This document shows positions 1-64,000 of a stretch of 64,000 nucleotides of DNA, in pieces. Numbering within the stretch: the stretch's first letter is position 1; every line of letters starts with the position of its first letter. Made by a program: the position numbers and the translations under genes. Below the pieces are notes generated by a model. That model saw only the letters and a list, made by a program, of their open reading frames with translations. It ran no database searches and was not told where the DNA came from. The DNA is from Rhizobium sp. GN54. Its GTDB lineage: Bacteria > Pseudomonadota > Alphaproteobacteria > Rhizobiales > Rhizobiaceae. The stretch lies in the NCBI RefSeq assembly GCF_021026345.1, contig NZ_JAJNCZ010000002.1, forward strand, positions 62,001 through 126,000, given 5' to 3'.

Positions 1-1
1 C

Positions 2-454
2 GGCCTGCACACGCTCGACAGCTGCCGCATCGAGAAGGCCTTCCGCCATTTCGGCCACGACATCACCGACGAGGACCATGTGCTGGAGGCCGGGCTCGGC
101 TTTGCGGTGCGCACGGGCAAGGGCGATTTCATCGGCCGCGAGGCGGTATTGCGCCGGCAGGACAAGGGGCTCAATCGCCGGATGGTGCAGTTCAGGCTCG
201 CCGATCCGGAGCCGCTGCTCTTCCACAACGAGGCGCTGGTGCGCGACGGCAGGATCGTCTCGACGATCACGTCCGGCAATTACGGCCATTTCCTCGGCGG
301 CGCTGTCGGCATGGGCTACGTGCCCTGCGAGGGCGAGAGCGAGGACGAGGTGCTGGCGTCGGACTACGAGATCGAGATCGCCGGCGTGCGGGTGAAGGCG
401 GAGGCGTCGCTTGCGCCGATGTACGACCCCAAGGCAGCGCGGGTACGCATGTAG
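2..454 (+). CDS. Partial GcvT-domain enzyme, dimethylglycine/sarcosine dehydrogenase-like (C-terminus)
   Basis: The reading frame is open from the window edge, and only the last 150 residues are present. They carry the aminomethyltransferase (GcvT) C-terminal fold: a HTLDSCRIEKAFRHFG-type stretch at residues 3-18 of the visible part, GDFIGREAVLRR, and the barrel end ITSGNYGHFLGGAVGMGYV. This domain binds tetrahydrofolate and accepts the one-carbon unit in dimethylglycine dehydrogenase, sarcosine dehydrogenase and glycine cleavage T-protein. A Rieske oxygenase and an MttB-family protein downstream favour a dimethylglycine/sarcosine dehydrogenase in betaine demethylation over a stand-alone T-protein. 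The FAD domain that would decide this lies outside the window. The stop is TAG. Confidence 0.75.
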   Translation, partial: GLHTLDSCRIEKAFRHFGHDITDEDHVLEAGLGFAVRTGKGDFIGREAVLRRQDKGLNRRMVQFRLADPEPLLFHNEALVRDGRIVSTITSGNYGHFLGGAVGMGYVPCEGESEDEVLASDYEIEIAGVRVKAEASLAPMYDPKAARVRM

Positions 455-549
455 AGCAGGAGTTCGAGACGGCAGACAGGCATTCAGGACAGCAGACGGA
501 AATTTTCGATTTTGGTTGCCGCCCGCACGCGGCCTGACTGGAGGTTTCG

Positions 550-1026
550 ATGAGCTTGCAGGATCTCGCCTGGCTGGCGATGGCGGCCTATGCCATCCAC
601 ATCATGGAGGAACACACGTTCGACTGGCGCAACTGGGCGCGGGGCGTCATCGGGTTGCCGGTCGAATGGACGGATTTCTACGTCACCAATGCGGTGGTCA
701 TCGCGGTCGGCATCGCCCAGGCGCAACTGGCGCCCACCGTGCCGCTGATTCCCCTGATCTTCGCAGCGCTGATGCTGATCAACGCCGTCTTCTTCCACAT
801 CCTGCCGGTGATCCGGACGAAGGGGCGCTTCTCGCCGGGGCTCGCCACTGCGGTGGTGCTGTTCCTGCCGCTCGGGACGGCGATCTTCATGAAGGCGGCG
901 GAGGAGGGGCACCTCGATGTCGCGACGGGCCTCTCGGCCTTCCTCGGCGGGGCGCTGCTGATGGCCTATCCGGTGGTGATGCTGCACCTGAAGGCGCGAG
1001 CCTATTTCCAGCAGGCTGAAAAATGA
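550..1026 (+). CDS. HXXEE-domain membrane protein
   Basis: This 158-residue, mostly hydrophobic protein has the signature H-I-M-E-E at residues 17-21, which defines the HXXEE family. Four to five membrane helices are visible, near residues 5-18, 45-65, 68-90, 98-115 and 128-148, so it sits in the inner membrane. The family has no established biochemical role; the His and two Glu could bind a metal (inference). It lies 95 bases after the GcvT-domain gene and 37 bases before the Rieske oxygenase on the same strand, so it may be co-transcribed with betaine genes. The ATG at 550 follows a GGAGG sequence about 7 bases upstream, which supports this start. Confidence 0.75.
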   Translation: MSLQDLAWLAMAAYAIHIMEEHTFDWRNWARGVIGLPVEWTDFYVTNAVVIAVGIAQAQLAPTVPLIPLIFAALMLINAVFFHILPVIRTKGRFSPGLATAVVLFLPLGTAIFMKAAEEGHLDVATGLSAFLGGALLMAYPVVMLHLKARAYFQQAEK

Positions 1027-1063
1027 CAGTGACTTCCTCTTTCTCGCTTCATGGAGCTTTCAG

Positions 1064-2296
1064 GTGATCGTTACCGATCTCAAGGACCTCAACACGCCCT
1101 CCGGCGACCGGATCGACCGCCTCGTGGCCGAGCACCGGCCGGGCCATGGCCTGGCGCGCGCCTTCTACCACGACCAGGACATCTACGAGCGGGATCTCGA
1201 ACGGGTCTTCCGCCGCCACTGGCACTGCATCGCCCATGAGAGCGTGATTGCGAACGCCAATGATTTCGAGCTGTTCCGCATCGCCGACGAGCAGGTGATC
1301 CTGACGCGCCATGCCGACGGCTCGATCCATGCGCTGCTCAACGTCTGCCGCCACCGTGGCGCCGAGGTGTGCACGAAGGACAAGGGCAACGCCCGGGTCT
1401 TCGTCTGCCCCTATCATGCCTGGACCTATTCCAACGACGGGGCCCTGCGCGCCGCGCGGCTGATGCCGAAGGAGTTCAAGCGCGAGGACCACGGGCTGAA
1501 GAAGCTGCACGTGCGGGTGGTCGAGGGGCTCGTGTTCATCTCGTTCGCGGCCGAGCCGCTTGATTTCACCGAGGTCGAGCACCTGCTGCATGCGACCTGC
1601 GGCCAGTACGGCTGGGCAAACGCGAAGGTCGCGCACCGGAAGAGCTATGCCGTCAACGCCAACTGGAAGCTCGCGGTCGAAAACTACGTCGAGTGCTACC
1701 ATTGCGGCCCGGCGCATCCGGAATATTCGCAGACCCATGCGCTGGAGCAGCCGCTGCACATGATCGAGGCGATGAACCTAGCGATGGAGCAGCGCACCTG
1801 CTCGCTCGGCATCGAGGTCGGCTCGGGCAACCACTGGCAGACGTCCGGGGACGGCAAGGAGGCGATCCACGCCTTCCGCTACGCGCTCTATGAAGGGGTA
1901 AAAAGCGGCAGCGAGGACGGCGGCGCGGTGGCGCCGCTGATGGGCCGCTTCACCGATTTCGACGGCGGGGTCACCTCGATCCACCTCGGCGGCACCACTT
2001 TCCTCGTCTGCTACCCCGACCACGGCATGATCTACCGCTTCATCCCGAAGACGGCCGGGACCTGCGAGATGGAGCTGATCTGGCTGGTGGACGGCAAGGC
2101 CGAGGCGGGGCGCGACTACGACCTCGACCGGCTGACCTGGCTGTGGAAGGTCACCACCGACGAGGACAAGGCGATCATCGAGCACACTGCCCGCGGCGTG
2201 CGCTCGCACTACTTCGAACCCGGCCCGATCGCGCCGATGGAACAGAACGAGCTGCGCTACATCGACTGGTATCTGGACGAGATCAGCCGGGCGTGA
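1064..2296 (+). CDS. Rieske-type aromatic-ring-hydroxylating oxygenase alpha subunit, glycine betaine demethylase-like
   Basis: This 410-residue protein has both metal sites of a Rieske non-haem iron oxygenase. The [2Fe-2S] ligands are C95-x-H97 and C115-x2-H118 (CRHRG and CPYHAW). The mononuclear iron motif is ENYVECYHCGPAH with H213 and H218. Such enzymes insert O2 into substrates; the betaine demethylases (GbcA, stachydrine demethylase) remove an N-methyl group as formaldehyde. Proximity to a dimethylglycine-dehydrogenase-type GcvT domain and an MttB-family enzyme suggests glycine betaine or a related betaine as substrate, but sequence alone does not fix this. No reductase (GbcB type) is visible nearby. 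The GTG start is preceded by GGAG eight bases upstream. An aromatic dioxygenase subunit remains possible. Confidence 0.8.
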   Translation: MIVTDLKDLNTPSGDRIDRLVAEHRPGHGLARAFYHDQDIYERDLERVFRRHWHCIAHESVIANANDFELFRIADEQVILTRHADGSIHALLNVCRHRGAEVCTKDKGNARVFVCPYHAWTYSNDGALRAARLMPKEFKREDHGLKKLHVRVVEGLVFISFAAEPLDFTEVEHLLHATCGQYGWANAKVAHRKSYAVNANWKLAVENYVECYHCGPAHPEYSQTHALEQPLHMIEAMNLAMEQRTCSLGIEVGSGNHWQTSGDGKEAIHAFRYALYEGVKSGSEDGGAVAPLMGRFTDFDGGVTSIHLGGTTFLVCYPDHGMIYRFIPKTAGTCEMELIWLVDGKAEAGRDYDLDRLTWLWKVTTDEDKAIIEHTARGVRSHYFEPGPIAPMEQNELRYIDWYLDEISRA

Positions 2297-2343
2297 GGGG
2301 AGGGCTTTGTGGGTGATGAGAAGCTCGTGGATTGTAGCTCGGG

Positions 2344-2491
2344 CAGCCTCCTCAGCCACCGTCATGCCGGACTTGATCCGGCATCCAGCGCGCGCAAGTC
2401 CTTGCGCGCGGAAAGTGCACCTCCTCACGCCGCAGACGCGGCGTGGCTGGACCCCGGATCAAGTCCGGGGTGACGGAGGTGGAGGCAGCAG
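2344..2491. repeat. Composite palindromic intergenic repeat, family A
   Basis: Two inverted arms, at 2361-2389 and 2446-2476, share the core CCGGACTTGATCCGG or its complement CCGGATCAAGTCCGG, each bracketed by GTCA and TCCAGC. The space between them contains a GCAAG-TCC-TTGCGCG hairpin and a CGCCGCAGACGCGGCG hairpin. A second copy with the same arms lies at 31323-31438. The layout matches GC-rich mosaic repeats common in Rhizobiales intergenic DNA. It fills most of the 314-base gap between the Rieske and MttB-family genes and could end or stabilise transcripts. Confidence 0.8.
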
Positions 2492-2610
2492 GAGTGCGTC
2501 ATGCGCTTCGGGAAATGGAATCGATTCAAAGGACTACGCAGGGAAATTGAAGTTCTGAATCCGCTTTCGCGCCCCTCGGTCGCGCAAAGCCGCAGCATGT
2601 GGAGGGCGCA

Positions 2611-4170
2611 ATGAGCATGGTCGAAGAAACGAAGACGTCAGAAGTGCCGGCGTCCCGGCGGGCCGGCGGTCGCGCCGCGCGTGTCGCCATGCGGGCGGCG
2701 CCGCTGGCGGAAAATGTCCGCCCCGTTCGCCCCGGTCTTTCCGGCGGGCAGTACAGGCCGCTGAGCGAGGCGGGGGTGCGCCGCATCCACGAGGCAGCAC
2801 TTGATGCGCTGGAGAATATCGGGCTGGCCAACGCGCCGAAGTCCGGCGTCGAGATCATGACCGGCGCGGGCGCGGTCCTCGGCGAGGACGGGCGCATCCG
2901 CTTTCCGCGCGCGCTGGTGGAGGACATGCTCTCGGTCGCCGCGCGCAACATCACGCTTTATGGCCGCGACCCGAAATTCGATCTCGAACTGACCGGCACG
3001 CGCGTCTACTACGGCACCGCGGGAGCTGCGGTGCACATCGTCGACGTGGAAAAGCGGGAGTATCGCGAGTCCACCGCAAAGGATCTCTTCAACGCCGCCC
3101 AGCTCGTCCACCACCTCGACAACGTGCATTTCTTCCAGCGGGCGATGGTGTGCCGGGACGTGGCCGACAATTTCCTGATGGACATCAACACGCTCTACGG
3201 CTGCTGTGCGGGCACTTCCAAGCACGTCGGCACCAGCTTCTCCGATCCCTCGCATGTCGAGGGCTGCTTCGACCTGATCCACATGATGGCCGGCGGGGAG
3301 GACAAGTGGCGGGCGCGGCCGTTCGTCTCCAACTCCAACTGCTTCGTCGTGCCGCCGATGAAGTTCGCCGAGGAGAGCTGCATCACCATGGAGGCCTGCA
3401 TCCGGGCCGGCATGCCGATCCTGCTGCTGTCGGCGGGGCAGGCGGGTGCGACGGCGCCGGCGCCGCTTGCGACCGCGATCGTGCAGGCAGTCGCCGAGTG
3501 CCTCGCGGGCGTCGTCTATGTCAACGCCATGGCGCCCGGCCATCCGGCGATCTTCGGCACCTGGCCGTTCGTCTCGGACCTGCGCACCGGCGCCATGTCC
3601 GGCGGCTCGGGCGAGCAGGCGCTGCTCACGGCCGGCTGCGCGCAGATGCACCAGTTCTACGGCCTGCCGGGCGGGGCCGCCGCCGGCATCGCCGATTCCA
3701 AGCTGCCCGACATGCAGGCCGGCTGGGAGCAGGCGATCTCGAACGTCATGGCGGGGCTGTCGGGGCTGAACATGGTCTACGAGGCGGTCGGCATGCATGC
3801 TTCGCTGCTCGGCTTCTGCCTGGAAAGCTTGGTGCTCGGCGACGACCTGCTCGGCCAGGTGCAGCGCTGCATCCGCGGCATCGACGTCACCGAGGACACG
3901 GTTTCGCTGGAGACGATGCGTTCGGTCTGCCTCGGCGGACCCGGGCACTATCTCGGTGACCCGCAGACCCTGTCGCTGATGCAGACCGAATACATCTATC
4001 CTGTTGTCGCCGACCGCACGAGCCCGAAGGAATGGGCCGAGATCGGCAGACCGGATCTGATCGCGAAGGCGATCGAGCGGAAGAACCGCATCCTTGCCGA
4101 AGCCGGCGGGCCGCTGTTCGACGCGGAGGTGGACCGGGCGGTGCGCGAGAAGTTCAGGATCCATTTCTGA
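2611..4170 (+). CDS. Trimethylamine methyltransferase (MttB) superfamily protein, non-pyrrolysine
   Basis: This 519-residue protein belongs to the MttB superfamily, whose members move a methyl group from a quaternary or tertiary amine to a corrinoid protein. Typical stretches include YRPLSEAGVRRIHEAALD near residues 47-65, a GSGEQALL segment and SKLPDMQAGWEQA near residue 370. The frame has no internal amber codon, so it is a non-pyrrolysine member; characterised ones include glycine betaine:corrinoid methyltransferases. No corrinoid-binding protein is encoded nearby, so the methyl acceptor is unknown. The ATG at 2611 follows GGAGGG by four bases and is preferred over an in-frame GTG at 2599. 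Family assignment is firm; the substrate (glycine betaine or similar) is inferred from context. Confidence 0.85.
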   Translation: MSMVEETKTSEVPASRRAGGRAARVAMRAAPLAENVRPVRPGLSGGQYRPLSEAGVRRIHEAALDALENIGLANAPKSGVEIMTGAGAVLGEDGRIRFPRALVEDMLSVAARNITLYGRDPKFDLELTGTRVYYGTAGAAVHIVDVEKREYRESTAKDLFNAAQLVHHLDNVHFFQRAMVCRDVADNFLMDINTLYGCCAGTSKHVGTSFSDPSHVEGCFDLIHMMAGGEDKWRARPFVSNSNCFVVPPMKFAEESCITMEACIRAGMPILLLSAGQAGATAPAPLATAIVQAVAECLAGVVYVNAMAPGHPAIFGTWPFVSDLRTGAMSGGSGEQALLTAGCAQMHQFYGLPGGAAAGIADSKLPDMQAGWEQAISNVMAGLSGLNMVYEAVGMHASLLGFCLESLVLGDDLLGQVQRCIRGIDVTEDTVSLETMRSVCLGGPGHYLGDPQTLSLMQTEYIYPVVADRTSPKEWAEIGRPDLIAKAIERKNRILAEAGGPLFDAEVDRAVREKFRIHF

Positions 4171-4208
4171 GCGGGACGCCCCCGGTTCGACCGCTCATGC
4201 CCCCGGCC

Positions 4209-4730
4209 TCATTGGGCCGGGACAGATCGCGGAAGTGCCCGTACGTCGCTGACCGTCCATGTCCATTCCGGGTCGGTGATCTGCAGCAGGTCGCTGCCGG
4301 TGAAGACGGCAAAGGTGGTGAAGGGCTTGCTCTGGCCCGGCAGCACGCGGACGACGACCAGGCCGCTGTCGGTGCCGACCGGCACGCAGGCGCCGCCGGG
4401 GCAGTTGGCAAGCGTGATCGTCAGGAGCATCGACTGGAGCGTGGCGGTGCTGTTGTTGGTGATGGTGCCGGTGACCCGGTAGCTCGTCACCGGCTGGCCG
4501 ACGGCGAACTGCATGTCGGAGAGCACGATCTCCTCGGGCGCGATCATGTTGCGGGGAACGACCGGCTCCGGCACGACGCTGCGGCTGTCGGTCAGCCAGA
4601 TGAGGGCTGCTGCGGCCAGGCCGATCGCGACGGTGATCGTCAGCACCGGCTCGACCCAGCTCTGGAAGCGCTTGAAGCGCAAGGCGAGATAGAGCGTGGC
4701 GACAGCGATGACAGCGAATGCCCAGACCAT
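4209..4730 (-). CDS. Two-helix membrane protein with C-terminal beta-sandwich-like domain
   Basis: The 173-residue product has two N-terminal membrane helices (about residues 2-15 and 28-46). An extracytoplasmic domain of about 120 residues follows, rich in alternating hydrophobic residues (SYRVTGTITNNST, TLQSMLLTITLANC), which resembles the FxLYD/DUF3426-like beta-sandwich found in secreted envelope proteins. It contains a short CPGGAC loop whose two cysteines could form a disulphide. I do not recognise a named family. The ATG at 4730 is chosen because AGGAGG sits six bases upstream; an in-frame ATG at 4748 has no usable spacing. It converges with the MttB-family gene and its role is unknown. 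Confidence 0.65.
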   Translation of the reverse strand: MVWAFAVIAVATLYLALRFKRFQSWVEPVLTITVAIGLAAAALIWLTDSRSVVPEPVVPRNMIAPEEIVLSDMQFAVGQPVTSYRVTGTITNNSTATLQSMLLTITLANCPGGACVPVGTDSGLVVVRVLPGQSKPFTTFAVFTGSDLLQITDPEWTWTVSDVRALPRSVPAQ

Positions 4731-5155
4731 CAAGATCCTCCTCGTCATCTCCTATAGCGTGACGCGGGTGAAGCCAAAAGGCCTTCGCAACCATTCACTT
4801 GGGGATGGGGAGGAGGCAAGCGCGACATTCGCGGCACTTGCGGCGGTTGCGCAGCTTTTCTCGCAGGATTGTGATCGGAAGGAGGGGAAGACGACCCGCG
4901 TCAAGCCTTCGTATTGGCAGATGACAGCTGTTGATGAAGCAGCGAGGCGACGGGTCGAACCGCAAGGTTTGGTGTGGCTTTGGTCGGGCAGGTCTTCGTG
5001 GAAGGTAACGACGCCGGTGGCATCTGCGATTACTGCGCACCACCGTCAACCCGGCATCGCCGATGAAGGATGTCAGCAATGCGTCATGGAGCGCCGGGCC
5101 AACTGACAGCGACAGACGTCAAAGGGTAAGGGCTGTGTCGCGTTGTGCTCCCGCT
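4731..5155. other. Gene-poor interval
   Basis: About 420 bases without a convincing gene. Short open frames exist on both strands, but they show rhizobial third-position bias in no frame and resemble no family. It includes the ribosome site of the membrane protein at its left edge. The right part is slightly AT-richer and leads into the methyltransferase gene. I see no terminator, repeat or RNA element. Confidence 0.5.
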
Positions 5156-5914
5156 TCACCTCCGAAGAGACATCAGCTTCCGACGTATCTTCCCATAGAG
5201 GTCGCGGTTTCGTTCCCGTCGCGCCGTCTGGATCCGGTCTGTGTCTTTCGGCCTTTCAAGCAAGGACAGGCAGTCAAGATTACGTTCCCCGTCCCACTCG
5301 ATTGTCACCTGGTCCAGGACGCTCAACCCGGCCCTGTTTGCGGCATGTGCGAAGAGGGATTTGCTCATGTAGTTGCGCCAATGAGGGTTCTCTTTGTAGT
5401 CGGCGCCGGGTGCCGAGACAAAGTTGGAATGATGAAATAGAGCGCGCCCGCCCGGCTGAAGGATACGCGCCGCATCGTTGATGTAGGAAAGAACGGCGTC
5501 GTATTCGAAATGCACCATTGCGTCATAGCAAAATATTGCAGTTATTGAAGAATCCTCGAGCGGCCGGAAGTCAGCCCCGGAGATTTTCTTCATCTCGATT
5601 CTGCTATTATTGGCGCTATTTCGGAATCGCTCTGTGCAGGCGTCGATGTTTTCCTGATTCACGTCGAGGAGATATACTTTCTCGATCGCAGGAGCGACGC
5701 TTTCCAGGCTGAGCATTCGAGCCGACTGGCGTCCATGGCCACAGGCGAGGTCAACAACTTTTCTCACATCCAGATGATCGAACAGCCGACGGAACGGCGT
5801 GGCCGCATTCCAGAACACGTCTACCCAGCGCTCCTGTTCTGCCGCCAGATAGTAACTGTTGGATTTCCAGTCCGACGCTATGCTTGAGGTGCGACTGCCA
5901 ATGGTTGCCATCAT
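5156..5914 (-). CDS. Class I SAM-dependent methyltransferase
   Basis: This 252-residue protein has the Rossmann methyltransferase motif I VVDLACGHGRQSARM at about residues 53-67. An acidic motif II (YLLDVNQENIDAC) follows near residue 82, and motif IV-like ITAIFCYDAMVHFEYDAV and post-motif ILQPGGRALFHHS lie near residues 124-160. It transfers methyl from SAM to an unidentified acceptor; similar proteins often modify sugars or lipids. The gene is clearly AT-richer than its neighbours and has mixed codon use, suggesting recent transfer. GGGAGG lies just upstream of two adjacent ATG codons (5914 and 5911); either could be the start. It stands alone, with no sugar genes next to it. Confidence 0.8.
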   Translation of the reverse strand: MMATIGSRTSSIASDWKSNSYYLAAEQERWVDVFWNAATPFRRLFDHLDVRKVVDLACGHGRQSARMLSLESVAPAIEKVYLLDVNQENIDACTERFRNSANNSRIEMKKISGADFRPLEDSSITAIFCYDAMVHFEYDAVLSYINDAARILQPGGRALFHHSNFVSAPGADYKENPHWRNYMSKSLFAHAANRAGLSVLDQVTIEWDGERNLDCLSLLERPKDTDRIQTARRERNRDLYGKIRRKLMSLRR

Positions 5915-5952
5915 ACAACCTCCCGACGGGTGCCGCGGTCGATTATCGAGGA

Positions 5953-6044
5953 ATTATTCAAAGTGTCTATTCAGCTTGATCGCGGGGCGGCATACCAAAT
6001 TTGGAGTATAGGTCTCCGGGGCGCGGTGGAGTTATTTGAATAAT
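5953..6044. repeat. AT-rich spaced inverted repeat upstream of the methyltransferase
   Basis: ATTATTCAA at 5953-5961 and its exact complement TTGAATAAT at 6036-6044 flank 74 bases of AT-rich sequence between the methyltransferase start and the end of the iron-binding-protein gene. The 256-base gap holds no gene. The arms could mark an old insertion edge or a regulatory site; the match is short and may be chance. Confidence 0.35.
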
Positions 6045-6170
6045 GCTATCTCTTCTCCTTGGCCTGGCACGAAAACGTCCGGCCGTCCGAGCGTTGCAAT
6101 GCGGTTGCCGGACTGCCGATCGCTGATGGTAAGCTTGGCGTGATCGGAATTTCGGGTGCGACGCCGGCCG

Positions 6171-7271
6171 CTATTTCAGGCTGATCCAGTAGGCGCCCTC
6201 GAAGGGGACGGCGGCGAAGCGGGTGTTGATCTCGGCCAGCGTTTTTTCCGGATCGATGTCGGGGAAGACGTCCGGACGCAGCCAGTGGGCGAAGGCCTCG
6301 GCGGCGAGGATGTTCAGGGGCACGGCGTTGAAGAAGTTCCACAGGCCGTATACGCGGCCGTTCCGGATGGCGGCGAGATCGGCGAGGATCGGCCGCCCGG
6401 TGGCGTTGCGCAGCGTCTGCCGTGCCTCCTCGGCGGGGACGCCGGGGCCGATGGAGAAGGCGCTGTAGGTGCCGCCCGGGGAGGCGGTGGCGATATAGGC
6501 TTCCGGATTGGCGGCGACGAGGTATTCGATGCTGACGATGCCGCCCTGGCGGGGCAGGTCGGCCGCGATGTTGCGGCTGCCGGTCAGGCCGATGAATTCG
6601 CCGAGCCCGCCGACGCCATAGGCGTAGCAGCAGCCCTGGTCGTTCGGAAACGCGTCCATAAGCACGGTCGGGCCGGGTTCCGGCGTCGCCGCCACGCGCT
6701 CGCGGATCACCTGGAGGTGCTCCTCGTAGAAGCGCGCGAAGGCTTCCGCCTGCTCGTCGCGCTCCAGCACGCGGCCGAGCAGGCGCATGTTGTCGGGCGT
6801 GTTCTTCAGCGGATCGCTGTTGAAGTCGACCACGATCACCGGGACGTCGATCTGTTCGAGGTAGGCGATCGCCTGGCGGCCGAGATCGGTGTCGGCCTGC
6901 CAGTTGGCGAGGATGGCGAGATCGGCCTTCAGGGACAGGATGGTCTCGAAGGAGAAGCCGTCGCCGGTGCCGTCGCCGATCAGCGGCACGTCGGCGATCT
7001 TGGGGAACTTCTCGCGGAACGCCTCGTAGATCGCCGGATTGTCGCCCTTCATGTCGCCGGCCCAGCCGGCCAGAAGGCTGACGGGATCGGGATGGACGAG
7101 CGAGAGGGCGATCAGATTGAAGCCGCTGCCGAGCAGGATCGCCTCGGGCTTCCTCGGGATCGTGACCTCCCGGCCGAGTGCGTCGGTCACCGTCAGCGGA
7201 AAACGTCCCTCGGCAAGACAGGCGCCGGCAGACACTAGCAGGCCGACAAGAAGGGTGAGAATGCGCAACAC
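6171..7271 (-). CDS. Iron-siderophore ABC transporter periplasmic binding protein
   Basis: The 366-residue product starts with a signal peptide (LRILTLLVGLLVSAGACLAEG). A type III periplasmic binding fold of the FecB/FhuD family (PF01497) follows, with DALGREVTIPRKPEAILLGS at the N-lobe and GGIVSIEYLVAANPEAYI near residue 250. It would capture a ferric siderophore in the periplasm. GTG at 7271 is chosen as start because it follows GAGGAAG by eight bases and begins the signal peptide; an upstream extension would destroy the signal. It sits two bases after fhuF, forming an operon with fhuF and the TonB receptor. No permease or ATPase is present, so the inner-membrane partner must be elsewhere. 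Confidence 0.85.
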   Translation of the reverse strand: MLRILTLLVGLLVSAGACLAEGRFPLTVTDALGREVTIPRKPEAILLGSGFNLIALSLVHPDPVSLLAGWAGDMKGDNPAIYEAFREKFPKIADVPLIGDGTGDGFSFETILSLKADLAILANWQADTDLGRQAIAYLEQIDVPVIVVDFNSDPLKNTPDNMRLLGRVLERDEQAEAFARFYEEHLQVIRERVAATPEPGPTVLMDAFPNDQGCCYAYGVGGLGEFIGLTGSRNIAADLPRQGGIVSIEYLVAANPEAYIATASPGGTYSAFSIGPGVPAEEARQTLRNATGRPILADLAAIRNGRVYGLWNFFNAVPLNILAAEAFAHWLRPDVFPDIDPEKTLAEINTRFAAVPFEGAYWISLK

Positions 7272-7273
7272 GG

Positions 7274-8059
7274 TCAGTGCTTCCTCTGTTCGGGCAGGGC
7301 GCAGAGCTCGCCGCAGCTCGGGATGCCCGGCAGCATGTAGCGCAGGCAGCAGACCTTGCGGCGACACTGAATCTCGGCCCCGGCCATCTCATGGCGCAGG
7401 CAGCCGTGGAAAGGATTGGCGGTGCCGTCGGAGAAGGTCTTCTCCTCGAACAGCATGCGCGCCGACCAGTGATCGTCGCCGTCCCGGCCATTTGCGGTGA
7501 CTGCGGGAGCGGTCTCCGTCGCGTTGATCGCGTAGTCGATATAGACGGCGGCGTTGTTCCAGCCGAGCTTCGGGGCCATGCCGCCGAAGCGCTTCAGGTG
7601 AGCCACCACTTCGGCCAGATGGGCGCTGACGAGCGGCCTGACCAGATCGAGCGGAGCATCGCCCTCGCACCAGTCGCCGGCATGCGGCAGGCCGAAGGCG
7701 CGCGGCAGGCCGTCGTCGGCAAGCGCGATCGTCATGTCGTCGACGGCGATCGGCAAGGCGAGGTCCGCCCTGCGCGCGACGATATAGGGGATCGACAGGG
7801 CGGAGAAATAATAGAGCGACCAGTAGGACGCCACCGCCCGGCGGTCGACCCCGTGGTTCTGCGCATAGGTATCGAGGCCGGTCGCAAAGGTGCCGCTCTC
7901 GAAGAAGTCGCGGATCGGCATGGCATGGTCGAGGTCCGACGAGAGCATCATCTTCTCGCCGCACCAGGCATGCTCGCCCGAAAAGACCGCCTTCAGGCCT
8001 TGCGGCCCGAAGACGGTCTCGTCAGCCCTGGGAGGGATTGCGTCCAATTGCGTCACCAC
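7274..8059 (-). CDS. fhuF: Siderophore-iron reductase FhuF-like
   Basis: This 261-residue cytoplasmic protein ends in the FhuF [2Fe-2S] cysteine cluster, C237-C238-x10-C249-x3-C253. FhuF releases iron by reducing the imported ferric siderophore (hydroxamate type in E. coli). The last interval has three residues where the textbook motif has two, a small departure that could be normal in this subgroup. The start overlaps the end of the receptor gene by seven bases (GTG inside the TGG-TGA end), which implies translational coupling. The binding-protein gene follows two bases later. Regulation would come from the iron boxes upstream of the receptor. Confidence 0.85.
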   Translation of the reverse strand: MVTQLDAIPPRADETVFGPQGLKAVFSGEHAWCGEKMMLSSDLDHAMPIRDFFESGTFATGLDTYAQNHGVDRRAVASYWSLYYFSALSIPYIVARRADLALPIAVDDMTIALADDGLPRAFGLPHAGDWCEGDAPLDLVRPLVSAHLAEVVAHLKRFGGMAPKLGWNNAAVYIDYAINATETAPAVTANGRDGDDHWSARMLFEEKTFSDGTANPFHGCLRHEMAGAEIQCRRKVCCLRYMLPGIPSCGELCALPEQRKH

Positions 8060-10239
8060 GTGTATTTCAGCGAACCGATGACCGTGCGGCCCTGGTCCTT
8101 GTAGCAGAAGCCGGCCGAGCAGACGGGGTCGCGGCGGTCGAAGATGTTGGTGGCGTTCACCTGCAGGGCCAGGCCCTCCATCTTCTTGTCGATCGCGGCG
8201 AAGTCGTAGCGCAGGGCGGCGTCGAAGAGGACGCGCGAGCCGTTCTCCATCGTGTTCTCGTCGTTGCCGTAGCTGGAGCCGATGAAGCGCGCGCCGGCGC
8301 CGACGCCGAGACCATCGGCGAACGTGTCCTCGGGCATGGTGTAGAAGGCCCAGAGGGCGGCCTGGTGGCGGGGCACCGAGGAGACGTCGTTGTCGACCGT
8401 GCCGACGGGGCCTTCGACGATCTTCATCTGGGTGTAGGAGTAGGAGGCGGTCAGCGACAGGCCGTTGTCGAGGCTGGTATTGGCCTCGAACTCGAAGCCG
8501 CGCGAGCGCAGCTTGCCGCGCTGGACCTGGATGTTGGCCGGGCCGGTCGGCAGGTCGACCACTTCGTAGTAGAGGCCGTTCTCCTGGTCGATGTTGAACA
8601 TCGCAGCCGACAGCATGGTGTTGCTGTTGGGCAGGAGATACTTCACGCCGATCTCCTCCTGCTCGCTCTCGGTCGGCTTGAAGGGGGCGCCGGTCTCCTG
8701 GTTGTAGCCGGCGTTCGGCGAAAAGGCGGTCGAGTAGCTGGCATAGGGCGCGAGGCCGAAGTCGAACTCGTAGGTCAGGCCGATGCGCTTGGAGAAGGCG
8801 CGGTCGCTCTGGTCGAGCGAGGTGACCGTGCCGCCGACGAGATCGGTGGTGTCGGTGTCGGTGGAGACCCAGTCATAGCGGCCGCCGAGCGTCAGGGTCC
8901 AGGCGTCGTAGCGGATCTGGTCCTGGATATAGGTGCCGACCTGCCACTGGTCCTGGTCGACGCGCTCGGTGTAGGGAATGCGATCCATCGGATCGCCGCG
9001 GGTCGGGTCGTTGGTGTCGAGCGGCGGCGAGACGCCGTAGCCGTTGAACGACCTGTAGCGCAGCTTCATCAGGTCGAGGCCGGTCAGGAGCGTGTGGCTG
9101 AAGGCGCCGGTGTCGAACTCGGAGACCAGCTGGTTGTCGATCACGATGGCCGAAAGCCGCTCCTCGAAGGAGCCGGCGCTGCGATCGATCAGCGTCGGAT
9201 CGACGGCGTTCGGCGCATAGGCAAAGGCCCAGTCGGCCTCGATGTCCAGCGTCGAGGCGCGGACGTTCTGGCGGAAGGTGAAGGTCTCGTTGAAGCGGTG
9301 CTCGAACTCGTAGCCGATGCGGCCCTGGTTCTGGACGGAATCGTTGAAGGCCGGGTTGCCGGCGAAGAAGTCGGTGACCTTGCCGGTGGTGGTGTCGAAG
9401 TAATAGGCCGCGGTGCCGCCGGTCTTGGTGCGCGAATATTCGCCGAGAATGGTCAGCCGCGTGTCCTCGTCCGGCTTCCAGGTGAAGGCCGGGGCGATGT
9501 AGAGGCGGTCGTTGGGAAGGCCGGGCTGCTCGGTGTCGGCGCTGCGGGCCAGACCGGTCAGGCGATAGTAGAAGGGATCGGTGTCGTTGACCGCGCCGGA
9601 GAAATCGAACTGGCCCTGGTAGCGGTTGTCGGTGCCGTACTGCAGCTCGACCTCGCGCAGCGTCTCCTCGGTCGGGCGCTTGGTGATCAGGTTGTAGAGG
9701 CCACCGGCACCGGAGGCGCCGTAGAGGGCGGAGGAAGGGCCGCGCAGGATCGAGACGCCCTCGAGCCCGTAGGGCTCGGTCTTGAACAGCGAGGAGCCGG
9801 CGCCCGGCTGGCGCAGGTTGTCGCGGAAGACGCCGTTATAGGTCACGTCGAAGCCGCGCACGGTGAAGGAATCGAAGCGCGGGTCGAAGCCGTAGGCGGT
9901 CGTGCGGGTGCTGGGCGTGTAGGCCAGCACATCCAGCAGCGTCTGCGGATTGCGGTCCTTCAGCTGTTGCGCGGTGACCGAGGAGACCGACTGCGGGGTC
10001 TGCAGGAAGGGCGTATCGACCTTGGCGCCCGTCGCGCTGCTCCTGCCGACATAACCATCGGCGGTGATGACGCCGCCGCTTCCGCCGTCGACGATGATCT
10101 CTTCCAGTGTCGTCGCGCCCTCGGTGGAGGTCGCCGCGGCCTGGTCTTGCGCGTGCGCCGTGAGCGACAGGGCGAGCAGCGAGGTTCCGGCAAGGGCGAG
10201 GACGAGCGTGCGGCGGAGCGGCGAAGAGGTCTGGGGCAT
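8053..10239 (-). CDS. TonB-dependent siderophore receptor
   Basis: This 728-residue outer-membrane receptor starts with a signal peptide (residues 1-30, ending AHAQ). A TonB-box-like LEEIIVDG lies near residue 45. The plug domain has TPQSVSSVTAQQLKDRNPQ near residue 83 and the VSILRGPSSALYGASGAGG hinge near residue 158, typical of the ferrichrome/hydroxamate receptor branch. The barrel ends in an aromatic residue (KYTW), as outer-membrane proteins do. It is the first gene of an operon with fhuF and a binding protein. Two TGA-N9-TCA iron boxes lie 33 and 74 bases before the start, suggesting repression by RirA under iron sufficiency. The siderophore is not identifiable, but the FhuF partner favours a hydroxamate. 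Confidence 0.92.
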   Translation of the reverse strand: MPQTSSPLRRTLVLALAGTSLLALSLTAHAQDQAAATSTEGATTLEEIIVDGGSGGVITADGYVGRSSATGAKVDTPFLQTPQSVSSVTAQQLKDRNPQTLLDVLAYTPSTRTTAYGFDPRFDSFTVRGFDVTYNGVFRDNLRQPGAGSSLFKTEPYGLEGVSILRGPSSALYGASGAGGLYNLITKRPTEETLREVELQYGTDNRYQGQFDFSGAVNDTDPFYYRLTGLARSADTEQPGLPNDRLYIAPAFTWKPDEDTRLTILGEYSRTKTGGTAAYYFDTTTGKVTDFFAGNPAFNDSVQNQGRIGYEFEHRFNETFTFRQNVRASTLDIEADWAFAYAPNAVDPTLIDRSAGSFEERLSAIVIDNQLVSEFDTGAFSHTLLTGLDLMKLRYRSFNGYGVSPPLDTNDPTRGDPMDRIPYTERVDQDQWQVGTYIQDQIRYDAWTLTLGGRYDWVSTDTDTTDLVGGTVTSLDQSDRAFSKRIGLTYEFDFGLAPYASYSTAFSPNAGYNQETGAPFKPTESEQEEIGVKYLLPNSNTMLSAAMFNIDQENGLYYEVVDLPTGPANIQVQRGKLRSRGFEFEANTSLDNGLSLTASYSYTQMKIVEGPVGTVDNDVSSVPRHQAALWAFYTMPEDTFADGLGVGAGARFIGSSYGNDENTMENGSRVLFDAALRYDFAAIDKKMEGLALQVNATNIFDRRDPVCSAGFCYKDQGRTVIGSLKYTW

Positions 10240-10271
10240 CGAGGTCTCGTGATGTTACTGGGTCAATAAGA

Positions 10272-10286
10272 TGACTGTTCTCATCA
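10272..10286. promoter_or_regulatory. Putative RirA iron box (IRO), proximal
   Basis: TGA-CTGTTCTCA-TCA matches the rhizobial IRO consensus TGA-N9-TCA exactly. It lies 33 bases upstream of the TonB receptor start. RirA is the Rhizobiaceae iron-responsive repressor; binding here would block the siderophore operon when iron is plentiful (inference from motif and target gene). Confidence 0.6.
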
Positions 10287-10312
10287 TGTTTTCGCGATGC
10301 GCAAGGTTTATA

Positions 10313-10327
10313 TGATAAATAATGTCA
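10313..10327. promoter_or_regulatory. Putative RirA iron box (IRO), distal
   Basis: TGA-TAAATAATG-TCA is a second exact TGA-N9-TCA match, in an AT-rich patch. Its centre is 41 bases from the first box, close to four helical turns, so two repressors could sit on the same DNA face. Paired boxes make a chance match unlikely. Confidence 0.65.
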
Positions 10328-10360
10328 TGTTTATGGCAGTGTTGCCCTCGTGCAACGAAA

Positions 10361-10388
10361 AATGGCCGCCATGGTGGTGGCGGCCATT
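10361..10388 (-). terminator. Rho-independent terminator after the DUF1328 gene
   Basis: Perfect ten-base stem AATGGCCGCC / GGCGGCCATT with an eight-base loop. Read on the minus strand, the stem is followed by a short T-run (ATTTTTCG). It lies 27 bases past the DUF1328 stop codon and separates that gene from the iron-regulated promoter. Confidence 0.8.
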
Positions 10389-10414
10389 CCGTTTCGCCAA
10401 TAGGCAGTGCTCCG

Positions 10415-10588
10415 CTAGACCACGGCACTGCCCGCCATCAGGGCAAGGACGAGGAAAATGAGGAACAGAATCAGGGCGATGGCGAAAAGCACCTTGGCGA
10501 CCGTGGCGGCTGCCGAGGAGACGCCGCGAAAGCCGAGAAAACCGGCGATCAGGGAAATGACGAGGAAGATAAGGGCCCATTTCAGCAT
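10415..10588 (-). CDS. DUF1328 (UPF0391) small membrane protein
   Basis: A 57-residue protein made almost entirely of two membrane helices: [20 protein letters not shown], then a [14 protein letters not shown] turn and a second helix rich in Ile and Leu. It matches the DUF1328/UPF0391 family of small proteobacterial inner-membrane proteins, often induced by stress; the molecular role is unknown. AGAGGACA precedes the ATG at a good distance and a strong terminator follows, so it is a single-gene unit. Confidence 0.88.
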
Positions 10589-10680
10589 GTGCAGTGTCCT
10601 CTCTTGAACCGGAGATAAGACGCGCGAAGACGGGATTTGTTCCTGCGCCCGGTGGAAGGGCCACCGGGCGCACAAGACGA

Positions 10681-12108
10681 TCAGCCGTGGGCGATCATGA
10701 CGTGGCGAACGGCGGTGTAGTCCTCCAGCGCATAGACCGACATGTCCTTGCCGTAGCCAGATTGCTTGACGCCGCCATGGGGCATCTCGTTGCACAGCAT
10801 GAAGTGCGTGTTGATCCAGGTGCAGCCGTACTGGAGCCTGGCCGCGGCGCGCATCGCCCTGGAGATGTCCTTCGTCCAGACAGAGGAGGCGAGGCCGTAG
10901 TCGCTGTCGTTGGCCCAGCCGATCGCCTGCTCCTCGCCGGCAAAGCGGGTGACGGAGACGACGGGGCCGAACACCTCGCGGCGGACGATCTCGTCCTCCT
11001 GCGTGGCGCCGGCGACCACGGTCGGCTGGAAGAAGAAGCCCTTGTCGCTGCCGGGTGCGCCGCCGGTGACGATCTCGATGTGCTTCACGTCCGCGGCGCG
11101 CTCGACGAAGCTCGCCACGCGGTCGCGCTGGCGCCTGGAGATCAGCGGGCCGATCTCGTTCTCGGTGTCGTCGGGCTGGTTGTAGCGGATGGTGGCGACG
11201 GCGGCGGAAAGCTCGGCGACGAACTTGTCGTAGATGCCCTTTTCCGCGTAGATTCGGCAGGCGGCCGTGCAGTCCTGGCCGGCATTGTAGTAGCCGAAGG
11301 CGCGGATGCCGTTCACGACAGCTTCGAGATCGGCGTCGTCATAGACGATCACCGGCGCCTTGCCGCCGAGCTCCAGATGGGTGCGCTTGACCGATTTCGC
11401 TGCTGCCGCCAGCACCTTCTTGCCGGTGGCGACGTCGCCGGTGATCGAGACCATGTTGATCTTCGGATGGTTGATCAGCGCGTTGCCGACGGTCTCGCCG
11501 CGGCCGAGCACGACGTTGACGACGCCTTCGGGCAGGATGCCGGCCAGGAGCGTCGCCATCTTCAGCGCCGTCAGCGGCGTCTGCTCGGAGGGCTTGAAGA
11601 CGACGGTGTTGCCGCCGGCGATCGCCGGCGCCAGCTTCCAGGCCATCATCATCAGCGGATAGTTCCACGGCGCGATCGAGCCGATGATGCCGATCGGATC
11701 GCGGCGGATCATCGAGGTGTGGCCGGGCAGGTATTCGCCGGCAACGGTCGCCGTCATCGAACGGACGGCGCCGGCGAAGAAGCGCCAGCAGTCGACGATC
11801 GCGGGGATCTCGTCGTTTTTGACGGCATTGATCGGCTTGCCGCAGTTCAGCGCCTCGAGGGCTGCGAAGCCGTCTGCGTCGGCCTCGATCGCGTCGGCGA
11901 TCTTCAGGAGATAGCCGGAGCGCTCGCCGGGGGTGGTCATCGACCAGGCGAGATAGGCCTTCTCGGCGGCATCGACGGCAGCGTCGATCTGCGTGTGCGA
12001 GGCTTCCGGGAGGTCGGCCACCGTCTCGCCGGTCTTCGGGTCGAGAATGTGCTCCTCGCTCTCCGTGCCGGCCTCGAAGCGTCCGCCGATCAGCATCTGC
12101 GTGTCCAT
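10681..12108 (-). CDS. patD: Gamma-aminobutyraldehyde dehydrogenase
   Basis: This 475-residue NAD-dependent aldehyde dehydrogenase has the catalytic E246 (HLELGGKAP) and C280 (NAGQDCTAA), the [16 protein letters not shown] cofactor segment, and closely follows E. coli PatD/YdcW over its length. It oxidises 4-aminobutanal, from putrescine transamination, to 4-aminobutyrate. It is the last gene of a five-gene unit in the same order as E. coli ydcSTUVW, 31 bases after the second permease, so imported putrescine or a related polyamine is probably degraded here. The ATG at 12108 agrees with the family N-terminus; a longer upstream frame is unsupported. No putrescine aminotransferase is visible in the window. 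Confidence 0.93.
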
Positions 12109-12139
12109 CAGGATTCTCCCTTGATCTCCGTTCGTTGTT

Positions 12140-12955
12140 CTATTTGCCGGCGCCCGCGACCTGGTCACCGTCGCGGGTGAGGTAGTAGGCCGCCAGGATC
12201 GGCAGCAGCGTGACGAGCACCACCAGCATGGCGACCACGTTGGTCACCGGCCGCTGGCGCGGGCGCACCAGTTCCTCCAGCATCCAGATCGGCAGCGTCT
12301 GCTGCTGGCCGGCGGTGAACGTCGTTACGATCACTTCATCGAAAGACAGCGCAAAGGCGAGCATGCCGCCGGCGAGAAGGGCGGTGCCGATATTGGGCAG
12401 GATCACGTACCGGAAGGTCTGGAAGCCATCGGCGCCGAGATCCATCGAGGCCTCGATCAGCGAGCCGGAGACGCGGCGGAAGCGGGCCACCGCATTGTTG
12501 TAGACCACCACGACGCAGAAGGTGGCGTGGCCGAGCACGATCGTCCAGAAGGAGAACGGGATCTCGGCAAAGGAGAAGGCAGAGCGCAGCGCGATGCCGG
12601 TGATGATGCCGGGCAGGGCGATCGGCAGGATGACGAGCAGCGAGATCGTCTCGCGGCCGAAGAACTTCGTCTGACTGACGGCGGCGGCGCAGAGCGTACC
12701 GAGCACGAGTGCGACCGCGGTCGCGATCGAGGCGACCCGGACCGAGAGGCCGAGCGCCTGCCAGACGTCGGGACGGTTCCAGGCGACGGCGAGCCATTGC
12801 AGCGTATAGCCCGGCGGCGGGAACTGGTAGCTCTTCTCCTCCGTCGTGAAGGCATAGAGGAAGATCAGCAGGATCGGCACGTGCAGGAACAGAAGGCCGG
12901 CGGCGGCGGCGATCTTCAGGCCGAGGGGGGCTGCGGCGGAACGGTCAGAGCGCAT
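12140..12955 (-). CDS. ydcV: Polyamine-type ABC transporter permease YdcV
   Basis: This 271-residue inner-membrane permease has about six helices and the EAA loop [18 protein letters not shown] at about residues 165-182, which contacts the ATPase. It is the PotC-type partner of the preceding permease, with which it overlaps by 11 bases. Together with YdcS, YdcT and YdcU it imports a polyamine (in E. coli the system is linked to putrescine). A dehydrogenase acting on the putrescine degradation product follows directly. Confidence 0.9.
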
Positions 12956-13895
12956 CGAAGGCCCCCTGCTTCTTGGCCATCCACAGGTAGAAGCCCATGA
13001 TGACGATCGGGACGACGGTGAAGGCTGCTGCGAGCGGGATGTTGCCGGCCGTGCCCTGCTGGGCGTAGACGGCCTGGCCGATGAACAGCCGCGACGAGCC
13101 GATGATCTGGGGGATGATGTAGTCGCCGAGCGTCAGCGAGAAGGTGAAGATGGAGCCGGCGATGATGCCGGGAAGCGCCAGGGGAAACAGCACGTGGCGG
13201 AAGGTCTGCGCCGGATGGCCGCCGAGATCGGCGGAGGCCTCGATCAGGTTACCGGGCACGCGCTCCAATGCCGCCTGGACCGGCAGGATCATGAAGGGCA
13301 GCCAGACATAGACGAAGACGATGAAGGTGCCGGTATAGCTGATCGACAGCGAGTTTCCGCCGACGATCGGCAGCGACAGCCAGGCGTCGAGCAGCCAGGT
13401 CAGGTGCAGCCTGGCGAAGACCCAGGTGAGGATGCCTTCCTTGGCGAGGATCAGCTTCCAGGCGTAGACCTTGACGAGATAGCTCGACCAGAGCGGCAGC
13501 ATCACGCCGAGATAGAACAGCGCCTTCCATTTTCCCTTCGCATAGCGGGCGGCATAGTAGGCGATCGGGAAGGCGATGACGGCAGCGGCCAGTGTCACCA
13601 GCGCCGCCATGACGACGGTGCGCAGGATGATGTCGAAATTCGAGGGGATCAGCAGTTGCCGGTACGTGGCGAGCGTGAACTCGTAGTTGATCAGGCCCGA
13701 AAACTCGTCGATCGAGAAGAAGCTCTGCAAGAGCAGCGCGAACAGCGAGCCGAGATAGATGATGCCGAGCCAGAGCAGCGGCGGGGCGAGCATCAGGAAG
13801 AGCAGGATCTTCGGGTTGCGCCAGAAGAAGTCCGACAGGCGGCCAAAGGTGCCGCTGCGGCCTTCCATGATGCTGGTCTGCGTGATCGCGCTCAT
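12945..13895 (-). CDS. ydcU: Polyamine-type ABC transporter permease YdcU
   Basis: The 316-residue product is a PotB-type inner-membrane permease with a cytoplasmic N-terminus, about six helices and the EAA loop [18 protein letters not shown] near residues 215-232. Its start overlaps the ATPase stop by four bases (ATGA), and its own end overlaps ydcV, so the three proteins are translationally coupled. Synteny with ydcSTUVW supports a polyamine substrate. Confidence 0.9.
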
Positions 13896-14908
13896 GCCGC
13901 TTCGTCCATCAGGTGCAGGTCGCGGGCGGCGAAGGAGAGGGTGACGCCGCTGCCCTGTTCGGGGAGCGCCTGGGAAGCGGGCACCATGGCGGCGATGCGG
14001 GTGCCGCAGCCGGCCTCGACCGTCACCCGGTTGGCCGCACCGAGGAAGCCGGTGGCGACCACCGTGCCGGTCACGCGCTTGCGGTCGCCCGTGACGCTGC
14101 CTGTGCCGTCGCCGAGCGACAGCGCCTCGGGGCGCAGGCTCGCATAGCGGGCGGGGTAGCCGAGGCTTTCGACGAAGGCGGGCGCGAGTACGTTGGACGA
14201 GCCGACGAAATCGGCGACGAAGCGGGTCTGCGGGCGCTTGTAGACCTCTTCGGGCGTGCCGAGCTGCTGGATGCGGCCGTCGTTGAACACGGCGATGCGG
14301 TCGGCCATCGACAGCGCCTCGCCCTGGTCATGGGTGACGAAGACGAAGGTGATGCCGAGCGACTTCTGCAGCGTCTTCAGTTCCTCCTGCATCTGTTCGC
14401 GCAGCTTCAGGTCGAGTGCGCCGAGCGGTTCGTCGAGGAGCAGCACGCGCGGGCGGTTGACGAGCGCGCGGGCCAGCGCCACACGCTGGCGCTGGCCGCC
14501 GGAGAGCTGGCCGGGCCGGCGCGTGCCGTAGCCGGGAAGCTTGACCATGGCCAGCGCATTCTCCGCCGCCTTCAGCCGCTCCTCCCTGCCGACGCCCTTG
14601 ACCATCAGCCCGTAGGCGACGTTCTCGAGAATGGAGAGATGCGGGAACAGGGCGTAGTCCTGGAAGACGGTGTTGACGTTGCGCCGGTAGGGCGGCACGC
14701 CCTCGGCCGTCTCGCCGAAGATCTCGATATGGCCGCCGGTCGGCTGCTCGAAGCCGGCCATCAGCCGCAGGCAGGTTGTCTTGCCCGAACCGGACGGACC
14801 GAGCATCGCAAAGAACTCGCCCTCCACCACGGCCAGGTCCACGCCGTCGACGGCACGCACGGGGCCGAAGTGGCGGGAGACCTTGTCGAACAGCACGGCG
14901 GTGGTCAT
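13892..14908 (-). CDS. ydcT: Polyamine-type ABC transporter ATP-binding protein YdcT
   Basis: This 338-residue ATPase has Walker A GPSGSGKTT (residues 37-45), the signature LSGGQRQRVALARAL, Walker B RVLLLDEPLGALD and the switch VTHDQ. A C-terminal TOBE-type regulatory domain (about residues 240-335) is typical of PotA/MalK-like subunits. It energises import through YdcU and YdcV. A 338-base gap with a palindromic repeat separates it from ydcS, which may let the binding protein be made in excess over the transporter core. Confidence 0.92.
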   Translation of the reverse strand: MTTAVLFDKVSRHFGPVRAVDGVDLAVVEGEFFAMLGPSGSGKTTCLRLMAGFEQPTGGHIEIFGETAEGVPPYRRNVNTVFQDYALFPHLSILENVAYGLMVKGVGREERLKAAENALAMVKLPGYGTRRPGQLSGGQRQRVALARALVNRPRVLLLDEPLGALDLKLREQMQEELKTLQKSLGITFVFVTHDQGEALSMADRIAVFNDGRIQQLGTPEEVYKRPQTRFVADFVGSSNVLAPAFVESLGYPARYASLRPEALSLGDGTGSVTGDRKRVTGTVVATGFLGAANRVTVEAGCGTRIAAMVPASQALPEQGSGVTLSFAARDLHLMDEAA

Positions 14909-14961
14909 GGGGGATGCTCCTGTCTCTTGTCATTTGGCCGGGGCGCGGCACGCGGACGTTC

Positions 14962-15123
14962 GGGCTGCCCCTCACCCGGCCTGCCGGCCACCTTCTCCCC
15001 GCAAGCGGGGAGAAGGAAATCCGTGATGGCGTCCCGATCTCTTTGCAGGCTTCGAGTGCGGGGCAGCGCGACCGTCCTCGTTCCCTCTCCCCGCGTGCGG
15101 GGAGAGGGCAGGGTGAGGGGCCA
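14962..15123. repeat. Composite palindromic repeat, family B (ydcS-ydcT gap)
   Basis: Inverted arms at about 14964-15015 and 15082-15122 each carry a hairpin (CCTTCTCCCCGCAAGCGGGGAGAAGG and CCCTCTCCCCGCGTGCGGGGAGAGGG type) next to a GCCCCTCACCC / GGGTGAGGGGC border. The same plan recurs at four other gaps in this window. Lying inside an operon between binding-protein and ATPase genes, it could reduce downstream expression or shield the upstream mRNA. Confidence 0.8.
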
Positions 15124-15246
15124 TGCGGAAGTCCGAAAGCGGACACTGCCCTGCCACTGGCCGCCAAGAAATCCGCGGGGAAGCGAGGCGAGAAGCCGCC
15201 CGCCGTTTTCCCTACCTCCCCCCTTAAGGGGGAGGTGGAAGCGGCC

Positions 15247-16413
15247 TCAGCGCCCGCCGATCACGCCGATGTAGTCCGACACCCAGCGGTGATAGGGGAC
15301 GCACTCGCCCTGGCTGTCGCATTTGGAGACCGGCGTCTTCCAGAAGCGGATCTTCTCGAAATTGTCGAAGCCGTTGGTAGAGCAGCCTTCGTCGCCCAGA
15401 AGCTCGTTGCCCTTGCAGGCGGCCGGGACCGAGGGAACGGCGCCGAACCAGGCGGCGGCATCGCCCTGGACCTTGGGCGAGAGCGAATGTTCCATCCACA
15501 TATAGGCGCAGTTCGGGTGCTCGCTGTCGATATGCAGCATGGTGGTGTCGGACCAGCCGGTGACGCCTTCCTCGGGGAAGGTCGAGGCGATCGGTGCCTT
15601 CTCGGCCTTCAGCAGGTTGACCTGGAACGGCCACGAGCCGGAGGCGACGACGCCCTCGTTCTTGAAGTCGTCGATCTGGATCATGGCGTCGTGCCAGTAG
15701 CGGCCGATGAGCGTGCGCTGGACGCGCAACACGTCGAGTGCCGCCTTGTACTGGTCCTCGTTCAGCTCGTAGGGATCCTTGATGCCGAGTTCGGGCTTGT
15801 GCGCCATCAGGAAGAGCGCGGCGTCGGCGACATGGATCGGGCCGTCATAGGCCTGAATGCGGCCCTTGTTGGACTTGCCGTCCGGCAGCGTCATTTCCTC
15901 GAACACGACGTTCCAGCTCTTCGGCGCCTCGCCCTTAAAGGCGTCGGTGTTGTACATCAGCACGTTCGGGCCCCAGAGATAGGGGGTGCCGTAGTGGACG
16001 TCCTTGACGGTATTCCAGGGGGCGCTCTGCAGGCGCTCGTCGACGGTGCTCCAGCTCGGGATCAGGTCGGTGTTGATCGGCTGGACGCGGTTTCCCGCGA
16101 TCAGGCGCAGCGACGCGTCGCCGGAGGCGGTGACGAGGTCGAAGCCGCCTTCGTTCATCAGCGCGACCATTTCGTCGGAGGTGGCGGCGGTCTTCACCGA
16201 GACCTTGCAGCCGGTTTTCTCCTCGAAAGCGGTGACCCAGTCATAGGCCTTGTCGGTCTCGCCGCGCTCGATATAGCCGGCCCAGGCGACGATCGAGATC
16301 TCGCCTTCGCCGGCGCCGAGCTCCTTCAGTGGCTGCTGGGCGACGGCGGCGGTGGTGAAGGCAAAGGCAAAGGAAAGGGTCAGCGCGGTGCAGGAATGCA
16401 GGAATCGCTTCAT
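15247..16413 (-). CDS. ydcS: Polyamine-type ABC transporter periplasmic binding protein YdcS
   Basis: This 388-residue protein has a signal peptide ending FTTAAVA near residue 25. An extracellular solute-binding domain of the PotD/PotF type follows: ISIVAWAGYIERGETDKAYDW near residue 40, TPYLWGPNVLMYNTDAF near residue 145 and a C-terminal WVSDYIGVIGG tail. It captures the polyamine in the periplasm. It is the first gene of the unit ydcS-T-U-V-patD. A palindrome, TCGGAA-A-TTCCGA, lies about 103 bases upstream and could be an operator. The lysE-type gene upstream is on the same strand but 140 bases away, so a separate promoter is likely. Confidence 0.9.
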   Translation of the reverse strand: MKRFLHSCTALTLSFAFAFTTAAVAQQPLKELGAGEGEISIVAWAGYIERGETDKAYDWVTAFEEKTGCKVSVKTAATSDEMVALMNEGGFDLVTASGDASLRLIAGNRVQPINTDLIPSWSTVDERLQSAPWNTVKDVHYGTPYLWGPNVLMYNTDAFKGEAPKSWNVVFEEMTLPDGKSNKGRIQAYDGPIHVADAALFLMAHKPELGIKDPYELNEDQYKAALDVLRVQRTLIGRYWHDAMIQIDDFKNEGVVASGSWPFQVNLLKAEKAPIASTFPEEGVTGWSDTTMLHIDSEHPNCAYMWMEHSLSPKVQGDAAAWFGAVPSVPAACKGNELLGDEGCSTNGFDNFEKIRFWKTPVSKCDSQGECVPYHRWVSDYIGVIGGR

Positions 16414-16515
16414 GATGGTCTCCCGGTTTGTCCGCCTTGTGCGCGGTATTGTTCCCGGAACGAAGCGTGCCCCCTTTTTGCCGCTTTCGCAAATCCATTA
16501 AACAGAAAGTCGATA

Positions 16516-16528
16516 TCGGAAATTCCGA
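16516..16528. promoter_or_regulatory. Palindrome upstream of the polyamine operon
   Basis: Six-base perfect arms TCGGAA and TTCCGA flank a single central base, in the 140-base gap before ydcS. The size and symmetry fit a dimeric repressor site. No cognate regulator is encoded next to the operon, so the function is speculative. Confidence 0.35.
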
Positions 16529-16553
16529 AAGGTATGGGACGAGCGGAGGCGGA

Positions 16554-17162
16554 CTAGATCCCGCCCAGGAGCTTGCCGGCGATCATCCACATGACGACGG
16601 CAATCGTGAGATCCAGAATACGCCAGGCCGCCGGCCGGGCGAAGACCGGGCGCAGCCAGGTGGCGCCATAGCCGAGCGCGAAGAAGAACAGGAACGAGGC
16701 GGACATGGCGCCGGCGGCGAACAACATCTCGTCGCCGGGAAAGCGGGTGGCGACGGTGCCGAGAAGGACGACGGTATCGAGGTAGACGTGCGGATTGAGC
16801 CAGGTGAGCGCAAGGCAGGTGGCAAGTGTCGGCCAGAAGCCCTGGGCGTGCTCGCCTCCGACCGTCAGCGCTCCGGTGGAGCGGAGCGCGGAATAGAGGC
16901 TCCTTGCACCATACCAGACGAGGAAGGCCGCGCCTGCGAACCGCATGGCGGGATCGATCCAGGGCAGCATGGCGGTGATCTGTCCGAGGCTTGTGACCCC
17001 GATCAGGATCAGGATGGCATCGGACAGCCCGCAGGTGAGGCAGACGGCGAAGACGTGTTCGCGCCGCAATCCCTGCCGGAGCACGAACGCATTCTGCGCG
17101 CCGATCGCGACGATCAGGCTCAGCCCCATCATCATGCCGGTGATGTAGATCGGAAAATTCAT
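16554..17162 (-). CDS. LysE/ArgO-family amino-acid exporter
   Basis: A 202-residue inner-membrane protein with about six helices and the family hallmarks IVAIGAQNAFVLRQGLRREH (residues 16-35) and CGLSDAILILIGV near residue 46. LysE/ArgO proteins export basic amino acids such as arginine and lysine. The ATG at 17162 gives the standard N-terminus. It is transcribed away from an ArgP homologue 105 bases away, which is the usual arrangement for argO and its activator, so export of arginine, canavanine or lysine under ArgP control is likely. Confidence 0.88.
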   Translation of the reverse strand: MNFPIYITGMMMGLSLIVAIGAQNAFVLRQGLRREHVFAVCLTCGLSDAILILIGVTSLGQITAMLPWIDPAMRFAGAAFLVWYGARSLYSALRSTGALTVGGEHAQGFWPTLATCLALTWLNPHVYLDTVVLLGTVATRFPGDEMLFAAGAMSASFLFFFALGYGATWLRPVFARPAAWRILDLTIAVVMWMIAGKLLGGI

Positions 17163-17267
17163 GGTGCCGGAAAGCTCCCGAAGGCAGAAACATGAGCGAT
17201 CCTGTAGCGGGCGATGCCGATTTAAGATAGTTAAATACGGTAATTCCAATTAAGCAAAGCTAATGAG

Positions 17268-18167
17268 ATGATCGATTATCCGGCGCTTCGCGCGGTTGCC
17301 GCAGTCGTGCAGACCGGCAGCTTCGAAAAGGCGGCCGCCGCCCTGAACGTGACGCCGTCCGCCATCTCGCAGCGGGTCAAGCAGCTCGAGGAACGTCTCG
17401 GCGCGGTCCTGATCGTCAGGGGCAATCCGTGCACGGCGACCGAGAAGGGGGGCTGGCTGTGCCGGCACATGGAAAACATCGGCATGCTGGAAGGCGAGTT
17501 GATGGAGCACCTCCCCGCACTGGCCGATCCCGAAGAGCCGCGGCAGCGGGTGACGCTGCACATTGCGACGAGCGCAGACAGCCTCGGCACCTGGTTCCTG
17601 ACGGCCATGTCGAATTTTTCCGGGCGGTCCCCGCATCTTCTGAACATCGCCATCGACGACGAGGACCATACGGCCGAATGGCTGCAACGGGGCCGGGTGC
17701 TGGCAGCCGTCACCAGCCTCGAAAAGCCGATCGCCGGCTGCCGGCGGACGTCGCTCGGGACGCTGCGCTATCACGCGGTGGCCAATCCGGAATTCATGTC
17801 CCGCTATTTCGCCGACGGCGTCACGACGGAGGCGATCCGGCATGCGCCCGCCCTGACCTTCAACCAGAAGGACCGGCTGCAGAACCGCTGGATCCGCCAG
17901 ACGTTCGGCCAGGACCTCGCCTTCCCGACGCATTGGCTGCCCTCGACGCAGGGCTTTTTGGAGGGCAGCCTGGCCGGCATGGGATGGTGCATGAACCCGG
18001 CGCCGCTCGTCGGGGAGCATCTGCGCTCCGGCCGGCTCGTGGAACTGGTGCCGGACAGCCCGCTCGACGTGCCGCTGTTCTGGCAGATCAATCGCCTCGC
18101 CGCGGACCGGCTGATGGACCTGACGAGCGAAGTGGTCGCGACGGCCAAATCGCGTCTTCGCCAGTGA
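17268..18167 (+). CDS. argP: LysR-type regulator ArgP
   Basis: The 299-residue product has an N-terminal winged helix-turn-helix (residues 4-63, GSFEKAAAALNVTPSAISQR), followed by the two-lobed effector domain with the conserved ATSADSLGTWFLTAM. ArgP senses arginine or lysine and activates the exporter gene argO in enterobacteria. It is divergent from the exporter gene, and the AT-rich 105-base gap between them would hold the shared operator. Assignment rests on the family-typical effector domain and this pairing. Confidence 0.88.
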   Translation: MIDYPALRAVAAVVQTGSFEKAAAALNVTPSAISQRVKQLEERLGAVLIVRGNPCTATEKGGWLCRHMENIGMLEGELMEHLPALADPEEPRQRVTLHIATSADSLGTWFLTAMSNFSGRSPHLLNIAIDDEDHTAEWLQRGRVLAAVTSLEKPIAGCRRTSLGTLRYHAVANPEFMSRYFADGVTTEAIRHAPALTFNQKDRLQNRWIRQTFGQDLAFPTHWLPSTQGFLEGSLAGMGWCMNPAPLVGEHLRSGRLVELVPDSPLDVPLFWQINRLAADRLMDLTSEVVATAKSRLRQ

Positions 18168-18197
18168 GGCCGCCGCGCGGCGTCCGCCCGCCGCGCG

Positions 18198-18815
18198 TCA
18201 TTTTTCCGTCAGCCGCGCGATCTCGGCTTCGAGCTCGGCGATCCTGCTTTCCCTTTCGGCCAGGGCTGCCTGCACGTCGGCGGCCTCGAACATCTGCGGT
18301 ATGTGCTGGGGGCAATTGGCGTCCCACGCCATGACGGTAAAGAGGACGACCTGCTCGACGCGGGCGCGATATCCGGGTGGAAACAGGCGGTCGGCAAGCT
18401 CGTCGTCGCCTTCGACGACCTTCGCCTCGCCCCAGATCTTGACGCGCTGCCGACGGGCGTAGTCCATCAGGAAGAGGTGGGCCTTCGGGTTTTCCGCAAG
18501 GTTTCCCTGAGTGATGTACTGCCGGTTGCCGGCAAAGTCGGCAAAGCCGATGGTCTTGCTGTCGAGGACCTTGAGAAAGCCCGCCGGACCGCCGCGGTGC
18601 TGGATATAGGGCTGACCGTCGGCGCTGGCCGTCGCCAAGTAGACGCTGGACCGGCTCTCGATGAAGCCGGCGAGGTCCTTGGTGATTTCCGTCTGCCAGG
18701 AGCCGCCCGTCTCCATCCGGGCATAGGCGTGCCGTGACCCCTTGCGCTCCTGGATCGCCTTCACCGACGGGGTGAAGGCGATATCGCTCGAGAATGTGGC
18801 GTGGTCGCCGGACAT
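18198..18815 (-). CDS. Pyridoxamine-5-phosphate-oxidase-family flavin protein
   Basis: The 205-residue protein has the split-barrel flavin fold of the PNPOx family (ESRSSVYLATASADGQPYIQ near residue 52; HLFLMDYARRQRVKIWGEAKV near residue 115). A C-terminal heptad-like segment (AALAERESRIAELEAEIARL) probably forms a coiled coil. Members bind FMN or F420 and often reduce or sequester small molecules; the actual substrate is unknown. ATG 18815 follows GGAAAG and begins the conserved N-terminus; longer upstream frames have no family match. It ends convergently with argP. Confidence 0.78.
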   Translation of the reverse strand: MSGDHATFSSDIAFTPSVKAIQERKGSRHAYARMETGGSWQTEITKDLAGFIESRSSVYLATASADGQPYIQHRGGPAGFLKVLDSKTIGFADFAGNRQYITQGNLAENPKAHLFLMDYARRQRVKIWGEAKVVEGDDELADRLFPPGYRARVEQVVLFTVMAWDANCPQHIPQMFEAADVQAALAERESRIAELEAEIARLTEK

Positions 18816-19026
18816 GGCTTCTTTCCTTCGGCTCGGCGAGGCCGATCCGTTCTGCCAAAGCGCGTCGCGAACCCGGCCCGTCGGTGAATGACGTTGCCGG
18901 CACGAGTATCCCCATTGGCTGCCATCGTTAATCCGCAAACCGTGGAAGGCATTCTTGCAGATAGCGGAACAATCGCCGGGCCAGGGCCGCGGGAAGCGGC
19001 CTGCGGAGAGGTGGGGCTTGCAGGGA

Positions 19027-19923
19027 TCAGTTGAACAGGCGGTTGGCGCGCAGGCGGTCGACGGCGAGATCGACGAAAGCCCGGACCTTGGCCGAGGCGC
19101 GCCGGCCCTCGGCATGCACGACGTGGACCGGTATCGGGCTCTCCTCGTAGTCGGAGAGCACCGCCTGGAGGCGTCCCTCCTCAAGAGCCGGCCCTATCTG
19201 GTAGGAGAGGACGCGTGTCAGGCCCCAGCCCCGTTCGGCGGCGGCAATCGCGGCGTCGTTGGTGTTGCACAACAGGCGCGGATGAACGGTGACGCTCGTC
19301 TTTGCCCCCTGCCCGAACTGCCAGTCGAGAGAGGCCCAGGCGGCGGTGGGCGCGATGATCCGGTGATCCGCCAGATCGGAGGGGACCTGCGGAACGCCGT
19401 ATCGCTCGAAGTAGGACGGCGCACCGCAGACGACGCGCCGGATCGATCCGACCTTGACGGCGCTCAGGCCCGAGGCCGGCAGGTTTCCGATCCGGATCGC
19501 GACGTCCATCCCCTCGTCGATGAGGTTGACGGTGCGGTCGACGAACACGCTGTGCACGGTCACAGCCGGATACTGGTCGAGATATTCGAGCAGGATCGGC
19601 AGGATATGCATCTGGCCGAACAGGGCCGGTCCGGTAACGCTGAGGACGCCCGACGGGTTGGCGTGGAGGCCGGCCGCCGACGCCTCGGCATCGGCGATCT
19701 CGGCAAGGATCCGCCGGCAATCCTCGAGGTAGCGGCTGCCGGCCTCCGTCGTCTTGACCGCGCGCGTCGTGCGGGTGAGAAGCCGGACGCCGATCGTGTC
19801 CTCGAGCGCGGATATCGTTCTCGTGACCGCGGGCGGGCTCATGTGCAACTGGCGGGCCGCCGCAGCAAAGCCGCCCGTCTCCGCCACCTTCACAAACACT
19901 CTCATGGCCTGCCAGCGATCCAT
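19027..19923 (-). CDS. LysR-type transcriptional regulator
   Basis: This 298-residue regulator has the N-terminal winged HTH (MRVFVKVAETGGFAAAARQL at residues 7-26) and a CrgA/DmlR-like effector domain (GVLSVTGPALFGQMHILPIL near residue 92). Such regulators usually control a divergent enzyme or transporter. The 211-base gap upstream of the flavin protein and the second LysR gene on the other side offer no obvious target, so the regulon is unknown. The start agrees with the family length. Confidence 0.88.
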   Translation of the reverse strand: MDRWQAMRVFVKVAETGGFAAAARQLHMSPPAVTRTISALEDTIGVRLLTRTTRAVKTTEAGSRYLEDCRRILAEIADAEASAAGLHANPSGVLSVTGPALFGQMHILPILLEYLDQYPAVTVHSVFVDRTVNLIDEGMDVAIRIGNLPASGLSAVKVGSIRRVVCGAPSYFERYGVPQVPSDLADHRIIAPTAAWASLDWQFGQGAKTSVTVHPRLLCNTNDAAIAAAERGWGLTRVLSYQIGPALEEGRLQAVLSDYEESPIPVHVVHAEGRRASAKVRAFVDLAVDRLRANRLFN

Positions 19924-19974
19924 CTCGGTTCCCCTGTCGAAGTAAGGCCGTTCCAGCGCGATTTGCCCGGCCGG

Positions 19975-20883
19975 CTATCGTCCCCGGCCGCTCCGCAGCG
20001 CTTCCGCCACGCCGACGAAGTCGCGTGCCGACTGCGGCAGGCTGGAGCCCTTGCGCCAGACCATGCCGACCTGCACGACGGGCAGCGCGCCGGAAACGTC
20101 GCGGCTTTCGATGCGGTCGCCTTCCAGCGACCACGGGCGGTAGACGAGATCGGGCAGCAGCGCGATGCCGGCGCCGGTGGCGACGAGGCTGCGGACGGCC
20201 TCGACGGAACGCGTGCGGAAGGCGACATGGGGGCGGGCGCCCAGTGCCGACAAAAGCTTGCCGGTGTTCTCCTCGATCTCGTCCACCGTCAGCATGATCA
20301 GCGGCTCCTTCGCGATGTCGCCGACCGAGATGATCTCGGCGGCGACGAGCGGATGGCCGAGCGGCAGCCAGAGGCGATAGGGCGAGGTCTCGATGATCTC
20401 GGCCTGCAGCGCCATGCGGTCGCGCAGGTTGGAGATGACCATGACGGCGACGTCCAGTTCGCCGCCGATCAAAAGATGCTCGAGATAGGAGCCGTTGTCC
20501 TCGATGGCGCTGACCTCGACGCCGGGGAAGGCGCGGCGGTAGCGGGCGAGCAGGTCGGAGAGCACGTAGCCTGCGACCAGCGAGGTGACGCCGAGATTGA
20601 GCTGGCCTTTCTCCGTCGTCCGGTCGTCGGAGAACGAGCGTCGGGCATCGGAGACGCCGGCCAGGATCTTGGTGGCGTGGCGCAGGAACTGGTGGCCGTT
20701 ATGGGTGGTCGTCAGGCCGCGGGGGTGGCGATCGAACAGCTCGACGCCGAGGTCGTTCTCCAGTTCCTTCACCGCCTCGGTGATCGAGGATTGCGAGATC
20801 GAGAGGATCTGGGCGGCGCGCGTCACCGAGCCCTGTTCGGCGACGGCGACGAAATATTGCAACTGACGGAGCGTGAAGGCCAT
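19975..20883 (-). CDS. LysR-type regulator, likely controlling the adjacent hydrolase
   Basis: This 302-residue LysR protein has an HTH in FTLRQLQYFVAVAEQGSVTR (residues 3-22) and a CynR/GltR-like effector domain. The ATG at 20883 is used since it starts the HTH at the normal distance. It is divergent from an alpha/beta hydrolase whose ATG is 105 bases away, the classic layout for a LysR activator and its target, so it probably responds to an ester or lactone handled by that enzyme (inference). Confidence 0.85.
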   Translation of the reverse strand: MAFTLRQLQYFVAVAEQGSVTRAAQILSISQSSITEAVKELENDLGVELFDRHPRGLTTTHNGHQFLRHATKILAGVSDARRSFSDDRTTEKGQLNLGVTSLVAGYVLSDLLARYRRAFPGVEVSAIEDNGSYLEHLLIGGELDVAVMVISNLRDRMALQAEIIETSPYRLWLPLGHPLVAAEIISVGDIAKEPLIMLTVDEIEENTGKLLSALGARPHVAFRTRSVEAVRSLVATGAGIALLPDLVYRPWSLEGDRIESRDVSGALPVVQVGMVWRKGSSLPQSARDFVGVAEALRSGRGR

Positions 20884-20988
20884 GGGGGCAGTTAATATAG
20901 GGCCTTGACGGCAGGCAAGGGGTGGTCGCATTCCTCGCGCATCTGTTGCACCGCCGCTTTACCGCATGAGCATACGGGAAGAGAGACC

Positions 20989-21915
20989 ATGACTGCACCT
21001 GCCAAGCCCGCCCCGACCGAAGCCGGCATCCTTGCCTTCCATAGCCGCTGCGAGGCGTTCTACCCGGCCGATGCCGTGCATGCGACGATCGCCCAGCAGC
21101 GGCAATGGTACGATGCGCTCTGTGCGGAATTCGACCGGCCGTCGCCGGCGGGCATGATCCGCGAGGAGGCGCTGGTGCTCGGCCGCATCCCGACCCGGCG
21201 CTACCGTCCGGCCGGCGTGACCACGCAAACGCGGCTCTACTACATCCATGGCGGCGGCTTCGTGGTCGGCTCGCTGCAGAGCCACGATGCGATCTGCGCC
21301 GAAATCGCCGAGGCCGCGGGCGCGGAACTTGTCTCCGTCGACTACCGGCTGGCGCCCGAGCACGTCTGGCCCGCCGCCTTCGACGACTGTTTCGAGGTGC
21401 TGACCTATCTCCTGCGCGGCAAGGGACCGGTGGTGATCATCGGCGACAGCGCCGGGGCGAACCTCGCAGCCGGGCTCGTGCTCAAGGCGCGCGACGAGGG
21501 GCTGCCCGGGATCGCCGGCCAGGCGCTCGTCTATCCGGCGCTCGGAGGCGACACTTCGGCCGGTTCCTATGTCGAGATGGCCGAGGCGCCGGGCCTTTCC
21601 ACCGCCGACGTGCTCTATTACCGGGACGTCTATCAGGCGCCCGTGGACAACCCCTACGCCTTTCCGCTGGCGCATGCCGACCTGTCGGGCCTGCCGCCCG
21701 CCTTCATCACCGGCGCCTTCTTCGACCCGTTGCGCGACGATGCGCGGCAATATGCGGCCCGGCTTGCGGAGGCGGGCGTCGAGGTGTGGTTTCGCGAAGA
21801 GCCGCAGATGATCCATGCCTGGCTGCGGGCCCGCCACATGAGCGACGGTGCGGCTGCCGGATTTGCGGCGCTCTGCCGGGCCGTTTCGGACTTTGCGGCA
21901 CGGGGCGGACGATGA
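20989..21915 (+). CDS. HSL-type alpha/beta hydrolase
   Basis: The 308-residue enzyme belongs to the hormone-sensitive-lipase branch: oxyanion motif HGGG at residues 87-90, nucleophile S154 in GDSAG, an Asp in FFDPLRDDA and a His in MIHAWLRA. It would hydrolyse small carboxylic esters or lactones in the cytoplasm. The ATG at 20989 follows GAAGAGAG. It is divergent from a LysR regulator. A tiny 18-codon frame beginning MSGITDLGWL overlaps its stop (ATGA) and then ends, possibly the relic of a second gene. Confidence 0.87.
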   Translation: MTAPAKPAPTEAGILAFHSRCEAFYPADAVHATIAQQRQWYDALCAEFDRPSPAGMIREEALVLGRIPTRRYRPAGVTTQTRLYYIHGGGFVVGSLQSHDAICAEIAEAAGAELVSVDYRLAPEHVWPAAFDDCFEVLTYLLRGKGPVVIIGDSAGANLAAGLVLKARDEGLPGIAGQALVYPALGGDTSAGSYVEMAEAPGLSTADVLYYRDVYQAPVDNPYAFPLAHADLSGLPPAFITGAFFDPLRDDARQYAARLAEAGVEVWFREEPQMIHAWLRARHMSDGAAAGFAALCRAVSDFAARGGR

Positions 21916-21988
21916 GCGGGATCACCGATCTCGGCTGGCTGCTGACGATCGCGCAGGGGCGGCAATAGCTGACGGCGGCGGGTGCCGC

Positions 21989-22456
21989 TCAGCGATTGTC
22001 CCAGTGGCGGCGGAGCAGGTAGGATTCGAGCCGGTCGATATATTCGTGCCAGCCTTCCGTATAGGCCTCGACTTCGGCGGAGCCGGCCAGCGGCGACTGA
22101 CGGATCGCAAGCCGCGTGGTGCTTTTCACGGCCTCAAAGGTCACAACGACATTGGTCTTGTGTCCGTCGTCCGGGATCAGCGTGAAGGCGATACGCTGGT
22201 CCGTGACGATCTCGCGGTAGACCGCCAGCATCGGCGTGTCCTCGCCGAAGGGCGAACGGATGGCGGCGCTCCAGGTGCCGCCGGGGCGGAAGTCCATCTC
22301 GATCGAATGGGTGGTGAAGTCGCGCGGACCCCACCAGAGGGCGACGCGCTCGGGCGCCGTCCACAGCTGGAATACCACCGCCGGCGGGGCGTCGAAGCGG
22401 CGCTCAAGGTAGAGCGCGTTTTCCGCCCGCGCTGCCACGCGCTGCAGGATCGTCAT
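21989..22456 (-). CDS. SRPBCC/AHSA1-family protein
   Basis: A 155-residue START-like (SRPBCC) protein with the AHSA1 pattern: YLERRFDAPPAVVFQLWTAP at residues 16-35, VALWWGPRDF and a C-terminal GWHEYIDRLESYL helix. The helix-grip fold holds hydrophobic ligands; members often pair with an ArsR-type repressor, but none is present here. Function is unassigned. The gene faces the preceding hydrolase and is followed upstream by a long gene-free stretch. Confidence 0.82.
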   Translation of the reverse strand: MTILQRVAARAENALYLERRFDAPPAVVFQLWTAPERVALWWGPRDFTTHSIEMDFRPGGTWSAAIRSPFGEDTPMLAVYREIVTDQRIAFTLIPDDGHKTNVVVTFEAVKSTTRLAIRQSPLAGSAEVEAYTEGWHEYIDRLESYLLRRHWDNR

Positions 22457-22937
22457 AGGTCACTCCTCGCGCAGCATCGGGATGCCGGGACGAACGGTCC
22501 CCGCCTCGATGCTTGCGCAGATCAAAAATATCGCTGTGTGCCTGCGACGTTCCGGGTGCGGCGCCAGGATCGCAGGAAGTAACAACAGCCGTGGTGCGTC
22601 GCCGGGCGAACGAATCGCCATCGGTAACCGGCCGGTCCACGGACGTCTCAGATAATGATTTTGCGTTCTGTTTCCAGCCTGGTTCGAAGAAATATCTTTC
22701 CGGGGCCTGCCGGCCACTTCTCGCGCTGCCCTGCAACGGCTGTCCGGTGTCCAGGCTTTCTCCACGCCTTCGACTTCGCCTCGATTCCCTTTCTTGCCTG
22801 AAGCGATGCAGGCTGGAAACTGATCCTCAAAAGTGGCGAAGAGGCGGCGGGCTGCTCACGGCCGCAGTCGCAGCCGGACACGAATTCGTGCAAGCCGCGT
22901 GCCCGCTGCGTGATCGGCGGCCGGCTGCACAACTCCC
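22457..22937. other. Gene-free interval with spaced inverted repeat
   Basis: About 480 bases hold no convincing gene. GTTTCCAGCCTG at 22669-22680 is repeated as its exact complement CAGGCTGGAAAC at 22809-22820, separated by 128 bases, and both copies are bordered on their outer side by a TTTTG/CAAAA stretch. This could be a decayed mobile-element edge or a chance repeat. Base composition is lower in G+C than the flanking genes. Confidence 0.4.
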
Positions 22938-23846
22938 TCAGTAGGCCTGCCCCGACTGCATGCGCGACAGGTCGCGCCGGGGCGGGCGGTCATAGATGCG
23001 GGCGTGATCGCGGCTGAACTGCGAGGGGCTGTCGTAGCCGACGCGGAAGCCGGCCTCGGCCGCCGTCAGCCCTTCCGCGACCATCAGTCGCCGCGCCTCG
23101 TGCATGCGCAGGCGGGTGCGGAACTGCAACGGGCTCATCGCCGTCGCCGTGCGGAAATGGGCGTGGAAGGAGGAGGCGCTCATGCCGGCGATGCGGGCAA
23201 GATCCTCGATCCGGAAGGGTTCGGCATAGTTCTCGCAGAGATAGGCGACGGCGCGGCCGACCTGGGCGAGGCGGCTTTCGCCGCTGGCGATCTGGCGCAG
23301 GATCGCCCCTTGCGGCCCGGTCATCAGCCGGTAGTGGATCTCGCGGACGATCAGCGGCGCGAGCACGGCGATGTCCTGCGGCGCATCGAGCAGCCGCAGG
23401 AGGCGGGCGGACGCGTCGACCAGATCGGGCGTCGCGGCATGGATGCCGGCCGCCTCCATGCACTCGGGTGCGGGCGGGGCGAGGCCCGATCCTGAGGCGC
23501 CGCCCAGCAGCAGTTCGGCGAGCAGGCCGCGGTCCAGGTCGATCTTCAGGCAGAGGTAGGGATCGTCGGGCGTGGCCTCGGTTACCGCACCGATGATCGG
23601 AAGGTCGATGCCGACGACGAGGCAGCCGCCGGTCTCGTAGACGATCTCGCGGCTGCCGATGCGCGCCCGCTTGCGACCAGCGGCGACGAGGCAGACGGAG
23701 GGCTCGTAGAGCGTGTGGATCGGCTCGGATATCGCAGACGAGCGGATCAGCGACAGGGCCGGCACGGCGGTGCCGTGGATGCCGTCGCCCCGGGCATGCC
23801 GTGCGATCAGATGCTTCAGTTCCGCAAGGTTCGGCAGGTTCTTCAT
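22938..23846 (-). CDS. AraC-type regulator with AraC_N domain
   Basis: This 302-residue regulator has an AraC_N (PF06719) sensor domain (IHTLYEPSVCLVAAGRKRARIG near residues 41-62) and a C-terminal double HTH (FRIEDLARIAGMSASSFHAH, then GYDSPSQFSRDHARIY). ATG 23846 matches the family N-terminus. It is divergent from an SDR/CMD/Atu4866 gene set 171 bases away. This regulator-reductase pairing is common in proteobacteria and suggests control of that set by an aldehyde, quinone or related small molecule (inference). Confidence 0.88.
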   Translation of the reverse strand: MKNLPNLAELKHLIARHARGDGIHGTAVPALSLIRSSAISEPIHTLYEPSVCLVAAGRKRARIGSREIVYETGGCLVVGIDLPIIGAVTEATPDDPYLCLKIDLDRGLLAELLLGGASGSGLAPPAPECMEAAGIHAATPDLVDASARLLRLLDAPQDIAVLAPLIVREIHYRLMTGPQGAILRQIASGESRLAQVGRAVAYLCENYAEPFRIEDLARIAGMSASSFHAHFRTATAMSPLQFRTRLRMHEARRLMVAEGLTAAEAGFRVGYDSPSQFSRDHARIYDRPPRRDLSRMQSGQAY

Positions 23847-24017
23847 GGGAACACCTTCGCGCAACCGGGCCGTCCTGCCAAGGCGGCTGCAGGCGCTTTC
23901 GGAGGATCGTGCAAGAAATGCGGAACTCCATGCTACCGCACCGTGTCTCGGCTTCGTCATCCTCTGCCTGACCCGCGGCGCAGATGCAGCGGGGCTGTAA
24001 CCGGAAGGGATGAAGAC

Positions 24018-24749
24018 ATGACCAGCATTTCGGAAAAGGTGATCCTGATCACCGGCGCCAGCAGCGGCATCGGCGCAGCACTCGCAAGCGAGCTCGGCAA
24101 GGCGGGCGCCCGGCTGATGATCGGCGCCCGCAGGACCGACCGCCTTGCCGAACTCAAGGAACAGGTGGAAGCCTCGGGCGGCACCGTCGCAATCCGGGCG
24201 CTCGACGTGACGCGCCGCCAGGACGTGGAGGATTTCGCCCGCGCCGCCCTCGATGCCTATGGCCGCATCGACGTGATCATCAACAATGCCGGCGTCATGC
24301 CGCTGTCGCCGATGAACTCGCTCAAGGTCGAGGAATGGGACCGGATGATCGACGTCAACATCCGCGGCGTGCTGCACGGGATCGCTGCCGTGCTGCCGGT
24401 GATGAACGGGCAGGGCTTCGGCCATATCATCAACGTCTCGTCGGTCGGCGGCCTGTACGTGGTGCCGACGGCTGCCGTCTACTGCGCGACGAAATATGCG
24501 GTGCGGGCGATCTCGGACGGGCTCAGGCAGGAGAACGACAAGATCCGGGTCACCTGCGTCTATCCGGGCGTGGTCGAATCCGAGCTCGCCGACACGATCA
24601 CCGACCCGGCCGCGGCCGAAGCGATGGTGTCCTTCCGCAGTAACGCCCTAAAGCCGGAAGCGATCGCGGCTGCCATCCGTCACGCGATCGACCAGCCGGC
24701 CAACGTCTCCACCAGCGAAATCGTCGTCCGCCCGACCGGCGGCTACTGA
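24018..24749 (+). CDS. Short-chain dehydrogenase/reductase
   Basis: This 243-residue classical SDR has the cofactor motif TGASSGIG (residues 12-19), NNAG (90-93) and the catalytic set S142, Y156 and K160 (YCATK). The basic residues after the first helix (GARRTDR) favour NADP(H). It reduces or oxidises an unidentified alcohol or ketone. It heads a compact gene set with a periplasmic CMD protein 12 bases downstream and an Atu4866 protein after that. The AraC regulator upstream is divergent. Confidence 0.88.
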   Translation: MTSISEKVILITGASSGIGAALASELGKAGARLMIGARRTDRLAELKEQVEASGGTVAIRALDVTRRQDVEDFARAALDAYGRIDVIINNAGVMPLSPMNSLKVEEWDRMIDVNIRGVLHGIAAVLPVMNGQGFGHIINVSSVGGLYVVPTAAVYCATKYAVRAISDGLRQENDKIRVTCVYPGVVESELADTITDPAAAEAMVSFRSNALKPEAIAAAIRHAIDQPANVSTSEIVVRPTGGY

Positions 24750-24761
24750 AGGGAGTTTCTC

Positions 24762-25220
24762 ATGCGCCTCTTTAACCGAACCGAATACCTCGCCGCGGTC
24801 CTCGCCTGCGCCATGCCGCTTGCCGCTGCGGCGGATACGACCGGGGAGCGGCTGCAGCGCGGCGACGCCGTCGTCCGCAGCCTGAACAACGGCGAGACGC
24901 AGCCGACGCTCGAGCGGATGCGACAGGAGTTTCCCTTCCTCGCCGAGGCGACCGAGGCCTATGCGCTGGGCGATGTCTGGTCGCGCCCGGGCCTCGACAA
25001 CCGTACCCGGCAGCTTGCCGCAGTCGCCGCCTTCGCCGCGATCGGCGAGCGGACCTTCATGCGGGTCCATGCCGGTTATGCGCTCAACATCGGCGTGTCG
25101 GAAGAGGAACTGAAGGAGGTCGTCTACATGGTGACGGTGCCGGCGGGCTTCCCGAAGGCGATCGCGGCGTCGCAGACGCTGTCCGAACTCTTCGCCGAAC
25201 GCCGCCAGGCGCAGCCGTGA
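24762..25220 (+). CDS. Exported carboxymuconolactone-decarboxylase-family protein
   Basis: A 152-residue protein with an N-terminal signal (YLAAVLACAMPLAAAADT) followed by a CMD domain (PF02627): RPGLDNRTRQLAAVAAFAAI near residue 75 and EELKEVVYMVTVPAGFPKA near residue 108. CMD proteins act as decarboxylases or, with a CxxC, as peroxidases; no CxxC is present, so a peroxidase role is unlikely. Export suggests a periplasmic function. GGGAG lies six bases before the ATG. It is in an operon with the SDR gene. Confidence 0.82.
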   Translation: MRLFNRTEYLAAVLACAMPLAAAADTTGERLQRGDAVVRSLNNGETQPTLERMRQEFPFLAEATEAYALGDVWSRPGLDNRTRQLAAVAAFAAIGERTFMRVHAGYALNIGVSEEELKEVVYMVTVPAGFPKAIAASQTLSELFAERRQAQP

Positions 25221-25230
25221 GGAGGAGGCC

Positions 25231-25587
25231 ATGAGAGCTGTCCGGTTCCTCGCTGCGGGCGCAATCGCGCTTTCGGAAATGCTCGCCTCAGGCCAGAAAG
25301 GATCGGCCCAGATGACCGCAAACCCCGATCCCAGGCACAGCCATCCCTATGTCGGCATGTGGATCACGCGCGACGGCCACGTCCGCCACGAACTCCTGGC
25401 GAACGGCCGCTACGACGAGGCGCGCGGCAGTCGCGAGAGCGCCTATCGGGGACGCTACGAGGTGACCGGTGACCACATCGAATACTGGGACGACACCGGC
25501 TTCACCGCCGACGGCGATTTCATCGACGGCGTGCTGCATCACGGCGGCATGATCCTCTACCGCGACGGCAAGGCGCCGGCGCGGTAG
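25231..25587 (+). CDS. Atu4866-family protein
   Basis: A 118-residue protein whose core (YVGMWITRDGHVRHELLANG, then RGRYEVTGDHIEYWDDTGF) matches the small beta-barrel Atu4866 family (PF11512), first noted in Agrobacterium. Function is unknown; the lipocalin-like shape suggests ligand binding. The first 27 residues look like a weak export signal. GAGGAGG directly precedes ATG 25231, which supports that start, though an internal ATG at 25312 begins the conserved domain. It closes the SDR-CMD gene set. Confidence 0.8.
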   Translation: MRAVRFLAAGAIALSEMLASGQKGSAQMTANPDPRHSHPYVGMWITRDGHVRHELLANGRYDEARGSRESAYRGRYEVTGDHIEYWDDTGFTADGDFIDGVLHHGGMILYRDGKAPAR

Positions 25588-25630
25588 AGGCGGGGTGCGT
25601 GGTTGCCGCCGTTCGGGGCGGCTGCCGGGC

Positions 25631-27640
25631 CTACATGAAGTCGCGCGGAACTTTCTTTTCGAAGGTCTTCTCGAAGATCTGCTCTTCGCCCTCGAAGGCG
25701 CGGACGCTGGCGGAGATCAGCCAGTCGGTGGCGGTGCATCCGATCGTTGCCGTCGAGATCGTGCGGACGAACCAGCCGGGGCGCTGCATATCGCAGGTCC
25801 AGGTGGCGGTGCCGGTGGCCGAGAGCGGATCGTTCTCGGCAATCGACCAGAGCTCGTCGCGCACCTGCCGCGTGGCGAGCCCGGTGCCGGGATGCTCGGA
25901 AAGCCCAGTGTCCTCGTAGATCGTGTACTCGGTCAGGCCGTTGGTCAGGTCACGCTCGACGCCGCGGGCGGTCTCGCCCGGTTCCAGCTCGTTGTATTTC
26001 GGCAGCGGATCCTTGTTGGCCGGTTCCGGGAGTTCGACCGTCTCGTGGCGACCGAGCTTCGGCAGCGCCAGGCCGAGCGAGGCGAGGTCGATGGTGAGAC
26101 CCGGATCGGCCGGTGGCGGCAGGATCATCGGCCAGTAGGCGGTCGACAGGGACAGGCGGATGCGGTGGCCGGGGCCGAAACGGTAGCCCATCGCGTCGAG
26201 CACGAGGCGGATTTCCGTCCTCTCGCCCTTCCGCATCGGCTTCGGCTCGGCATTGTCGTCACGATGGGCAAGGTTGAGCACGCCGAAGGAGACGCGGGTG
26301 GCGGTGCCGTCGGGGTGCACGTCGACGATGCGGGCGCAGAGGTTGGCGATCTCGGCCTCGCAGGACAGTACGACATCCAGAACAGGCTGACCGAGATAGT
26401 CGTGCGCCTCGGCGAGCGGTGCGGTCTCCAGCACCAGCGAGCCGGCGTCGTCGAGGCGCTGGTCGAGCGCCATCTCGGCATCCGGCTTCAGCGTGAACCA
26501 CTCGCCGGACATGGTGCCGGTATCGAGCGGCGAGCGCAGGTAGTGGTCGTGATCCTTGGCGCCGGCGATCGGCATGCCGGGGGCCAGCGTGCCGTACTGC
26601 TCGACATAGAAGCACTCCATCTCGGGCGCGCTCCATTCGCTCTTGGCGACCCAGGTGCCGGGGTCGAACTCGCGCCGGATCGACGGCTTCGGCCCGTCCT
26701 GGATATAGGCGCGCACCTGCGGCCAGTTCTCCGCGCCGTTCTCCTCGCCGCGCAGCCAGCGGTTCCACCACTGGATGGCCTCGGCGTGGAAATCCATGCG
26801 CGGCTTCGGCCAGGCGAAATGCGGATATTTGTGGATCCACGGGCCGATCAGCGCCTTGGCCTTCGGCCCGAGCCCTTCGACGGCCTTCAGCGGCGTGTTG
26901 CGGTAGCCGTCGGCCCACCCAGCGATGACGAGTGCGGGGACCTCGAAGCCGTCGAAATCCTCGCAGATCGAGCCGTGTTCCCAGAAGGCGTCGCGGCGCT
27001 GGTGCTTCAGCCATTCCTCCATGAAGAACAGCTCATTCTCCAGCCGCTCCAGCCACATCGTCTTCCAGCGGTCGCCGACGATCTCGGGATCGGGCGAGCG
27101 CGACTGGTAGGCGAGCATGGTTGCAGCCCAGGAGAGCTGGGCGGAGAGATGCGTGCCGTTCTTGTAGTGGATGTCGTCGTTGTAGCGGTCGACGGTGGAG
27201 GCGATCGAGATGACCGCCTTCAGTGCCGGCGGCTTGAGGGCCGCGACCTGCAGGCAGTTGAAGCCGCCCCAGGAGATGCCCATCATGCCCACGGATCCAT
27301 TGGACCAGGGCTGGGCTGCGATCCAGGCGATCAGCTCGCAGGCATTGGCGAGTTCCAGCGGCGTGTACTCGCCGTCGATCACCCCGTCGGATTCGCCCGA
27401 GCCGCGGATGTCGACGCGCACGCCGGCGATGCCGGCGCTGGCGAAGACCGGATAGGTGGATTCGTCGCGCGCGCAGGTTCCGTCGCGCTTCCGGTAGGGC
27501 AGGAACTCGAACACCGCGGGCACGGGATCATTCTCCGCACCCTCCGGCATCCAGATGCGCGCGGCGAGCCGCGTGCCGTCCTTGAGCGTGATCCACTCGT
27601 TCTCGATGACTTTGAAGCTTCGTTCGGTCATGGCATTCAT
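25631..27640 (-). CDS. CocE/NonD-family serine hydrolase
   Basis: About 669 residues long, with the X-Pro dipeptidyl-peptidase S15 fold (PF02129) and a C-terminal jelly-roll (PF08530). The nucleophile is in GISWGG near residue 123, the acid probably in the VIAGWADGYRN region, and the His in GPWIHKYPHFAWP. The family includes cocaine esterase, alpha-amino-acid ester hydrolases and acylases. It follows a peptide-type binding protein by a few bases, so it may cleave the imported amide or ester. The start is uncertain: TTG 27652, ATG 27640 or ATG 27631; I favour 27640. Confidence 0.85.
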   Translation of the reverse strand: MNAMTERSFKVIENEWITLKDGTRLAARIWMPEGAENDPVPAVFEFLPYRKRDGTCARDESTYPVFASAGIAGVRVDIRGSGESDGVIDGEYTPLELANACELIAWIAAQPWSNGSVGMMGISWGGFNCLQVAALKPPALKAVISIASTVDRYNDDIHYKNGTHLSAQLSWAATMLAYQSRSPDPEIVGDRWKTMWLERLENELFFMEEWLKHQRRDAFWEHGSICEDFDGFEVPALVIAGWADGYRNTPLKAVEGLGPKAKALIGPWIHKYPHFAWPKPRMDFHAEAIQWWNRWLRGEENGAENWPQVRAYIQDGPKPSIRREFDPGTWVAKSEWSAPEMECFYVEQYGTLAPGMPIAGAKDHDHYLRSPLDTGTMSGEWFTLKPDAEMALDQRLDDAGSLVLETAPLAEAHDYLGQPVLDVVLSCEAEIANLCARIVDVHPDGTATRVSFGVLNLAHRDDNAEPKPMRKGERTEIRLVLDAMGYRFGPGHRIRLSLSTAYWPMILPPPADPGLTIDLASLGLALPKLGRHETVELPEPANKDPLPKYNELEPGETARGVERDLTNGLTEYTIYEDTGLSEHPGTGLATRQVRDELWSIAENDPLSATGTATWTCDMQRPGWFVRTISTATIGCTATDWLISASVRAFEGEEQIFEKTFEKKVPRDFM

Positions 27641-27656
27641 CTGCTTCGTCAAACCC

Positions 27657-29246
27657 TTATGCTTCGATCCAGGCGCGGCTGCCGATATAGCCGTTCGACA
27701 TGTCGTTGCCGATGTCGTCGACGATGCCCTTCACCGAGGTGGAGGCGGCCATGACGTAGTCGTTGAACACAGGCAGGATCAGGCCGCCCTCGTCGCGGAC
27801 CATCAGCGCCATGGTGCGGTAGAGGTCCTTGCGCTTGGTCTCGTCGAGCTCGGAGCGGGCCTGCAGCAAGAGCTTGTCGAAGTCCTCGCGCTTGAAGCGG
27901 GTGTCGTTCCATTCCGCCGTTGAGAGGTAGGAGGTGGAGTAGCGCGAATCCTGCGTCGGCCGGCCGCCCCAGTAGGAGGCGCAGAAGGGCTGGACGTTCC
28001 AGACGTTGGTCCAGTAGCCGTCCTCCGGCTCGCGGCGGACCTCGATCTCGATGCCGGCCTTCTTCGCGCTTTCCTGGAAGATGACCGCGGCATCGACCGC
28101 GCCGGCGAAGGCGGCATCCGAGGTGCGCAGCAGGATCGGCCGGTCATGGCCCGATTTCTTGAAGTGGAAGGCGGCCTTGTCGGGATCGTAGGCGCGCTGC
28201 TCGATGTCGTCAGGCGCCAGCGCATAGTTGGAATTGACCGGGTAGTCGTTGCCGAGCGTGCCGTAGCCGCCGAGCACGCGGTCGAGGATCGCCTGGCGGT
28301 CGACCGCGTATTTCAGCGCCAGCCGCAGGTCGTTGTTGTCGAAGGGGGCGGTGTCGCAGTGCATCAGGAACGAGTAGAAGCCCTTGCCGGCGCTGCGGAT
28401 GATCTCGACGCGCGGCGCCCGCTTCAGGAGCGGGACGGTCTTCGGGTCGATGTTGTTGACGAAGTGGACCTGGCCGGAGGAGAGGGCGGCGATGCGGGCG
28501 GTCGCATCGTTCATGACGATGATCTCGACACTGTCGACGAAGCCGCGGTCCGAGCGCCAGTCGGCCGCGTTCTTCTCGAAGGTGGCGCGCACGCCGGCCT
28601 CGTAGTTGGAGAGCTTGTAGGGGCCGGTGCCGACGGCTGCGGCCGGATTGTCGAGGCCACCGTTCGGCTGGATGATCAGGTGGTAGTCGGTCAGAAGCAG
28701 CGGCAGGTCGGCATTGCCCTCGGCGAGCGTCACGACCAGGTCGCCGGCCTTCTCCTCGATCGTCTTGATCGAGCTCATCAGGCCGAGCGCGCCGGATTTC
28801 GCGCCCTCGTCGGAGTGGCGCTTCAGGGTCGCGACCACGTCCGCCACGGTCATCTTGCTGCCGTCGTGGAAGGAAATGTCGTCTCGGATCTTGAAGGTCC
28901 AGACCGAGGCGTCGGCGGACGGTTCCCAGGAGGAGGCAATCGAGGGCAGGGCGGCGCCGGTCTTCGGGTCGGTCTCGACCAAGGTGTCGCCCCAGAGGCG
29001 GCCGATGACGAAGAGGACGGAGGCGCTGTAGGTGGCCGGGTCGAGCACGTCGGTGGCCGCACCGCCCTTGAGGCCGAGCTTGAGATGACCGCCGCGGACG
29101 GGCTCCTGGGCGCGGGCGTCGGAGGCCGCGAAGGTGCCGCCGAGGCCGGCGGCGATGCCCAGCGCCGCGGTGCCGGCGAGGAAGCTGCGGCGGTTGATGG
29201 CGGTCGGCACGATCAGGCCGTCGGGGCGCTTGGTGTAGTCGGTCAT
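27657..29246 (-). CDS. Peptide-type ABC transporter binding protein, Tat-exported (paralogue 2)
   Basis: The 529-residue protein starts with a twin-arginine signal (INRRSFLAGTAALGIAAG, cleaved near DARAQE) and has the DppA/OppA fold (family 5 extracellular solute-binding): SFHDGSKMTVADVVATLKRH and GTGPYKLSNYEAG. It closely resembles the binding protein at 35163-36752, including an identical NADDWRSDRGFVDSVE-like stretch, so the two arose by duplication. It has no permease of its own and probably feeds the transporter encoded at 31579-35163. A CocE-type hydrolase follows on the same strand. An Xre-type regulator is divergent. Confidence 0.88.
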   Translation of the reverse strand: MTDYTKRPDGLIVPTAINRRSFLAGTAALGIAAGLGGTFAASDARAQEPVRGGHLKLGLKGGAATDVLDPATYSASVLFVIGRLWGDTLVETDPKTGAALPSIASSWEPSADASVWTFKIRDDISFHDGSKMTVADVVATLKRHSDEGAKSGALGLMSSIKTIEEKAGDLVVTLAEGNADLPLLLTDYHLIIQPNGGLDNPAAAVGTGPYKLSNYEAGVRATFEKNAADWRSDRGFVDSVEIIVMNDATARIAALSSGQVHFVNNIDPKTVPLLKRAPRVEIIRSAGKGFYSFLMHCDTAPFDNNDLRLALKYAVDRQAILDRVLGGYGTLGNDYPVNSNYALAPDDIEQRAYDPDKAAFHFKKSGHDRPILLRTSDAAFAGAVDAAVIFQESAKKAGIEIEVRREPEDGYWTNVWNVQPFCASYWGGRPTQDSRYSTSYLSTAEWNDTRFKREDFDKLLLQARSELDETKRKDLYRTMALMVRDEGGLILPVFNDYVMAASTSVKGIVDDIGNDMSNGYIGSRAWIEA

Positions 29247-29372
29247 TTGGGGTTCCCTCGCTCAGGATGTCTTTATCGAAACCTATCGCTTCGCCTGCGG
29301 CAGACAATTTCGCGACTTGACGCGAACTGACGCTGGTTTACGCTGCCGGTTGACGTTCGACAGAGGTGTGCC

Positions 29373-30167
29373 CTGGCTGATCCCCCTTCCTTTACCGAGA
29401 ACCTGCGCTTCGCCTGCGCGACGCGACGTTCGATCTCCGAGATCTGCCGGGAGATCAGCATAAACCGGCAGCAGTTCAACCGCTATATCGCCGGCGAGGC
29501 GCGGCCGTCGGCGCATAATGCGGCGCGCATCGCCGCCTTCTTCGGCGTGACGCCGCAGGACTTCGACCTGCCGCCGAAACTGTTTGCCGCGCGGCTGACG
29601 CGGCCCGACCGGGACCGCACGACGGCCGGCCGGCTGCTCGACGGCTTTCCCGGCGATATCGCGGCACTCCGCCGCCATGTCGGCTACTACCAGACCTATC
29701 ATATCTCGCCCTCCTGGCCGGGGCTGGTCGTCTGTTCCTGCGCGCGGATTTTCGAGGAGGGCGGGGCGATCCGGGTGAAATCGATCGAGCGCATCCACGA
29801 TGCGGCCAACGAGATCCACCAGTTCTCGAAATATGTCGGCCTCGTCACCTTCTGGCGCAACCGCATCTTCATCGCCGAGCGCAGCGTCGGCCAGCAGCCG
29901 ATGCTGTCGCAGACGATCCTGATGCCGTTCGAGGTGCACCAGCGCGTCTACCTGCGCGGCACCACAATGGGCGTCTCCTGGCGCAAGGAGAACCTGCCCT
30001 ATGCCTCGCGGATGATCTGGCGGCATATCGGGATGGAGCCGGACCTGCGGCAGATGCTGTCGCGCTGCGGCGTGCTGCCGTTTACCTCACGGCAGTTGCC
30101 GGCCACCGTCCGCAGTTTTCTCGACACGCCGGAGGCGGAAGTGCTGACGGTGCCGACGGATTATTGA
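29373..30167 (+). CDS. Xre-type HTH regulator with probable CTG start
   Basis: The 264-residue frame opens with a helix-turn-helix (FACATRRSISEICREISINR, QQFNRYIAGEARPS, NAARIAAFFGVTPQDF; residues 14-62). A conserved C-terminal domain of about 190 residues follows (YYQTYHISPSWPGLVVCSCA; VYLRGTTMGVSWR) that resembles ligand- or effector-binding halves of uncharacterised Xre proteins. No ATG, GTG or TTG exists in frame between the upstream stop at 29328 and the HTH. CTG 29373 has AGAGG six bases upstream and is the likely start. Starting at the first GTG (29547) would remove the HTH. It is divergent from a binding-protein gene, its likely target. Confidence 0.75.
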   Translation: MADPPSFTENLRFACATRRSISEICREISINRQQFNRYIAGEARPSAHNAARIAAFFGVTPQDFDLPPKLFAARLTRPDRDRTTAGRLLDGFPGDIAALRRHVGYYQTYHISPSWPGLVVCSCARIFEEGGAIRVKSIERIHDAANEIHQFSKYVGLVTFWRNRIFIAERSVGQQPMLSQTILMPFEVHQRVYLRGTTMGVSWRKENLPYASRMIWRHIGMEPDLRQMLSRCGVLPFTSRQLPATVRSFLDTPEAEVLTVPTDY

Positions 30168-30172
30168 AGGGT

Positions 30173-31159
30173 TCAGCCGGCCAGAAAGGCGCCAAGGCTC
30201 TTCACATCCACATTGCCGCCGCTGAGGATGATGCCGACGCGTTTTCCCGCGCAGGGGATCGTGCCGTTCAGCACGGCTGCGGCCGCGAGGCAGCCGGTCG
30301 GTTCGACGACGATCTTCATGCGCTCGGCGAAGAAGCGCATCGTCTCGACCAGTTGCGCATCGGTGACGGTGACGATGCCGTCCACCGTCCGCTGCAGGAT
30401 CGGGAAGTTGTGGTAGCCGACATGGGTGGAGAGCGCGCCGTCGGCGATCGACCGCGGCACGGGGATATGCACGACCTCGCCCTTTGCGAGCGACTGCTGG
30501 CCGTCATTGCCGGCCTCGGGCTCGACACCGAAGATCGCGCAGCCCGGCGACAGCGCCCTTGCCGACAGGGCCGAGCCGGCGAGCAGGCCGCCGCCGCCGA
30601 GGGGGGCGACCAGCATGTCGAGTTCGCCGGTCTCCTCGATCAGTTCGAGGGCCGCGGTCCCCTGACCGGCGATCACGTCGGGATGGTCATAGGGCGGGAT
30701 CAGGGTCGCGCCGCGCTCGCGGGCCAGCCGGTCGCTGATCGCCTGCCGGTCCTCCGTGTAGCGGTCGTAGAGAACGACGTCCGCGCCGTAGCCCCTGGTC
30801 GCCGCCATCTTCATCGCCGGCGCGTCCTTCGGCATGACGATGGTGGCTGGGGTGCCCTGCAACTGCGCGGCATAGGCGATGGCCTGGGCGTGGTTGCCGG
30901 AGGAATAGGCGATGACGCCGTGCCGGCGCACCTCCGGGGCGAGGGCGGCGATGGCGTTATAGGCGCCGCGGAACTTGAAGGCGCCGATCCGTTGCAGGTT
31001 CTCGGCCTTGAAGAACAGGGTGGCGCCGGCCGCGGCGTCGGCCGTCCGCGAGGTGAGCACCGGCGTGCGGTGCGCGATGCCTGCGATGCGCGCCTGTGCC
31101 GTGCGCACGTCGTCGAAGGTGGGGATGTGAAGCGGGGTCTGGCCGGTGCCGTCGTTCAT
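30173..31159 (-). CDS. PLP-dependent threonine/serine dehydratase-like
   Basis: A 328-residue fold-type II PLP enzyme with the lysine in RIGAFKFRGAYNA (K62), the substrate loop SSGNHAQAIAYAA and the phosphate-binding GGGGLLAG near residue 185. It fits catabolic threonine ammonia-lyase or serine/threonine racemase-dehydratase, releasing ammonia and 2-oxobutyrate or pyruvate. It lacks the C-terminal ACT domain of biosynthetic IlvA. It lies downstream of the peptide-type transporter on the same strand, separated by 419 bases with repeats. The actual substrate could be a 3-hydroxyamino acid from imported material. It ends six bases from the convergent Xre gene. Confidence 0.85.
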   Translation of the reverse strand: MNDGTGQTPLHIPTFDDVRTAQARIAGIAHRTPVLTSRTADAAAGATLFFKAENLQRIGAFKFRGAYNAIAALAPEVRRHGVIAYSSGNHAQAIAYAAQLQGTPATIVMPKDAPAMKMAATRGYGADVVLYDRYTEDRQAISDRLARERGATLIPPYDHPDVIAGQGTAALELIEETGELDMLVAPLGGGGLLAGSALSARALSPGCAIFGVEPEAGNDGQQSLAKGEVVHIPVPRSIADGALSTHVGYHNFPILQRTVDGIVTVTDAQLVETMRFFAERMKIVVEPTGCLAAAAVLNGTIPCAGKRVGIILSGGNVDVKSLGAFLAG

Positions 31160-31578
31160 CAGGTCCTCGCATGTGGCAGGATGGGGAGTGTGCCGGGGCG
31201 CAAGCGCGCCGGCAAGTGCCGGAGGCGAAAAGGCAAGGCGATCGCATGCGGCAAGTCCCGCTCTGGCCTGCCGGCCATCTCCCCACAAGGGGGGAAGGAA
31301 GTTCCGTGGCGAACCTCTCCCTCCGTCATCCCGGCCCCCGAGCCGGGATCCAGCCGCGCCGCGTCGGCGGCGCAAAAAACCTTTTTCACGCAAGGACTTG
31401 CGCGCGCTGGATGCCGGATCAAGTCCGGCATGACGGATGGGTGTGCGCCGGCGCCGGGTCAAGCCCTCAACCTCGTGGGGACCTCTCATGGGGTTCGCCT
31501 TCCTGGCGGCGCCACGACCTTCTCCGGATCGGGGTTGATCTGCATGCGGGGCGATGTTCTCGCCAGCGATTCGGAAGC
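31160..31578. other. Repeat-filled intergenic interval
   Basis: About 420 bases between the ABC ATPase gene and the dehydratase hold no gene. It contains a half copy of family B (CTGCCGGCCATCTCCCCACA at about 31267-31286) and one complete family A palindromic element. The right part near 31500 shows no feature. Confidence 0.6.
31323..31438. repeat. Composite palindromic intergenic repeat, family A (second copy)
   Basis: The left arm CGTCATCCCGGCCCCCGAGC and a right arm containing GCCGGATCAAGTCCGGCATG enclose GCAAGGACTTGCGCGCGCTGG, which is shared with the copy at 2344-2491. The internal GCCGCGCCGCGTCGGCGGCG hairpin is also present. The two copies confirm a dispersed family rather than a local structure. 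Confidence 0.8.
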
Positions 31579-33225
31579 TCAGTTCCCCGCGCTCTCCATC
31601 CGCCGTGTCTTCAACACCTTCTCCAGCCAACCGATCTCCATCTCAGGGACGGATTTCAGGAGCAGGTCGGTATAGTCGTCGAAGGGCGGCGAGAGCACCT
31701 TCGACTTCGGGCCGAAGCGCACCAGCCGGCCGCGGTGCATGACCGCGACGCTGTCGGCGATCGCACGCACGGTGGCAATATCGTGGGTGATGAACATGTA
31801 GGAGACCTGCGTTTCCTCCTGCAGCTTGAGAAGCAGCTTGAGGATGCCCTCGGCCACCAGCGGGTCGAGCGCCGAGGTCGGCTCGTCGCAGAGGATCAGA
31901 TCGGGCCGGGCGGCGAGCGCACGCGCGATCGCCACGCGCTGCTTCTGGCCGCCGGAAAGCTCGGCCGGGTAGCGATCGAGGAAGCGGTCGCCCATCTCGA
32001 TCTGGTCGAGCAGTTCGCGCACGCGTTCCGTCTTCTGCTTGCCGTGCAGGCCATAGTAGAAGGTCAGCGGCCGGCCGACGATGTTGCGCACCGTCTGGCG
32101 CGGGTTCATCGCGGTATCGGCCATCTGGTAGATCATCTGGATCCGGCGCAGTTCCTCGTTCTTGCGGCCCTTGAGCGCGGGGGGCAGCGGCTTGCCGTCG
32201 AAGGTGACAGCGCCCTCCTGCGGCGGCAAAAGGCCGGTGATGACGCGCGCGAGCGTCGACTTGCCCGAGCCGCTCTCGCCGACGACGGCGAGGGTCTGGC
32301 CCTTCGGCAGGTGCAGCGAGACATCGCGCAGCACCTTGAAGCCGTTGGAATAGCCGGCGGTGACGTTGTCGACCTTCAGCAGCGTGTCCGACTGGTCCTT
32401 CGCCTCTTCGCGGCCGGTGCCGCGGACGTTGACCAGCGCCTTCGTATAGTCCTGCGTCGGCGCCTCGATGATCTGTTTGACCGTGCCGTATTCCACCATC
32501 TTGCCGTGGCGCAGCACGAGGATATCGTCGGTGATCTGGGCGACGACGGCGAGGTCGTGGGTGATGTAGATGGCGGCGGTATGCGTCTCCTCGATCGCGT
32601 GCTTGATCGCGGCGAGCACGTCGATCTGGGTGGTCACGTCAAGCGCCGTCGTCGGCTCGTCGAAGACGATCAGGTCGGGGTTCGGGCAGAGCGCCATGGC
32701 GGTCATCGCGCGCTGCAACTGGCCGCCAGAGACCTGGTGCGGGTAGCGCTGGCCGAAGGTCTCGGGATTGGGGAGGCCGAGAACGTTGAATAGATGGAGG
32801 GCGCGCTTCTCCGCCTCCGCCCGGCTCATGATGCCATGCCTGAGCGAGGCCTCGATCACCTGTTCGCCGAGCCGGTGGGCGGGGTTGAAGGCGGCCGCCG
32901 CCGATTGCGCGACATAGCAGACCCTGGCGCCGCGCACCTTGCGGATGCCGGCATGGTCGAGCTTGAGCAGGTCCTGCCCGTCGAGAAGGACCTCGCCGCC
33001 GGTGATGCGGACGCCGCCGCGGCCATAGGCGAGCGCGGTCAGGCCGATCGTCGACTTGCCGGCGCCGGATTCGCCGATCAGGCCCAGCACCTTGCCCTTC
33101 TGGACGTCGAAGTTGACGCCCTCGACGAGGGTGACGGTCTTCGGCGGCTCGCCCGGCGGATAGCTCGTCGCCTCTATCTTGAGATTGCGGACGGAGAGCA
33201 GGTTGGCCGTTGATGGTTCAGGCAT
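31579..33225 (-). CDS. Fused two-domain peptide-type ABC transporter ATPase (DppD-DppF)
   Basis: A 548-residue protein joins two ABC ATPase domains. The first has Walker [10 protein letters not shown] at residues 51-59 and signature [15 protein letters not shown]; the second has GESGSGKST near residue 320 and signature [15 protein letters not shown] with Walker [13 protein letters not shown]. In most dipeptide transporters these are separate DppD and DppF subunits. A peptide-type C-terminal extension is present after each domain. It overlaps the permease gene by eight bases and completes a transporter with two permeases and two possible binding proteins. Confidence 0.92.
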
Positions 33226-34045
33226 CGCCGCGTCCTCCCTTCAGGCTCGAGGTGCGTTTCATCAGCCAGTCGACGACGAGGTTGATGCAGATGGTCAGGA
33301 GCGCGATCGCGGCCCCGGGGATGAGGGCTGCGGAGATGCCGAAGATGATGCCGTCCTTGTTGTCCTTGACCATGCCGCCCCAGTCGGCGGCCGGCGGCTG
33401 GATGCCGAGACCGAGGAAGGAGAGGGTGGACAGGAACAGGATGGAGAAGGCGAAGCGCAGGCCGAATTCGGCGAGCAGCGGCGACAGCGTGTTCGGCAGG
33501 ATCTCCCGGAAGATGATCCAGCCCGTGCCTTCGCCGCGCAGGCGCGCCGCCTCGACGAACTCCATCACCGCGACGTCGAGCGCGACGGCGCGGCCGATGC
33601 GGTAGACGCGGGTACTGTCGAGGATCGCCATGACGAGGATCAGGATCCACAATTGCTGCGGCAGGACGGCAAGCACGACGAGGGCGAAGATCAGTGTCGG
33701 GATCGCCATCATCAGGTCGTTGAAGCGGGAGAACAACTGGTCGACAAGCCCGCCGGTGACGGCGGCGACGAAGGAGAGCAGCATGCCGAGGCTGAAGGAC
33801 AGGATGGTCGCGGCGAGGGCCACGAAGATCGTCGTGCGGGCGCCGTAGATCAGCCGGGAGAGCAGGTCGCGGCCGAGATTGTCGGTGCCGAACAGGAAGT
33901 CGCCGCCCATCGGCGCCCAGATGTCGCCGACGATCTCGCTCTCGCCGTAGGGGGCGATGAAGGGGGCGAAGATGGCGCAGAACAGGGCAAGCGCGATGCC
34001 CGCGATGCCGATCCATGCGCTTAGGGGAATGGCGCGCAGTCTCAT
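33218..34045 (-). CDS. Peptide-type ABC transporter permease (DppC-like)
   Basis: A 275-residue DppC/OppC-type inner-membrane permease with an N-terminal helix, the FGTDNLGRDLLSRLIYGART segment (residues 51-70) typical of this subunit, and the ATPase-contact loop MEFVEAARLRGEGTGWIIF near residues 160-180. It overlaps both the DppB-like gene (four bases) and the ATPase gene (eight bases), so the complex is probably made at fixed ratios. Confidence 0.9.
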   Translation of the reverse strand: MRLRAIPLSAWIGIAGIALALFCAIFAPFIAPYGESEIVGDIWAPMGGDFLFGTDNLGRDLLSRLIYGARTTIFVALAATILSFSLGMLLSFVAAVTGGLVDQLFSRFNDLMMAIPTLIFALVVLAVLPQQLWILILVMAILDSTRVYRIGRAVALDVAVMEFVEAARLRGEGTGWIIFREILPNTLSPLLAEFGLRFAFSILFLSTLSFLGLGIQPPAADWGGMVKDNKDGIIFGISAALIPGAAIALLTICINLVVDWLMKRTSSLKGGRGDA

Positions 34046-35163
34046 CGCGGGTGCCTCAGTCTCGGATTGGCGATGATGGCGAGAATGTCCGCCGTCATGT
34101 TGAGGAAGATGTAGAAGGCGGCGAAGATCAGGCCGCAGGCCTGCACCACCGGCATGTCGCGCACCGTCACCGCGTCGACCATGTACTGGCCCATGCCGGG
34201 ATAGACGAACACGACTTCGACCACGACGACGCCGACGACGAGATAGGCGAGGTTCAGCGCAATCACATTGATGACCGGGGCGACGGCGTTGGGGGCGGCG
34301 TGCCTGGCGATGATGCGGAGCCCGCTGAGGCCCTTCAGTTCCGCCGTCTCGACATAGGCCGAGGACATGACGTTGAGGATCGCCGCACGCGTCATGCGCA
34401 TCATGTGGGCGAGGACGACCAGCACCAGCGTCGCGGTCGGCAGGGCGATCGCCGAGAGGCGCTGGGTGAAGCCCATGCCGTCATAGACGGTGGCCGGGAA
34501 GGTGGCGATGCCCATCTGCACGGCGAAGAACAGGATCAGCAGGTAGCCCACGAAGAATTCCGGCAGCGAGATCGCCGCCAGCGAGAAGACGTTGATGACC
34601 TTGTCGGCCAGGCGGTCGCGGAACTGCACGGCGAGCATGCCGAGGCCGATCGCGAGCGGGATCGATATCAGGGCCGCGAAGAAGGCGAGGAACAGCGAGT
34701 TGCCGAGCCGCTTGCCGATCTGCTCGCTGACGGAGTTGCGCGAGGCCCAGGAGGTGCCGAAATCGCCTTGCAGCGCGCCGCCCAGCCACTGGAAGTAGCG
34801 CGTCGTCGCCGGCTGGTCGAGGCCGAGGTCCTTGCGGATGTTCTCGACGGCCTGCGGGGTCGCGGACTGGCCGAGATAGGTGGTGGCGAAATCGCCGGGC
34901 AGGGCTTCGACGCCGCCGAAGATCATCAGCGACACGGCGAAGAGAAGGGCGACGCTGAGAGCGAGGCGCTGCAGGATCAGTGCTGCGAGCGGGCTTCTCC
35001 TGGAAAAGCCCCCCCAGGGCGAGAACGAGCCCTGGTCATTCGGGGATGCGGCGGGCGGGGACTGCGTGGTGGGACCCGATCCGGCCAGACCGGAAAGCTG
35101 CGGGTTTCCACCCGCAGCCTCCGTCATTGCCGGGCCCTGATCTTGTGCCGGTCCGCCAGGCAT
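34042..35163 (-). CDS. Peptide-type ABC transporter permease (DppB-like) with N-terminal extension
   Basis: A 373-residue DppB/OppB-type permease. The core has the usual first helix, a periplasmic loop (RKDLGLDQPATTRYFQWLGG) and the EAA loop YVETAELKGLSGLRIIARH near residues 270-288. About 65 extra residues rich in Gly, Ser, Pro and Gln precede the first helix; they look disordered, and a later start near the first helix is possible but lacks a clear ribosome site. The ATG overlaps the stop of the binding-protein gene by one base (TGATG), indicating coupled translation. Confidence 0.88.
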   Translation of the reverse strand: MPGGPAQDQGPAMTEAAGGNPQLSGLAGSGPTTQSPPAASPNDQGSFSPWGGFSRRSPLAALILQRLALSVALLFAVSLMIFGGVEALPGDFATTYLGQSATPQAVENIRKDLGLDQPATTRYFQWLGGALQGDFGTSWASRNSVSEQIGKRLGNSLFLAFFAALISIPLAIGLGMLAVQFRDRLADKVINVFSLAAISLPEFFVGYLLILFFAVQMGIATFPATVYDGMGFTQRLSAIALPTATLVLVVLAHMMRMTRAAILNVMSSAYVETAELKGLSGLRIIARHAAPNAVAPVINVIALNLAYLVVGVVVVEVVFVYPGMGQYMVDAVTVRDMPVVQACGLIFAAFYIFLNMTADILAIIANPRLRHPR

Positions 35164-36752
35164 CAGGATTCCAGCCAGACGCGCGTTGCGACATAGCCGT
35201 TGGACATGTCGTTGCCGATGTCATGGACATAGCCCTTGACCTGCTTGGAAGCGGCGTTGACGAAGTCGTTGAACATCGGAAGGATCAGGCCGCCCTCGTC
35301 GCGCACCATCATGCCCATGGTGTGGTACATCTCCTTGCGCTTGGCCTCGTCCAGCTCGGAGCGGGCCTCGAGCAGGATCTTGTCGAAGTCCGGACGCAGG
35401 AAGCGGGTGTCGTTCCAGTCGGCGGTCGACAGATAGGCGGTCGAGTACATCTGGTCCTGGGTCGGGCGGCCGCCCCAGTAGGAGGTCGAGAACGGCTGGA
35501 CGTTCCAGACATTGGACCAGTAGCCATCGCCCGGCTCGCGCTTGACCTCGACATTGATGCCGGCCTTCTTGGCGCTTTCCTGGTAGAGGACCGCGGCATC
35601 GACCGCGCCCGGGAAGGCGACGTCGGAGGTGCGCAACAGCACCGTGCCGTCATGGCCGGACTTCTTGTAGTGGAAGGCGGCCTTGTCGGGATCGTAGGCG
35701 CGCTGCTCGATACCCTCGGGGAAGAGCGCATAGGTCTCGTTGATCGGGAAGTCGTTGCCGATCTTGCCGTAGCCGCCGAGGATCTTCTGCACCATCGTCT
35801 CGCGGTCCATGGCGTATTTCAGTGCCAGGCGGAGGTCGTTGTTGTCGAAGGGCGCGGTGTTGCAGTGCATGATGAACACGTAGTGGCCGCGGCCGGAGGT
35901 GTTCAGGATCTCGACCGTGGGGGCGCGCTTCAAAAGGTCGACGGTCTTGGGGTCGACGCGGTTGATGTAGTGCACCTGGCCCGACGACAGGGCGGCGATA
36001 CGCGCGGTGGCGTCGTTCATGGCGATCAGTTCGACGCTGTCGACGAAGCCGCGGTCGGAGCGCCAGTCGTCGGCGTTCTTCTCGAAGGTGGCGCGCACGC
36101 CGGGCTCGAAGCTTGCGACCTTGTAGGGGCCGGTGCCGATCATCGCGTTCGGATCGTCGAGGCCGCCGTTCGGCTGGATGACCAGGTGGTAGTCGGTCAG
36201 GAGCAGCGGCAGGTCGGCGTTGCCTTCGGTCAGTACGAGGACGAGCTTGTCGCCGTCGGCCTTGATCTCCTTGATCGACTTCATCACGCCGAGCGCGCCG
36301 GATTCCGACTTCTCGTCGGTGTGGCGCTGCAGGGTCTTGATGACGTCGTCGATCGTCAGTTCCTTGCCGTCATGGAACTTGACGCCCTTGCGGATGTTGA
36401 AGGTCCAGGTGGCGGCGTCGGCGGACGGCTCCCAGGATTCAGCCAGCGCCGGAACCGGAGCGCCCGTCAGCGGCTCGGATTCGACCAGCATGTCGCCCCA
36501 GCAGCGGCCGGCGACGAAGGTGAACTGAGAAAGCGATTTTGCCGGGTCTTTTGAATCGGTTGCGGCCGCGCCTTCAAGCCCGAGCTTGAGATGGCCGCCG
36601 CGCTTGGGCTCCTGCGCCCTGGCGGCGGTGTCGAACATTGTGCCGGCGGCGGCGAGCGTGACGCCGAAGGCGGCGGCGCGACCCATGAATTCGCGGCGGT
36701 TCATCTTGCCCAGCAGCACCTGGCGCGCGAGATAATCGGTATAGTCCGTCAT
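35163..36752 (-). CDS. Peptide-type ABC transporter binding protein, Tat-exported (paralogue 1)
   Basis: This 529-residue DppA-like protein has a twin-arginine signal (MNRREFMGRAAAFGVTLAAA, cleaved near AARAQE). It is the first gene of the five-gene run binding protein, DppB, DppC, fused ATPase and dehydratase. High similarity to the protein at 27657-29246 shows duplication. The operon sits directly downstream of the carnitine/butyrobetaine operon on the same strand, so a betaine derivative or a short peptide could be the substrate (inference). Expression may begin in the AT-rich gap at 36753-37056. Confidence 0.9.
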   Translation of the reverse strand: MTDYTDYLARQVLLGKMNRREFMGRAAAFGVTLAAAGTMFDTAARAQEPKRGGHLKLGLEGAAATDSKDPAKSLSQFTFVAGRCWGDMLVESEPLTGAPVPALAESWEPSADAATWTFNIRKGVKFHDGKELTIDDVIKTLQRHTDEKSESGALGVMKSIKEIKADGDKLVLVLTEGNADLPLLLTDYHLVIQPNGGLDDPNAMIGTGPYKVASFEPGVRATFEKNADDWRSDRGFVDSVELIAMNDATARIAALSSGQVHYINRVDPKTVDLLKRAPTVEILNTSGRGHYVFIMHCNTAPFDNNDLRLALKYAMDRETMVQKILGGYGKIGNDFPINETYALFPEGIEQRAYDPDKAAFHYKKSGHDGTVLLRTSDVAFPGAVDAAVLYQESAKKAGINVEVKREPGDGYWSNVWNVQPFSTSYWGGRPTQDQMYSTAYLSTADWNDTRFLRPDFDKILLEARSELDEAKRKEMYHTMGMMVRDEGGLILPMFNDFVNAASKQVKGYVHDIGNDMSNGYVATRVWLES

Positions 36753-37056
36753 TCCCCTGTTCCCTTCGTTAGACCGCTTGCGGCCTTCTTGTGTCTGGTA
36801 GAATTTCTGGTCTGCCGCCTGTCCTGTCGCAACGGCGGCTGTGCGGTGGCGCGCGGCGGCGCCTCATGCGTGGTCAATGGTCTCCTTCATGTACACGGTC
36901 GCTTGCGGCCGCTTGCTGATTGATAAGATTACTGAAAATGGCACAAATGTAACGTCTTAAATTTCCTCGCTTGTGTATAAACGGCACTTACGCAAATGCC
37001 CGCGACAAGCGCGAGCACGCATTTTCAGGGCATGGCGGTGTGGATGAAAAGGCCGC
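36753..37056. promoter_or_regulatory. AT-rich promoter region of the peptide-type transporter operon
   Basis: A 304-base gap without a gene. The part at 36915-36985 is strongly AT-rich compared with the surroundings (TTGATAAGATTACTGAAAAT and CTTAAATTTCCTCG stretches). It is the most plausible site for the promoter and operator of the operon that begins at 36752. I could not define -35/-10 boxes with confidence and saw no terminator hairpin after the hydratase gene. Confidence 0.4.
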
Positions 37057-37839
37057 TCAGCGGCCCTTCCACACCGGATCTCGCTTCTCGGCGAAGGCGC
37101 GGGCGCCTTCGAGCTGGTCCTCGCTCGAATAGAGGACGTCCACCGTCGGAAACTGGCGGCGGGTGATCCTGTTCATCGTCGTCTGGAACGTCTCGCCCTC
37201 GGCCGCGCGCACCACTTCCTTGATCGCAGCATAGACCAGCGGCGGGCCGCTCTCCAGCAGCCTTGCCAGTTCCCAGGCCCGGTCCAGAAGCTTGTCTGCC
37301 GGCAGGATCTCGTTGACGAAGCCCCAGCGATGCGCCTCCTGCACGTCGAGCCAGCGGCCGGTCAGAAGCATGTCCATGGCGATGTGGTAGGGAATGCGCT
37401 TCGGAAGCTTGATCGAGGCGGCGTCGGCGACGGTGCCGGAACGGATCTCGGGGAGGGCGAAGGTGGCGTGCTCGGCTGCGAGGATCAGGTCGGTCGAGAG
37501 CGCGATCTCGAGACCGCCGCCGCAACAGATGCCGTTGACGGCCGCGATGATCGGCTTGTTCAAGTCGCGCAGTTCCTGCATGCCGCCGAAGCCGCCGATG
37601 CCGTAGTCGCCGTCCACCGCGTCGCCCGCCGCCGCCGCCTTCAGGTCCCAGCCGGGGCAGAAGAATTTCTCGCCCGCGCCGGTGACGATGGCGACGCGCA
37701 GGCTGTCGTCGTCGCGGAAATCGCGGAAGATTTCGCCCATGATGCGGCTCGTCACCAGATCGATCGCGTTGGCTTTCGGGCGATCGATCGTGACTTCGAG
37801 GATGCCGCCTTCGCGGCGCTTGCGGATCGGTCCGGTCAT
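37057..37839 (-). CDS. caiD: Crotonobetainyl-CoA hydratase (carnitinyl-CoA dehydratase)
   Basis: The 260-residue crotonase-fold protein follows E. coli CaiD closely: RPKANAID at residues 20-27, AGEKFFCPGWDLKAA near 55-69 and the end FAEKRDPVWKGR. It interconverts crotonobetainyl-CoA and L-carnitinyl-CoA. Both crotonase acids are kept (E111 in GGGLE and E131 in ALPE), but the usual glycine pair after the second Glu (PDSGG in E. coli) is replaced by ADAAS. It is the last gene of the operon, four bases after the CoA-ligase gene. In context it would help turn gamma-butyrobetaine or crotonobetaine into carnitine. Confidence 0.85.
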   Translation of the reverse strand: MTGPIRKRREGGILEVTIDRPKANAIDLVTSRIMGEIFRDFRDDDSLRVAIVTGAGEKFFCPGWDLKAAAAGDAVDGDYGIGGFGGMQELRDLNKPIIAAVNGICCGGGLEIALSTDLILAAEHATFALPEIRSGTVADAASIKLPKRIPYHIAMDMLLTGRWLDVQEAHRWGFVNEILPADKLLDRAWELARLLESGPPLVYAAIKEVVRAAEGETFQTTMNRITRRQFPTVDVLYSSEDQLEGARAFAEKRDPVWKGR

Positions 37840-37843
37840 GGGC

Positions 37844-39907
37844 TCACTTCCTCAGACGGATCAGGGCGTCTGCCGCGACAACCCCGTCGCCGTCAGCAAG
37901 CACCATGATAGGATTGATATCGAGTTCATCGACAATTGAAGCGTTTGAAACGACATAGGATGCCGCCGATGCGACGGCTGCGACGAGCGCGTCGACGTCG
38001 CCGGGCGGGCCACCGCGATAGCCCTGAAGCAGTTTTGCGATCTTCAGGCCGGAAATCGCCTCGCGGATTGCCCTGTCATCGGTCGGAAGCGTCAGAATGG
38101 CCGAATCTTCCAGCAATTCCACCAGGATTCCGCCCGCACCGACCGTCAGCACCGGACCGGCGACAGGATCGCGCATCGCGCCGACGATGACCTCGGCGAC
38201 GGGGCGGCCGACCATCTTCTCGACGAGATAGCCGGACGCGACGCCGGCCATGGCGGCGGCGGCTTCCAGCACCGCCTCCCGCGTCTGCAGGTTGAGCTTC
38301 ACCGCCCCGGCCTCGGTCTTGTGGGCGACGCCAAGGCCCTTGAGCACGACCGGGAAGCCGAGTGCTTCGGCGGCTTCCGCCGCCTGTGCCGCATTCTCCG
38401 CCACGCGGCCCTCGGGGACGGGAAGGTCGTATGCTGCCAGCGCCGTCTTGGCCTCGTGCTCCGTCAGTGTCACCGGCTCGCCTGCGGCTGTACCAGCCCT
38501 GACCAGCGGCGCGGGCAGGGGCTTCTCCCAGAGGGCGCCGATCGTGGCTGCGGCCTCGGCTGCCGCCAGCGCCTCCTCGATGCCGTAGAAGGGCACGACG
38601 CCGTTTTCCATCAGCATCAGCGCGGTCTCCTCGGGCATGTTTTCGCCCATGCTGGCGACGATGCCGGCGAGTGCGCCCGACGCCCGCGAGGCGTCGATGA
38701 CGGCATGGCAGGTCGTCACCCAGTCGCTCGCGTCGCAGCGGTCGAGGCGGGGAAAATCGAGCACGATCAGGTTCAGCGCATAGCCACCCCGCATCATCGC
38801 GGTGAAGGCTTCGGTCTGCTTCTCGCGGTTGCCCCAGACGAAGGTGTGGTAGTCGAGCGGGTTTGCGATCGTCACCATCTGGCCGAGCGCCTCGCGCAGC
38901 GGCTTTCGCTGTTCTTCGTGCAGCGCCCGGTAGACCACCTTCCGCTTCACCCCGGCATCGGCCATCAGCGAGGCCTCGCCGCCCGAGCAACTCATCGAGG
39001 AGATATCGAAGCTTGCGAGCGGGCCGTGCAGGTGCAGGAGCTTCAGCGTCTCCAGCAGTTCCGGCAGCGTCTCGACGCGGCCGATGCCGAGGCGGGAGAG
39101 AAGTGCGGTGGAGACGGCGTCGTTGCCGGCGAGCGAGGCAGTGTGCGAGACGGTGGCAAGCTGCGCCTGCTCGGACTTGCCGACCTTCAGCGTCACCACC
39201 GGCTTCTTCAGTTCGCGGGCGCGGCGGGCGAGCCGTTCCAGCGCATCGATGCTGTCGAAGCCCTCGATGTGCAGGCCGACGGCGGTGACGCGCGGGTCCT
39301 CGAGCACGGCGCAGGCGAGGTCGCAGAGCCCCGTCTGGGCCTGGTTGCCGGCCGTCAGGATATAGGCGAGCGGTAGCCCGCGCTGCTGCATGGAGATGTT
39401 GCAGGCAATGTTGGAGGACTGGGTGAGGACGGCGACGCCCTTGTCGATCCTGACCATGCCGTGCTGGTCGGGCCAGAGCAGGGCGCCGTCAAGCATGTTG
39501 ATGAAGCCGTAGCAGTTGGGGCCGAGGATCGGCATGTCGCCGGCGGCTTCGACGAGGGATTTCTGCAGGTCGTCGCCGTCGGCAAGCTCGGTCACCGCCT
39601 CGCGGAAGCCCGAGGCGTAGCAAACGGCACCGCCGGCGCCGCGGGCGGCGAGGTCGCGGATGATCTCGATCGTCAGGTTGCGGTTGACGCCGACGAAAGA
39701 GGCGTCGGGAGCCTCGGGGAGGTCTGCGACGGAGCGGTAGCAGCGGCGGCCGTGGATCTCGTCCCTGGTCGGATGGACCGGCCAGATCGCGCCGGCAAAG
39801 CCCATCTTGTCGCACTGTTCGATGACGCGCCCCGCCTCCTTGCCGCCGAAGACGGCGATGGAGCGGGGCCGGATGAGGCGGTCGAGGGAGCGGGTCATGC
39901 TGGTCAT
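37844..39907 (-). CDS. ADP-forming-type acyl-CoA synthetase, likely betaine-CoA ligase
   Basis: A 687-residue single-chain protein has the acetyl-CoA synthetase (ADP-forming) architecture: CoA-binding domain (LIRPRSIAVFGGKEAGRVIE, residues 11-30), succinyl-CoA-ligase-like middle (GPNCYGFINM), and ATP-grasp C-terminal half (LTEHEAKTALAAYDLPVPEG; GFPVVLKGLGVAHKTEAGAV). A histidine in ATVSHTASLAGND is the likely phosphorylation site. Between an acyl-CoA dehydrogenase and a CaiD homologue it probably activates gamma-butyrobetaine, crotonobetaine or carnitine, in place of the AMP-forming CaiC (inference). ATG 39907 has GAGGGGGG seven bases upstream. Confidence 0.82.
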   Translation of the reverse strand: MTSMTRSLDRLIRPRSIAVFGGKEAGRVIEQCDKMGFAGAIWPVHPTRDEIHGRRCYRSVADLPEAPDASFVGVNRNLTIEIIRDLAARGAGGAVCYASGFREAVTELADGDDLQKSLVEAAGDMPILGPNCYGFINMLDGALLWPDQHGMVRIDKGVAVLTQSSNIACNISMQQRGLPLAYILTAGNQAQTGLCDLACAVLEDPRVTAVGLHIEGFDSIDALERLARRARELKKPVVTLKVGKSEQAQLATVSHTASLAGNDAVSTALLSRLGIGRVETLPELLETLKLLHLHGPLASFDISSMSCSGGEASLMADAGVKRKVVYRALHEEQRKPLREALGQMVTIANPLDYHTFVWGNREKQTEAFTAMMRGGYALNLIVLDFPRLDRCDASDWVTTCHAVIDASRASGALAGIVASMGENMPEETALMLMENGVVPFYGIEEALAAAEAAATIGALWEKPLPAPLVRAGTAAGEPVTLTEHEAKTALAAYDLPVPEGRVAENAAQAAEAAEALGFPVVLKGLGVAHKTEAGAVKLNLQTREAVLEAAAAMAGVASGYLVEKMVGRPVAEVIVGAMRDPVAGPVLTVGAGGILVELLEDSAILTLPTDDRAIREAISGLKIAKLLQGYRGGPPGDVDALVAAVASAASYVVSNASIVDELDINPIMVLADGDGVVAADALIRLRK

Positions 39908-39914
39908 GCCGATA

Positions 39915-40196
39915 CCCCCCTCTGCCCTGCCGGGCATCTCCCCCTCAAGGGGGGAGATCGGAGGAGGCCGGGTCTCGCCCGGTGCCTGGCCGTCAGCGGT
40001 CGCTGTGGGGCGGGAGTGGCGCTCGTAGCGGACATCTCCCGTATGGATGAGTGGAACTGCGTGGCTTGCTCTGCTGATGTTCTTGTCAATGTCGCAGCGA
40101 GGGCGGCAGGTCCCGCCGGGGCAATTACGAACGCGGCGCGCGCTTCCGGCCGATCTCCCCCCTTGAGGGGGAGATGCCCGGCAGGGCAGAGGGGGG
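39915..40196. repeat. Composite palindromic repeat, family B, with 47-base perfect inverted arms
   Basis: The arm at 39915-39961 is an exact inverted copy of 40150-40196: both read CCCCCCTCTGCCCTGCCGGG at the outer end and contain a TCTCCCCCTCAAGGGGGGAGA hairpin. The 188 bases between are unique and hold no gene. The element fills the gap between the acyl-CoA dehydrogenase and CoA-ligase genes of the carnitine operon. Confidence 0.9.
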
Positions 40197-40219
40197 TGAA
40201 GGCCACAATCCTCATCGCC

Positions 40220-41380
40220 TCAAGCCCCCAGCGGCCGCAGCAGGTCGCGGCTGATGATGTGGCGCTGGATTTCGGAAGTGCCGTCCCAGATGCGCTCGAC
40301 GCGGGCGTCGCGCCAGAAGCGGGCGAGCGGCAGGTCGTCCATCAGGCCCATGCCGCCATAGATCTGGATCGTCTCGTCGGTGACCCGCGCCAGCATTTCG
40401 GTGGCGAAGACCTTGGCCGAGGCGATCTCGCGGTTGGCCGGCAGGCCCTGGTCGAGGCGCCAGGCGGCCGACAGGGTCAAAAGGTCGGCGGCATCGATTT
40501 CCGTAATCATGTCGGCGAGCTTGAAGGAGACGCCCTGGTTGGCCCCGATCGGCTTGCCGAACTGCTTGCGCTCGGCCGCGTAGGACAGGGCGTAGTCGAA
40601 GACGCGCCGGGCGCGGCCGACAGAGGTGGCGGCGACGGTGATGCGGGTCGCGTACAGCCAGTCGTTGGCGAGGTCGAAGCCGCGATGGACCTCGCCGAGG
40701 ATCTGAGACGACGGCAGGCGGCAGTCGTCGAAGGAGAGTATGCAGTTCTTATAGCCGCGGTGGGAGACGGAGTTGTAGCCCTCGCGGATCTCGAAGCCCG
40801 GCGTGCCGCGGTCGACGAGGAAGCTCGTGATCAGCTTCTTCGGCCCGCGCGGCGTCTGTTCCTCGCCTGTCGCAATGAAGACGATGACGAAGTCGGCGAT
40901 GTTGGCGTGGGAGATGAAGTGCTTGGTGCCATTGACGATCCAGTCGTCGCCGTCCTTCTTGGCGAAGCACTTCATGCCGCGCACGTCGGAGCCGGCGTCC
41001 GGTTCGGTCATGGCCAGCGCATCGAACTTGTCGCCGCGCACCGCCGGGATCAGATATTTCTCGCGCTGCTCGGCGTTGCAACCCATCAGGATGCCGGAGG
41101 GGCGGCCGAAGAACACCGTCAGCGCCATCGAGCCGCGGCCGAGTTCGCGCTCGACCAGGGTAAACGAGGTGTGGTCGAGCCCGGCGCCGCCGACTTCCTC
41201 GGGGAAGTTGCAGCCGAAGAAGCCGATCTCCTTGCACTTCCGGGCGATGTCCTGGCCCAGTTCCGGCGGCACGAAACCCGTGCGCTCCACCTCGTTTTCG
41301 TGCGGATAGATTTCGGTCTCGACGAAGCTGCGGACCGTGTCGACGATCATCTGCTGCTCGTCCGTCAGTGCGAAGTTCAT
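40220..41380 (-). CDS. Acyl-CoA dehydrogenase, likely gamma-butyrobetainyl-CoA dehydrogenase
   Basis: This 386-residue flavoprotein has the acyl-CoA dehydrogenase domains: N-terminal helices (FALTDEQQMIVDTVRSFVET), the FAD-binding LAMTEPDAGSDVRGM near residue 130 and the C-terminal IYGGMGLMDDLPLARFWRD. The position of the usual catalytic Glu in the YEGT-type motif is Asp here (D366 in IWDGTSEIQ). It resembles CaiA, which reduces crotonobetainyl-CoA in E. coli; in an aerobic catabolic operon it more likely oxidises gamma-butyrobetainyl-CoA to crotonobetainyl-CoA. GGAG lies six bases before ATG 41380. No electron-transfer flavoprotein genes are nearby. Confidence 0.85.
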   Translation of the reverse strand: MNFALTDEQQMIVDTVRSFVETEIYPHENEVERTGFVPPELGQDIARKCKEIGFFGCNFPEEVGGAGLDHTSFTLVERELGRGSMALTVFFGRPSGILMGCNAEQREKYLIPAVRGDKFDALAMTEPDAGSDVRGMKCFAKKDGDDWIVNGTKHFISHANIADFVIVFIATGEEQTPRGPKKLITSFLVDRGTPGFEIREGYNSVSHRGYKNCILSFDDCRLPSSQILGEVHRGFDLANDWLYATRITVAATSVGRARRVFDYALSYAAERKQFGKPIGANQGVSFKLADMITEIDAADLLTLSAAWRLDQGLPANREIASAKVFATEMLARVTDETIQIYGGMGLMDDLPLARFWRDARVERIWDGTSEIQRHIISRDLLRPLGA

Positions 41381-41422
41381 GCTGTTCTCCCTCGTTTGTT
41401 CGGGGGCGGCGCCTGCTGGGCT

Positions 41423-41655
41423 GCCCCTCATCCGCCTGCCGGCACCTTCTCCCCGCTGGCGGGGAGAAGGGATTTGCCGCGGCGTCTCGTCCTCTGCCGC
41501 CCGGTCCCATCCGGCCGGGCATGTGAGCCTCGGCCGGTCCGGGTGGTATACAATCTCTCCGCCGGTGCTTCGTTCTCCCGTGAAGCGCCGGGCGTTTGCC
41601 ACTTGTTCCTTCTCCCCGTTCACGGGGAGAAGGTGCCGGCAGGCGGATGAGGGGC
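41423..41655. repeat. Composite palindromic repeat, family B (dehydrogenase gap)
   Basis: Arms at 41423-41470 and 41608-41655 are inverted copies: GCCCCTCATCCGCCTGCCGG, then a CACCTTCTCCCCG...CGGGGAGAAGG hairpin, and the mirror image. About 137 unrelated bases lie between. It separates the fused carnitine dehydrogenase gene from the acyl-CoA dehydrogenase gene, and no coding sequence is present in the 328-base gap. Confidence 0.88.
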
Positions 41656-41708
41656 AACCCCTCCCGGCCCTGCGGGCCACCCTCCCCACAAAGGGGAGGG
41701 ACGAAAGG

Positions 41709-43199
41709 CTAGCGCTTCTGCCCCACATGCCGCCCCGCGCCTTCCGGCACCGGCAGGCGGGCATGGGCTTCGGTCAGCGCCTTTACCTTGTCGAGTACGG
41801 GCGCCGGAGCGGCGACGGCCTTGCCGGCCTTGCTATCCACGTGCAGCATCAGTTGTTCGGCGGTGGCGACGGGTTCGTTGGTCTCGGCATTGTAGATGGT
41901 CGAGAAGAACTGCAGGCGCTTGTCGTCCGAGGACAGGATCTGGCAGGTGGTGTAGAGCGCGTCGCCGAGTTTGGCCTCGCCGAGATGGCGGATGTGGGTC
42001 TCGACGGTGTAGTAGCTGTGGCCGTCGCGGACATAGTCCAGGTCGACGCCGATCAGGCGCAGCACGCCGTCGGAGGTGTCGCCGAAGACCTGCAGGTAGC
42101 GGTGCTCGGTCATGTGGCCGTTATAGTCGACCCAGGCGGCGGAGACCTTGGTGTCGAGGATTTTCAGCGGCTTCACCTCGCCGAGATCGACCTCCGGCTT
42201 TTTCGCGTTCGCCCAGAGATAGTCCTCGAATTCGGTCAGGAGCTTGCCCGCGCCCCAGCCGCGGCCGTCGTCGCCGGCCTTCAGCGCGTGCATGATGCCG
42301 ACGAGGTTCTGGTCGCGGATGCGCTCCAGCTCGCGGATGCCGCGGGCGCCGGACTGGGCGTCGGACTGGTCGGCGATCTTGTTGACCAGTTCGTCGTCCA
42401 GGTCGACCACGTCCATCAGCTTCGTCCACGGCCAGGAGAGGCAGGGGCCGAACTGGGCGAGGAAGTGGCGCATGCCGGCCTCGCCGCCGGCGATGCGGTA
42501 GGTCTCGAACATGCCCATCTGCGCCCAGCGGATGCCGAAGGAGTAGCGGATCACGTCGTCGAGGGTCTCGGTGTCGCAGATGTCGTCCTTGATCAGCCAC
42601 AGGCCCTCGCGCCAGACGGCCTCCAGCAGGCGATCGCCGACGAAGGCCTCGATCTCCTTGTTGATGATCACGCCCTTCATGCCGATGGTGGCGAGCTTGG
42701 CCTTCGCGTCCTCCAGCGTCGCGCGCGCCGTCTTCTCGCCGCCGACGAGTTCGGCGAGCGGCAGCAGATAGACGGGGTTGTAGGGGTGGGCGACGAACAT
42801 GCGCTCGGGATGCTTCATGTCGCGCTGCAGGTCGGTCGGCATGATGCCCGAGGTGGACGAGCCGATCAGCGCCTTCGGGTCTGCTGCCGCGTCGATCTGG
42901 GTGAGGACGCCGCGCTTCAGGTCGACGCGCTCGGGCACGCTTTCCTGAATCCAGTCAGCGCCTTGCACGGCTTCCTCGATGCTCTTGACGAAGGTGAGCC
43001 TGCCCTTCGGCGGCAGCGGCGCCATGGTCAGCATGCCATAGGCCCGCTCGGCGTTCGCCATCACCTCGCCGATGATGCGTTCGGCTTCCGGGTGCGGGTC
43101 GAAGATCGCGACGTCGATGCCGGCGAGCGCAAACCGCGCCGCCCAGGCCCCGCCGATAACGCCGCCGCCGATGCAGGCTGCCTTGGTGATCTTGGTCAT
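41709..43199 (-). CDS. cdhA: L-carnitine dehydrogenase fused to a hotdog thioesterase
   Basis: The 496-residue protein has two parts. Residues 1-320 are a 3-hydroxyacyl-CoA-dehydrogenase-like domain with the NAD motif GGGVIGGAWAARF (11-23), SSTSGIMPTDLQ and the catalytic-type H138 in AHPYNP. This matches carnitine 3-dehydrogenases, which oxidise L-carnitine to 3-dehydrocarnitine. Residues 345-480 are a 4-hydroxybenzoyl-CoA-type hotdog thioesterase (VDYNGHMTEHRYLQVF, with D358). In Pseudomonas these are two proteins, CdhA and CdhB; here they are one chain, as reported for rhizobial carnitine dehydrogenases. The thioesterase would hydrolyse betainyl-CoA to glycine betaine. ATG 43199 follows GAGGG. 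Confidence 0.9.
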   Translation of the reverse strand: MTKITKAACIGGGVIGGAWAARFALAGIDVAIFDPHPEAERIIGEVMANAERAYGMLTMAPLPPKGRLTFVKSIEEAVQGADWIQESVPERVDLKRGVLTQIDAAADPKALIGSSTSGIMPTDLQRDMKHPERMFVAHPYNPVYLLPLAELVGGEKTARATLEDAKAKLATIGMKGVIINKEIEAFVGDRLLEAVWREGLWLIKDDICDTETLDDVIRYSFGIRWAQMGMFETYRIAGGEAGMRHFLAQFGPCLSWPWTKLMDVVDLDDELVNKIADQSDAQSGARGIRELERIRDQNLVGIMHALKAGDDGRGWGAGKLLTEFEDYLWANAKKPEVDLGEVKPLKILDTKVSAAWVDYNGHMTEHRYLQVFGDTSDGVLRLIGVDLDYVRDGHSYYTVETHIRHLGEAKLGDALYTTCQILSSDDKRLQFFSTIYNAETNEPVATAEQLMLHVDSKAGKAVAAPAPVLDKVKALTEAHARLPVPEGAGRHVGQKR

Positions 43200-43222
43200 G
43201 TGGTCGTTCCCTCTCAATTAAG

Positions 43223-43379
43223 ACCCCTCCCCAACCCCTCCCCACAAGGGGGAGGGGCTTAACCTGCCGATCCGCTTTGCCCGCATCGATGGCCCGAATT
43301 GGTGGAAGCAGTTCTGCTGTGTGTCGCCGGCGGCGCCACGGGTTAAGCCCTCCCCCTTGTGGGGAGGGTTGGGAGGGGT
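43223..43379. repeat. Composite palindromic repeat, family B variant (cdhA-cdhC gap)
   Basis: Inverted arms at about 43223-43263 and 43342-43379 read ACCCCTCCCCAACCCCTCCC then CACAAGGGGGAGGGGCTTAA, with the mirror image on the right. It fills nearly the entire 186-base gap between the BKACE gene and the fused dehydrogenase, the third consecutive gap of this operon to be occupied by such an element. Confidence 0.85.
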
Positions 43380-43385
43380 GTTTTC

Positions 43386-44288
43386 TTATCGCTTGGTCAG
43401 CTTCAGCTTCTCGCGCACCTCGGCCGGGCCGATGATGCGGGCGCCCATGTTTTCGACGACGGTGACGGCCTTCTCCACGAGCTGGGCATTCGTCGCGAGC
43501 TGGCCCTTGCCGACATAGAGATTGTCCTCCAGCCCGACGCGAACGTTGCCGCCGGCGAGCACGGCGGCGGCCGGATAGGCCATGGCGTTGCGGCCGATCG
43601 AAAAGGCCGAGAAGGTCCAGTTGGCGGGCACATTGTTGACCATCGCCATGTAGGTGTTGAGGTCGTCGGGCGCGCCCCACGGAATGCCCATGCAGAGCTG
43701 GATCAGCACCGGATCCTGGATCAGGCCTTCCTCGACCAGTTGCTTGGCGAACCACAGATGCCCGGTGTCGAAGGCCTCGATCTCGGGGCGGACGCCGAGG
43801 TCGGTCATCTGCTTTGCCATGGCGCGCAGCATCGACGGCGTGTTCGTCATCACGTAGTCGCCGAGCGAGAAGTTCATCGTGCCGCAGTCGAGCGTGCAGA
43901 TCTCCGGCAGGCACTCGGCGACGTGGGAGACGCGCTCGGTGGCGCCGGCCATGTCGGTGCCCTGTTCCTTCAGCGGCAACGGCTTCTCGACGTCGCCGAA
44001 GATCATGTCGCCGCCCATGCCGGCGGTGAGGTTGAGCACGATGTCGACCTCGGCCTGACGGATGCGGTCGGTCACTTCCTTGTAGAGGTCGTTGCGGCGC
44101 GAGGGCGCGCCTGTCTCGGGATCGCGGACGTGACAGTGGATGACGGCAGCACCGGCCTTGGCGGCCTCCACAGCGGCCTCTGCGATCTGCTTCGGCGTGA
44201 TCGGCACGTGCTTCGACTTGCCGACGGTGTCGCCCGAGCCGGTCACGGCGCAGGTGATGAAGACGTCGCGATTCATGGTCAGGGGCAT
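43386..44288 (-). CDS. cdhC: 3-Dehydrocarnitine cleavage enzyme (BKACE family)
   Basis: This 300-residue TIM-barrel protein belongs to the beta-keto acid cleavage (BKACE, PF05853) family, with the zinc ligands H51 and H53 in VIHCHVRDPETG and the LNLTAGMGGDM strand near residue 86. BKACE enzymes condense a beta-keto acid with acetyl-CoA and cleave it; the carnitine version gives betainyl-CoA and acetoacetate from 3-dehydrocarnitine. Its partner is the dehydrogenase immediately downstream. GGGAG sits seven bases before ATG 44288. It is the first gene of the operon and divergent from the CdhR-type regulator. Confidence 0.9.
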   Translation of the reverse strand: MPLTMNRDVFITCAVTGSGDTVGKSKHVPITPKQIAEAAVEAAKAGAAVIHCHVRDPETGAPSRRNDLYKEVTDRIRQAEVDIVLNLTAGMGGDMIFGDVEKPLPLKEQGTDMAGATERVSHVAECLPEICTLDCGTMNFSLGDYVMTNTPSMLRAMAKQMTDLGVRPEIEAFDTGHLWFAKQLVEEGLIQDPVLIQLCMGIPWGAPDDLNTYMAMVNNVPANWTFSAFSIGRNAMAYPAAAVLAGGNVRVGLEDNLYVGKGQLATNAQLVEKAVTVVENMGARIIGPAEVREKLKLTKR

Positions 44289-44402
44289 TTCGTTCTCCCG
44301 TATTTGTTCGTTGCGGCCATTACGAGCCAAGCCGATGCAACGTGCTTTTCAATTTCGGCGGCATTCTTTACACTTCAGGAAGATTGCGAAGGAGTTGCGC
44401 CG

Positions 44403-45377
44403 ATGCTCGAACCGTCGTCGGACACGCTCGAACTGGACATTCTCGTGCTGCCGGAGACGAACCTGATCCTCGTCGCCTCCGTCATAGAGCCCTTGCGCGC
44501 CGCAAACCGGCTCTCCGGGCAGGACCTCTACCGCTGGCGGCTCTTCTCGCCGGATGGTGCGGCGATCGAGACGCGCAGCCGCATTCCCGTTCCCGTCGAC
44601 GGACCGTTCCGGCCCGAGCAGGAGACGGTGCCGCTGTTCATCCTGTCGAGCTACCAGTGGCAGGCGAGCGCCACGCCTGCGCTCAGGCGGCAACTGTCGC
44701 GTACGGCCCGGCACCGCACGATGATGGCGGGGATCGAATCGGGGAGCTGGCTCCTGGCGCAGGCTTGCCTGCTCGACGGCCACTCGGTGACGATCCACTG
44801 GGAGGATCGCGAGGATTTCGCCGCCGCCTATCCGCAGGTCAACGTGCTGACGGAACGCTATGTCATCGACGGCAAGCGCATCACCAGCGGCGGCTCGCTG
44901 CCGACGCTCGACCTGATGCTCGAGATCATCCGGAGACGGCAGGGCTATTCGCTGGCGCTGGAGGTGTCCAGGATCTTCATCTACGAGCACGAGCGCACCG
45001 GCGGGCTGCTGCAGGTGCCTGCGCTCGGCAATATGCGGGTGGCCGACCAGCGGGTCAGCCAGGCGGTGCGGCTGATGGAGGAGACGGTGGAGGCGCCGGT
45101 GACGCTGACGCGGCTCGCCCGCCGGATCGGCATTTCCGCCCGCCACCTGCAGGACCTGTTCCAGGAGACGATGGGGGTGGCGCCGCACCAGCACTATCTG
45201 GCGCTCAGGCTGAACGCGGCCCGGCGCAAGGTGATCGAGACCAGGCACGAATTCGCCGACATCGCCGCCGCCACCGGCTTCAATTCCTCGTCTGCCTTCT
45301 CCCGCAGCTACCGCGCGCACTATCACGAGAGCCCGACGGAAACACGCCGGCGGCTGCGGACGGCGGGGAAGGGGTGA
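44403..45377 (+). CDS. cdhR: GlxA-type AraC regulator, CdhR-like
   Basis: This 324-residue regulator combines a class I glutamine-amidotransferase-like sensor domain (LDILVLPETNLILVASVIEP at residues 10-29; ESGSWLLAQACLLDG near 112) with a C-terminal AraC DNA-binding domain (LTRLARRIGISARHLQDLFQ; GFNSSSAFSRSYRAHY). The nucleophile elbow has Ser rather than Cys (GIESGSW), so it is a sensor, not an amidotransferase. CdhR and GbdR, which respond to carnitine and betaine in Pseudomonas, have this architecture. It is divergent from the carnitine genes; the 114-base gap should contain its site. AAGGAG lies eight bases before ATG 44403. Confidence 0.87.
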   Translation: MLEPSSDTLELDILVLPETNLILVASVIEPLRAANRLSGQDLYRWRLFSPDGAAIETRSRIPVPVDGPFRPEQETVPLFILSSYQWQASATPALRRQLSRTARHRTMMAGIESGSWLLAQACLLDGHSVTIHWEDREDFAAAYPQVNVLTERYVIDGKRITSGGSLPTLDLMLEIIRRRQGYSLALEVSRIFIYEHERTGGLLQVPALGNMRVADQRVSQAVRLMEETVEAPVTLTRLARRIGISARHLQDLFQETMGVAPHQHYLALRLNAARRKVIETRHEFADIAAATGFNSSSAFSRSYRAHYHESPTETRRRLRTAGKG

Positions 45378-45435
45378 GGACTGGGGAAAAGGCGGGCGGC
45401 AGGCCGCTGTCGGCTTCGGGCTCAGGGCATGACCG

Positions 45436-46422
45436 CTATTGCGGGCGTGCATGGCTTCCCGGCGGATGGCCGGTGATGCGCTTGAAGGCGCGGCTGAAAG
45501 CGGCCTGCGAGCCGTATCCGAGCCTCAGTGCCACGGCCTCTATCGGCATCCGCTCCTTCGACAGCCATTGCGTCGCCAGCCGCATGCGCAGTTCCGTCAG
45601 GTAGCGCACGGGCGTCACACCGGTGACCTCCAGGAACCGTTCGGCGAAGACCGAGCGCGAGGCGCCCATGATCTCGGCCAGTTCGGCCACGGTCCATTCG
45701 CGCCCCGGCGCGTTGTGGAGCGCGACGATGACGCGCCCGAGGCGCGGGTCGCGGAGGGCTGCGACCCAGCCGGTGGCATCGCCGCATCCGCATTCCACCC
45801 ACGCCCTGACGATGAAGGCGGCCACCACGTCGGCGAGTCGCGCCAGAATGCCGGCAAAGCCGGCGCGGGCGCCCTTCGCCTCGCGCTCCATCGCCTCCAG
45901 CATCGGCAGGATCTCCGGATAGCGCTCGACCAGCGTGCCGACCAGCATCACCTCCGGCATCAGGGAAACCAGCGGGTGAAGGCCGCCGAGGTCGAATTCC
46001 ATGCAGCCGCTGAAGACGATCGCGCGCTCGTCGGTGCATTCCGATCCGCCCTTGCAGGCGCTGATGGCGCTGACGGAGGCACAAATGGGTGCTGCCGAAA
46101 GCGCGCGGACGTCCTGGCACTGGCTGTCGGGGCGCGAGACAAGGGCATGGCCGCCGCCGCGCGGCAGAAGCACCGCATCGCCGGTGTTCATCGTGTGGAA
46201 GGTGCCGGCCGGCGTGCGCAGGTGGACCGGGCCGCAGGCGACGAAATGAAACTGGGCGCGGCCCTCGACTTCCCCGAAAGCCAGGCCGAAGGGCGGCGTC
46301 ACCTCGATGCGGCGATAGTCGAGGCCGACGAGCCGCATGCCCATCAGCAGCTCGCTGACGAGGTCGGGATGGACGGCGCCGCGCGAGGCAGGGCTGGTGT
46401 TTTCGGACTTACGATCAAGCAT
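45436..46422 (-). CDS. AraC-type regulator with cupin sensor
   Basis: This 328-residue protein has a cupin-type N-terminal sensor (PF12852 style: GMRLVGLDYRRIEVTPPFGL near residue 28; GDAVLLPRGGGHAL near 81) and a C-terminal AraC HTH pair (WTVAELAEIMGASRSVFAER; LGYGSQAAFSRAFKR). It is divergent from an MFS exporter 82 bases away and probably regulates it. A run of Cys residues (ISACKGGSECTDE) sits in the sensor and could be redox- or metal-sensitive, though this is unproven. Confidence 0.87.
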   Translation of the reverse strand: MLDRKSENTSPASRGAVHPDLVSELLMGMRLVGLDYRRIEVTPPFGLAFGEVEGRAQFHFVACGPVHLRTPAGTFHTMNTGDAVLLPRGGGHALVSRPDSQCQDVRALSAAPICASVSAISACKGGSECTDERAIVFSGCMEFDLGGLHPLVSLMPEVMLVGTLVERYPEILPMLEAMEREAKGARAGFAGILARLADVVAAFIVRAWVECGCGDATGWVAALRDPRLGRVIVALHNAPGREWTVAELAEIMGASRSVFAERFLEVTGVTPVRYLTELRMRLATQWLSKERMPIEAVALRLGYGSQAAFSRAFKRITGHPPGSHARPQ

Positions 46423-46504
46423 TGCGGTGTTTGTGCCATAGATCGTCCGAAGCGTCCAGCCTAGGGTTTGTGCAGTGCATCATTCTTCAATCAAGGGCAA
46501 ACCC

Positions 46505-47707
46505 ATGAACCCCACCTTCCATTCCTCCGAAACCGGCGATGCCGTCGACCGGCCCGCCTGGGGCGCCGTGTTCTCCATGGCGCTCGGCGTCTTCGGGCTC
46601 GTGACGGCGGAATTCCTGCCGGCGAGCCTTCTGACGCCGATCGCAGCCGAACTGGCCATCACCGAGGGTGCGGCGGGGCAGGCGGTGACGGCGACCGCGG
46701 TGGTCGGCATGGTCGCGAGCCTGCTGATCACATCGCTGGCCCGCCGGACGGACCGGCGCCACCTCCTGCTGTTCTTCTCGCTGCTCCTGATCGTCTCGAA
46801 CCTGATGGTGGCGTTTGCGCCGGGCATGGCGACGCTCCTTGTCGGCAGGGTGCTGCTCGGGGTCGCGCTCGGCGGCTTCTGGGCGATGGCGACGGCGGTG
46901 ACCATGCGCCTCGTCCCGCCGGCATCGGTGCCGCGGGCGCTGTCGATGATCTTCAGCGGCGTGTCGGCGGCGACGATCGTGGCCGCACCGGTCGGCAGCT
47001 ATCTCGGCGCGCTTGCGGGCTGGCGGACGGTCTTCGTGCTGGCGGCAGGCCTCGGCGCGGCAGCACTCGCAATGCAGTTCCTGACCCTGCCGCGGCTGGC
47101 GCCTGCGGGCGCCACGAGCCTCAAGGCGTCGCTCAGGGTTCTCGTCCGGCCGAGCGTCGGGCTCGGAATCCTGGCCGCCACCCTGGTCTTCGGCGGTCAC
47201 TTCGCCTTCTTCACCTATCTGCGCCCGTTCCTGGAAGCCGATGTCGGTGCCGGCATCGAGACCGTCTCGTCGATCCTGCTCGGCTTCGGGCTTGCCAACT
47301 TCGTCGGAACCCTCGTCGCCGGCCTGCTGATCGGCCGCAGCCTGCGGCTGACCTTGACGCTGATGCCGCTGCTGATGGCCGCGATCGCCTTCGTCCTGAC
47401 GGCGAGCGCGCCGTCGCTGATCCTCGACGCCGCGGTGATCACGCTCTGGGGCCTGCTGTTCGGCGCGGTCCCGGTCGCCTGGTCGACCTGGCTGGCGCGC
47501 ACCGTGCCCGACGAGGCGGAGAGCGCCGGCGGCTTGCTCGTCGCCGCCATCCAGTTCGCCATCGCCATGGGCGCAGCCGTCGGCGGGGTGATCTTCGATA
47601 CCAGCGGAGCCACGGGCGTGTTCACGGCAAGCGGGCTGGTGCTGGCCGCCGCCGCCATCGGCATCCTCCTCGGAGTGAAGCCGCGGCCGGCCGTTTCCGT
47701 CGCCTGA
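46505..47707 (+). CDS. MFS transporter, drug/purine exporter-like
   Basis: A 400-residue, 12-helix major-facilitator protein of the DHA1 branch, with the motif FLPASLLTPIAAELAITEGA near residue 37, an intracellular loop ARRTDRRHLLLFF near 80-92 and GRVLLGVALGGFWAMATA near 120. Relatives export drugs, arabinose or purine ribonucleosides (NepI-like). It is controlled, probably, by the divergent cupin-AraC protein. AAGGGC precedes ATG 46505 at a good distance. A GCCCCGCG/CGCGGGGC hairpin lies just after the stop, in the end of the convergent regulator gene. Confidence 0.86.
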   Translation: MNPTFHSSETGDAVDRPAWGAVFSMALGVFGLVTAEFLPASLLTPIAAELAITEGAAGQAVTATAVVGMVASLLITSLARRTDRRHLLLFFSLLLIVSNLMVAFAPGMATLLVGRVLLGVALGGFWAMATAVTMRLVPPASVPRALSMIFSGVSAATIVAAPVGSYLGALAGWRTVFVLAAGLGAAALAMQFLTLPRLAPAGATSLKASLRVLVRPSVGLGILAATLVFGGHFAFFTYLRPFLEADVGAGIETVSSILLGFGLANFVGTLVAGLLIGRSLRLTLTLMPLLMAAIAFVLTASAPSLILDAAVITLWGLLFGAVPVAWSTWLARTVPDEAESAGGLLVAAIQFAIAMGAAVGGVIFDTSGATGVFTASGLVLAAAAIGILLGVKPRPAVSVA

Positions 47708-47730
47708 CCGGAGAGACTGCGCCCCGCGTG

Positions 47731-49005
47731 TCACCTGCGCGGGGCGGCGTGCCTGTCCGGCGCAGTTTTGCCGGGCGGCGGTGCGGCGGGGTCGCCCTCG
47801 ACCGCGGACAGGATCTCCATCACCGCCTGCGCCGTCTGGCGCGACAGCGCGTTCCGGGGCCAGACGAGGTTCAGGGTCTGCCGGAAGCGGGCGTCGAGGC
47901 GGATCAGCGCCGGCGGGTCGGCAAGGCGGGAGACGGATTGTTCGGGCAGGATCGACAGATAGCCGTGCTCGCGCACGAGATTGACGATGACGGGGATGGA
48001 ATCGACCTCCACCAGCGTCAGCCTCGCCCGCTCGGCAGCAGACAGCGTGCTTGCGATATAGAGGTCGGTCATCTGGCGCAGGCCGCTCCTGGCGCTCGGG
48101 ACGGCGACCGGCAGCCTGCGCAGCAGGTCCGCAACCTCTTCGCCGTCCTTCACCACCGACCTCGAGACGGCGAGCGCCAGCGGCGAACGGCTGACGAGGG
48201 CGCCGTCGAATTCGGCCGGAAAACGATCGACGTCGAGAAGGGCGAGGTCGAACCGGCGGGCCTGCAGGCCGGAGATCAGCTCGTCAGCCGTGGTCGAGGC
48301 GATGAAGAGCGGCTGGCGGGGGTGCTTACCTTGCCAGCCGGCCGCGAGGGTGGCCAGCATGCGGGCAATGTCGCTCTCGTGGCCGAAGGGAATGACGGAG
48401 CCGAGCCGCCACGTCCGCGCGCTCTTGCGGAAGCGCTCGTCGGAAGCCTGCGACAGGTTCGCCCAGATGTTTCCGATGCGCTCGGCGAGCGCAAGGACCG
48501 CGACGCCTGCGTCCGTGCAGGTGACGCCGCCGCGCGAGCGGACGAGCAGGGGGAAGCCGATCTCCCGTTCCAGCCGGGCGAGTTGCCGGGTCAGTTGCGG
48601 CTGTCCGAGCCCGAGCATGCGGGCGGCCCTGCGGATGCTGCCGGCGCCGACCGTCGCGCTGAAGCGGGCGAGGGTCTCGAGCGGGATCTGCGGCATCGGG
48701 CGGACCGGCCGGGGCGGGGTTTGCGGCAAGGGGACGGCCGGGCGGGCGGCGCGTTCGGCGCCGGGGAGAAGCAGTTCCTTCGCCGCCGCTGCGATTTCCG
48801 CCAGCCGATCCATGCGCGCCTGCGCATCGAGCGTCGGTACCAGCATCGCGCCTTCCCGGCGCACGAGCGGCATGGAGATCGCCGCCTCCAGCCGCCGCAG
48901 CGCCGCGCTGGCGCTGGAGGCGGGCCGGCCTTCCAGCCTTGCGGCCGCGCGCACGCTGCCGGTTCGCAGCGTCGCCTCGACGAGGCAGAGTGTGGCAAGA
49001 TCCAT
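47731..49005 (-). CDS. LysR-like regulator with two tandem HTH domains
   Basis: This 424-residue protein has two LysR-type winged HTH domains: one at about residues 1-55 (VEATLRTGSVRAAARLEGRP) and a second at about 105-165 (PLETLARFSATVGAGSIRRA, then GLGQPQLTRQLARLEREIGF). A Pro-rich linker joins them and a standard LysR effector domain follows (TWRLGSVIPFGHESDIARML). Ordinary LysR proteins have one HTH and about 300 residues. GGGAG seven bases before ATG 49005 supports that start. It is divergent from the lyase-hydantoinase operon, and three CGGATA-type half-sites lie between them. Confidence 0.85.
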   Translation of the reverse strand: MDLATLCLVEATLRTGSVRAAARLEGRPASSASAALRRLEAAISMPLVRREGAMLVPTLDAQARMDRLAEIAAAAKELLLPGAERAARPAVPLPQTPPRPVRPMPQIPLETLARFSATVGAGSIRRAARMLGLGQPQLTRQLARLEREIGFPLLVRSRGGVTCTDAGVAVLALAERIGNIWANLSQASDERFRKSARTWRLGSVIPFGHESDIARMLATLAAGWQGKHPRQPLFIASTTADELISGLQARRFDLALLDVDRFPAEFDGALVSRSPLALAVSRSVVKDGEEVADLLRRLPVAVPSARSGLRQMTDLYIASTLSAAERARLTLVEVDSIPVIVNLVREHGYLSILPEQSVSRLADPPALIRLDARFRQTLNLVWPRNALSRQTAQAVMEILSAVEGDPAAPPPGKTAPDRHAAPRR

Positions 49006-49035
49006 TCGCGCGCTCCCGATGCCGGCCATGATTGT

Positions 49036-49078
49036 TCGGATAATGGCATCTACCGTACGGATATTGGGATGTATCCGA
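49036..49078. promoter_or_regulatory. Putative operator: three CGGATA half-sites
   Basis: The 115-base divergent region contains CGGATA at 49037-49042 and 49058-49063, exactly 21 bases apart, and the inverted half TATCCG at 49072-49077, eight bases further on. Two direct sites and one inverted site fit a regulator that carries two DNA-binding domains per chain. Functional binding is inferred. Confidence 0.5.
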
Positions 49079-49120
49079 TTTTTCCACCTTGCATAGAGTT
49101 GTCCGCACAGGGGAACGACA

Positions 49121-50656
49121 ATGCTTGCAAACGCCGAGACCTTCTATCTGACAGGAGAACCGCTGGGCTTTGCCGCGCTGGAGGCCATCGGCCACGCAGC
49201 GACCCGGCCGAAGGCCTGCGAGATGGGCATGGGGCGCATCGGTGCGGCGCGCAAGGTGATCGCCGACCGTCTCGCCTCGGGCCTGCCGGTCTACGGTTCC
49301 AATACCGGCGTCGGCTCGATGAAGGACAAGCTCTGGACGGTCGACGACCTGATGGAGTTCAACCACAACCTCGTCCGGGCGCATCATTTCGGCACCGGTG
49401 AGCCGTTCTCGCTGCCGATCGTGCGCAAGGCGATGGCGATCCGCATCAACACGGCACTGTCAGGCTATTCCGGCTGCAGCCCGGAACTGGTCGGCGCCTT
49501 TCTGGCGCTGCTCGAACGCGACGTCGTCCCCGTGGTGCGCCGGCACGGCTCGATGGGCTGCGCCGATATCGGCCTGATGGGGCAGGTGGCGTCCGTGCTG
49601 ACCGGCGAGGGCGAGGCCTACTTCCAGGGCGAGCGGCTGCCGGCGGCGGTCGCCCTTTCCCGCGCCGGGCTGCAGCCGTTCCGCATGCAGCCGCGCGATG
49701 CGCTGGCCGCGCTCAGCGTCAACGCGATCGCCCATGCGGCGGCGGCCGACGTCACCCGCGAGGCGGCCAAGGCGATCCGCAACCTGATGGTGACGGGGCT
49801 GCTCTCGTCGCTGGCGCTCGGCGCCTCGTCCGACCCCTGGCGGGTGGCCGCAAGGCTTTCCGGCCATGGCGAGGCGCTGGCCGGACGCTGGTTTTCGGCG
49901 CAGGCCGCCTCCTGCGCCTGGCCGAAGCCGTCGGCCATCCACGATCCGCTCAGCCTGCGGATGACGGCGCAGGTGTTCGGCGCCTGCCTCGATACGCTGA
50001 TGAACGCCGCCGAGCGCATCGTCGAGGCGACCGCCCAGACCGACGACAACCCGGTAGTGATCGACGAGTACGTGATGGCGTCCGGCGGCTCGCTGCCGCT
50101 GTCGACGGCGCTCTATGTCGAGGCGGCGCAGACCGGCTTCGCCCATCTCGCCCGCAACGTGCTGAACCGCTGCGTGCTGCTCTCCAACGGCGTGCGCCGC
50201 AACCTGCCGGTCAACCTCGTCGCCCCCGGGGAGGCTGCGACCGGCTTCGGTCCGCTGGTCAAGCTCGCGGTCGAGCTCTACATGCGCATCCAGTCGCTGG
50301 CGCTGCCGATCTCCGCCCAGTCGATCGTCGTCGCCGGCGGGCTGGAGGAGGAGGCGACGTTCCTGCCGCTGATCGTGGAGCGGATGGAGAGCCAGGTGCG
50401 CGACCTGCGCCAGCTCGCGGCACTGGAGGGCATGTTGTCGGCGCAGGCGATCGACCTTGCCGGCGACACTCCGGAGGGCGTCGCCGCGGTCGCCTACGCG
50501 CGGGTGCGGACGGTGACGGAATTCTATCGCAAGGACCGCCTGCTTTCCGCCGAGATCGAGGCGCTGGATCGCGACCTCGCCTGTCCCGATGCGCTCGCCT
50601 CCTTCGCGGCGGCGGCGCCGATGGACGATTTCGACGCGTTCTTTGCGCTGGCGTGA
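49121..50656 (+). CDS. HutH/PAL-superfamily lyase lacking the MIO triad, ergothionase-like
   Basis: The 511-residue protein has the fold and length of histidine ammonia-lyase, including the catalytic-type Y58 in VYGSNTGVG and the end-game TDDNP near 307. The segment that forms the MIO cofactor, normally GSVGASGD, reads GSMGCADIG here (143-151) and is one residue shorter, so MIO cannot form. Also, the usual QDPYSLR is HDPLSLR (274-280), losing the second catalytic Tyr. Ergothionase, which expels trimethylamine from ergothioneine, belongs to this superfamily and, as I recall, needs no MIO because its leaving group is already good. The downstream genes fit that role. Classical HutH activity is unlikely. 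Confidence 0.72.
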   Translation: MLANAETFYLTGEPLGFAALEAIGHAATRPKACEMGMGRIGAARKVIADRLASGLPVYGSNTGVGSMKDKLWTVDDLMEFNHNLVRAHHFGTGEPFSLPIVRKAMAIRINTALSGYSGCSPELVGAFLALLERDVVPVVRRHGSMGCADIGLMGQVASVLTGEGEAYFQGERLPAAVALSRAGLQPFRMQPRDALAALSVNAIAHAAAADVTREAAKAIRNLMVTGLLSSLALGASSDPWRVAARLSGHGEALAGRWFSAQAASCAWPKPSAIHDPLSLRMTAQVFGACLDTLMNAAERIVEATAQTDDNPVVIDEYVMASGGSLPLSTALYVEAAQTGFAHLARNVLNRCVLLSNGVRRNLPVNLVAPGEAATGFGPLVKLAVELYMRIQSLALPISAQSIVVAGGLEEEATFLPLIVERMESQVRDLRQLAALEGMLSAQAIDLAGDTPEGVAAVAYARVRTVTEFYRKDRLLSAEIEALDRDLACPDALASFAAAAPMDDFDAFFALA

Positions 50657-50671
50657 AGAGAGGGGACGCCG

Positions 50672-52054
50672 ATGGCCGAATTCGATCTGGTGGTAAAAGG
50701 AACGGTGGTCCTGCCCGACCGCATCGTCGAGGGCGGCCATGTGGCCGTTCGCGACGGCAAGGTCGTCCATGTCGGGCAGGGGGCGATGCCGGCCGCCCGC
50801 GAGCGCCATGACCTGAAGGGGGCCCTGATCCTGCCCGGCGCGATCGACGCGCAGGTGCATTCGCTGTCGCAGAAGGACCAGGAGGATTTCGTCTGGTCGA
50901 CGCGCTCGGCCGCCGCCGGCGGCGTCACCACGATCGTCGACATGCCCTATGACGAGGGCAACCTCGTCTGCTCGGCCGAGGCCGTCGCACGCAAGGTCGC
51001 GCATGCGGAAAAGCAGGCGCGGGTCGATTTCGCGCTCTATGGAACGATCGACCCGGAGGAGGGGCCGGCGCGCATCGGCGAGATGGTCGAGGCGGGCGTC
51101 GCCGCCTTCAAGTTCTCCACCTTCGGCACCGATCCAAAGCGCTTTCCGCGCATCCCGGCCGCCCTGCTCGAAGACTGCTTCCGCGCGATCGCGCCGACCG
51201 GACTTTCGGCCGGCGTCCACAACGAGGACGACGAGGCGGTGCGGGCGGCGATCGACAAGGTGCGGGCGCTCGGCATCATCGACTGGCGCGCCCACGGCCT
51301 GTCGCGACCGCCGCTGACCGAGCTTCTCGCCACGAACCAGGTCTACGAGACCGGTGCTGCGACCGGCTGCCCGGCCCATGTCGTCCACTGCTCGCTCGGC
51401 CGCGGCTACGAGATCGCGGCCAGCTACCGCGCGCAGGGCCATCGCGCCACGATCGAGTGCTGCATCCACTATCTCACGCTGGACGAGGAAAACGACGTGC
51501 GCCGGCTCGGCGGCAAGGCGAAGATCAACCCGCCGATCCGCCCGCGCGCCGAGGTGGAGAAACTGTGGCGGCACGTGGCGGAGGGCAACGTCACGCTGGT
51601 CTCCACCGATCACGTCAGCTGGTCGGAAGACCGCAAGACCAATCCCGACATGCTTGCGAACGCGTCGGGCGTGCCGGGGCTGGAGGTGATGGTGCCGCTG
51701 TTCGTCAAGGGCGCGCTCGAGCGCGGCATCCCGCTGACGCGCGCGGCCGAGCTGATGAGCCTGAACCCGGCGCGGCATTTCCGTCTCAACCATGTGAAGG
51801 GGGCGCTGGAACCGGGCAAGGATGCCGACATCACCGTGCTGACGCCCGAGCCCTGGACCTACGACGCCGCCGAAAGCGGCCACAACGTTGTCGGCTGGTC
51901 GCCCTATAACGGCATCCGGCTGCCCTGGCGGGTGGCCGGCACATTCCTGCGCGGGAAGCTCGCCTTCGACGGCCGGCGGGTGCTGGCCGAACCGGGCACC
52001 GGCGCCTTCGTGCGGCCGCTGCCGACACGCGTAACACGGGGGGCAGGACAATGA
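50672..52054 (+). CDS. Hydantoinase/dihydroorotase-type amidohydrolase
   Basis: The 460-residue cyclic amidohydrolase has a TIM barrel with metal-ligand positions Q61-V-H63 (PGAIDAQVHS; usually H-x-H), a probable carboxylated K147 (AAFKFSTFG), H183, H236/H239 and D313 (STDHVSW). Such enzymes open hydantoin, dihydropyrimidine or allantoin rings. Beside a carbamoylase and a urocanase homologue the likely reaction is hydantoin-5-propionate to N-carbamoyl-glutamate (inference). It begins 15 bases after the lyase stop and overlaps the carbamoylase gene by four bases (ATGA). Confidence 0.85.
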   Translation: MAEFDLVVKGTVVLPDRIVEGGHVAVRDGKVVHVGQGAMPAARERHDLKGALILPGAIDAQVHSLSQKDQEDFVWSTRSAAAGGVTTIVDMPYDEGNLVCSAEAVARKVAHAEKQARVDFALYGTIDPEEGPARIGEMVEAGVAAFKFSTFGTDPKRFPRIPAALLEDCFRAIAPTGLSAGVHNEDDEAVRAAIDKVRALGIIDWRAHGLSRPPLTELLATNQVYETGAATGCPAHVVHCSLGRGYEIAASYRAQGHRATIECCIHYLTLDEENDVRRLGGKAKINPPIRPRAEVEKLWRHVAEGNVTLVSTDHVSWSEDRKTNPDMLANASGVPGLEVMVPLFVKGALERGIPLTRAAELMSLNPARHFRLNHVKGALEPGKDADITVLTPEPWTYDAAESGHNVVGWSPYNGIRLPWRVAGTFLRGKLAFDGRRVLAEPGTGAFVRPLPTRVTRGAGQ

Positions 52055-53361
52055 GCGCGCCAGGCATCAACCTGCCGGTCGATCCGGCCCGGATCGCCGC
52101 CGTGATCGACGGGCTTGCGGCGATCACCGAACCGGGCCGGCCCTATACGCGGCGGGCGTTCTCGCCGCTCTATCCGGCCGGCCGCGGTTTCCTGCGCGAG
52201 CGCTTCGAGGCGGCGGGGCTGGAGACCCGCATCGACGCCGGCGGCAACCTGATCGGCCGGCGGCCGGGCAAGGTTCCCGGGCTCGGCACGATCATGCTCG
52301 GCTCGCATTCCGACACCGTTCCCGACGGCGGGCGCTTCGACGGCATCGCCGGCGTGGCGGCGGCGCTGGAGGTGGCGCGGTCGCTTGCCGATCGGGGCGT
52401 CGCGCTCGACCACGACCTGGAGATCGTCGATTTCCTCGCCGAGGAAGTGTCGATCTTCGGCGTCTCCTGCATCGGCAGCCGCGGCATGGCCGGCGTCCTG
52501 CCGGAGGAGTGGCTTTCGCGCCAGAGCGGGGAGTTGACGCTGGCCGATGGCATCCGGCAGGCAGGCGGCGACCCGGCGCAGCTTGCAGCCGGCGCGCGCA
52601 CCGACATCCGGGCCTTCATGGAGCTTCACATCGAGCAGGGGCGGGTGCTGGAGGAAGAGAAGTTCGACATCGGCGTCGTCACCGCAATTGCCGGCATCAC
52701 GCGCATCGAGATCGTGGTGGACGGGCGGGCGGACCATGCGGGGACGACGCCGATGGGCGGCCGCGTCGATGCGCTCGCCGCCGCGGCACGGCTGGTGACG
52801 GGGGTGGAGGCGCTGGCTAAATCCCTTGCCGGCGGCCGCTTCCACTTCACCGCCACCGTCGGCGAATTCTCGATCGAGCCGAATGCCGCCAATGTCGTTC
52901 CCTCGCGGGCGAGGCTTCTGATCGATGCGCGCGCCGAGGAACGGACGATGATGGAGCTCTTCGCCAACTCGCTCGACCAGTTGGCCGGAGAGATCGCCCG
53001 CGAGACGAAGACGACCATCGCCGCCCCGCGCCGCATCTCCGACAACCCGCCGACGCCGGCCGACCGGATGCTGGTGGGCGTGCTGGATGCGGCCTGCGTC
53101 ACCGCAGGCGCCAGCAACCGCCGCATGGTGTCCGGCGCGGGCCACGACACCGCCTGGATGGCGCGGGCGACGCGTTCGGCGATGATCTTCGTTCCCTGCC
53201 GCGACGGGCGCAGCCACGCGCCGGAGGAATGGGCGGAGAACGACGACATCGCGATGGGTGCGGCGGTGCTTCTTCACGCCGTGATGCAGCTGGACCGCGA
53301 CCTTCAGGATCATGATCCGTCGGGCCAGGAACCTCGCAATGTGATTCAGGAGAGCGGCTGA
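52051..53361 (+). CDS. M20-family N-carbamoyl-amino-acid amidohydrolase
   Basis: This 436-residue binuclear metallopeptidase-fold enzyme has H86 and D88 (GSHSDTVPDGG), D98 in GRFDGIAG, E131-E132 (LAEEVSIFG) and H193 (ELHIEQG), plus GAGHD and SHAPEE late in the chain. This is the pattern of beta-ureidopropionase/L-carbamoylase/allantoate amidohydrolases. It would split an N-carbamoyl-amino acid into amino acid, CO2 and ammonia. Its partner is the hydantoinase-type enzyme, with which it overlaps. N-carbamoyl-L-glutamate is the predicted substrate from operon context. The next gene starts at its stop codon's last base (TGATG). Confidence 0.88.
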   Translation: MSAPGINLPVDPARIAAVIDGLAAITEPGRPYTRRAFSPLYPAGRGFLRERFEAAGLETRIDAGGNLIGRRPGKVPGLGTIMLGSHSDTVPDGGRFDGIAGVAAALEVARSLADRGVALDHDLEIVDFLAEEVSIFGVSCIGSRGMAGVLPEEWLSRQSGELTLADGIRQAGGDPAQLAAGARTDIRAFMELHIEQGRVLEEEKFDIGVVTAIAGITRIEIVVDGRADHAGTTPMGGRVDALAAAARLVTGVEALAKSLAGGRFHFTATVGEFSIEPNAANVVPSRARLLIDARAEERTMMELFANSLDQLAGEIARETKTTIAAPRRISDNPPTPADRMLVGVLDAACVTAGASNRRMVSGAGHDTAWMARATRSAMIFVPCRDGRSHAPEEWAENDDIAMGAAVLLHAVMQLDRDLQDHDPSGQEPRNVIQESG

Positions 53362-54461
53362 TGGGGCGGATTTTAAAGGAGAAAGACGTCGAGGCAGCCG
53401 TGCGTGGCGGCTCCGTCTATGCCGCCGGCGGCGGCGGATGGGCCGATCACGGCCGCATGCTCGGCCATGCCGCGGTATCGATCGGAAGGCCGGAGCTGAT
53501 CGGCATCGACGAGCTCGCCGATGACGACTGGGTGGCAACCGCTGCCGCGATCGGCGCGCCGGCCTCGACGACGCCGTGGGAGATGCGCGGCGTCGACTAC
53601 GTCAGGGCGGTCGAACTGCTGCAGGAGGCGCTGGGCGAGAAGGTGGCGGCGCTGATGGTCGGCCAGAACGGCAAGTCGTCGACGCTGAACGGTTGGCTGC
53701 CGTCGGCGATCCTCGGCACCAAGGTACTGGACGCGGTCGGCGACATGCGGGCGCACCCCACCGGCGACATGGGATCGATCGGCATGGCCGGCTCGCCCGA
53801 ACCTGTCATCCAGACGGCGGCCGGCGGAAACCGCGAGGAGAGCCGCTATATCGAGCTCGTCGTGCGCGGCGCGACCGCCAAGGTCTCGCCGGTTCTGCGC
53901 ACCGCCGCCGACCAGTCCGGCGGCTTCATCGCCTCGTGCCGCAATCCGCTCCGGGCCTCCTATGTGCGCGCCAACGCAGCCCTCGGCGGCATCTCGCTGG
54001 CGCTGAAGCTCGGCGAGGCGATCCTGGCGGCCGAGGCGCGCGGCGGGACAGCGGTGATCGACGCGATCGTCACCACCACCGGCGGGGCGATCCTGTCGGT
54101 GGGGACGATCACGGAGAAGTCGGTTACCTACACAAAGGAAGCCTTCGACATCGGCACGGTGACGCTCGGTCGCGGCGACAACGCGGTCATCCTGCACGTG
54201 ATGAACGAGTACATGGCGGTGGCGTCCGCCGGCGGCGTGCGGCTTGCGACCTTCCCGGACGTGATCACGACGCTCTCGCCGGAGGGCGAACCCTTGAGCG
54301 TCGGCCAGCTCGAGGTCGGGATGCGGGTCTTCGTGCTGCATGTGCCGAAGACGGTCATTCCGCTGGCGTCGAGCGTGCTGGACCCGACGGTCTATCCGCC
54401 GGTGGAGAAGGCGATGGGGATCGAGTTGGCACGGTATGCGCTGGGTTCACCTTCCTCTTGA
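53361..54461 (+). CDS. DUF917-family protein, probable (S-methyl) thiohydantoin desulfurase
   Basis: A 366-residue protein of the DUF917 family (PF06032): AAGGGGWADHGRMLGHAAVS near residue 22, LMVGQNGKSSTLNGWLPSAI, DAVGDMRAHPTGDMGSIGM near residue 127 and the AHPTGDMGS motif with candidate metal ligands. I recall that this family has been renamed after S-methyl-thiohydantoin desulfurase, which replaces a ring sulfur by oxygen to give a hydantoin. The neighbouring hydantoinase would then act on the product. The start overlaps the carbamoylase stop by one base, implying coupling. A direct desulfhydrase acting on the unmethylated thiohydantoin is the alternative. Confidence 0.78.
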   Translation: MGRILKEKDVEAAVRGGSVYAAGGGGWADHGRMLGHAAVSIGRPELIGIDELADDDWVATAAAIGAPASTTPWEMRGVDYVRAVELLQEALGEKVAALMVGQNGKSSTLNGWLPSAILGTKVLDAVGDMRAHPTGDMGSIGMAGSPEPVIQTAAGGNREESRYIELVVRGATAKVSPVLRTAADQSGGFIASCRNPLRASYVRANAALGGISLALKLGEAILAAEARGGTAVIDAIVTTTGGAILSVGTITEKSVTYTKEAFDIGTVTLGRGDNAVILHVMNEYMAVASAGGVRLATFPDVITTLSPEGEPLSVGQLEVGMRVFVLHVPKTVIPLASSVLDPTVYPPVEKAMGIELARYALGSPSS

Positions 54462-54509
54462 GGGGGAGGCTCCGTGCCGGGTGCCGGGGTTGGCGTGATG
54501 CACCGAATT

Positions 54510-54651
54510 CTCTTCTCCCCTCGGGGAGAAGATGCCCGTCAGGGCAGATGAGGGGGACGGGGCGTGTCTCCGCAGTGAGACGGCGGACGGGGCTGCGGAG
54601 CCCCCCTCATCCGGCCCTTCGGGCCACCTTCTCCCCGAGGGGAGAAGAGGG
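54510..54651. repeat. Composite palindromic repeat, family B (before the urocanase homologue)
   Basis: Inverted arms at 54510-54556 (CTTCTCCCCTCGGGGAGAAG with GCCCGTCAGGGCAGATGAGG) and 54601-54651 (CCCCCCTCATCCGGCCCTTC with CTTCTCCCCGAGGGGAGAAG) lie in the 242-base gap between the DUF917 gene and the urocanase homologue. They show this operon carries the same element as the carnitine and polyamine operons. Confidence 0.85.
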
Positions 54652-54703
54652 AGCGTGCGGCAGGCGCGGCGCAAAACAGAAGCACATGTCGAGAGGATAC
54701 ACC

Positions 54704-56365
54704 ATGCCCACACCCAATCCCCGCCATCCGAACTTCCCCATCCCCGGCGGCCCGGTGCTGCGCGCGAAGGGCTGGCGGCAGGAGGCGTTGCTGCGGCTTC
54801 TGGAAAACGTGCTCTCGGTCGGCGAGGATCCGGACAATCTCGTGGTCTATGCCGCACTCGGCAAGGCGGCGCGCAACTGGGCCTCGCACGGGGCGATCGT
54901 CAGGGCGCTGTGCGAGATGGAGGAGGACCAGACGCTGCTGATCCAGTCGGGCAAGCCGGTGGGGCTGCTCAGGACACATACCAGGGCGCCGCTCGTCATC
55001 ATGGCCAACTGCAACATCGTCGGCCAGTGGGCGAAGGCGGAGGTGTTTTATGAACTGCAGCGCAAGGGGCTGATCTGCTGGGGCGGGCTAACGGCCGGCG
55101 CCTGGCAGTATATCGGCAGCCAGGGCGTGATCCAGGGCACCTACGAGATCTTCATGCGTATCGCCGAGAAGCGCTTCGAAGGCTCGCTCGCCGGCCGCTT
55201 CATCCTGACGGCGGGCCTCGGCGGCATGGGCGGGGCGCAGCCGCTCGCCGGCCGCATGGCGGGCGCTGCGATCCTCTGCGTCGACATCGACCCGCAGCGG
55301 GCGGAGAAGCGCAAGGCAGTCGGTTACCTGGAACACGTGGCGCCCGATCTCGATACGGCGCTCGCGATGATCGATGCGGCGGTAAAGGAGAAGCGCGCCA
55401 CCTCGATCGGGCTGGTCGGCAACGCGGCGGAGGTCTATCCGGAAATCGCGCGGCGCGGCATCGTGCCTGATATCGTCACCGACCAGACCTCGGCGCACGA
55501 TCTCGTCTACGGCTACGTGCCGAAGGGGATGAGCATCGATCAGGTGCGATCCCTGCGCGAGGACGGGCAGGGGCAACTGATGGCGGCCAGCCGCGCCTCG
55601 ATCGTCGAGCATGTCGGCGCCATGCTGGATTTCCAGCGGAAGGGTGCGGAGGTGTTCGACAACGGCAACCTGATCCGTACCCAGGCGCGCGAGGGCGGGG
55701 TATCGAACGCCTTCGACATCCCGATCTTCACCGAAGCCTATCTGCGGCCGCTGTTTGCCCGCGCGATCGGCCCGTTTCGCTGGATGGCGCTATCGGGCGA
55801 GGAGAGCGACATCGCCCGTATCGACGACCTGCTGCTGTCGATGTTCCCGGACAACCGCATCGTCACCAACTGGATCCGGCTGGCGCGCGACAACGTCCCC
55901 TTCGAGGGGCTTCCGGCGCGGATCGCCTGGCTCGGCCATGGCGAGCGCACCGAGCTGGCGCTGGCGGTTAACCGGCTGGTGGAAGACGGTGAACTGAAAG
56001 GGCCGGTTGCCTTCTCCCGCGACCACCTCGACGCCGGCGCCATGGCCCATCCCAACATCATGACCGAGCGGATGAAGGACGGTTCGGATGCTATCGCCGA
56101 CTGGCCGCTGCTCGACGCCATGCTGCTGTCATCGTCGATGGCCGATCTCGTCGTCGTCCATTCCGGCGGCGGCGGCTATGCCGGCTACATGACGAGCTGC
56201 GGCGTCACCGTCATCGCTGACGGCACAGACGCGGCGGCCGAGCGGCTGGAGCATGCGCTGACCAACGATACGGCGCTCGGCGTGATCCGCTATGCGGACG
56301 CGGGGTACGAGGAGTCCCTCGACGAGATTGCGGCGAAAGGGATCGGGCACGTTCCCGTGGGGTGA
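54704..56365 (+). CDS. Urocanase (HutU) homologue lacking the catalytic Cys, probable thiourocanate hydratase
   Basis: The 553-residue protein is co-linear with urocanate hydratase. It keeps the NAD motif AGLGGMGGAQPLAGRM (170-185), DQTSAHDLVYGY (260-271), GPFRWMALSGE and RDHLD. Key positions differ: the catalytic Cys of LPARICW (Cys410 in Pseudomonas putida) is Ala (A408), SPNRETE is HPNIMTE, and the HHGGGVGMG loop is HSGGGGYAG. These are at the substrate end, so a modified urocanate is the likely substrate. In this operon, hydration of thiourocanate or S-methyl-thiourocanate to a thiohydantoin is predicted. GAGAGGA precedes ATG 54704. No canonical imidazolonepropionase or formimidoylglutamase gene is present. 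Confidence 0.82.
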   Translation: MPTPNPRHPNFPIPGGPVLRAKGWRQEALLRLLENVLSVGEDPDNLVVYAALGKAARNWASHGAIVRALCEMEEDQTLLIQSGKPVGLLRTHTRAPLVIMANCNIVGQWAKAEVFYELQRKGLICWGGLTAGAWQYIGSQGVIQGTYEIFMRIAEKRFEGSLAGRFILTAGLGGMGGAQPLAGRMAGAAILCVDIDPQRAEKRKAVGYLEHVAPDLDTALAMIDAAVKEKRATSIGLVGNAAEVYPEIARRGIVPDIVTDQTSAHDLVYGYVPKGMSIDQVRSLREDGQGQLMAASRASIVEHVGAMLDFQRKGAEVFDNGNLIRTQAREGGVSNAFDIPIFTEAYLRPLFARAIGPFRWMALSGEESDIARIDDLLLSMFPDNRIVTNWIRLARDNVPFEGLPARIAWLGHGERTELALAVNRLVEDGELKGPVAFSRDHLDAGAMAHPNIMTERMKDGSDAIADWPLLDAMLLSSSMADLVVVHSGGGGYAGYMTSCGVTVIADGTDAAAERLEHALTNDTALGVIRYADAGYEESLDEIAAKGIGHVPVG

Positions 56366-56420
56366 AGGTCGGCAGATGTCGGCGACCCTCGATGCTACGA
56401 CACCCGGAGCGTCGGGATCG

Positions 56421-57911
56421 TTACGGCATTTTCACCAGATCGTCCGGCTTCCACGTCTGGTCATAAAACGCTGCACCTGTGCCGTAGAGGCGCACGGTCG
56501 CGAGAAAATTGCGATCCGGAACGGTCTGGATGAAGTTCGACCTGTCCACGTTGTCCGGCAGGCTCGGGCCGAAATAAAGATCGATGGAGCCGTCATCATT
56601 CGTCGTCACCTTGTTGAAGCCGTTGATCGACGGCAGCAACTGCTCCGTCTCGGGCATCGTCCCGTCGGTAATGTTGTAGGCGGTCACGGCCCAAAAGAGC
56701 GAGGCTGGCGGATTTGGGGGCAGGTGCAGCTTGTAGCGTTTCGAGCCGTCCAGAAAATCGCCATCGCGATCCCGGACCGTGAAGGGGTATTTGGAACCGG
56801 CGCCGATCGTGTGCATGACCATGGCTGGTGCCGATGAATACGCGATCTGGAAGAACGAGGCCCGCTGCAGGATGTCCAGATAGGTTCCCTGGTTCCACTC
56901 CGCGGTCCCGCCTGCCCACGTGTTTTCGTATTGGCGGTCCTTGTAGTAGAGGTTGCGCTTGTCGGCGCGACCGAGCTGGCGCGCTGCCATGATCATCCTT
57001 GGCGCGGTGGTGACCGCCTTTTGCAGAAGCTCCTGCTGCTTTTCGGTCGGTTCGAATGGTTGGTTCTTGACGATGCCCACGGCAGCGAGCATCCCGCGCG
57101 TCACCGGATCGATCGCAGCGACGGGCTCGTAGTCGACATAGGCCTTAAGCTTGGTCCAATAGGTGCTGTCGGTCGGGTACATCATGTTGACGCGCTTGCC
57201 GCTGGCGTTCGGGAAGTCCATCGGCTTCACATCCTTTTCCGGCGTCCAGAGCGGATAGACGCGCGTCTGCTCGGCGTTGGCGACCGCGGGTGCCGGATCA
57301 GGTCCGTTCTCGCCTTGCGTCATGATGGTGCGGAAGAACAGGAAGACATTGTTGGTTGCCGATCTGAACGCGAAATAGCCGCCGGGGACCTCGCCATCAT
57401 AGTCGGGGGGCAGGAGCAGATAGAGGCCGCCGCGAGCGCGATCCGGACCGACTGCACCAACGTCGGTGATCGTACGCTGCTGGAAATCGGTGAACATGCC
57501 GATGACGTTCGGTGGAGCGGCGACAACGAGCGGACCATCCTTCTTGAGGTCCAGATAGCTCATCGAATAGATCACATCGGCGTTCGGCGTGGGCACCCAG
57601 GTGCGGCTGTCCATCCGGTCCTTCCAGATCGGGAGAACGTTGTAGCCGCTCCCGAACGTCGACTCCGATCCGTCACGCATGCCGATGGTGTTCAGAATGG
57701 GGATCGTCAGGATGTAGGACTGGATTGCAGTCTGGTAGAAAAGCTCGTCGCGCAAAGATTCAGCCTCCTCCCTTGGAAGCCATTTTCCATTGCCGATCTG
57801 CTCGACGAGCGGCGGGGCCTTCGTGTCCTGGGCATGGGTCGGGCTTTGAAGGAGTGCGGCCGCCGCCAACGCGGATGTGACCAGTGCAACATTCGCATGC
57901 CATTTCGCCAT
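56421..57911 (-). CDS. Exported DUF1254/DUF1214 protein
   Basis: A 496-residue secreted protein with a signal peptide (ALVTSALAAAALLQSPTHAQ, ending near residue 28). It has the DUF1254 domain (TFGSGYNVLPIWKDRMDSRT, VPTPNADVIYSMSYLDLKKD) and a C-terminal DUF1214 domain (YNITDGTMPETEQLLPSING, then DGSIDLYFGPSLPDN). The family is widespread in bacterial envelopes; the role is unknown. The ATG at 57911 is selected because the signal begins there; a longer frame upstream adds no conserved sequence. It converges with the lyase operon and is divergent from the LssY-type gene. Its composition is a bit lower in G+C than its neighbours. Confidence 0.85.
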   Translation of the reverse strand: MAKWHANVALVTSALAAAALLQSPTHAQDTKAPPLVEQIGNGKWLPREEAESLRDELFYQTAIQSYILTIPILNTIGMRDGSESTFGSGYNVLPIWKDRMDSRTWVPTPNADVIYSMSYLDLKKDGPLVVAAPPNVIGMFTDFQQRTITDVGAVGPDRARGGLYLLLPPDYDGEVPGGYFAFRSATNNVFLFFRTIMTQGENGPDPAPAVANAEQTRVYPLWTPEKDVKPMDFPNASGKRVNMMYPTDSTYWTKLKAYVDYEPVAAIDPVTRGMLAAVGIVKNQPFEPTEKQQELLQKAVTTAPRMIMAARQLGRADKRNLYYKDRQYENTWAGGTAEWNQGTYLDILQRASFFQIAYSSAPAMVMHTIGAGSKYPFTVRDRDGDFLDGSKRYKLHLPPNPPASLFWAVTAYNITDGTMPETEQLLPSINGFNKVTTNDDGSIDLYFGPSLPDNVDRSNFIQTVPDRNFLATVRLYGTGAAFYDQTWKPDDLVKMP

Positions 57912-58182
57912 CGTCGGTCCCCCGGGAAACGTCGCTGCGCAAGGATCTAGGGGAGACTTGGGAAAAATCACCTGACGGCGAACGTCAAGTTCGATTCTTT
58001 TCAAAGGTACGGCGTGGTGGATGACTGAAGCCGGGCTCTTCGAGCGGAAGCCGGTCTCCCTTGTTGCCCCCGCTGCCATGCCGCCGGTGCTGTGCTAGTC
58101 TCCACCGCGGCCTCATGCCCTCAGGGCACATGGCGGCTGCCGCCCCTTCCGGTGAGCGGCGTGGGAGAGGGGGACGGGAAGG

Positions 58183-58893
58183 ATGATCCGCAGGAAATCG
58201 CATCTGGCAGTCGGCAGCATCACGGTGCTGGTCGGGCTCTACTTGTTCGTCGCCTATTTCGTGCTGCCGGAGATCTGGATCTTCCGGGATTCCGAAAAGA
58301 TCGGCAGTCTCAGCAGCATGGTCACGGTCACCGACGACGACATTCCGGGCGATCCGATCAATGTCGGCCTCGTCGGGACCAAGGAAGAGGTGATCCGCGG
58401 CTTCGCTGCCGCCCATTGGGATCCGGCCGACAGGATCACGCTGCGGTCCTCCGTCGACATCGGCCTTTCCGTCGTGCTCGACCGGCCGGATCTGGACGCC
58501 CCGGTGAGCCCGCTCCTGTTCGAGGGCCGCAAGCAGGACCTCGCCTTCGAAAAGCCGGTCGGCCACAGCGCCGACCAGCGCAACCATGTGCGCTTCTGGC
58601 AGACGGAAAAGACGGGCGAGGACGGACGGCCGCTGTGGCTGGGATCGGCCAGCTTCGACCGCGGCGTGGGCTTGAGCCACGACACCGGCCAGATCACCCA
58701 TCATATCGGCCCCGACATCGACGCCGAGCGCAACCTCGTCATCGGCGACCTGCAGACCGCCGGACAATTGTCGTCCACCTACGAGATCGACGGCATCGGC
58801 CCGACGCAGGACGGCCGCAACGGCGGCGGCGACCGCTATTTCACCGACGGCAAGGCGACGGTGGGCGTGCTGGTCGTGCCGGAGGCGAAGTAG
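58183..58893 (+). CDS. LssY C-terminal-domain membrane-anchored protein
   Basis: The 236-residue product has one N-terminal membrane anchor (VGSITVLVGLYLFVAYFVLP, residues 10-29) and a periplasmic LssY_C domain (PF14067): VNVGLVGTKEEVIRGFAAAH-like stretch near residue 60, the VGHSADQRNHVRFW segment and GSASFDRGVGLSH near residue 155. The domain is often fused to lipid phosphatases, and its biochemical role is unknown. It is the first gene of a plus-strand run that continues, after 255 bases, with the methanethiol oxidase homologue. GGAAGG precedes ATG 58183. Confidence 0.8.
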   Translation: MIRRKSHLAVGSITVLVGLYLFVAYFVLPEIWIFRDSEKIGSLSSMVTVTDDDIPGDPINVGLVGTKEEVIRGFAAAHWDPADRITLRSSVDIGLSVVLDRPDLDAPVSPLLFEGRKQDLAFEKPVGHSADQRNHVRFWQTEKTGEDGRPLWLGSASFDRGVGLSHDTGQITHHIGPDIDAERNLVIGDLQTAGQLSSTYEIDGIGPTQDGRNGGGDRYFTDGKATVGVLVVPEAK

Positions 58894-59148
58894 CGGCGCG
58901 AGGACCTCGTCCGGGACATGCCCGCAATCGCCGGCGGCGCCGGCAGAATGGGGCTGCACAGACCGGCCGATATCTGACAGAATTGCGTGGTGGGGAAGAA
59001 AGGCGGCCGGCCCGTGTGTCGCCCGCCGAACGGCGTCCCGCCGTTCCCGTCGCAGGACCCGATCTGCGCCCCTCCGCCGGCAGCGAGACTGTCGCCGGCC
59101 CGCAAGCACAGACATCTGAAGTCGTCCAGCAACGCAGGAGCACTTCAC

Positions 59149-60555
59149 ATGGCAACGCATCTTGGAACCTGGAAACCCGATCCGAGCTTCTATCCGTCGC
59201 CGCGCATGGCGATGAAGGCCGAGCCGGAGACGCTCGCCTATGTCGCGGCCTTCGATCCGACGCGGACGGTGCCGGACGCGCTCGCCGTCGTCGACGTCGA
59301 TCCGAAATCGCCCAGCTACGGGCAGATCGTCCATTCGCTGGCGATGCCGAATGTCGGCGACGAGCTGCATCATTTCGGCTGGAACGCCTGCTCGTCCTGC
59401 CTCTGCCCGAATGCGCCGCATCCGCATGCCGAGCGGCGCTATCTGTTGGTGCCCGGGCTGAAATCGTCGCGCATCCATATCGTCGACACGAAGCCGGACC
59501 CCCGTCGTCCCTCGATGGCGAAGGTGGTCGAGCCTGCCGCGGTGGCCGAGCGGGCCGGCTATACGCGCCCGCACACTGTTCATTGCGGACCGGAGGGCAT
59601 CTATGTCGCGGCCCTAGGCAATGCGGAAGGCAAGGCACCGGGCGGGGTGTTCCTGATGGACCACGAGACCTTCGAGGTGCGCGGCCGCTGGGAGATGGAC
59701 CGCGGACCGCAGCAGCTCTCCTACGACGTCTGGTGGCACCTCGGCCATGATACGCTGGTGACCAGCGAATGGGGAACGCCCGATACGTTCGAGAACGGAC
59801 TGGTGCCGGAGATCCTGCTGGGGGTGAAATACGGAAGGCGGCTGCATTTCTGGGACCTGCACAAGCGCAAGCACCTGCAGACGATCGATTTCGGCGACAA
59901 GTACCAGCTCGTCTTCGAGCTTCGCCCCGCCCATGATCCGACCAGGGCCTATGGTTTCGTCAATACGGTGCTGTGCCTGGAGGATCTTTCCTCCTCCATC
60001 TGGGTCTGGCACCGCGACGGCGACAAATGGGCGGTGACGAAGGTGATCGACATTCCGGCCGAGCCGGCCGATCCCGACCTCTTGCCGCCGATGCTGAAGG
60101 GTTTCAAGGCGGTGCCGCCGCTCGTCACCGACATCGACCTCTCCATGGATGACCGGTTCCTGTACGTCTCCTGCTGGGGCACCGGGGACCTGTTGCAGTT
60201 CGACGTCTCCGACCCGTTCAGGCCGAAGCAGACGGGCAAGGTGCGGATCGGCGGCATCGTCTCGCGGGCGAGCCATCCGGGGGCGAAGAACGGCGCGCTC
60301 AACGGCGGGCCGCAGATGGTGGAGATCAGCCGCGACGGCAAGCGCGTCTATTTCACCAATTCGCTCTACGGCGCGATCGACGAGCAGTTCTATCCGGACG
60401 GCATCGACGGCTGGATGGTGAAGCTGGATGCCAGGCCGGACGGCGGCATCGCCTTCGACGAGAAATTCTTCGTCGAATGGCCGAGATCGCACCGGCCGCA
60501 CCAGGTGCGCCTGCAGGGCGGCGATTGCTCGTCGGATTCCTACTGCTATCCGTGA
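59149..60555 (+). CDS. mtoX: Selenium-binding-protein/methanethiol oxidase (SBP56) homologue
   Basis: This 468-residue protein matches the SBP56 family (PF05694) over its full length, with the conserved CSSC at residues 81-84 (FGWNACSSCLCPN), H74/H75 and H91/H93, and later PHTVHCGPEGIYV and WHLGHDTLVTSEWG. Bacterial MtoX uses copper to convert methanethiol to formaldehyde, hydrogen peroxide and sulfide. There is no signal peptide, so this copy is cytoplasmic like human SELENBP1, whereas some bacterial versions are exported. AGGAG lies eight bases before ATG 59149. The membrane protein next to it starts 29 bases downstream. A DUF917 desulfurase homologue 5 kb upstream could generate methanethiol (inference). 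Confidence 0.85.
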   Translation: MATHLGTWKPDPSFYPSPRMAMKAEPETLAYVAAFDPTRTVPDALAVVDVDPKSPSYGQIVHSLAMPNVGDELHHFGWNACSSCLCPNAPHPHAERRYLLVPGLKSSRIHIVDTKPDPRRPSMAKVVEPAAVAERAGYTRPHTVHCGPEGIYVAALGNAEGKAPGGVFLMDHETFEVRGRWEMDRGPQQLSYDVWWHLGHDTLVTSEWGTPDTFENGLVPEILLGVKYGRRLHFWDLHKRKHLQTIDFGDKYQLVFELRPAHDPTRAYGFVNTVLCLEDLSSSIWVWHRDGDKWAVTKVIDIPAEPADPDLLPPMLKGFKAVPPLVTDIDLSMDDRFLYVSCWGTGDLLQFDVSDPFRPKQTGKVRIGGIVSRASHPGAKNGALNGGPQMVEISRDGKRVYFTNSLYGAIDEQFYPDGIDGWMVKLDARPDGGIAFDEKFFVEWPRSHRPHQVRLQGGDCSSDSYCYP

Positions 60556-60583
60556 GGATGCGTCCTTGGAGGGCGAGGCGGGC

Positions 60584-61213
60584 ATGAGCGAGTTGTGGCC
60601 ATGGCTGATGCTTGTGGGACTGGGCGCCTTCCACGGCCTCAATCCGGCGATGGGCTGGCTGTTCGCCGTGGCGCTCGGGGTGCACCGCCAAAGCGGGGCA
60701 GCCGTCGCACGGGCGGTGCCGGCGATTGCGATCGGGCACGCGGCCTCCGTGGCGGCGGTGGCGGGCGCACTGGTCACGGCCGGGCTTGCGGTCGACGAAG
60801 GCCGGCTGCGGATCGCCACCGGCTGCGCGCTCGTCGCCTGGGCGATCGCGCACGCTCTCTACGGGCACCGGCGCCGCGTGCGCATCGGCATGACGACGGG
60901 ACTTCTGGGGCTCGCCGCCTGGTCGTTCCTGATGGCGACGGTGCACGGGGCGGGGCTGATGGTGCTGCCGGCGCTGATGCCGCTCTGCCTCGCTGATGGT
61001 CCGCTCGCCGGGCTCGATGCCGGCCGGTCGGCGTTGACGGCACTCGCGGCCGTCGGCGTCCACACCGCGGCGATGCTGGCTGCGACCGCGCTCGCCGCCT
61101 TCGCCGTCTACCGCTTCGTCGGTCTCGGCATCCTGCGCAGCGGCTGGATCAATGTCGATCTCGCCTGGACGCTGGTTCTGGCGGCGACGGGGCTGATGCT
61201 GATCTTTGTGTAG
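60584..61213 (+). CDS. Polytopic membrane protein paired with the methanethiol oxidase homologue
   Basis: This 209-residue protein has about six membrane helices. A H-G-L-N-P motif (GLGAFHGLNPAMGWLFAVALG, at about residues 10-30) opens the first repeat, and a second histidine motif (MATVHGAGLMVLPALMP, near residue 120) occupies the matching place in the second half. Paired intramembrane His-Gly-Pro segments are typical of small metal or sulfur exporters related to the UreH/NiCoT/TauE group. It probably serves the upstream enzyme, for example by delivering copper or exporting a sulfur product (inference). GGAGGGCGAGG precedes ATG 60584. A hairpin terminator lies 73 bases past the stop. Confidence 0.7.
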   Translation: MSELWPWLMLVGLGAFHGLNPAMGWLFAVALGVHRQSGAAVARAVPAIAIGHAASVAAVAGALVTAGLAVDEGRLRIATGCALVAWAIAHALYGHRRRVRIGMTTGLLGLAAWSFLMATVHGAGLMVLPALMPLCLADGPLAGLDAGRSALTALAAVGVHTAAMLAATALAAFAVYRFVGLGILRSGWINVDLAWTLVLAATGLMLIFV

Positions 61214-61285
61214 GGCGCATTCCTGCCCGCCGGCCATCTCCCGCGAAACAGGCCGCCATCCCGACATGGCATCATTGTCAGAAGA

Positions 61286-61311
61286 AAAGCCCGGCACAGT
61301 TGCCGGGCTTT
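61286..61311. terminator. Bidirectional rho-independent terminator
   Basis: Eleven-base perfect stem AAAGCCCGGCA / TGCCGGGCTTT with a four-base loop. It is followed by TCCTCTTTGTTT on the plus strand and by TTCTTC on the minus strand. It lies between the convergent ends of the plus-strand membrane-protein gene and ribH, and would stop transcripts from both sides. Confidence 0.82.
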
Positions 61312-61376
61312 CCTCTTTGTTTCAAAGGCTTGTGGTCCCTTCCTGACGGATTGATTCCGGCCGTTGAGACGGAGAT

Positions 61377-61868
<492 letters not shown>

Positions 61869-61947
61869 TCAAGGGTTGAGCCATTTTTCAATGATCCCCT
61901 TGGGCGAACACGCAGGTCTGCCGGCCCTGTCGCCGGGCAACCCTGCT

Positions 61948-62093
61948 TGCTCTCTTTCTTCCGGACTATCGACCGTCGGCTCCGGCATCGCACCGGATCT
62001 GCTGACCCTTCGCCGGGCGGCGAAGGCGCTCGCGGGCTCCGGGCGCGAAGCCCGATACCGCCGGTGGGGAATTCCGCCCCGCCCTGAGAACAA
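61948..62093 (-). ncRNA. FMN riboswitch (RFN element) upstream of ribH
   Basis: Read on the minus strand, the leader has the RFN hallmarks in order: TCTCAGGGCGGGGCGGAATT, CCCCACCGGCGGTA, a variable GC-rich arm ending AGCCCGCGAGCG, GGTCAGCAGATCCGGTG, GCCGGAGCCGACGGT, and AGTCCGGAAGAAAGAGAG. It ends about 95 bases before the ribH start. The sequence in between can form further pairing (AACCCTTGAAAGG region), so control may act on translation. The target gene is in the riboflavin pathway, which supports the call. Confidence 0.93.
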
Positions 62094-62207
62094 GACAACG
62101 ATATTGCAATGCAGCAGCGCGGGCAAATGCTGAAAGCGCCAAATCGAGGCGCTGAGGGAAACATTTTTTCCGGAGCGATGCTCAGGGCCGGTACCCGGGC
62201 CGATGGA

Positions 62208-63269
62208 TCAGTCGCGGATCACCAGCAGGTCGGAGGCGACGAACCGCAGCGTCACCGTTTCGCCGGCGGCCGGCGGCACCAGGCCGGGGCTGTTGAACAT
62301 GTCGAAGGAAATGACGCTGGGGCCGACGCGCATGCGGGTGCGGATCACCGAGCCGAGGAAGTTGCTGCTGACCACTTCGCCGGAAAGCGCGGTATCGCCC
62401 TTGGCGCCTTCGGCGATCGAGCCTGCCTCGGGGCGCAGCGCCAGTGAGACGGTGTCGCCGGCCTTCACCGCCCCCAGCGGTTCGCGCAGCGTCACGCCCT
62501 GGTCGCCGATCGCGACGCGGTTGGCGGCGGGATCGAGCACCTTCGCCTCGATCAGGTTGAGGGTGCCGACGAAGGAGGCGACGAAACGGGTGGCGGGGCG
62601 GTTGTAGATCTCCGCCGGCGTGCCGATCTGGTCGGCGCAGCCGGCGTTCATCACCACGATCCGGTCGGAGATCGACAGCGCCTCTTCCTGGTCATGGGTG
62701 ACGAAGACGGTGGTGATGCCGAGTTGCTGCTGGATCATGCGGATTTCCTCGCGCAGCGAGACGCGGATCTTGGCGTCGAGCGCCGACAGCGGCTCGTCGA
62801 GCAGCAGCACCTGCGGCTTGGGTGCGAGCGCGCGGGCGAGGGCCACGCGCTGCTGCTGGCCGCCGGACATCTGGTAGGGGAAGCGGTCGGCGAGATGTTC
62901 CAGCTTGATCAGCCCCAGCATCTCCTTGACACGGGCGTCGATCTCCTCCTTCGGGCGGCCGGCGACCTTGAGGCCGAAGGCGACGTTGTCGGCCACGTTC
63001 ATGTTGGGAAAGAGGGCATAGGCCTGGAACACCATGCCGATGTTGCGCTGGTTCGGCTTCAGCCCCGCCTGGTTCTTGCCGGCCACCGTGATCGTGCCGC
63101 CGCTCGGGGTTTCGAAGCCGGCGATCATGCGCAGCACCGTCGTCTTGCCGCAGCCGGACGGGCCGAGGAAGGAGACGAACTCGCCCTTCTCGATCTCCAT
63201 GTTGAAATCGCGCACGACCTGCACCGTCCCGAAGGACTTCTGGATATGGCTGAGTGAAAGAAACGACAT
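62208..63269 (-). CDS. PotA/AfuC-type ABC transporter ATP-binding protein
   Basis: This 353-residue ATPase has Walker A GPSGCGKTT (near residue 36), the signature MSGGQQQRVALARAL, Walker B QVLLLDEPLSALD and VTHDQEEALSISDR, and a C-terminal TOBE domain. This subunit type serves importers for polyamines, iron(III), sulfate or phosphonates such as 2-aminoethylphosphonate. Its permease partner follows 13 bases upstream in coordinate terms. The binding protein would lie outside the window, so the substrate cannot be told. The ATG at 63269 matches family members. Confidence 0.9.
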   Translation of the reverse strand: MSFLSLSHIQKSFGTVQVVRDFNMEIEKGEFVSFLGPSGCGKTTVLRMIAGFETPSGGTITVAGKNQAGLKPNQRNIGMVFQAYALFPNMNVADNVAFGLKVAGRPKEEIDARVKEMLGLIKLEHLADRFPYQMSGGQQQRVALARALAPKPQVLLLDEPLSALDAKIRVSLREEIRMIQQQLGITTVFVTHDQEEALSISDRIVVMNAGCADQIGTPAEIYNRPATRFVASFVGTLNLIEAKVLDPAANRVAIGDQGVTLREPLGAVKAGDTVSLALRPEAGSIAEGAKGDTALSGEVVSSNFLGSVIRTRMRVGPSVISFDMFNSPGLVPPAAGETVTLRFVASDLLVIRD

Positions 63270-63282
63270 ATGCAATGAGTCC

Positions 63283-64000
63283 TCAGGCCTTGACCGGCGC
63301 GGTTTTCTGGAAGCGGGAGACGAGTTGCAGCAGGCCCATGCTGAGCCAGGTGATCGCGAAGGCGATGATCGCGAGCGCGGAGGGTTCATAGGCCTTGTTG
63401 GCGCCGACGAGCTGGAGATAGGGGCCGAAGGCCGGCCGGTTGAGCAGCGAGGCCATGGTGAACTCGCCCATCACGATGGCAAAGGTGATGAAGGCGCCGG
63501 ACAGGACACCGCTCATGACGTTCGGAAAGATGCAGCGGAACAGGATGGTCGGCCACCTGGCGCCGAGGCTTTCGGCGGCCTCGGTCAGCGTGCCGACGTC
63601 GATCATCCGCATGGCGGTATCGACGGCGCGGTACATATAGGGCAGCGACAGCGTCATGTAGGAGAACACCAGCAGCATGTTGGTGCCGGAGGTGGAGTTG
63701 GTCAGCGGCAGGAAGGACGACGAGTTGTAGAGCCGCAGGTAGCCGAAGACGATGACGATCGCCGGGATGACCAGCGGCAAAAGCGTGATGAACTCGACGA
63801 CGGGCCGCATCTTCGGCAGGCGCAGGCGCACCCAGTAGGCCGTCGGCACCACCAGCAGCATGCCGAAGATGATGGTGAACAGCGCCATCAGCATCGAGAA
63901 GCCGAAGGTGGTGCGGAACTGGATGTCGGAAAAGACCGACTGGTAGGCGTCGAAGGAATATTCGCCGCGGCGCATGCGCAGCGAGAATTCGAAGGTGCCG
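63283..64000 (-). CDS. ABC transporter permease, partial (PotC-type)
   Basis: The frame runs in from the right edge, and the visible 239 residues form the C-terminal part of an inner-membrane permease with about six helices (FGFSMLMALFTIIFGMLLVV; FITLLPLVIPAIVIVFGYL). The EAA loop GTLTEAAESLGARWPTILF lies about two-thirds along. The frame stays open upstream of the internal Met at 63975, so the true start is beyond 64000. It is in an operon with the ATPase at 62208-63269, whose ATG lies 13 bases after its stop. Confidence 0.88.
   Translation of the reverse strand, partial: GTFEFSLRMRRGEYSFDAYQSVFSDIQFRTTFGFSMLMALFTIIFGMLLVVPTAYWVRLRLPKMRPVVEFITLLPLVIPAIVIVFGYLRLYNSSSFLPLTNSTSGTNMLLVFSYMTLSLPYMYRAVDTAMRMIDVGTLTEAAESLGARWPTILFRCIFPNVMSGVLSGAFITFAIVMGEFTMASLLNRPAFGPYLQLVGANKAYEPSALAIIAFAITWLSMGLLQLVSRFQKTAPVKA

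Follow-up and report, generated by a model that had tools for sequence, protein, structure and literature searches.

A predicted ergothioneine catabolic operon with a divergent, MIO-less lyase in Rhizobium sp. GN54

Introduction

Ergothioneine is broken down to glutamate by a five-step scheme. It is through this scheme that the locus described here is likened to Burkholderia sp. HME13 (ergothionase BAM63550), for which the same five steps to glutamate are proposed. The pathway itself is already described in other bacteria, and degradation of ergothioneine by strain HME13 was reported by Muramatsu et al. in 2013 (as cited in PMC13405746). A BLAST survey from 2026 assigns ergothionase to few genera and grants that divergent homologues went uncounted (PMC13405746); the lyases of the rhizobial operons analysed here may be such homologues. 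In the literature searched on ergothionase, thiourocanate hydratase, the S-methyl forms and their degradation, no work on the present cluster was recognised, although its absence from print is not claimed.

Gene organization and predicted pathway

The window, i.e. the whole stretch of 64,000 nucleotides that was analysed, contains five ORFs within 49121-56365, all on the + strand, according to the window ORF list. Judged from sequence, these genes very probably form an inducible ergothioneine catabolic (ert) operon that yields trimethylamine, sulfide and glutamate. The features of the region are as follows.

47731..49029, - strand: divergent gene for a LysR-type protein that has two HTH_1 stretches and probably regulates the operon (Pfam)
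49034..49070, + strand: candidate operator, direct repeat GTTCGGATAATGGCAT / GTACGGATATTGGGAT, between the regulator and lyase genes
49121..50656, + strand: ertA-like MIO-less lyase, proposed ergothionase (Pfam Lyase_aromatic PF00221; 6s7j match; tree)
50672..52054, + strand: ertD, predicted hydantoin-5-propionate amidohydrolase, hydantoinase-type (NF058538)
52051..53361, + strand: ertE, predicted N-carbamyl-L-glutamate amidohydrolase, M20 family (NF058540)
53361..54461, + strand: predicted thiohydantoin desulfurase, DUF917/S-Me-THD family (NF058529)
54510..54649, no strand: 36-nt inverted repeat between the desulfurase and hydratase genes (repeat search)
54704..56365, + strand: predicted thiourocanate hydratase, a urocanase homologue that lacks the active-site Cys (NF058530)

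The Pfam classes of the five products (Lyase_aromatic, Amidohydro_1, Peptidase_M20, the N and C domains of S-Me-THD, which is the current Pfam name of DUF917, and three urocanase domains) and the ORF positions agree with the five gene families on one strand given in the preliminary description. Overlapping starts, also given there, are confined to genes 2-3 (4 bp) and genes 3-4 (1 bp); genes 1-2 are spaced by 15 bp and, with the ATG at 54704 chosen as the hydratase start, genes 4-5 by 242 bp. This last gap harbours the inverted repeat, whose 36-nt arms are 86% complementary; these arms came from the repeat search, and a palindrome pattern guessed for this interval matched nowhere in the window. 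Because the gap differs among relatives, the inverted repeat is probably a later insertion that lies outside the pathway.

In the pathway proposed, the MIO-less lyase would convert ergothioneine to thiourocanate and trimethylamine (step 1), and the urocanase homologue, presumably NAD+-dependent, would add water to thiourocanate to give thiohydantoin-propionate (step 2). The DUF917 protein would then release sulfide from this compound to leave hydantoin-5-propionate (step 3), the ring of which would be opened to N-carbamoyl-glutamate by the amidohydrolase (step 4), and the M20 enzyme would finally produce glutamate, CO2 and ammonia (step 5). Control would be exerted by the LysR-type protein acting at the direct-repeat block at 49034-49070. 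The enzyme activities are predicted, and we infer step 1 and all of the regulation. Degradation of ergothioneine to glutamate, as put forward in the preliminary description, is favoured by the family cut-offs for steps 2-5, the active-site features of the lyase and the conserved gene order.

Enzymes of steps 2-5

The families of the proteins predicted to catalyse steps 2-5 were assigned with curated NCBIfam 20.0 models. The hydratase scored 1047.8 bits against NF058530 (thiourocanate hydratase; cut-off 930), the desulfurase 585.5 bits against NF058529 (thiohydantoin desulfurase; cut-off 440), ErtD 798 bits against NF058538 (cut-off 600) and ErtE 588.9 bits against NF058540 (cut-off 520), all four passing, in keeping with their earlier assignment to individual steps. 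In these four proteins the window is like the ert pathway of NCBIfam; it differs in its lyase, for which the NCBIfam 20.0 search returned no ergothionase model. The hydratase also passed the broad hutU model (690.6; cut-off 375), and ErtE scored higher, 654.2, on the generic Zn-dependent hydrolase model NF009531 (cut-off 486). The HutU protein of the same genome reached 965.7 on the hutU model and lay below the cut-off on both thio models.

The motif that reads ARICW in the urocanases 1x87 and 1w1u is ARIAW in the window hydratase, which upholds its earlier description as a Cys-less urocanase homologue. The same motif is ARIGW both in 7ned, which we take to be a thiourocanate enzyme, and in 8q9u, which we take to be an S-methyl hydratase, so that loss of the Cys alone cannot separate the thio from the S-methyl enzymes.

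The preliminary description had named ergothioneine or its S-methyl form as the substrate. An operon tuned to S-methyl-ergothioneine, in which the lyase would yield S-methyl-thiourocanate and the DUF917 enzyme methanethiol, appears very unlikely. The hydratase and the desulfurase are homologues of their S-methyl counterparts, but they score 738.7 (cut-off 880) and 285.9 (cut-off 450) on the respective S-methyl models, NF058531 and NF058532, and miss both, whereas both plain-thio models are passed. Likewise, 8q9u, the presumed S-methyl hydratase, is a relative of the window hydratase (583.4 bits), but the best PDB match is the presumed thiourocanate enzyme 7ned (812 bits), followed by 1x87 (610.8 bits). 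The missed S-methyl cut-offs, together with the plain ones passed, thus favour plain ergothioneine over the S-methyl form.

Ergothioneine sulfonate, an oxidised form, with sulfite leaving instead of sulfide, would be a highly improbable substrate of the operon. Its bacterial catabolism, including an Agrobacterium radiobacter enzyme, is the subject of Yan et al. (ACS Catal. 2022, as cited in PMC13405746), and the distance of the window lyase from the Treponema ergothionase would suit such a substrate. However, the cut-offs for thiourocanate hydratase and thiohydantoin desulfurase are both exceeded, and the sulfonate route should need no thiohydantoin desulfurase.

The putative ergothionase

According to its Pfam class, the loop reading and an AlphaFold model, the window lyase has a HAL-like fold without the MIO triad. 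It missed the hutH model TIGR01225 (215.1; cut-off 539.15), and its best PDB match was the Treponema denticola ergothionase 6s7j (187.7 bits), ahead of 7tqr (Thermoplasma HAL; 147.5 bits) and the Pseudomonas HAL (about 123 bits). Its loop is GSMG-CA-D, compared with GSVG-ASG-D in the HutH homologue of the same genome, i.e. two residues for three, so that the lyase is indeed MIO-less, as had been noticed. The replacement of Ala-Ser-Gly by Cys-Ala, with one residue missing, was seen in 12/12 and 6/6 operon lyases in two reading sets; as these sets share four genes, they represent 14 distinct operon lyases, in all of which the MIO triad is absent.

Read against the roles of HAL residues, further positions are shared with the T. 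denticola ergothionase (6s7j/6s7q), the loop of which is Glu-Gly rather than Cys-Ala and likewise one residue short. The Asn-Gly-Thr stretch of HAL is Ser-x-Asn-Ala in the operon lyases (from Ser199 in the window lyase) and in 6s7j, and the HAL Tyr of QDPY is Leu in the window lyase (Leu277) and in 6s7j, as it is in loci L063 and L088-L092. Lys381 is common to all seven operon lyases of the second reading set, 6s7j and the MIO-less lyase of L092, and is missing from both HALs of that set (L080 and L081). The tree, built from 24 rows with nine of the 22 distinct operon lyases, places these nine and 6s7j on one side of a branch (support 97/93), with a long-branch warning from the program at that join, and places L092 next to this group (100/99). 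Row set A1 was made up of the window together with 19 loci out of the 33 found with the lyase in named genomes. Identity to the sole solved ergothionase is low (26-29%), and the AlphaFold model (pLDDT 74.7) fits HAL and ergothionase equally well; the sequence score and the tree, with its long-branch warning, are nearer to 6s7j. Because the fold is tied between the two, the lyase is named a putative ergothionase by its active-site features and context, from which we infer its assignment to step 1. That it is instead a spare ammonia-lyase for histidine or another amino acid, in an operon serving histidine, can be given practically no credence, as the 14 triad-less loops, the missed hutH cut-off and the hut pathway elsewhere in the genome all speak against it.

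Variants of the lyase were also encountered. The MIO-less lyase of L092 (G366:C1:25348-26703) has the loop GSIGAADL and an equivalent of Lys381 and is 31% identical to the window lyase. Further lyases, L088-L091 in genomes G017, G221, G366 and G035, have GS-x-G-Y-L, three residues shorter, where the MIO loop would be. The operon lyase of Rhizobium alarense (L049, 1987-3693) is about 58 residues longer than that of the window.

Conservation of the operon

When named genomes were scanned with the lyase, 33 loci emerged, 17 of which were mapped for gene order. The five genes occur in the same order in 16 loci (L034-L049), which belong to Mycoplana azooxidifex, to records under the names Rhizobium subbaraonis, R. 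rhizolycopersici and Rhizobiales isolate AFS054471, to eleven Shinella and to R. alarense; this recurrence indicates that the five-gene arrangement is not due to chance. The M. azooxidifex lyase is 96% identical to that of the window. The remaining 17 loci contain lyase matches of 26-38% identity, and the only one mapped (L050) is a lyase alone. The loop in 13 of these distant loci (L055 and L064-L066 left out) is ASG in nine, ACG in three and different in one.

Hydratases over the cut-off were found in 10 of 121 relatives and, with at most three or four candidates scored per genome, in 6 of 398 genomes of the phylum, the identical six in which the desulfurase also passed; as these six genomes are related, they are not six independent events. 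In total, 13 distinct genomes carry the hydratase, including that of the window, which comes from a soil-type member of the Mycoplana group and belongs to the same genus as G002, G004, G005 and G006; five of the 13 are records among the 16 named loci. The hydantoinase and desulfurase genes lie beside the hydratase gene in 13/13 genomes, the M20 gene in 12/13 (not G400) and the lyase gene in 11/13 (not G055 and G400), with transporter-like genes in between in G077. The operon is conserved in the Mycoplana group, Shinella and their kin, often beside carnitine genes.

Regulator and candidate operator

A homologue of the LysR-type regulator, in which Pfam detected two HTH_1 stretches (window protein only), is present in 16/16 of the named loci L034-L049 and accompanies the operon in eight of the 13 genomes (G000, G002, G004, G005, G006, G009, G017 and G400); no match was obtained in the operon stretches of G035, G055, G077, G221 and G366. 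The interval between the regulator and lyase genes contains a 16-bp direct repeat, the two copies of which start at 49034 and 49055 (21 bp from start to start). The repeat pattern, which was written from its own two copies, is not rare by chance, as two matches with up to three mismatches occurred in 31 of 100 shuffles. A 37-bp block that covers the two copies recurs in the window and in L034-L048 (16 of 18 loci examined) but is absent from L025 and L029, the block pattern having been drawn from an alignment. The block at 49034-49070 is a candidate operator from which the LysR-type regulator probably acts. The regulator gene (47731-49029, - strand) faces the paired repeat in 49030-49120, possibly with one head of the protein per repeat.

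Metabolic context in the genome

HutU, HutG (N-formylglutamate deformylase), HutI and HutF are encoded on another contig and score over their model cut-offs, and a HutH homologue with an intact ASG lies between these genes; it and the operon lyase are the only two lyases in the whole genome. The canonical hut genes, which had been described as absent, are thus missing only near the operon. Their absence there proves little in a genome with a separate hut pathway, which the ert operon would supplement rather than replace. No EgtD turned up in the genome (a soft negative, since the search rang in 1 of 14 control genomes, below the cut-off), which suggests that the substrate would be scavenged.

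The operon adjoins a neighbouring cluster that we take to function in carnitine catabolism.

37844-45377: carnitine 3-dehydrogenase, BKACE-type, acyl-CoA dehydrogenase and GbdR-like genes

The carnitine 3-dehydrogenase scored 891 (cut-off 592), and the BKACE-type enzyme, acyl-CoA dehydrogenase and GbdR-like regulator were below every equivalog cut-off. Carnitine dehydrogenase and BKACE-type genes are located near the ert operon in 15/15 loci (L034-L048), and BKACE in L029; the stretches of L022, L024, L025, L030, L049 and L071-L073, of which L025 and L049 are one short contig, yielded neither. The adjacency may reflect the trimethylammonium group borne by both substrates. Elsewhere in the window, a Rieske oxygenase gene (1064-2296) is followed by a divergent MTTB-family gene (2659-4149), a further sign of quaternary-amine metabolism.

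No dedicated importer was noticed beside the operon. In L024 (G077), genes that look by eye like those of an ABC transporter lie between the lyase and hydantoinase genes (15129-18315) and are candidates for an ergothioneine importer; the binding protein, OpuBC-like by eye, had no match in the genome of the window in a search run without a positive control. As for trimethylamine, no type III glutamine synthetase (TIGR03105), which we assume to be a marker of trimethylamine use, was over the cut-off in the genome, and four MTTB-family genes were.

Clusters lacking the lyase

In G055 (L030) and G400 (L073), the ert cluster has no lyase gene, and searching each whole genome with a profile of the lyase brought up a single lyase, in which the ASG triad is intact. 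G400 contains, upstream of the hydantoinase gene, a relative (35%) of the transporter ATPase of L024 and ORFs that are permease-like by eye. Bacteria with these clusters may import thiourocanate as such; for bacteria of the gut, PMC13405746 mentions cross-feeding on this compound.

A broader reading combines a rhizobial MIO-less lyase branch of its own, a two-headed LysR protein reading the paired 16-bp repeat in Mycoplana and Shinella, and lyase-less G055 and G400 living on thiourocanate leaked by neighbours; taken as a whole, it is speculative and rather unlikely, the more so as the regulator accompanies 8 of the 13 operons and its second head is known from the window protein. If true, it would mean that soil bacteria form a cross-feeding guild around a fungal antioxidant, with G055 and G400 fed by ergothionase-bearing neighbours. 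The locus is of modest interest for its divergent lyase, its regulator and its lyase-less relatives, and the divergent, well-aligned lyases and the candidate operator provide material for testing the specificity and control of ergothionase.
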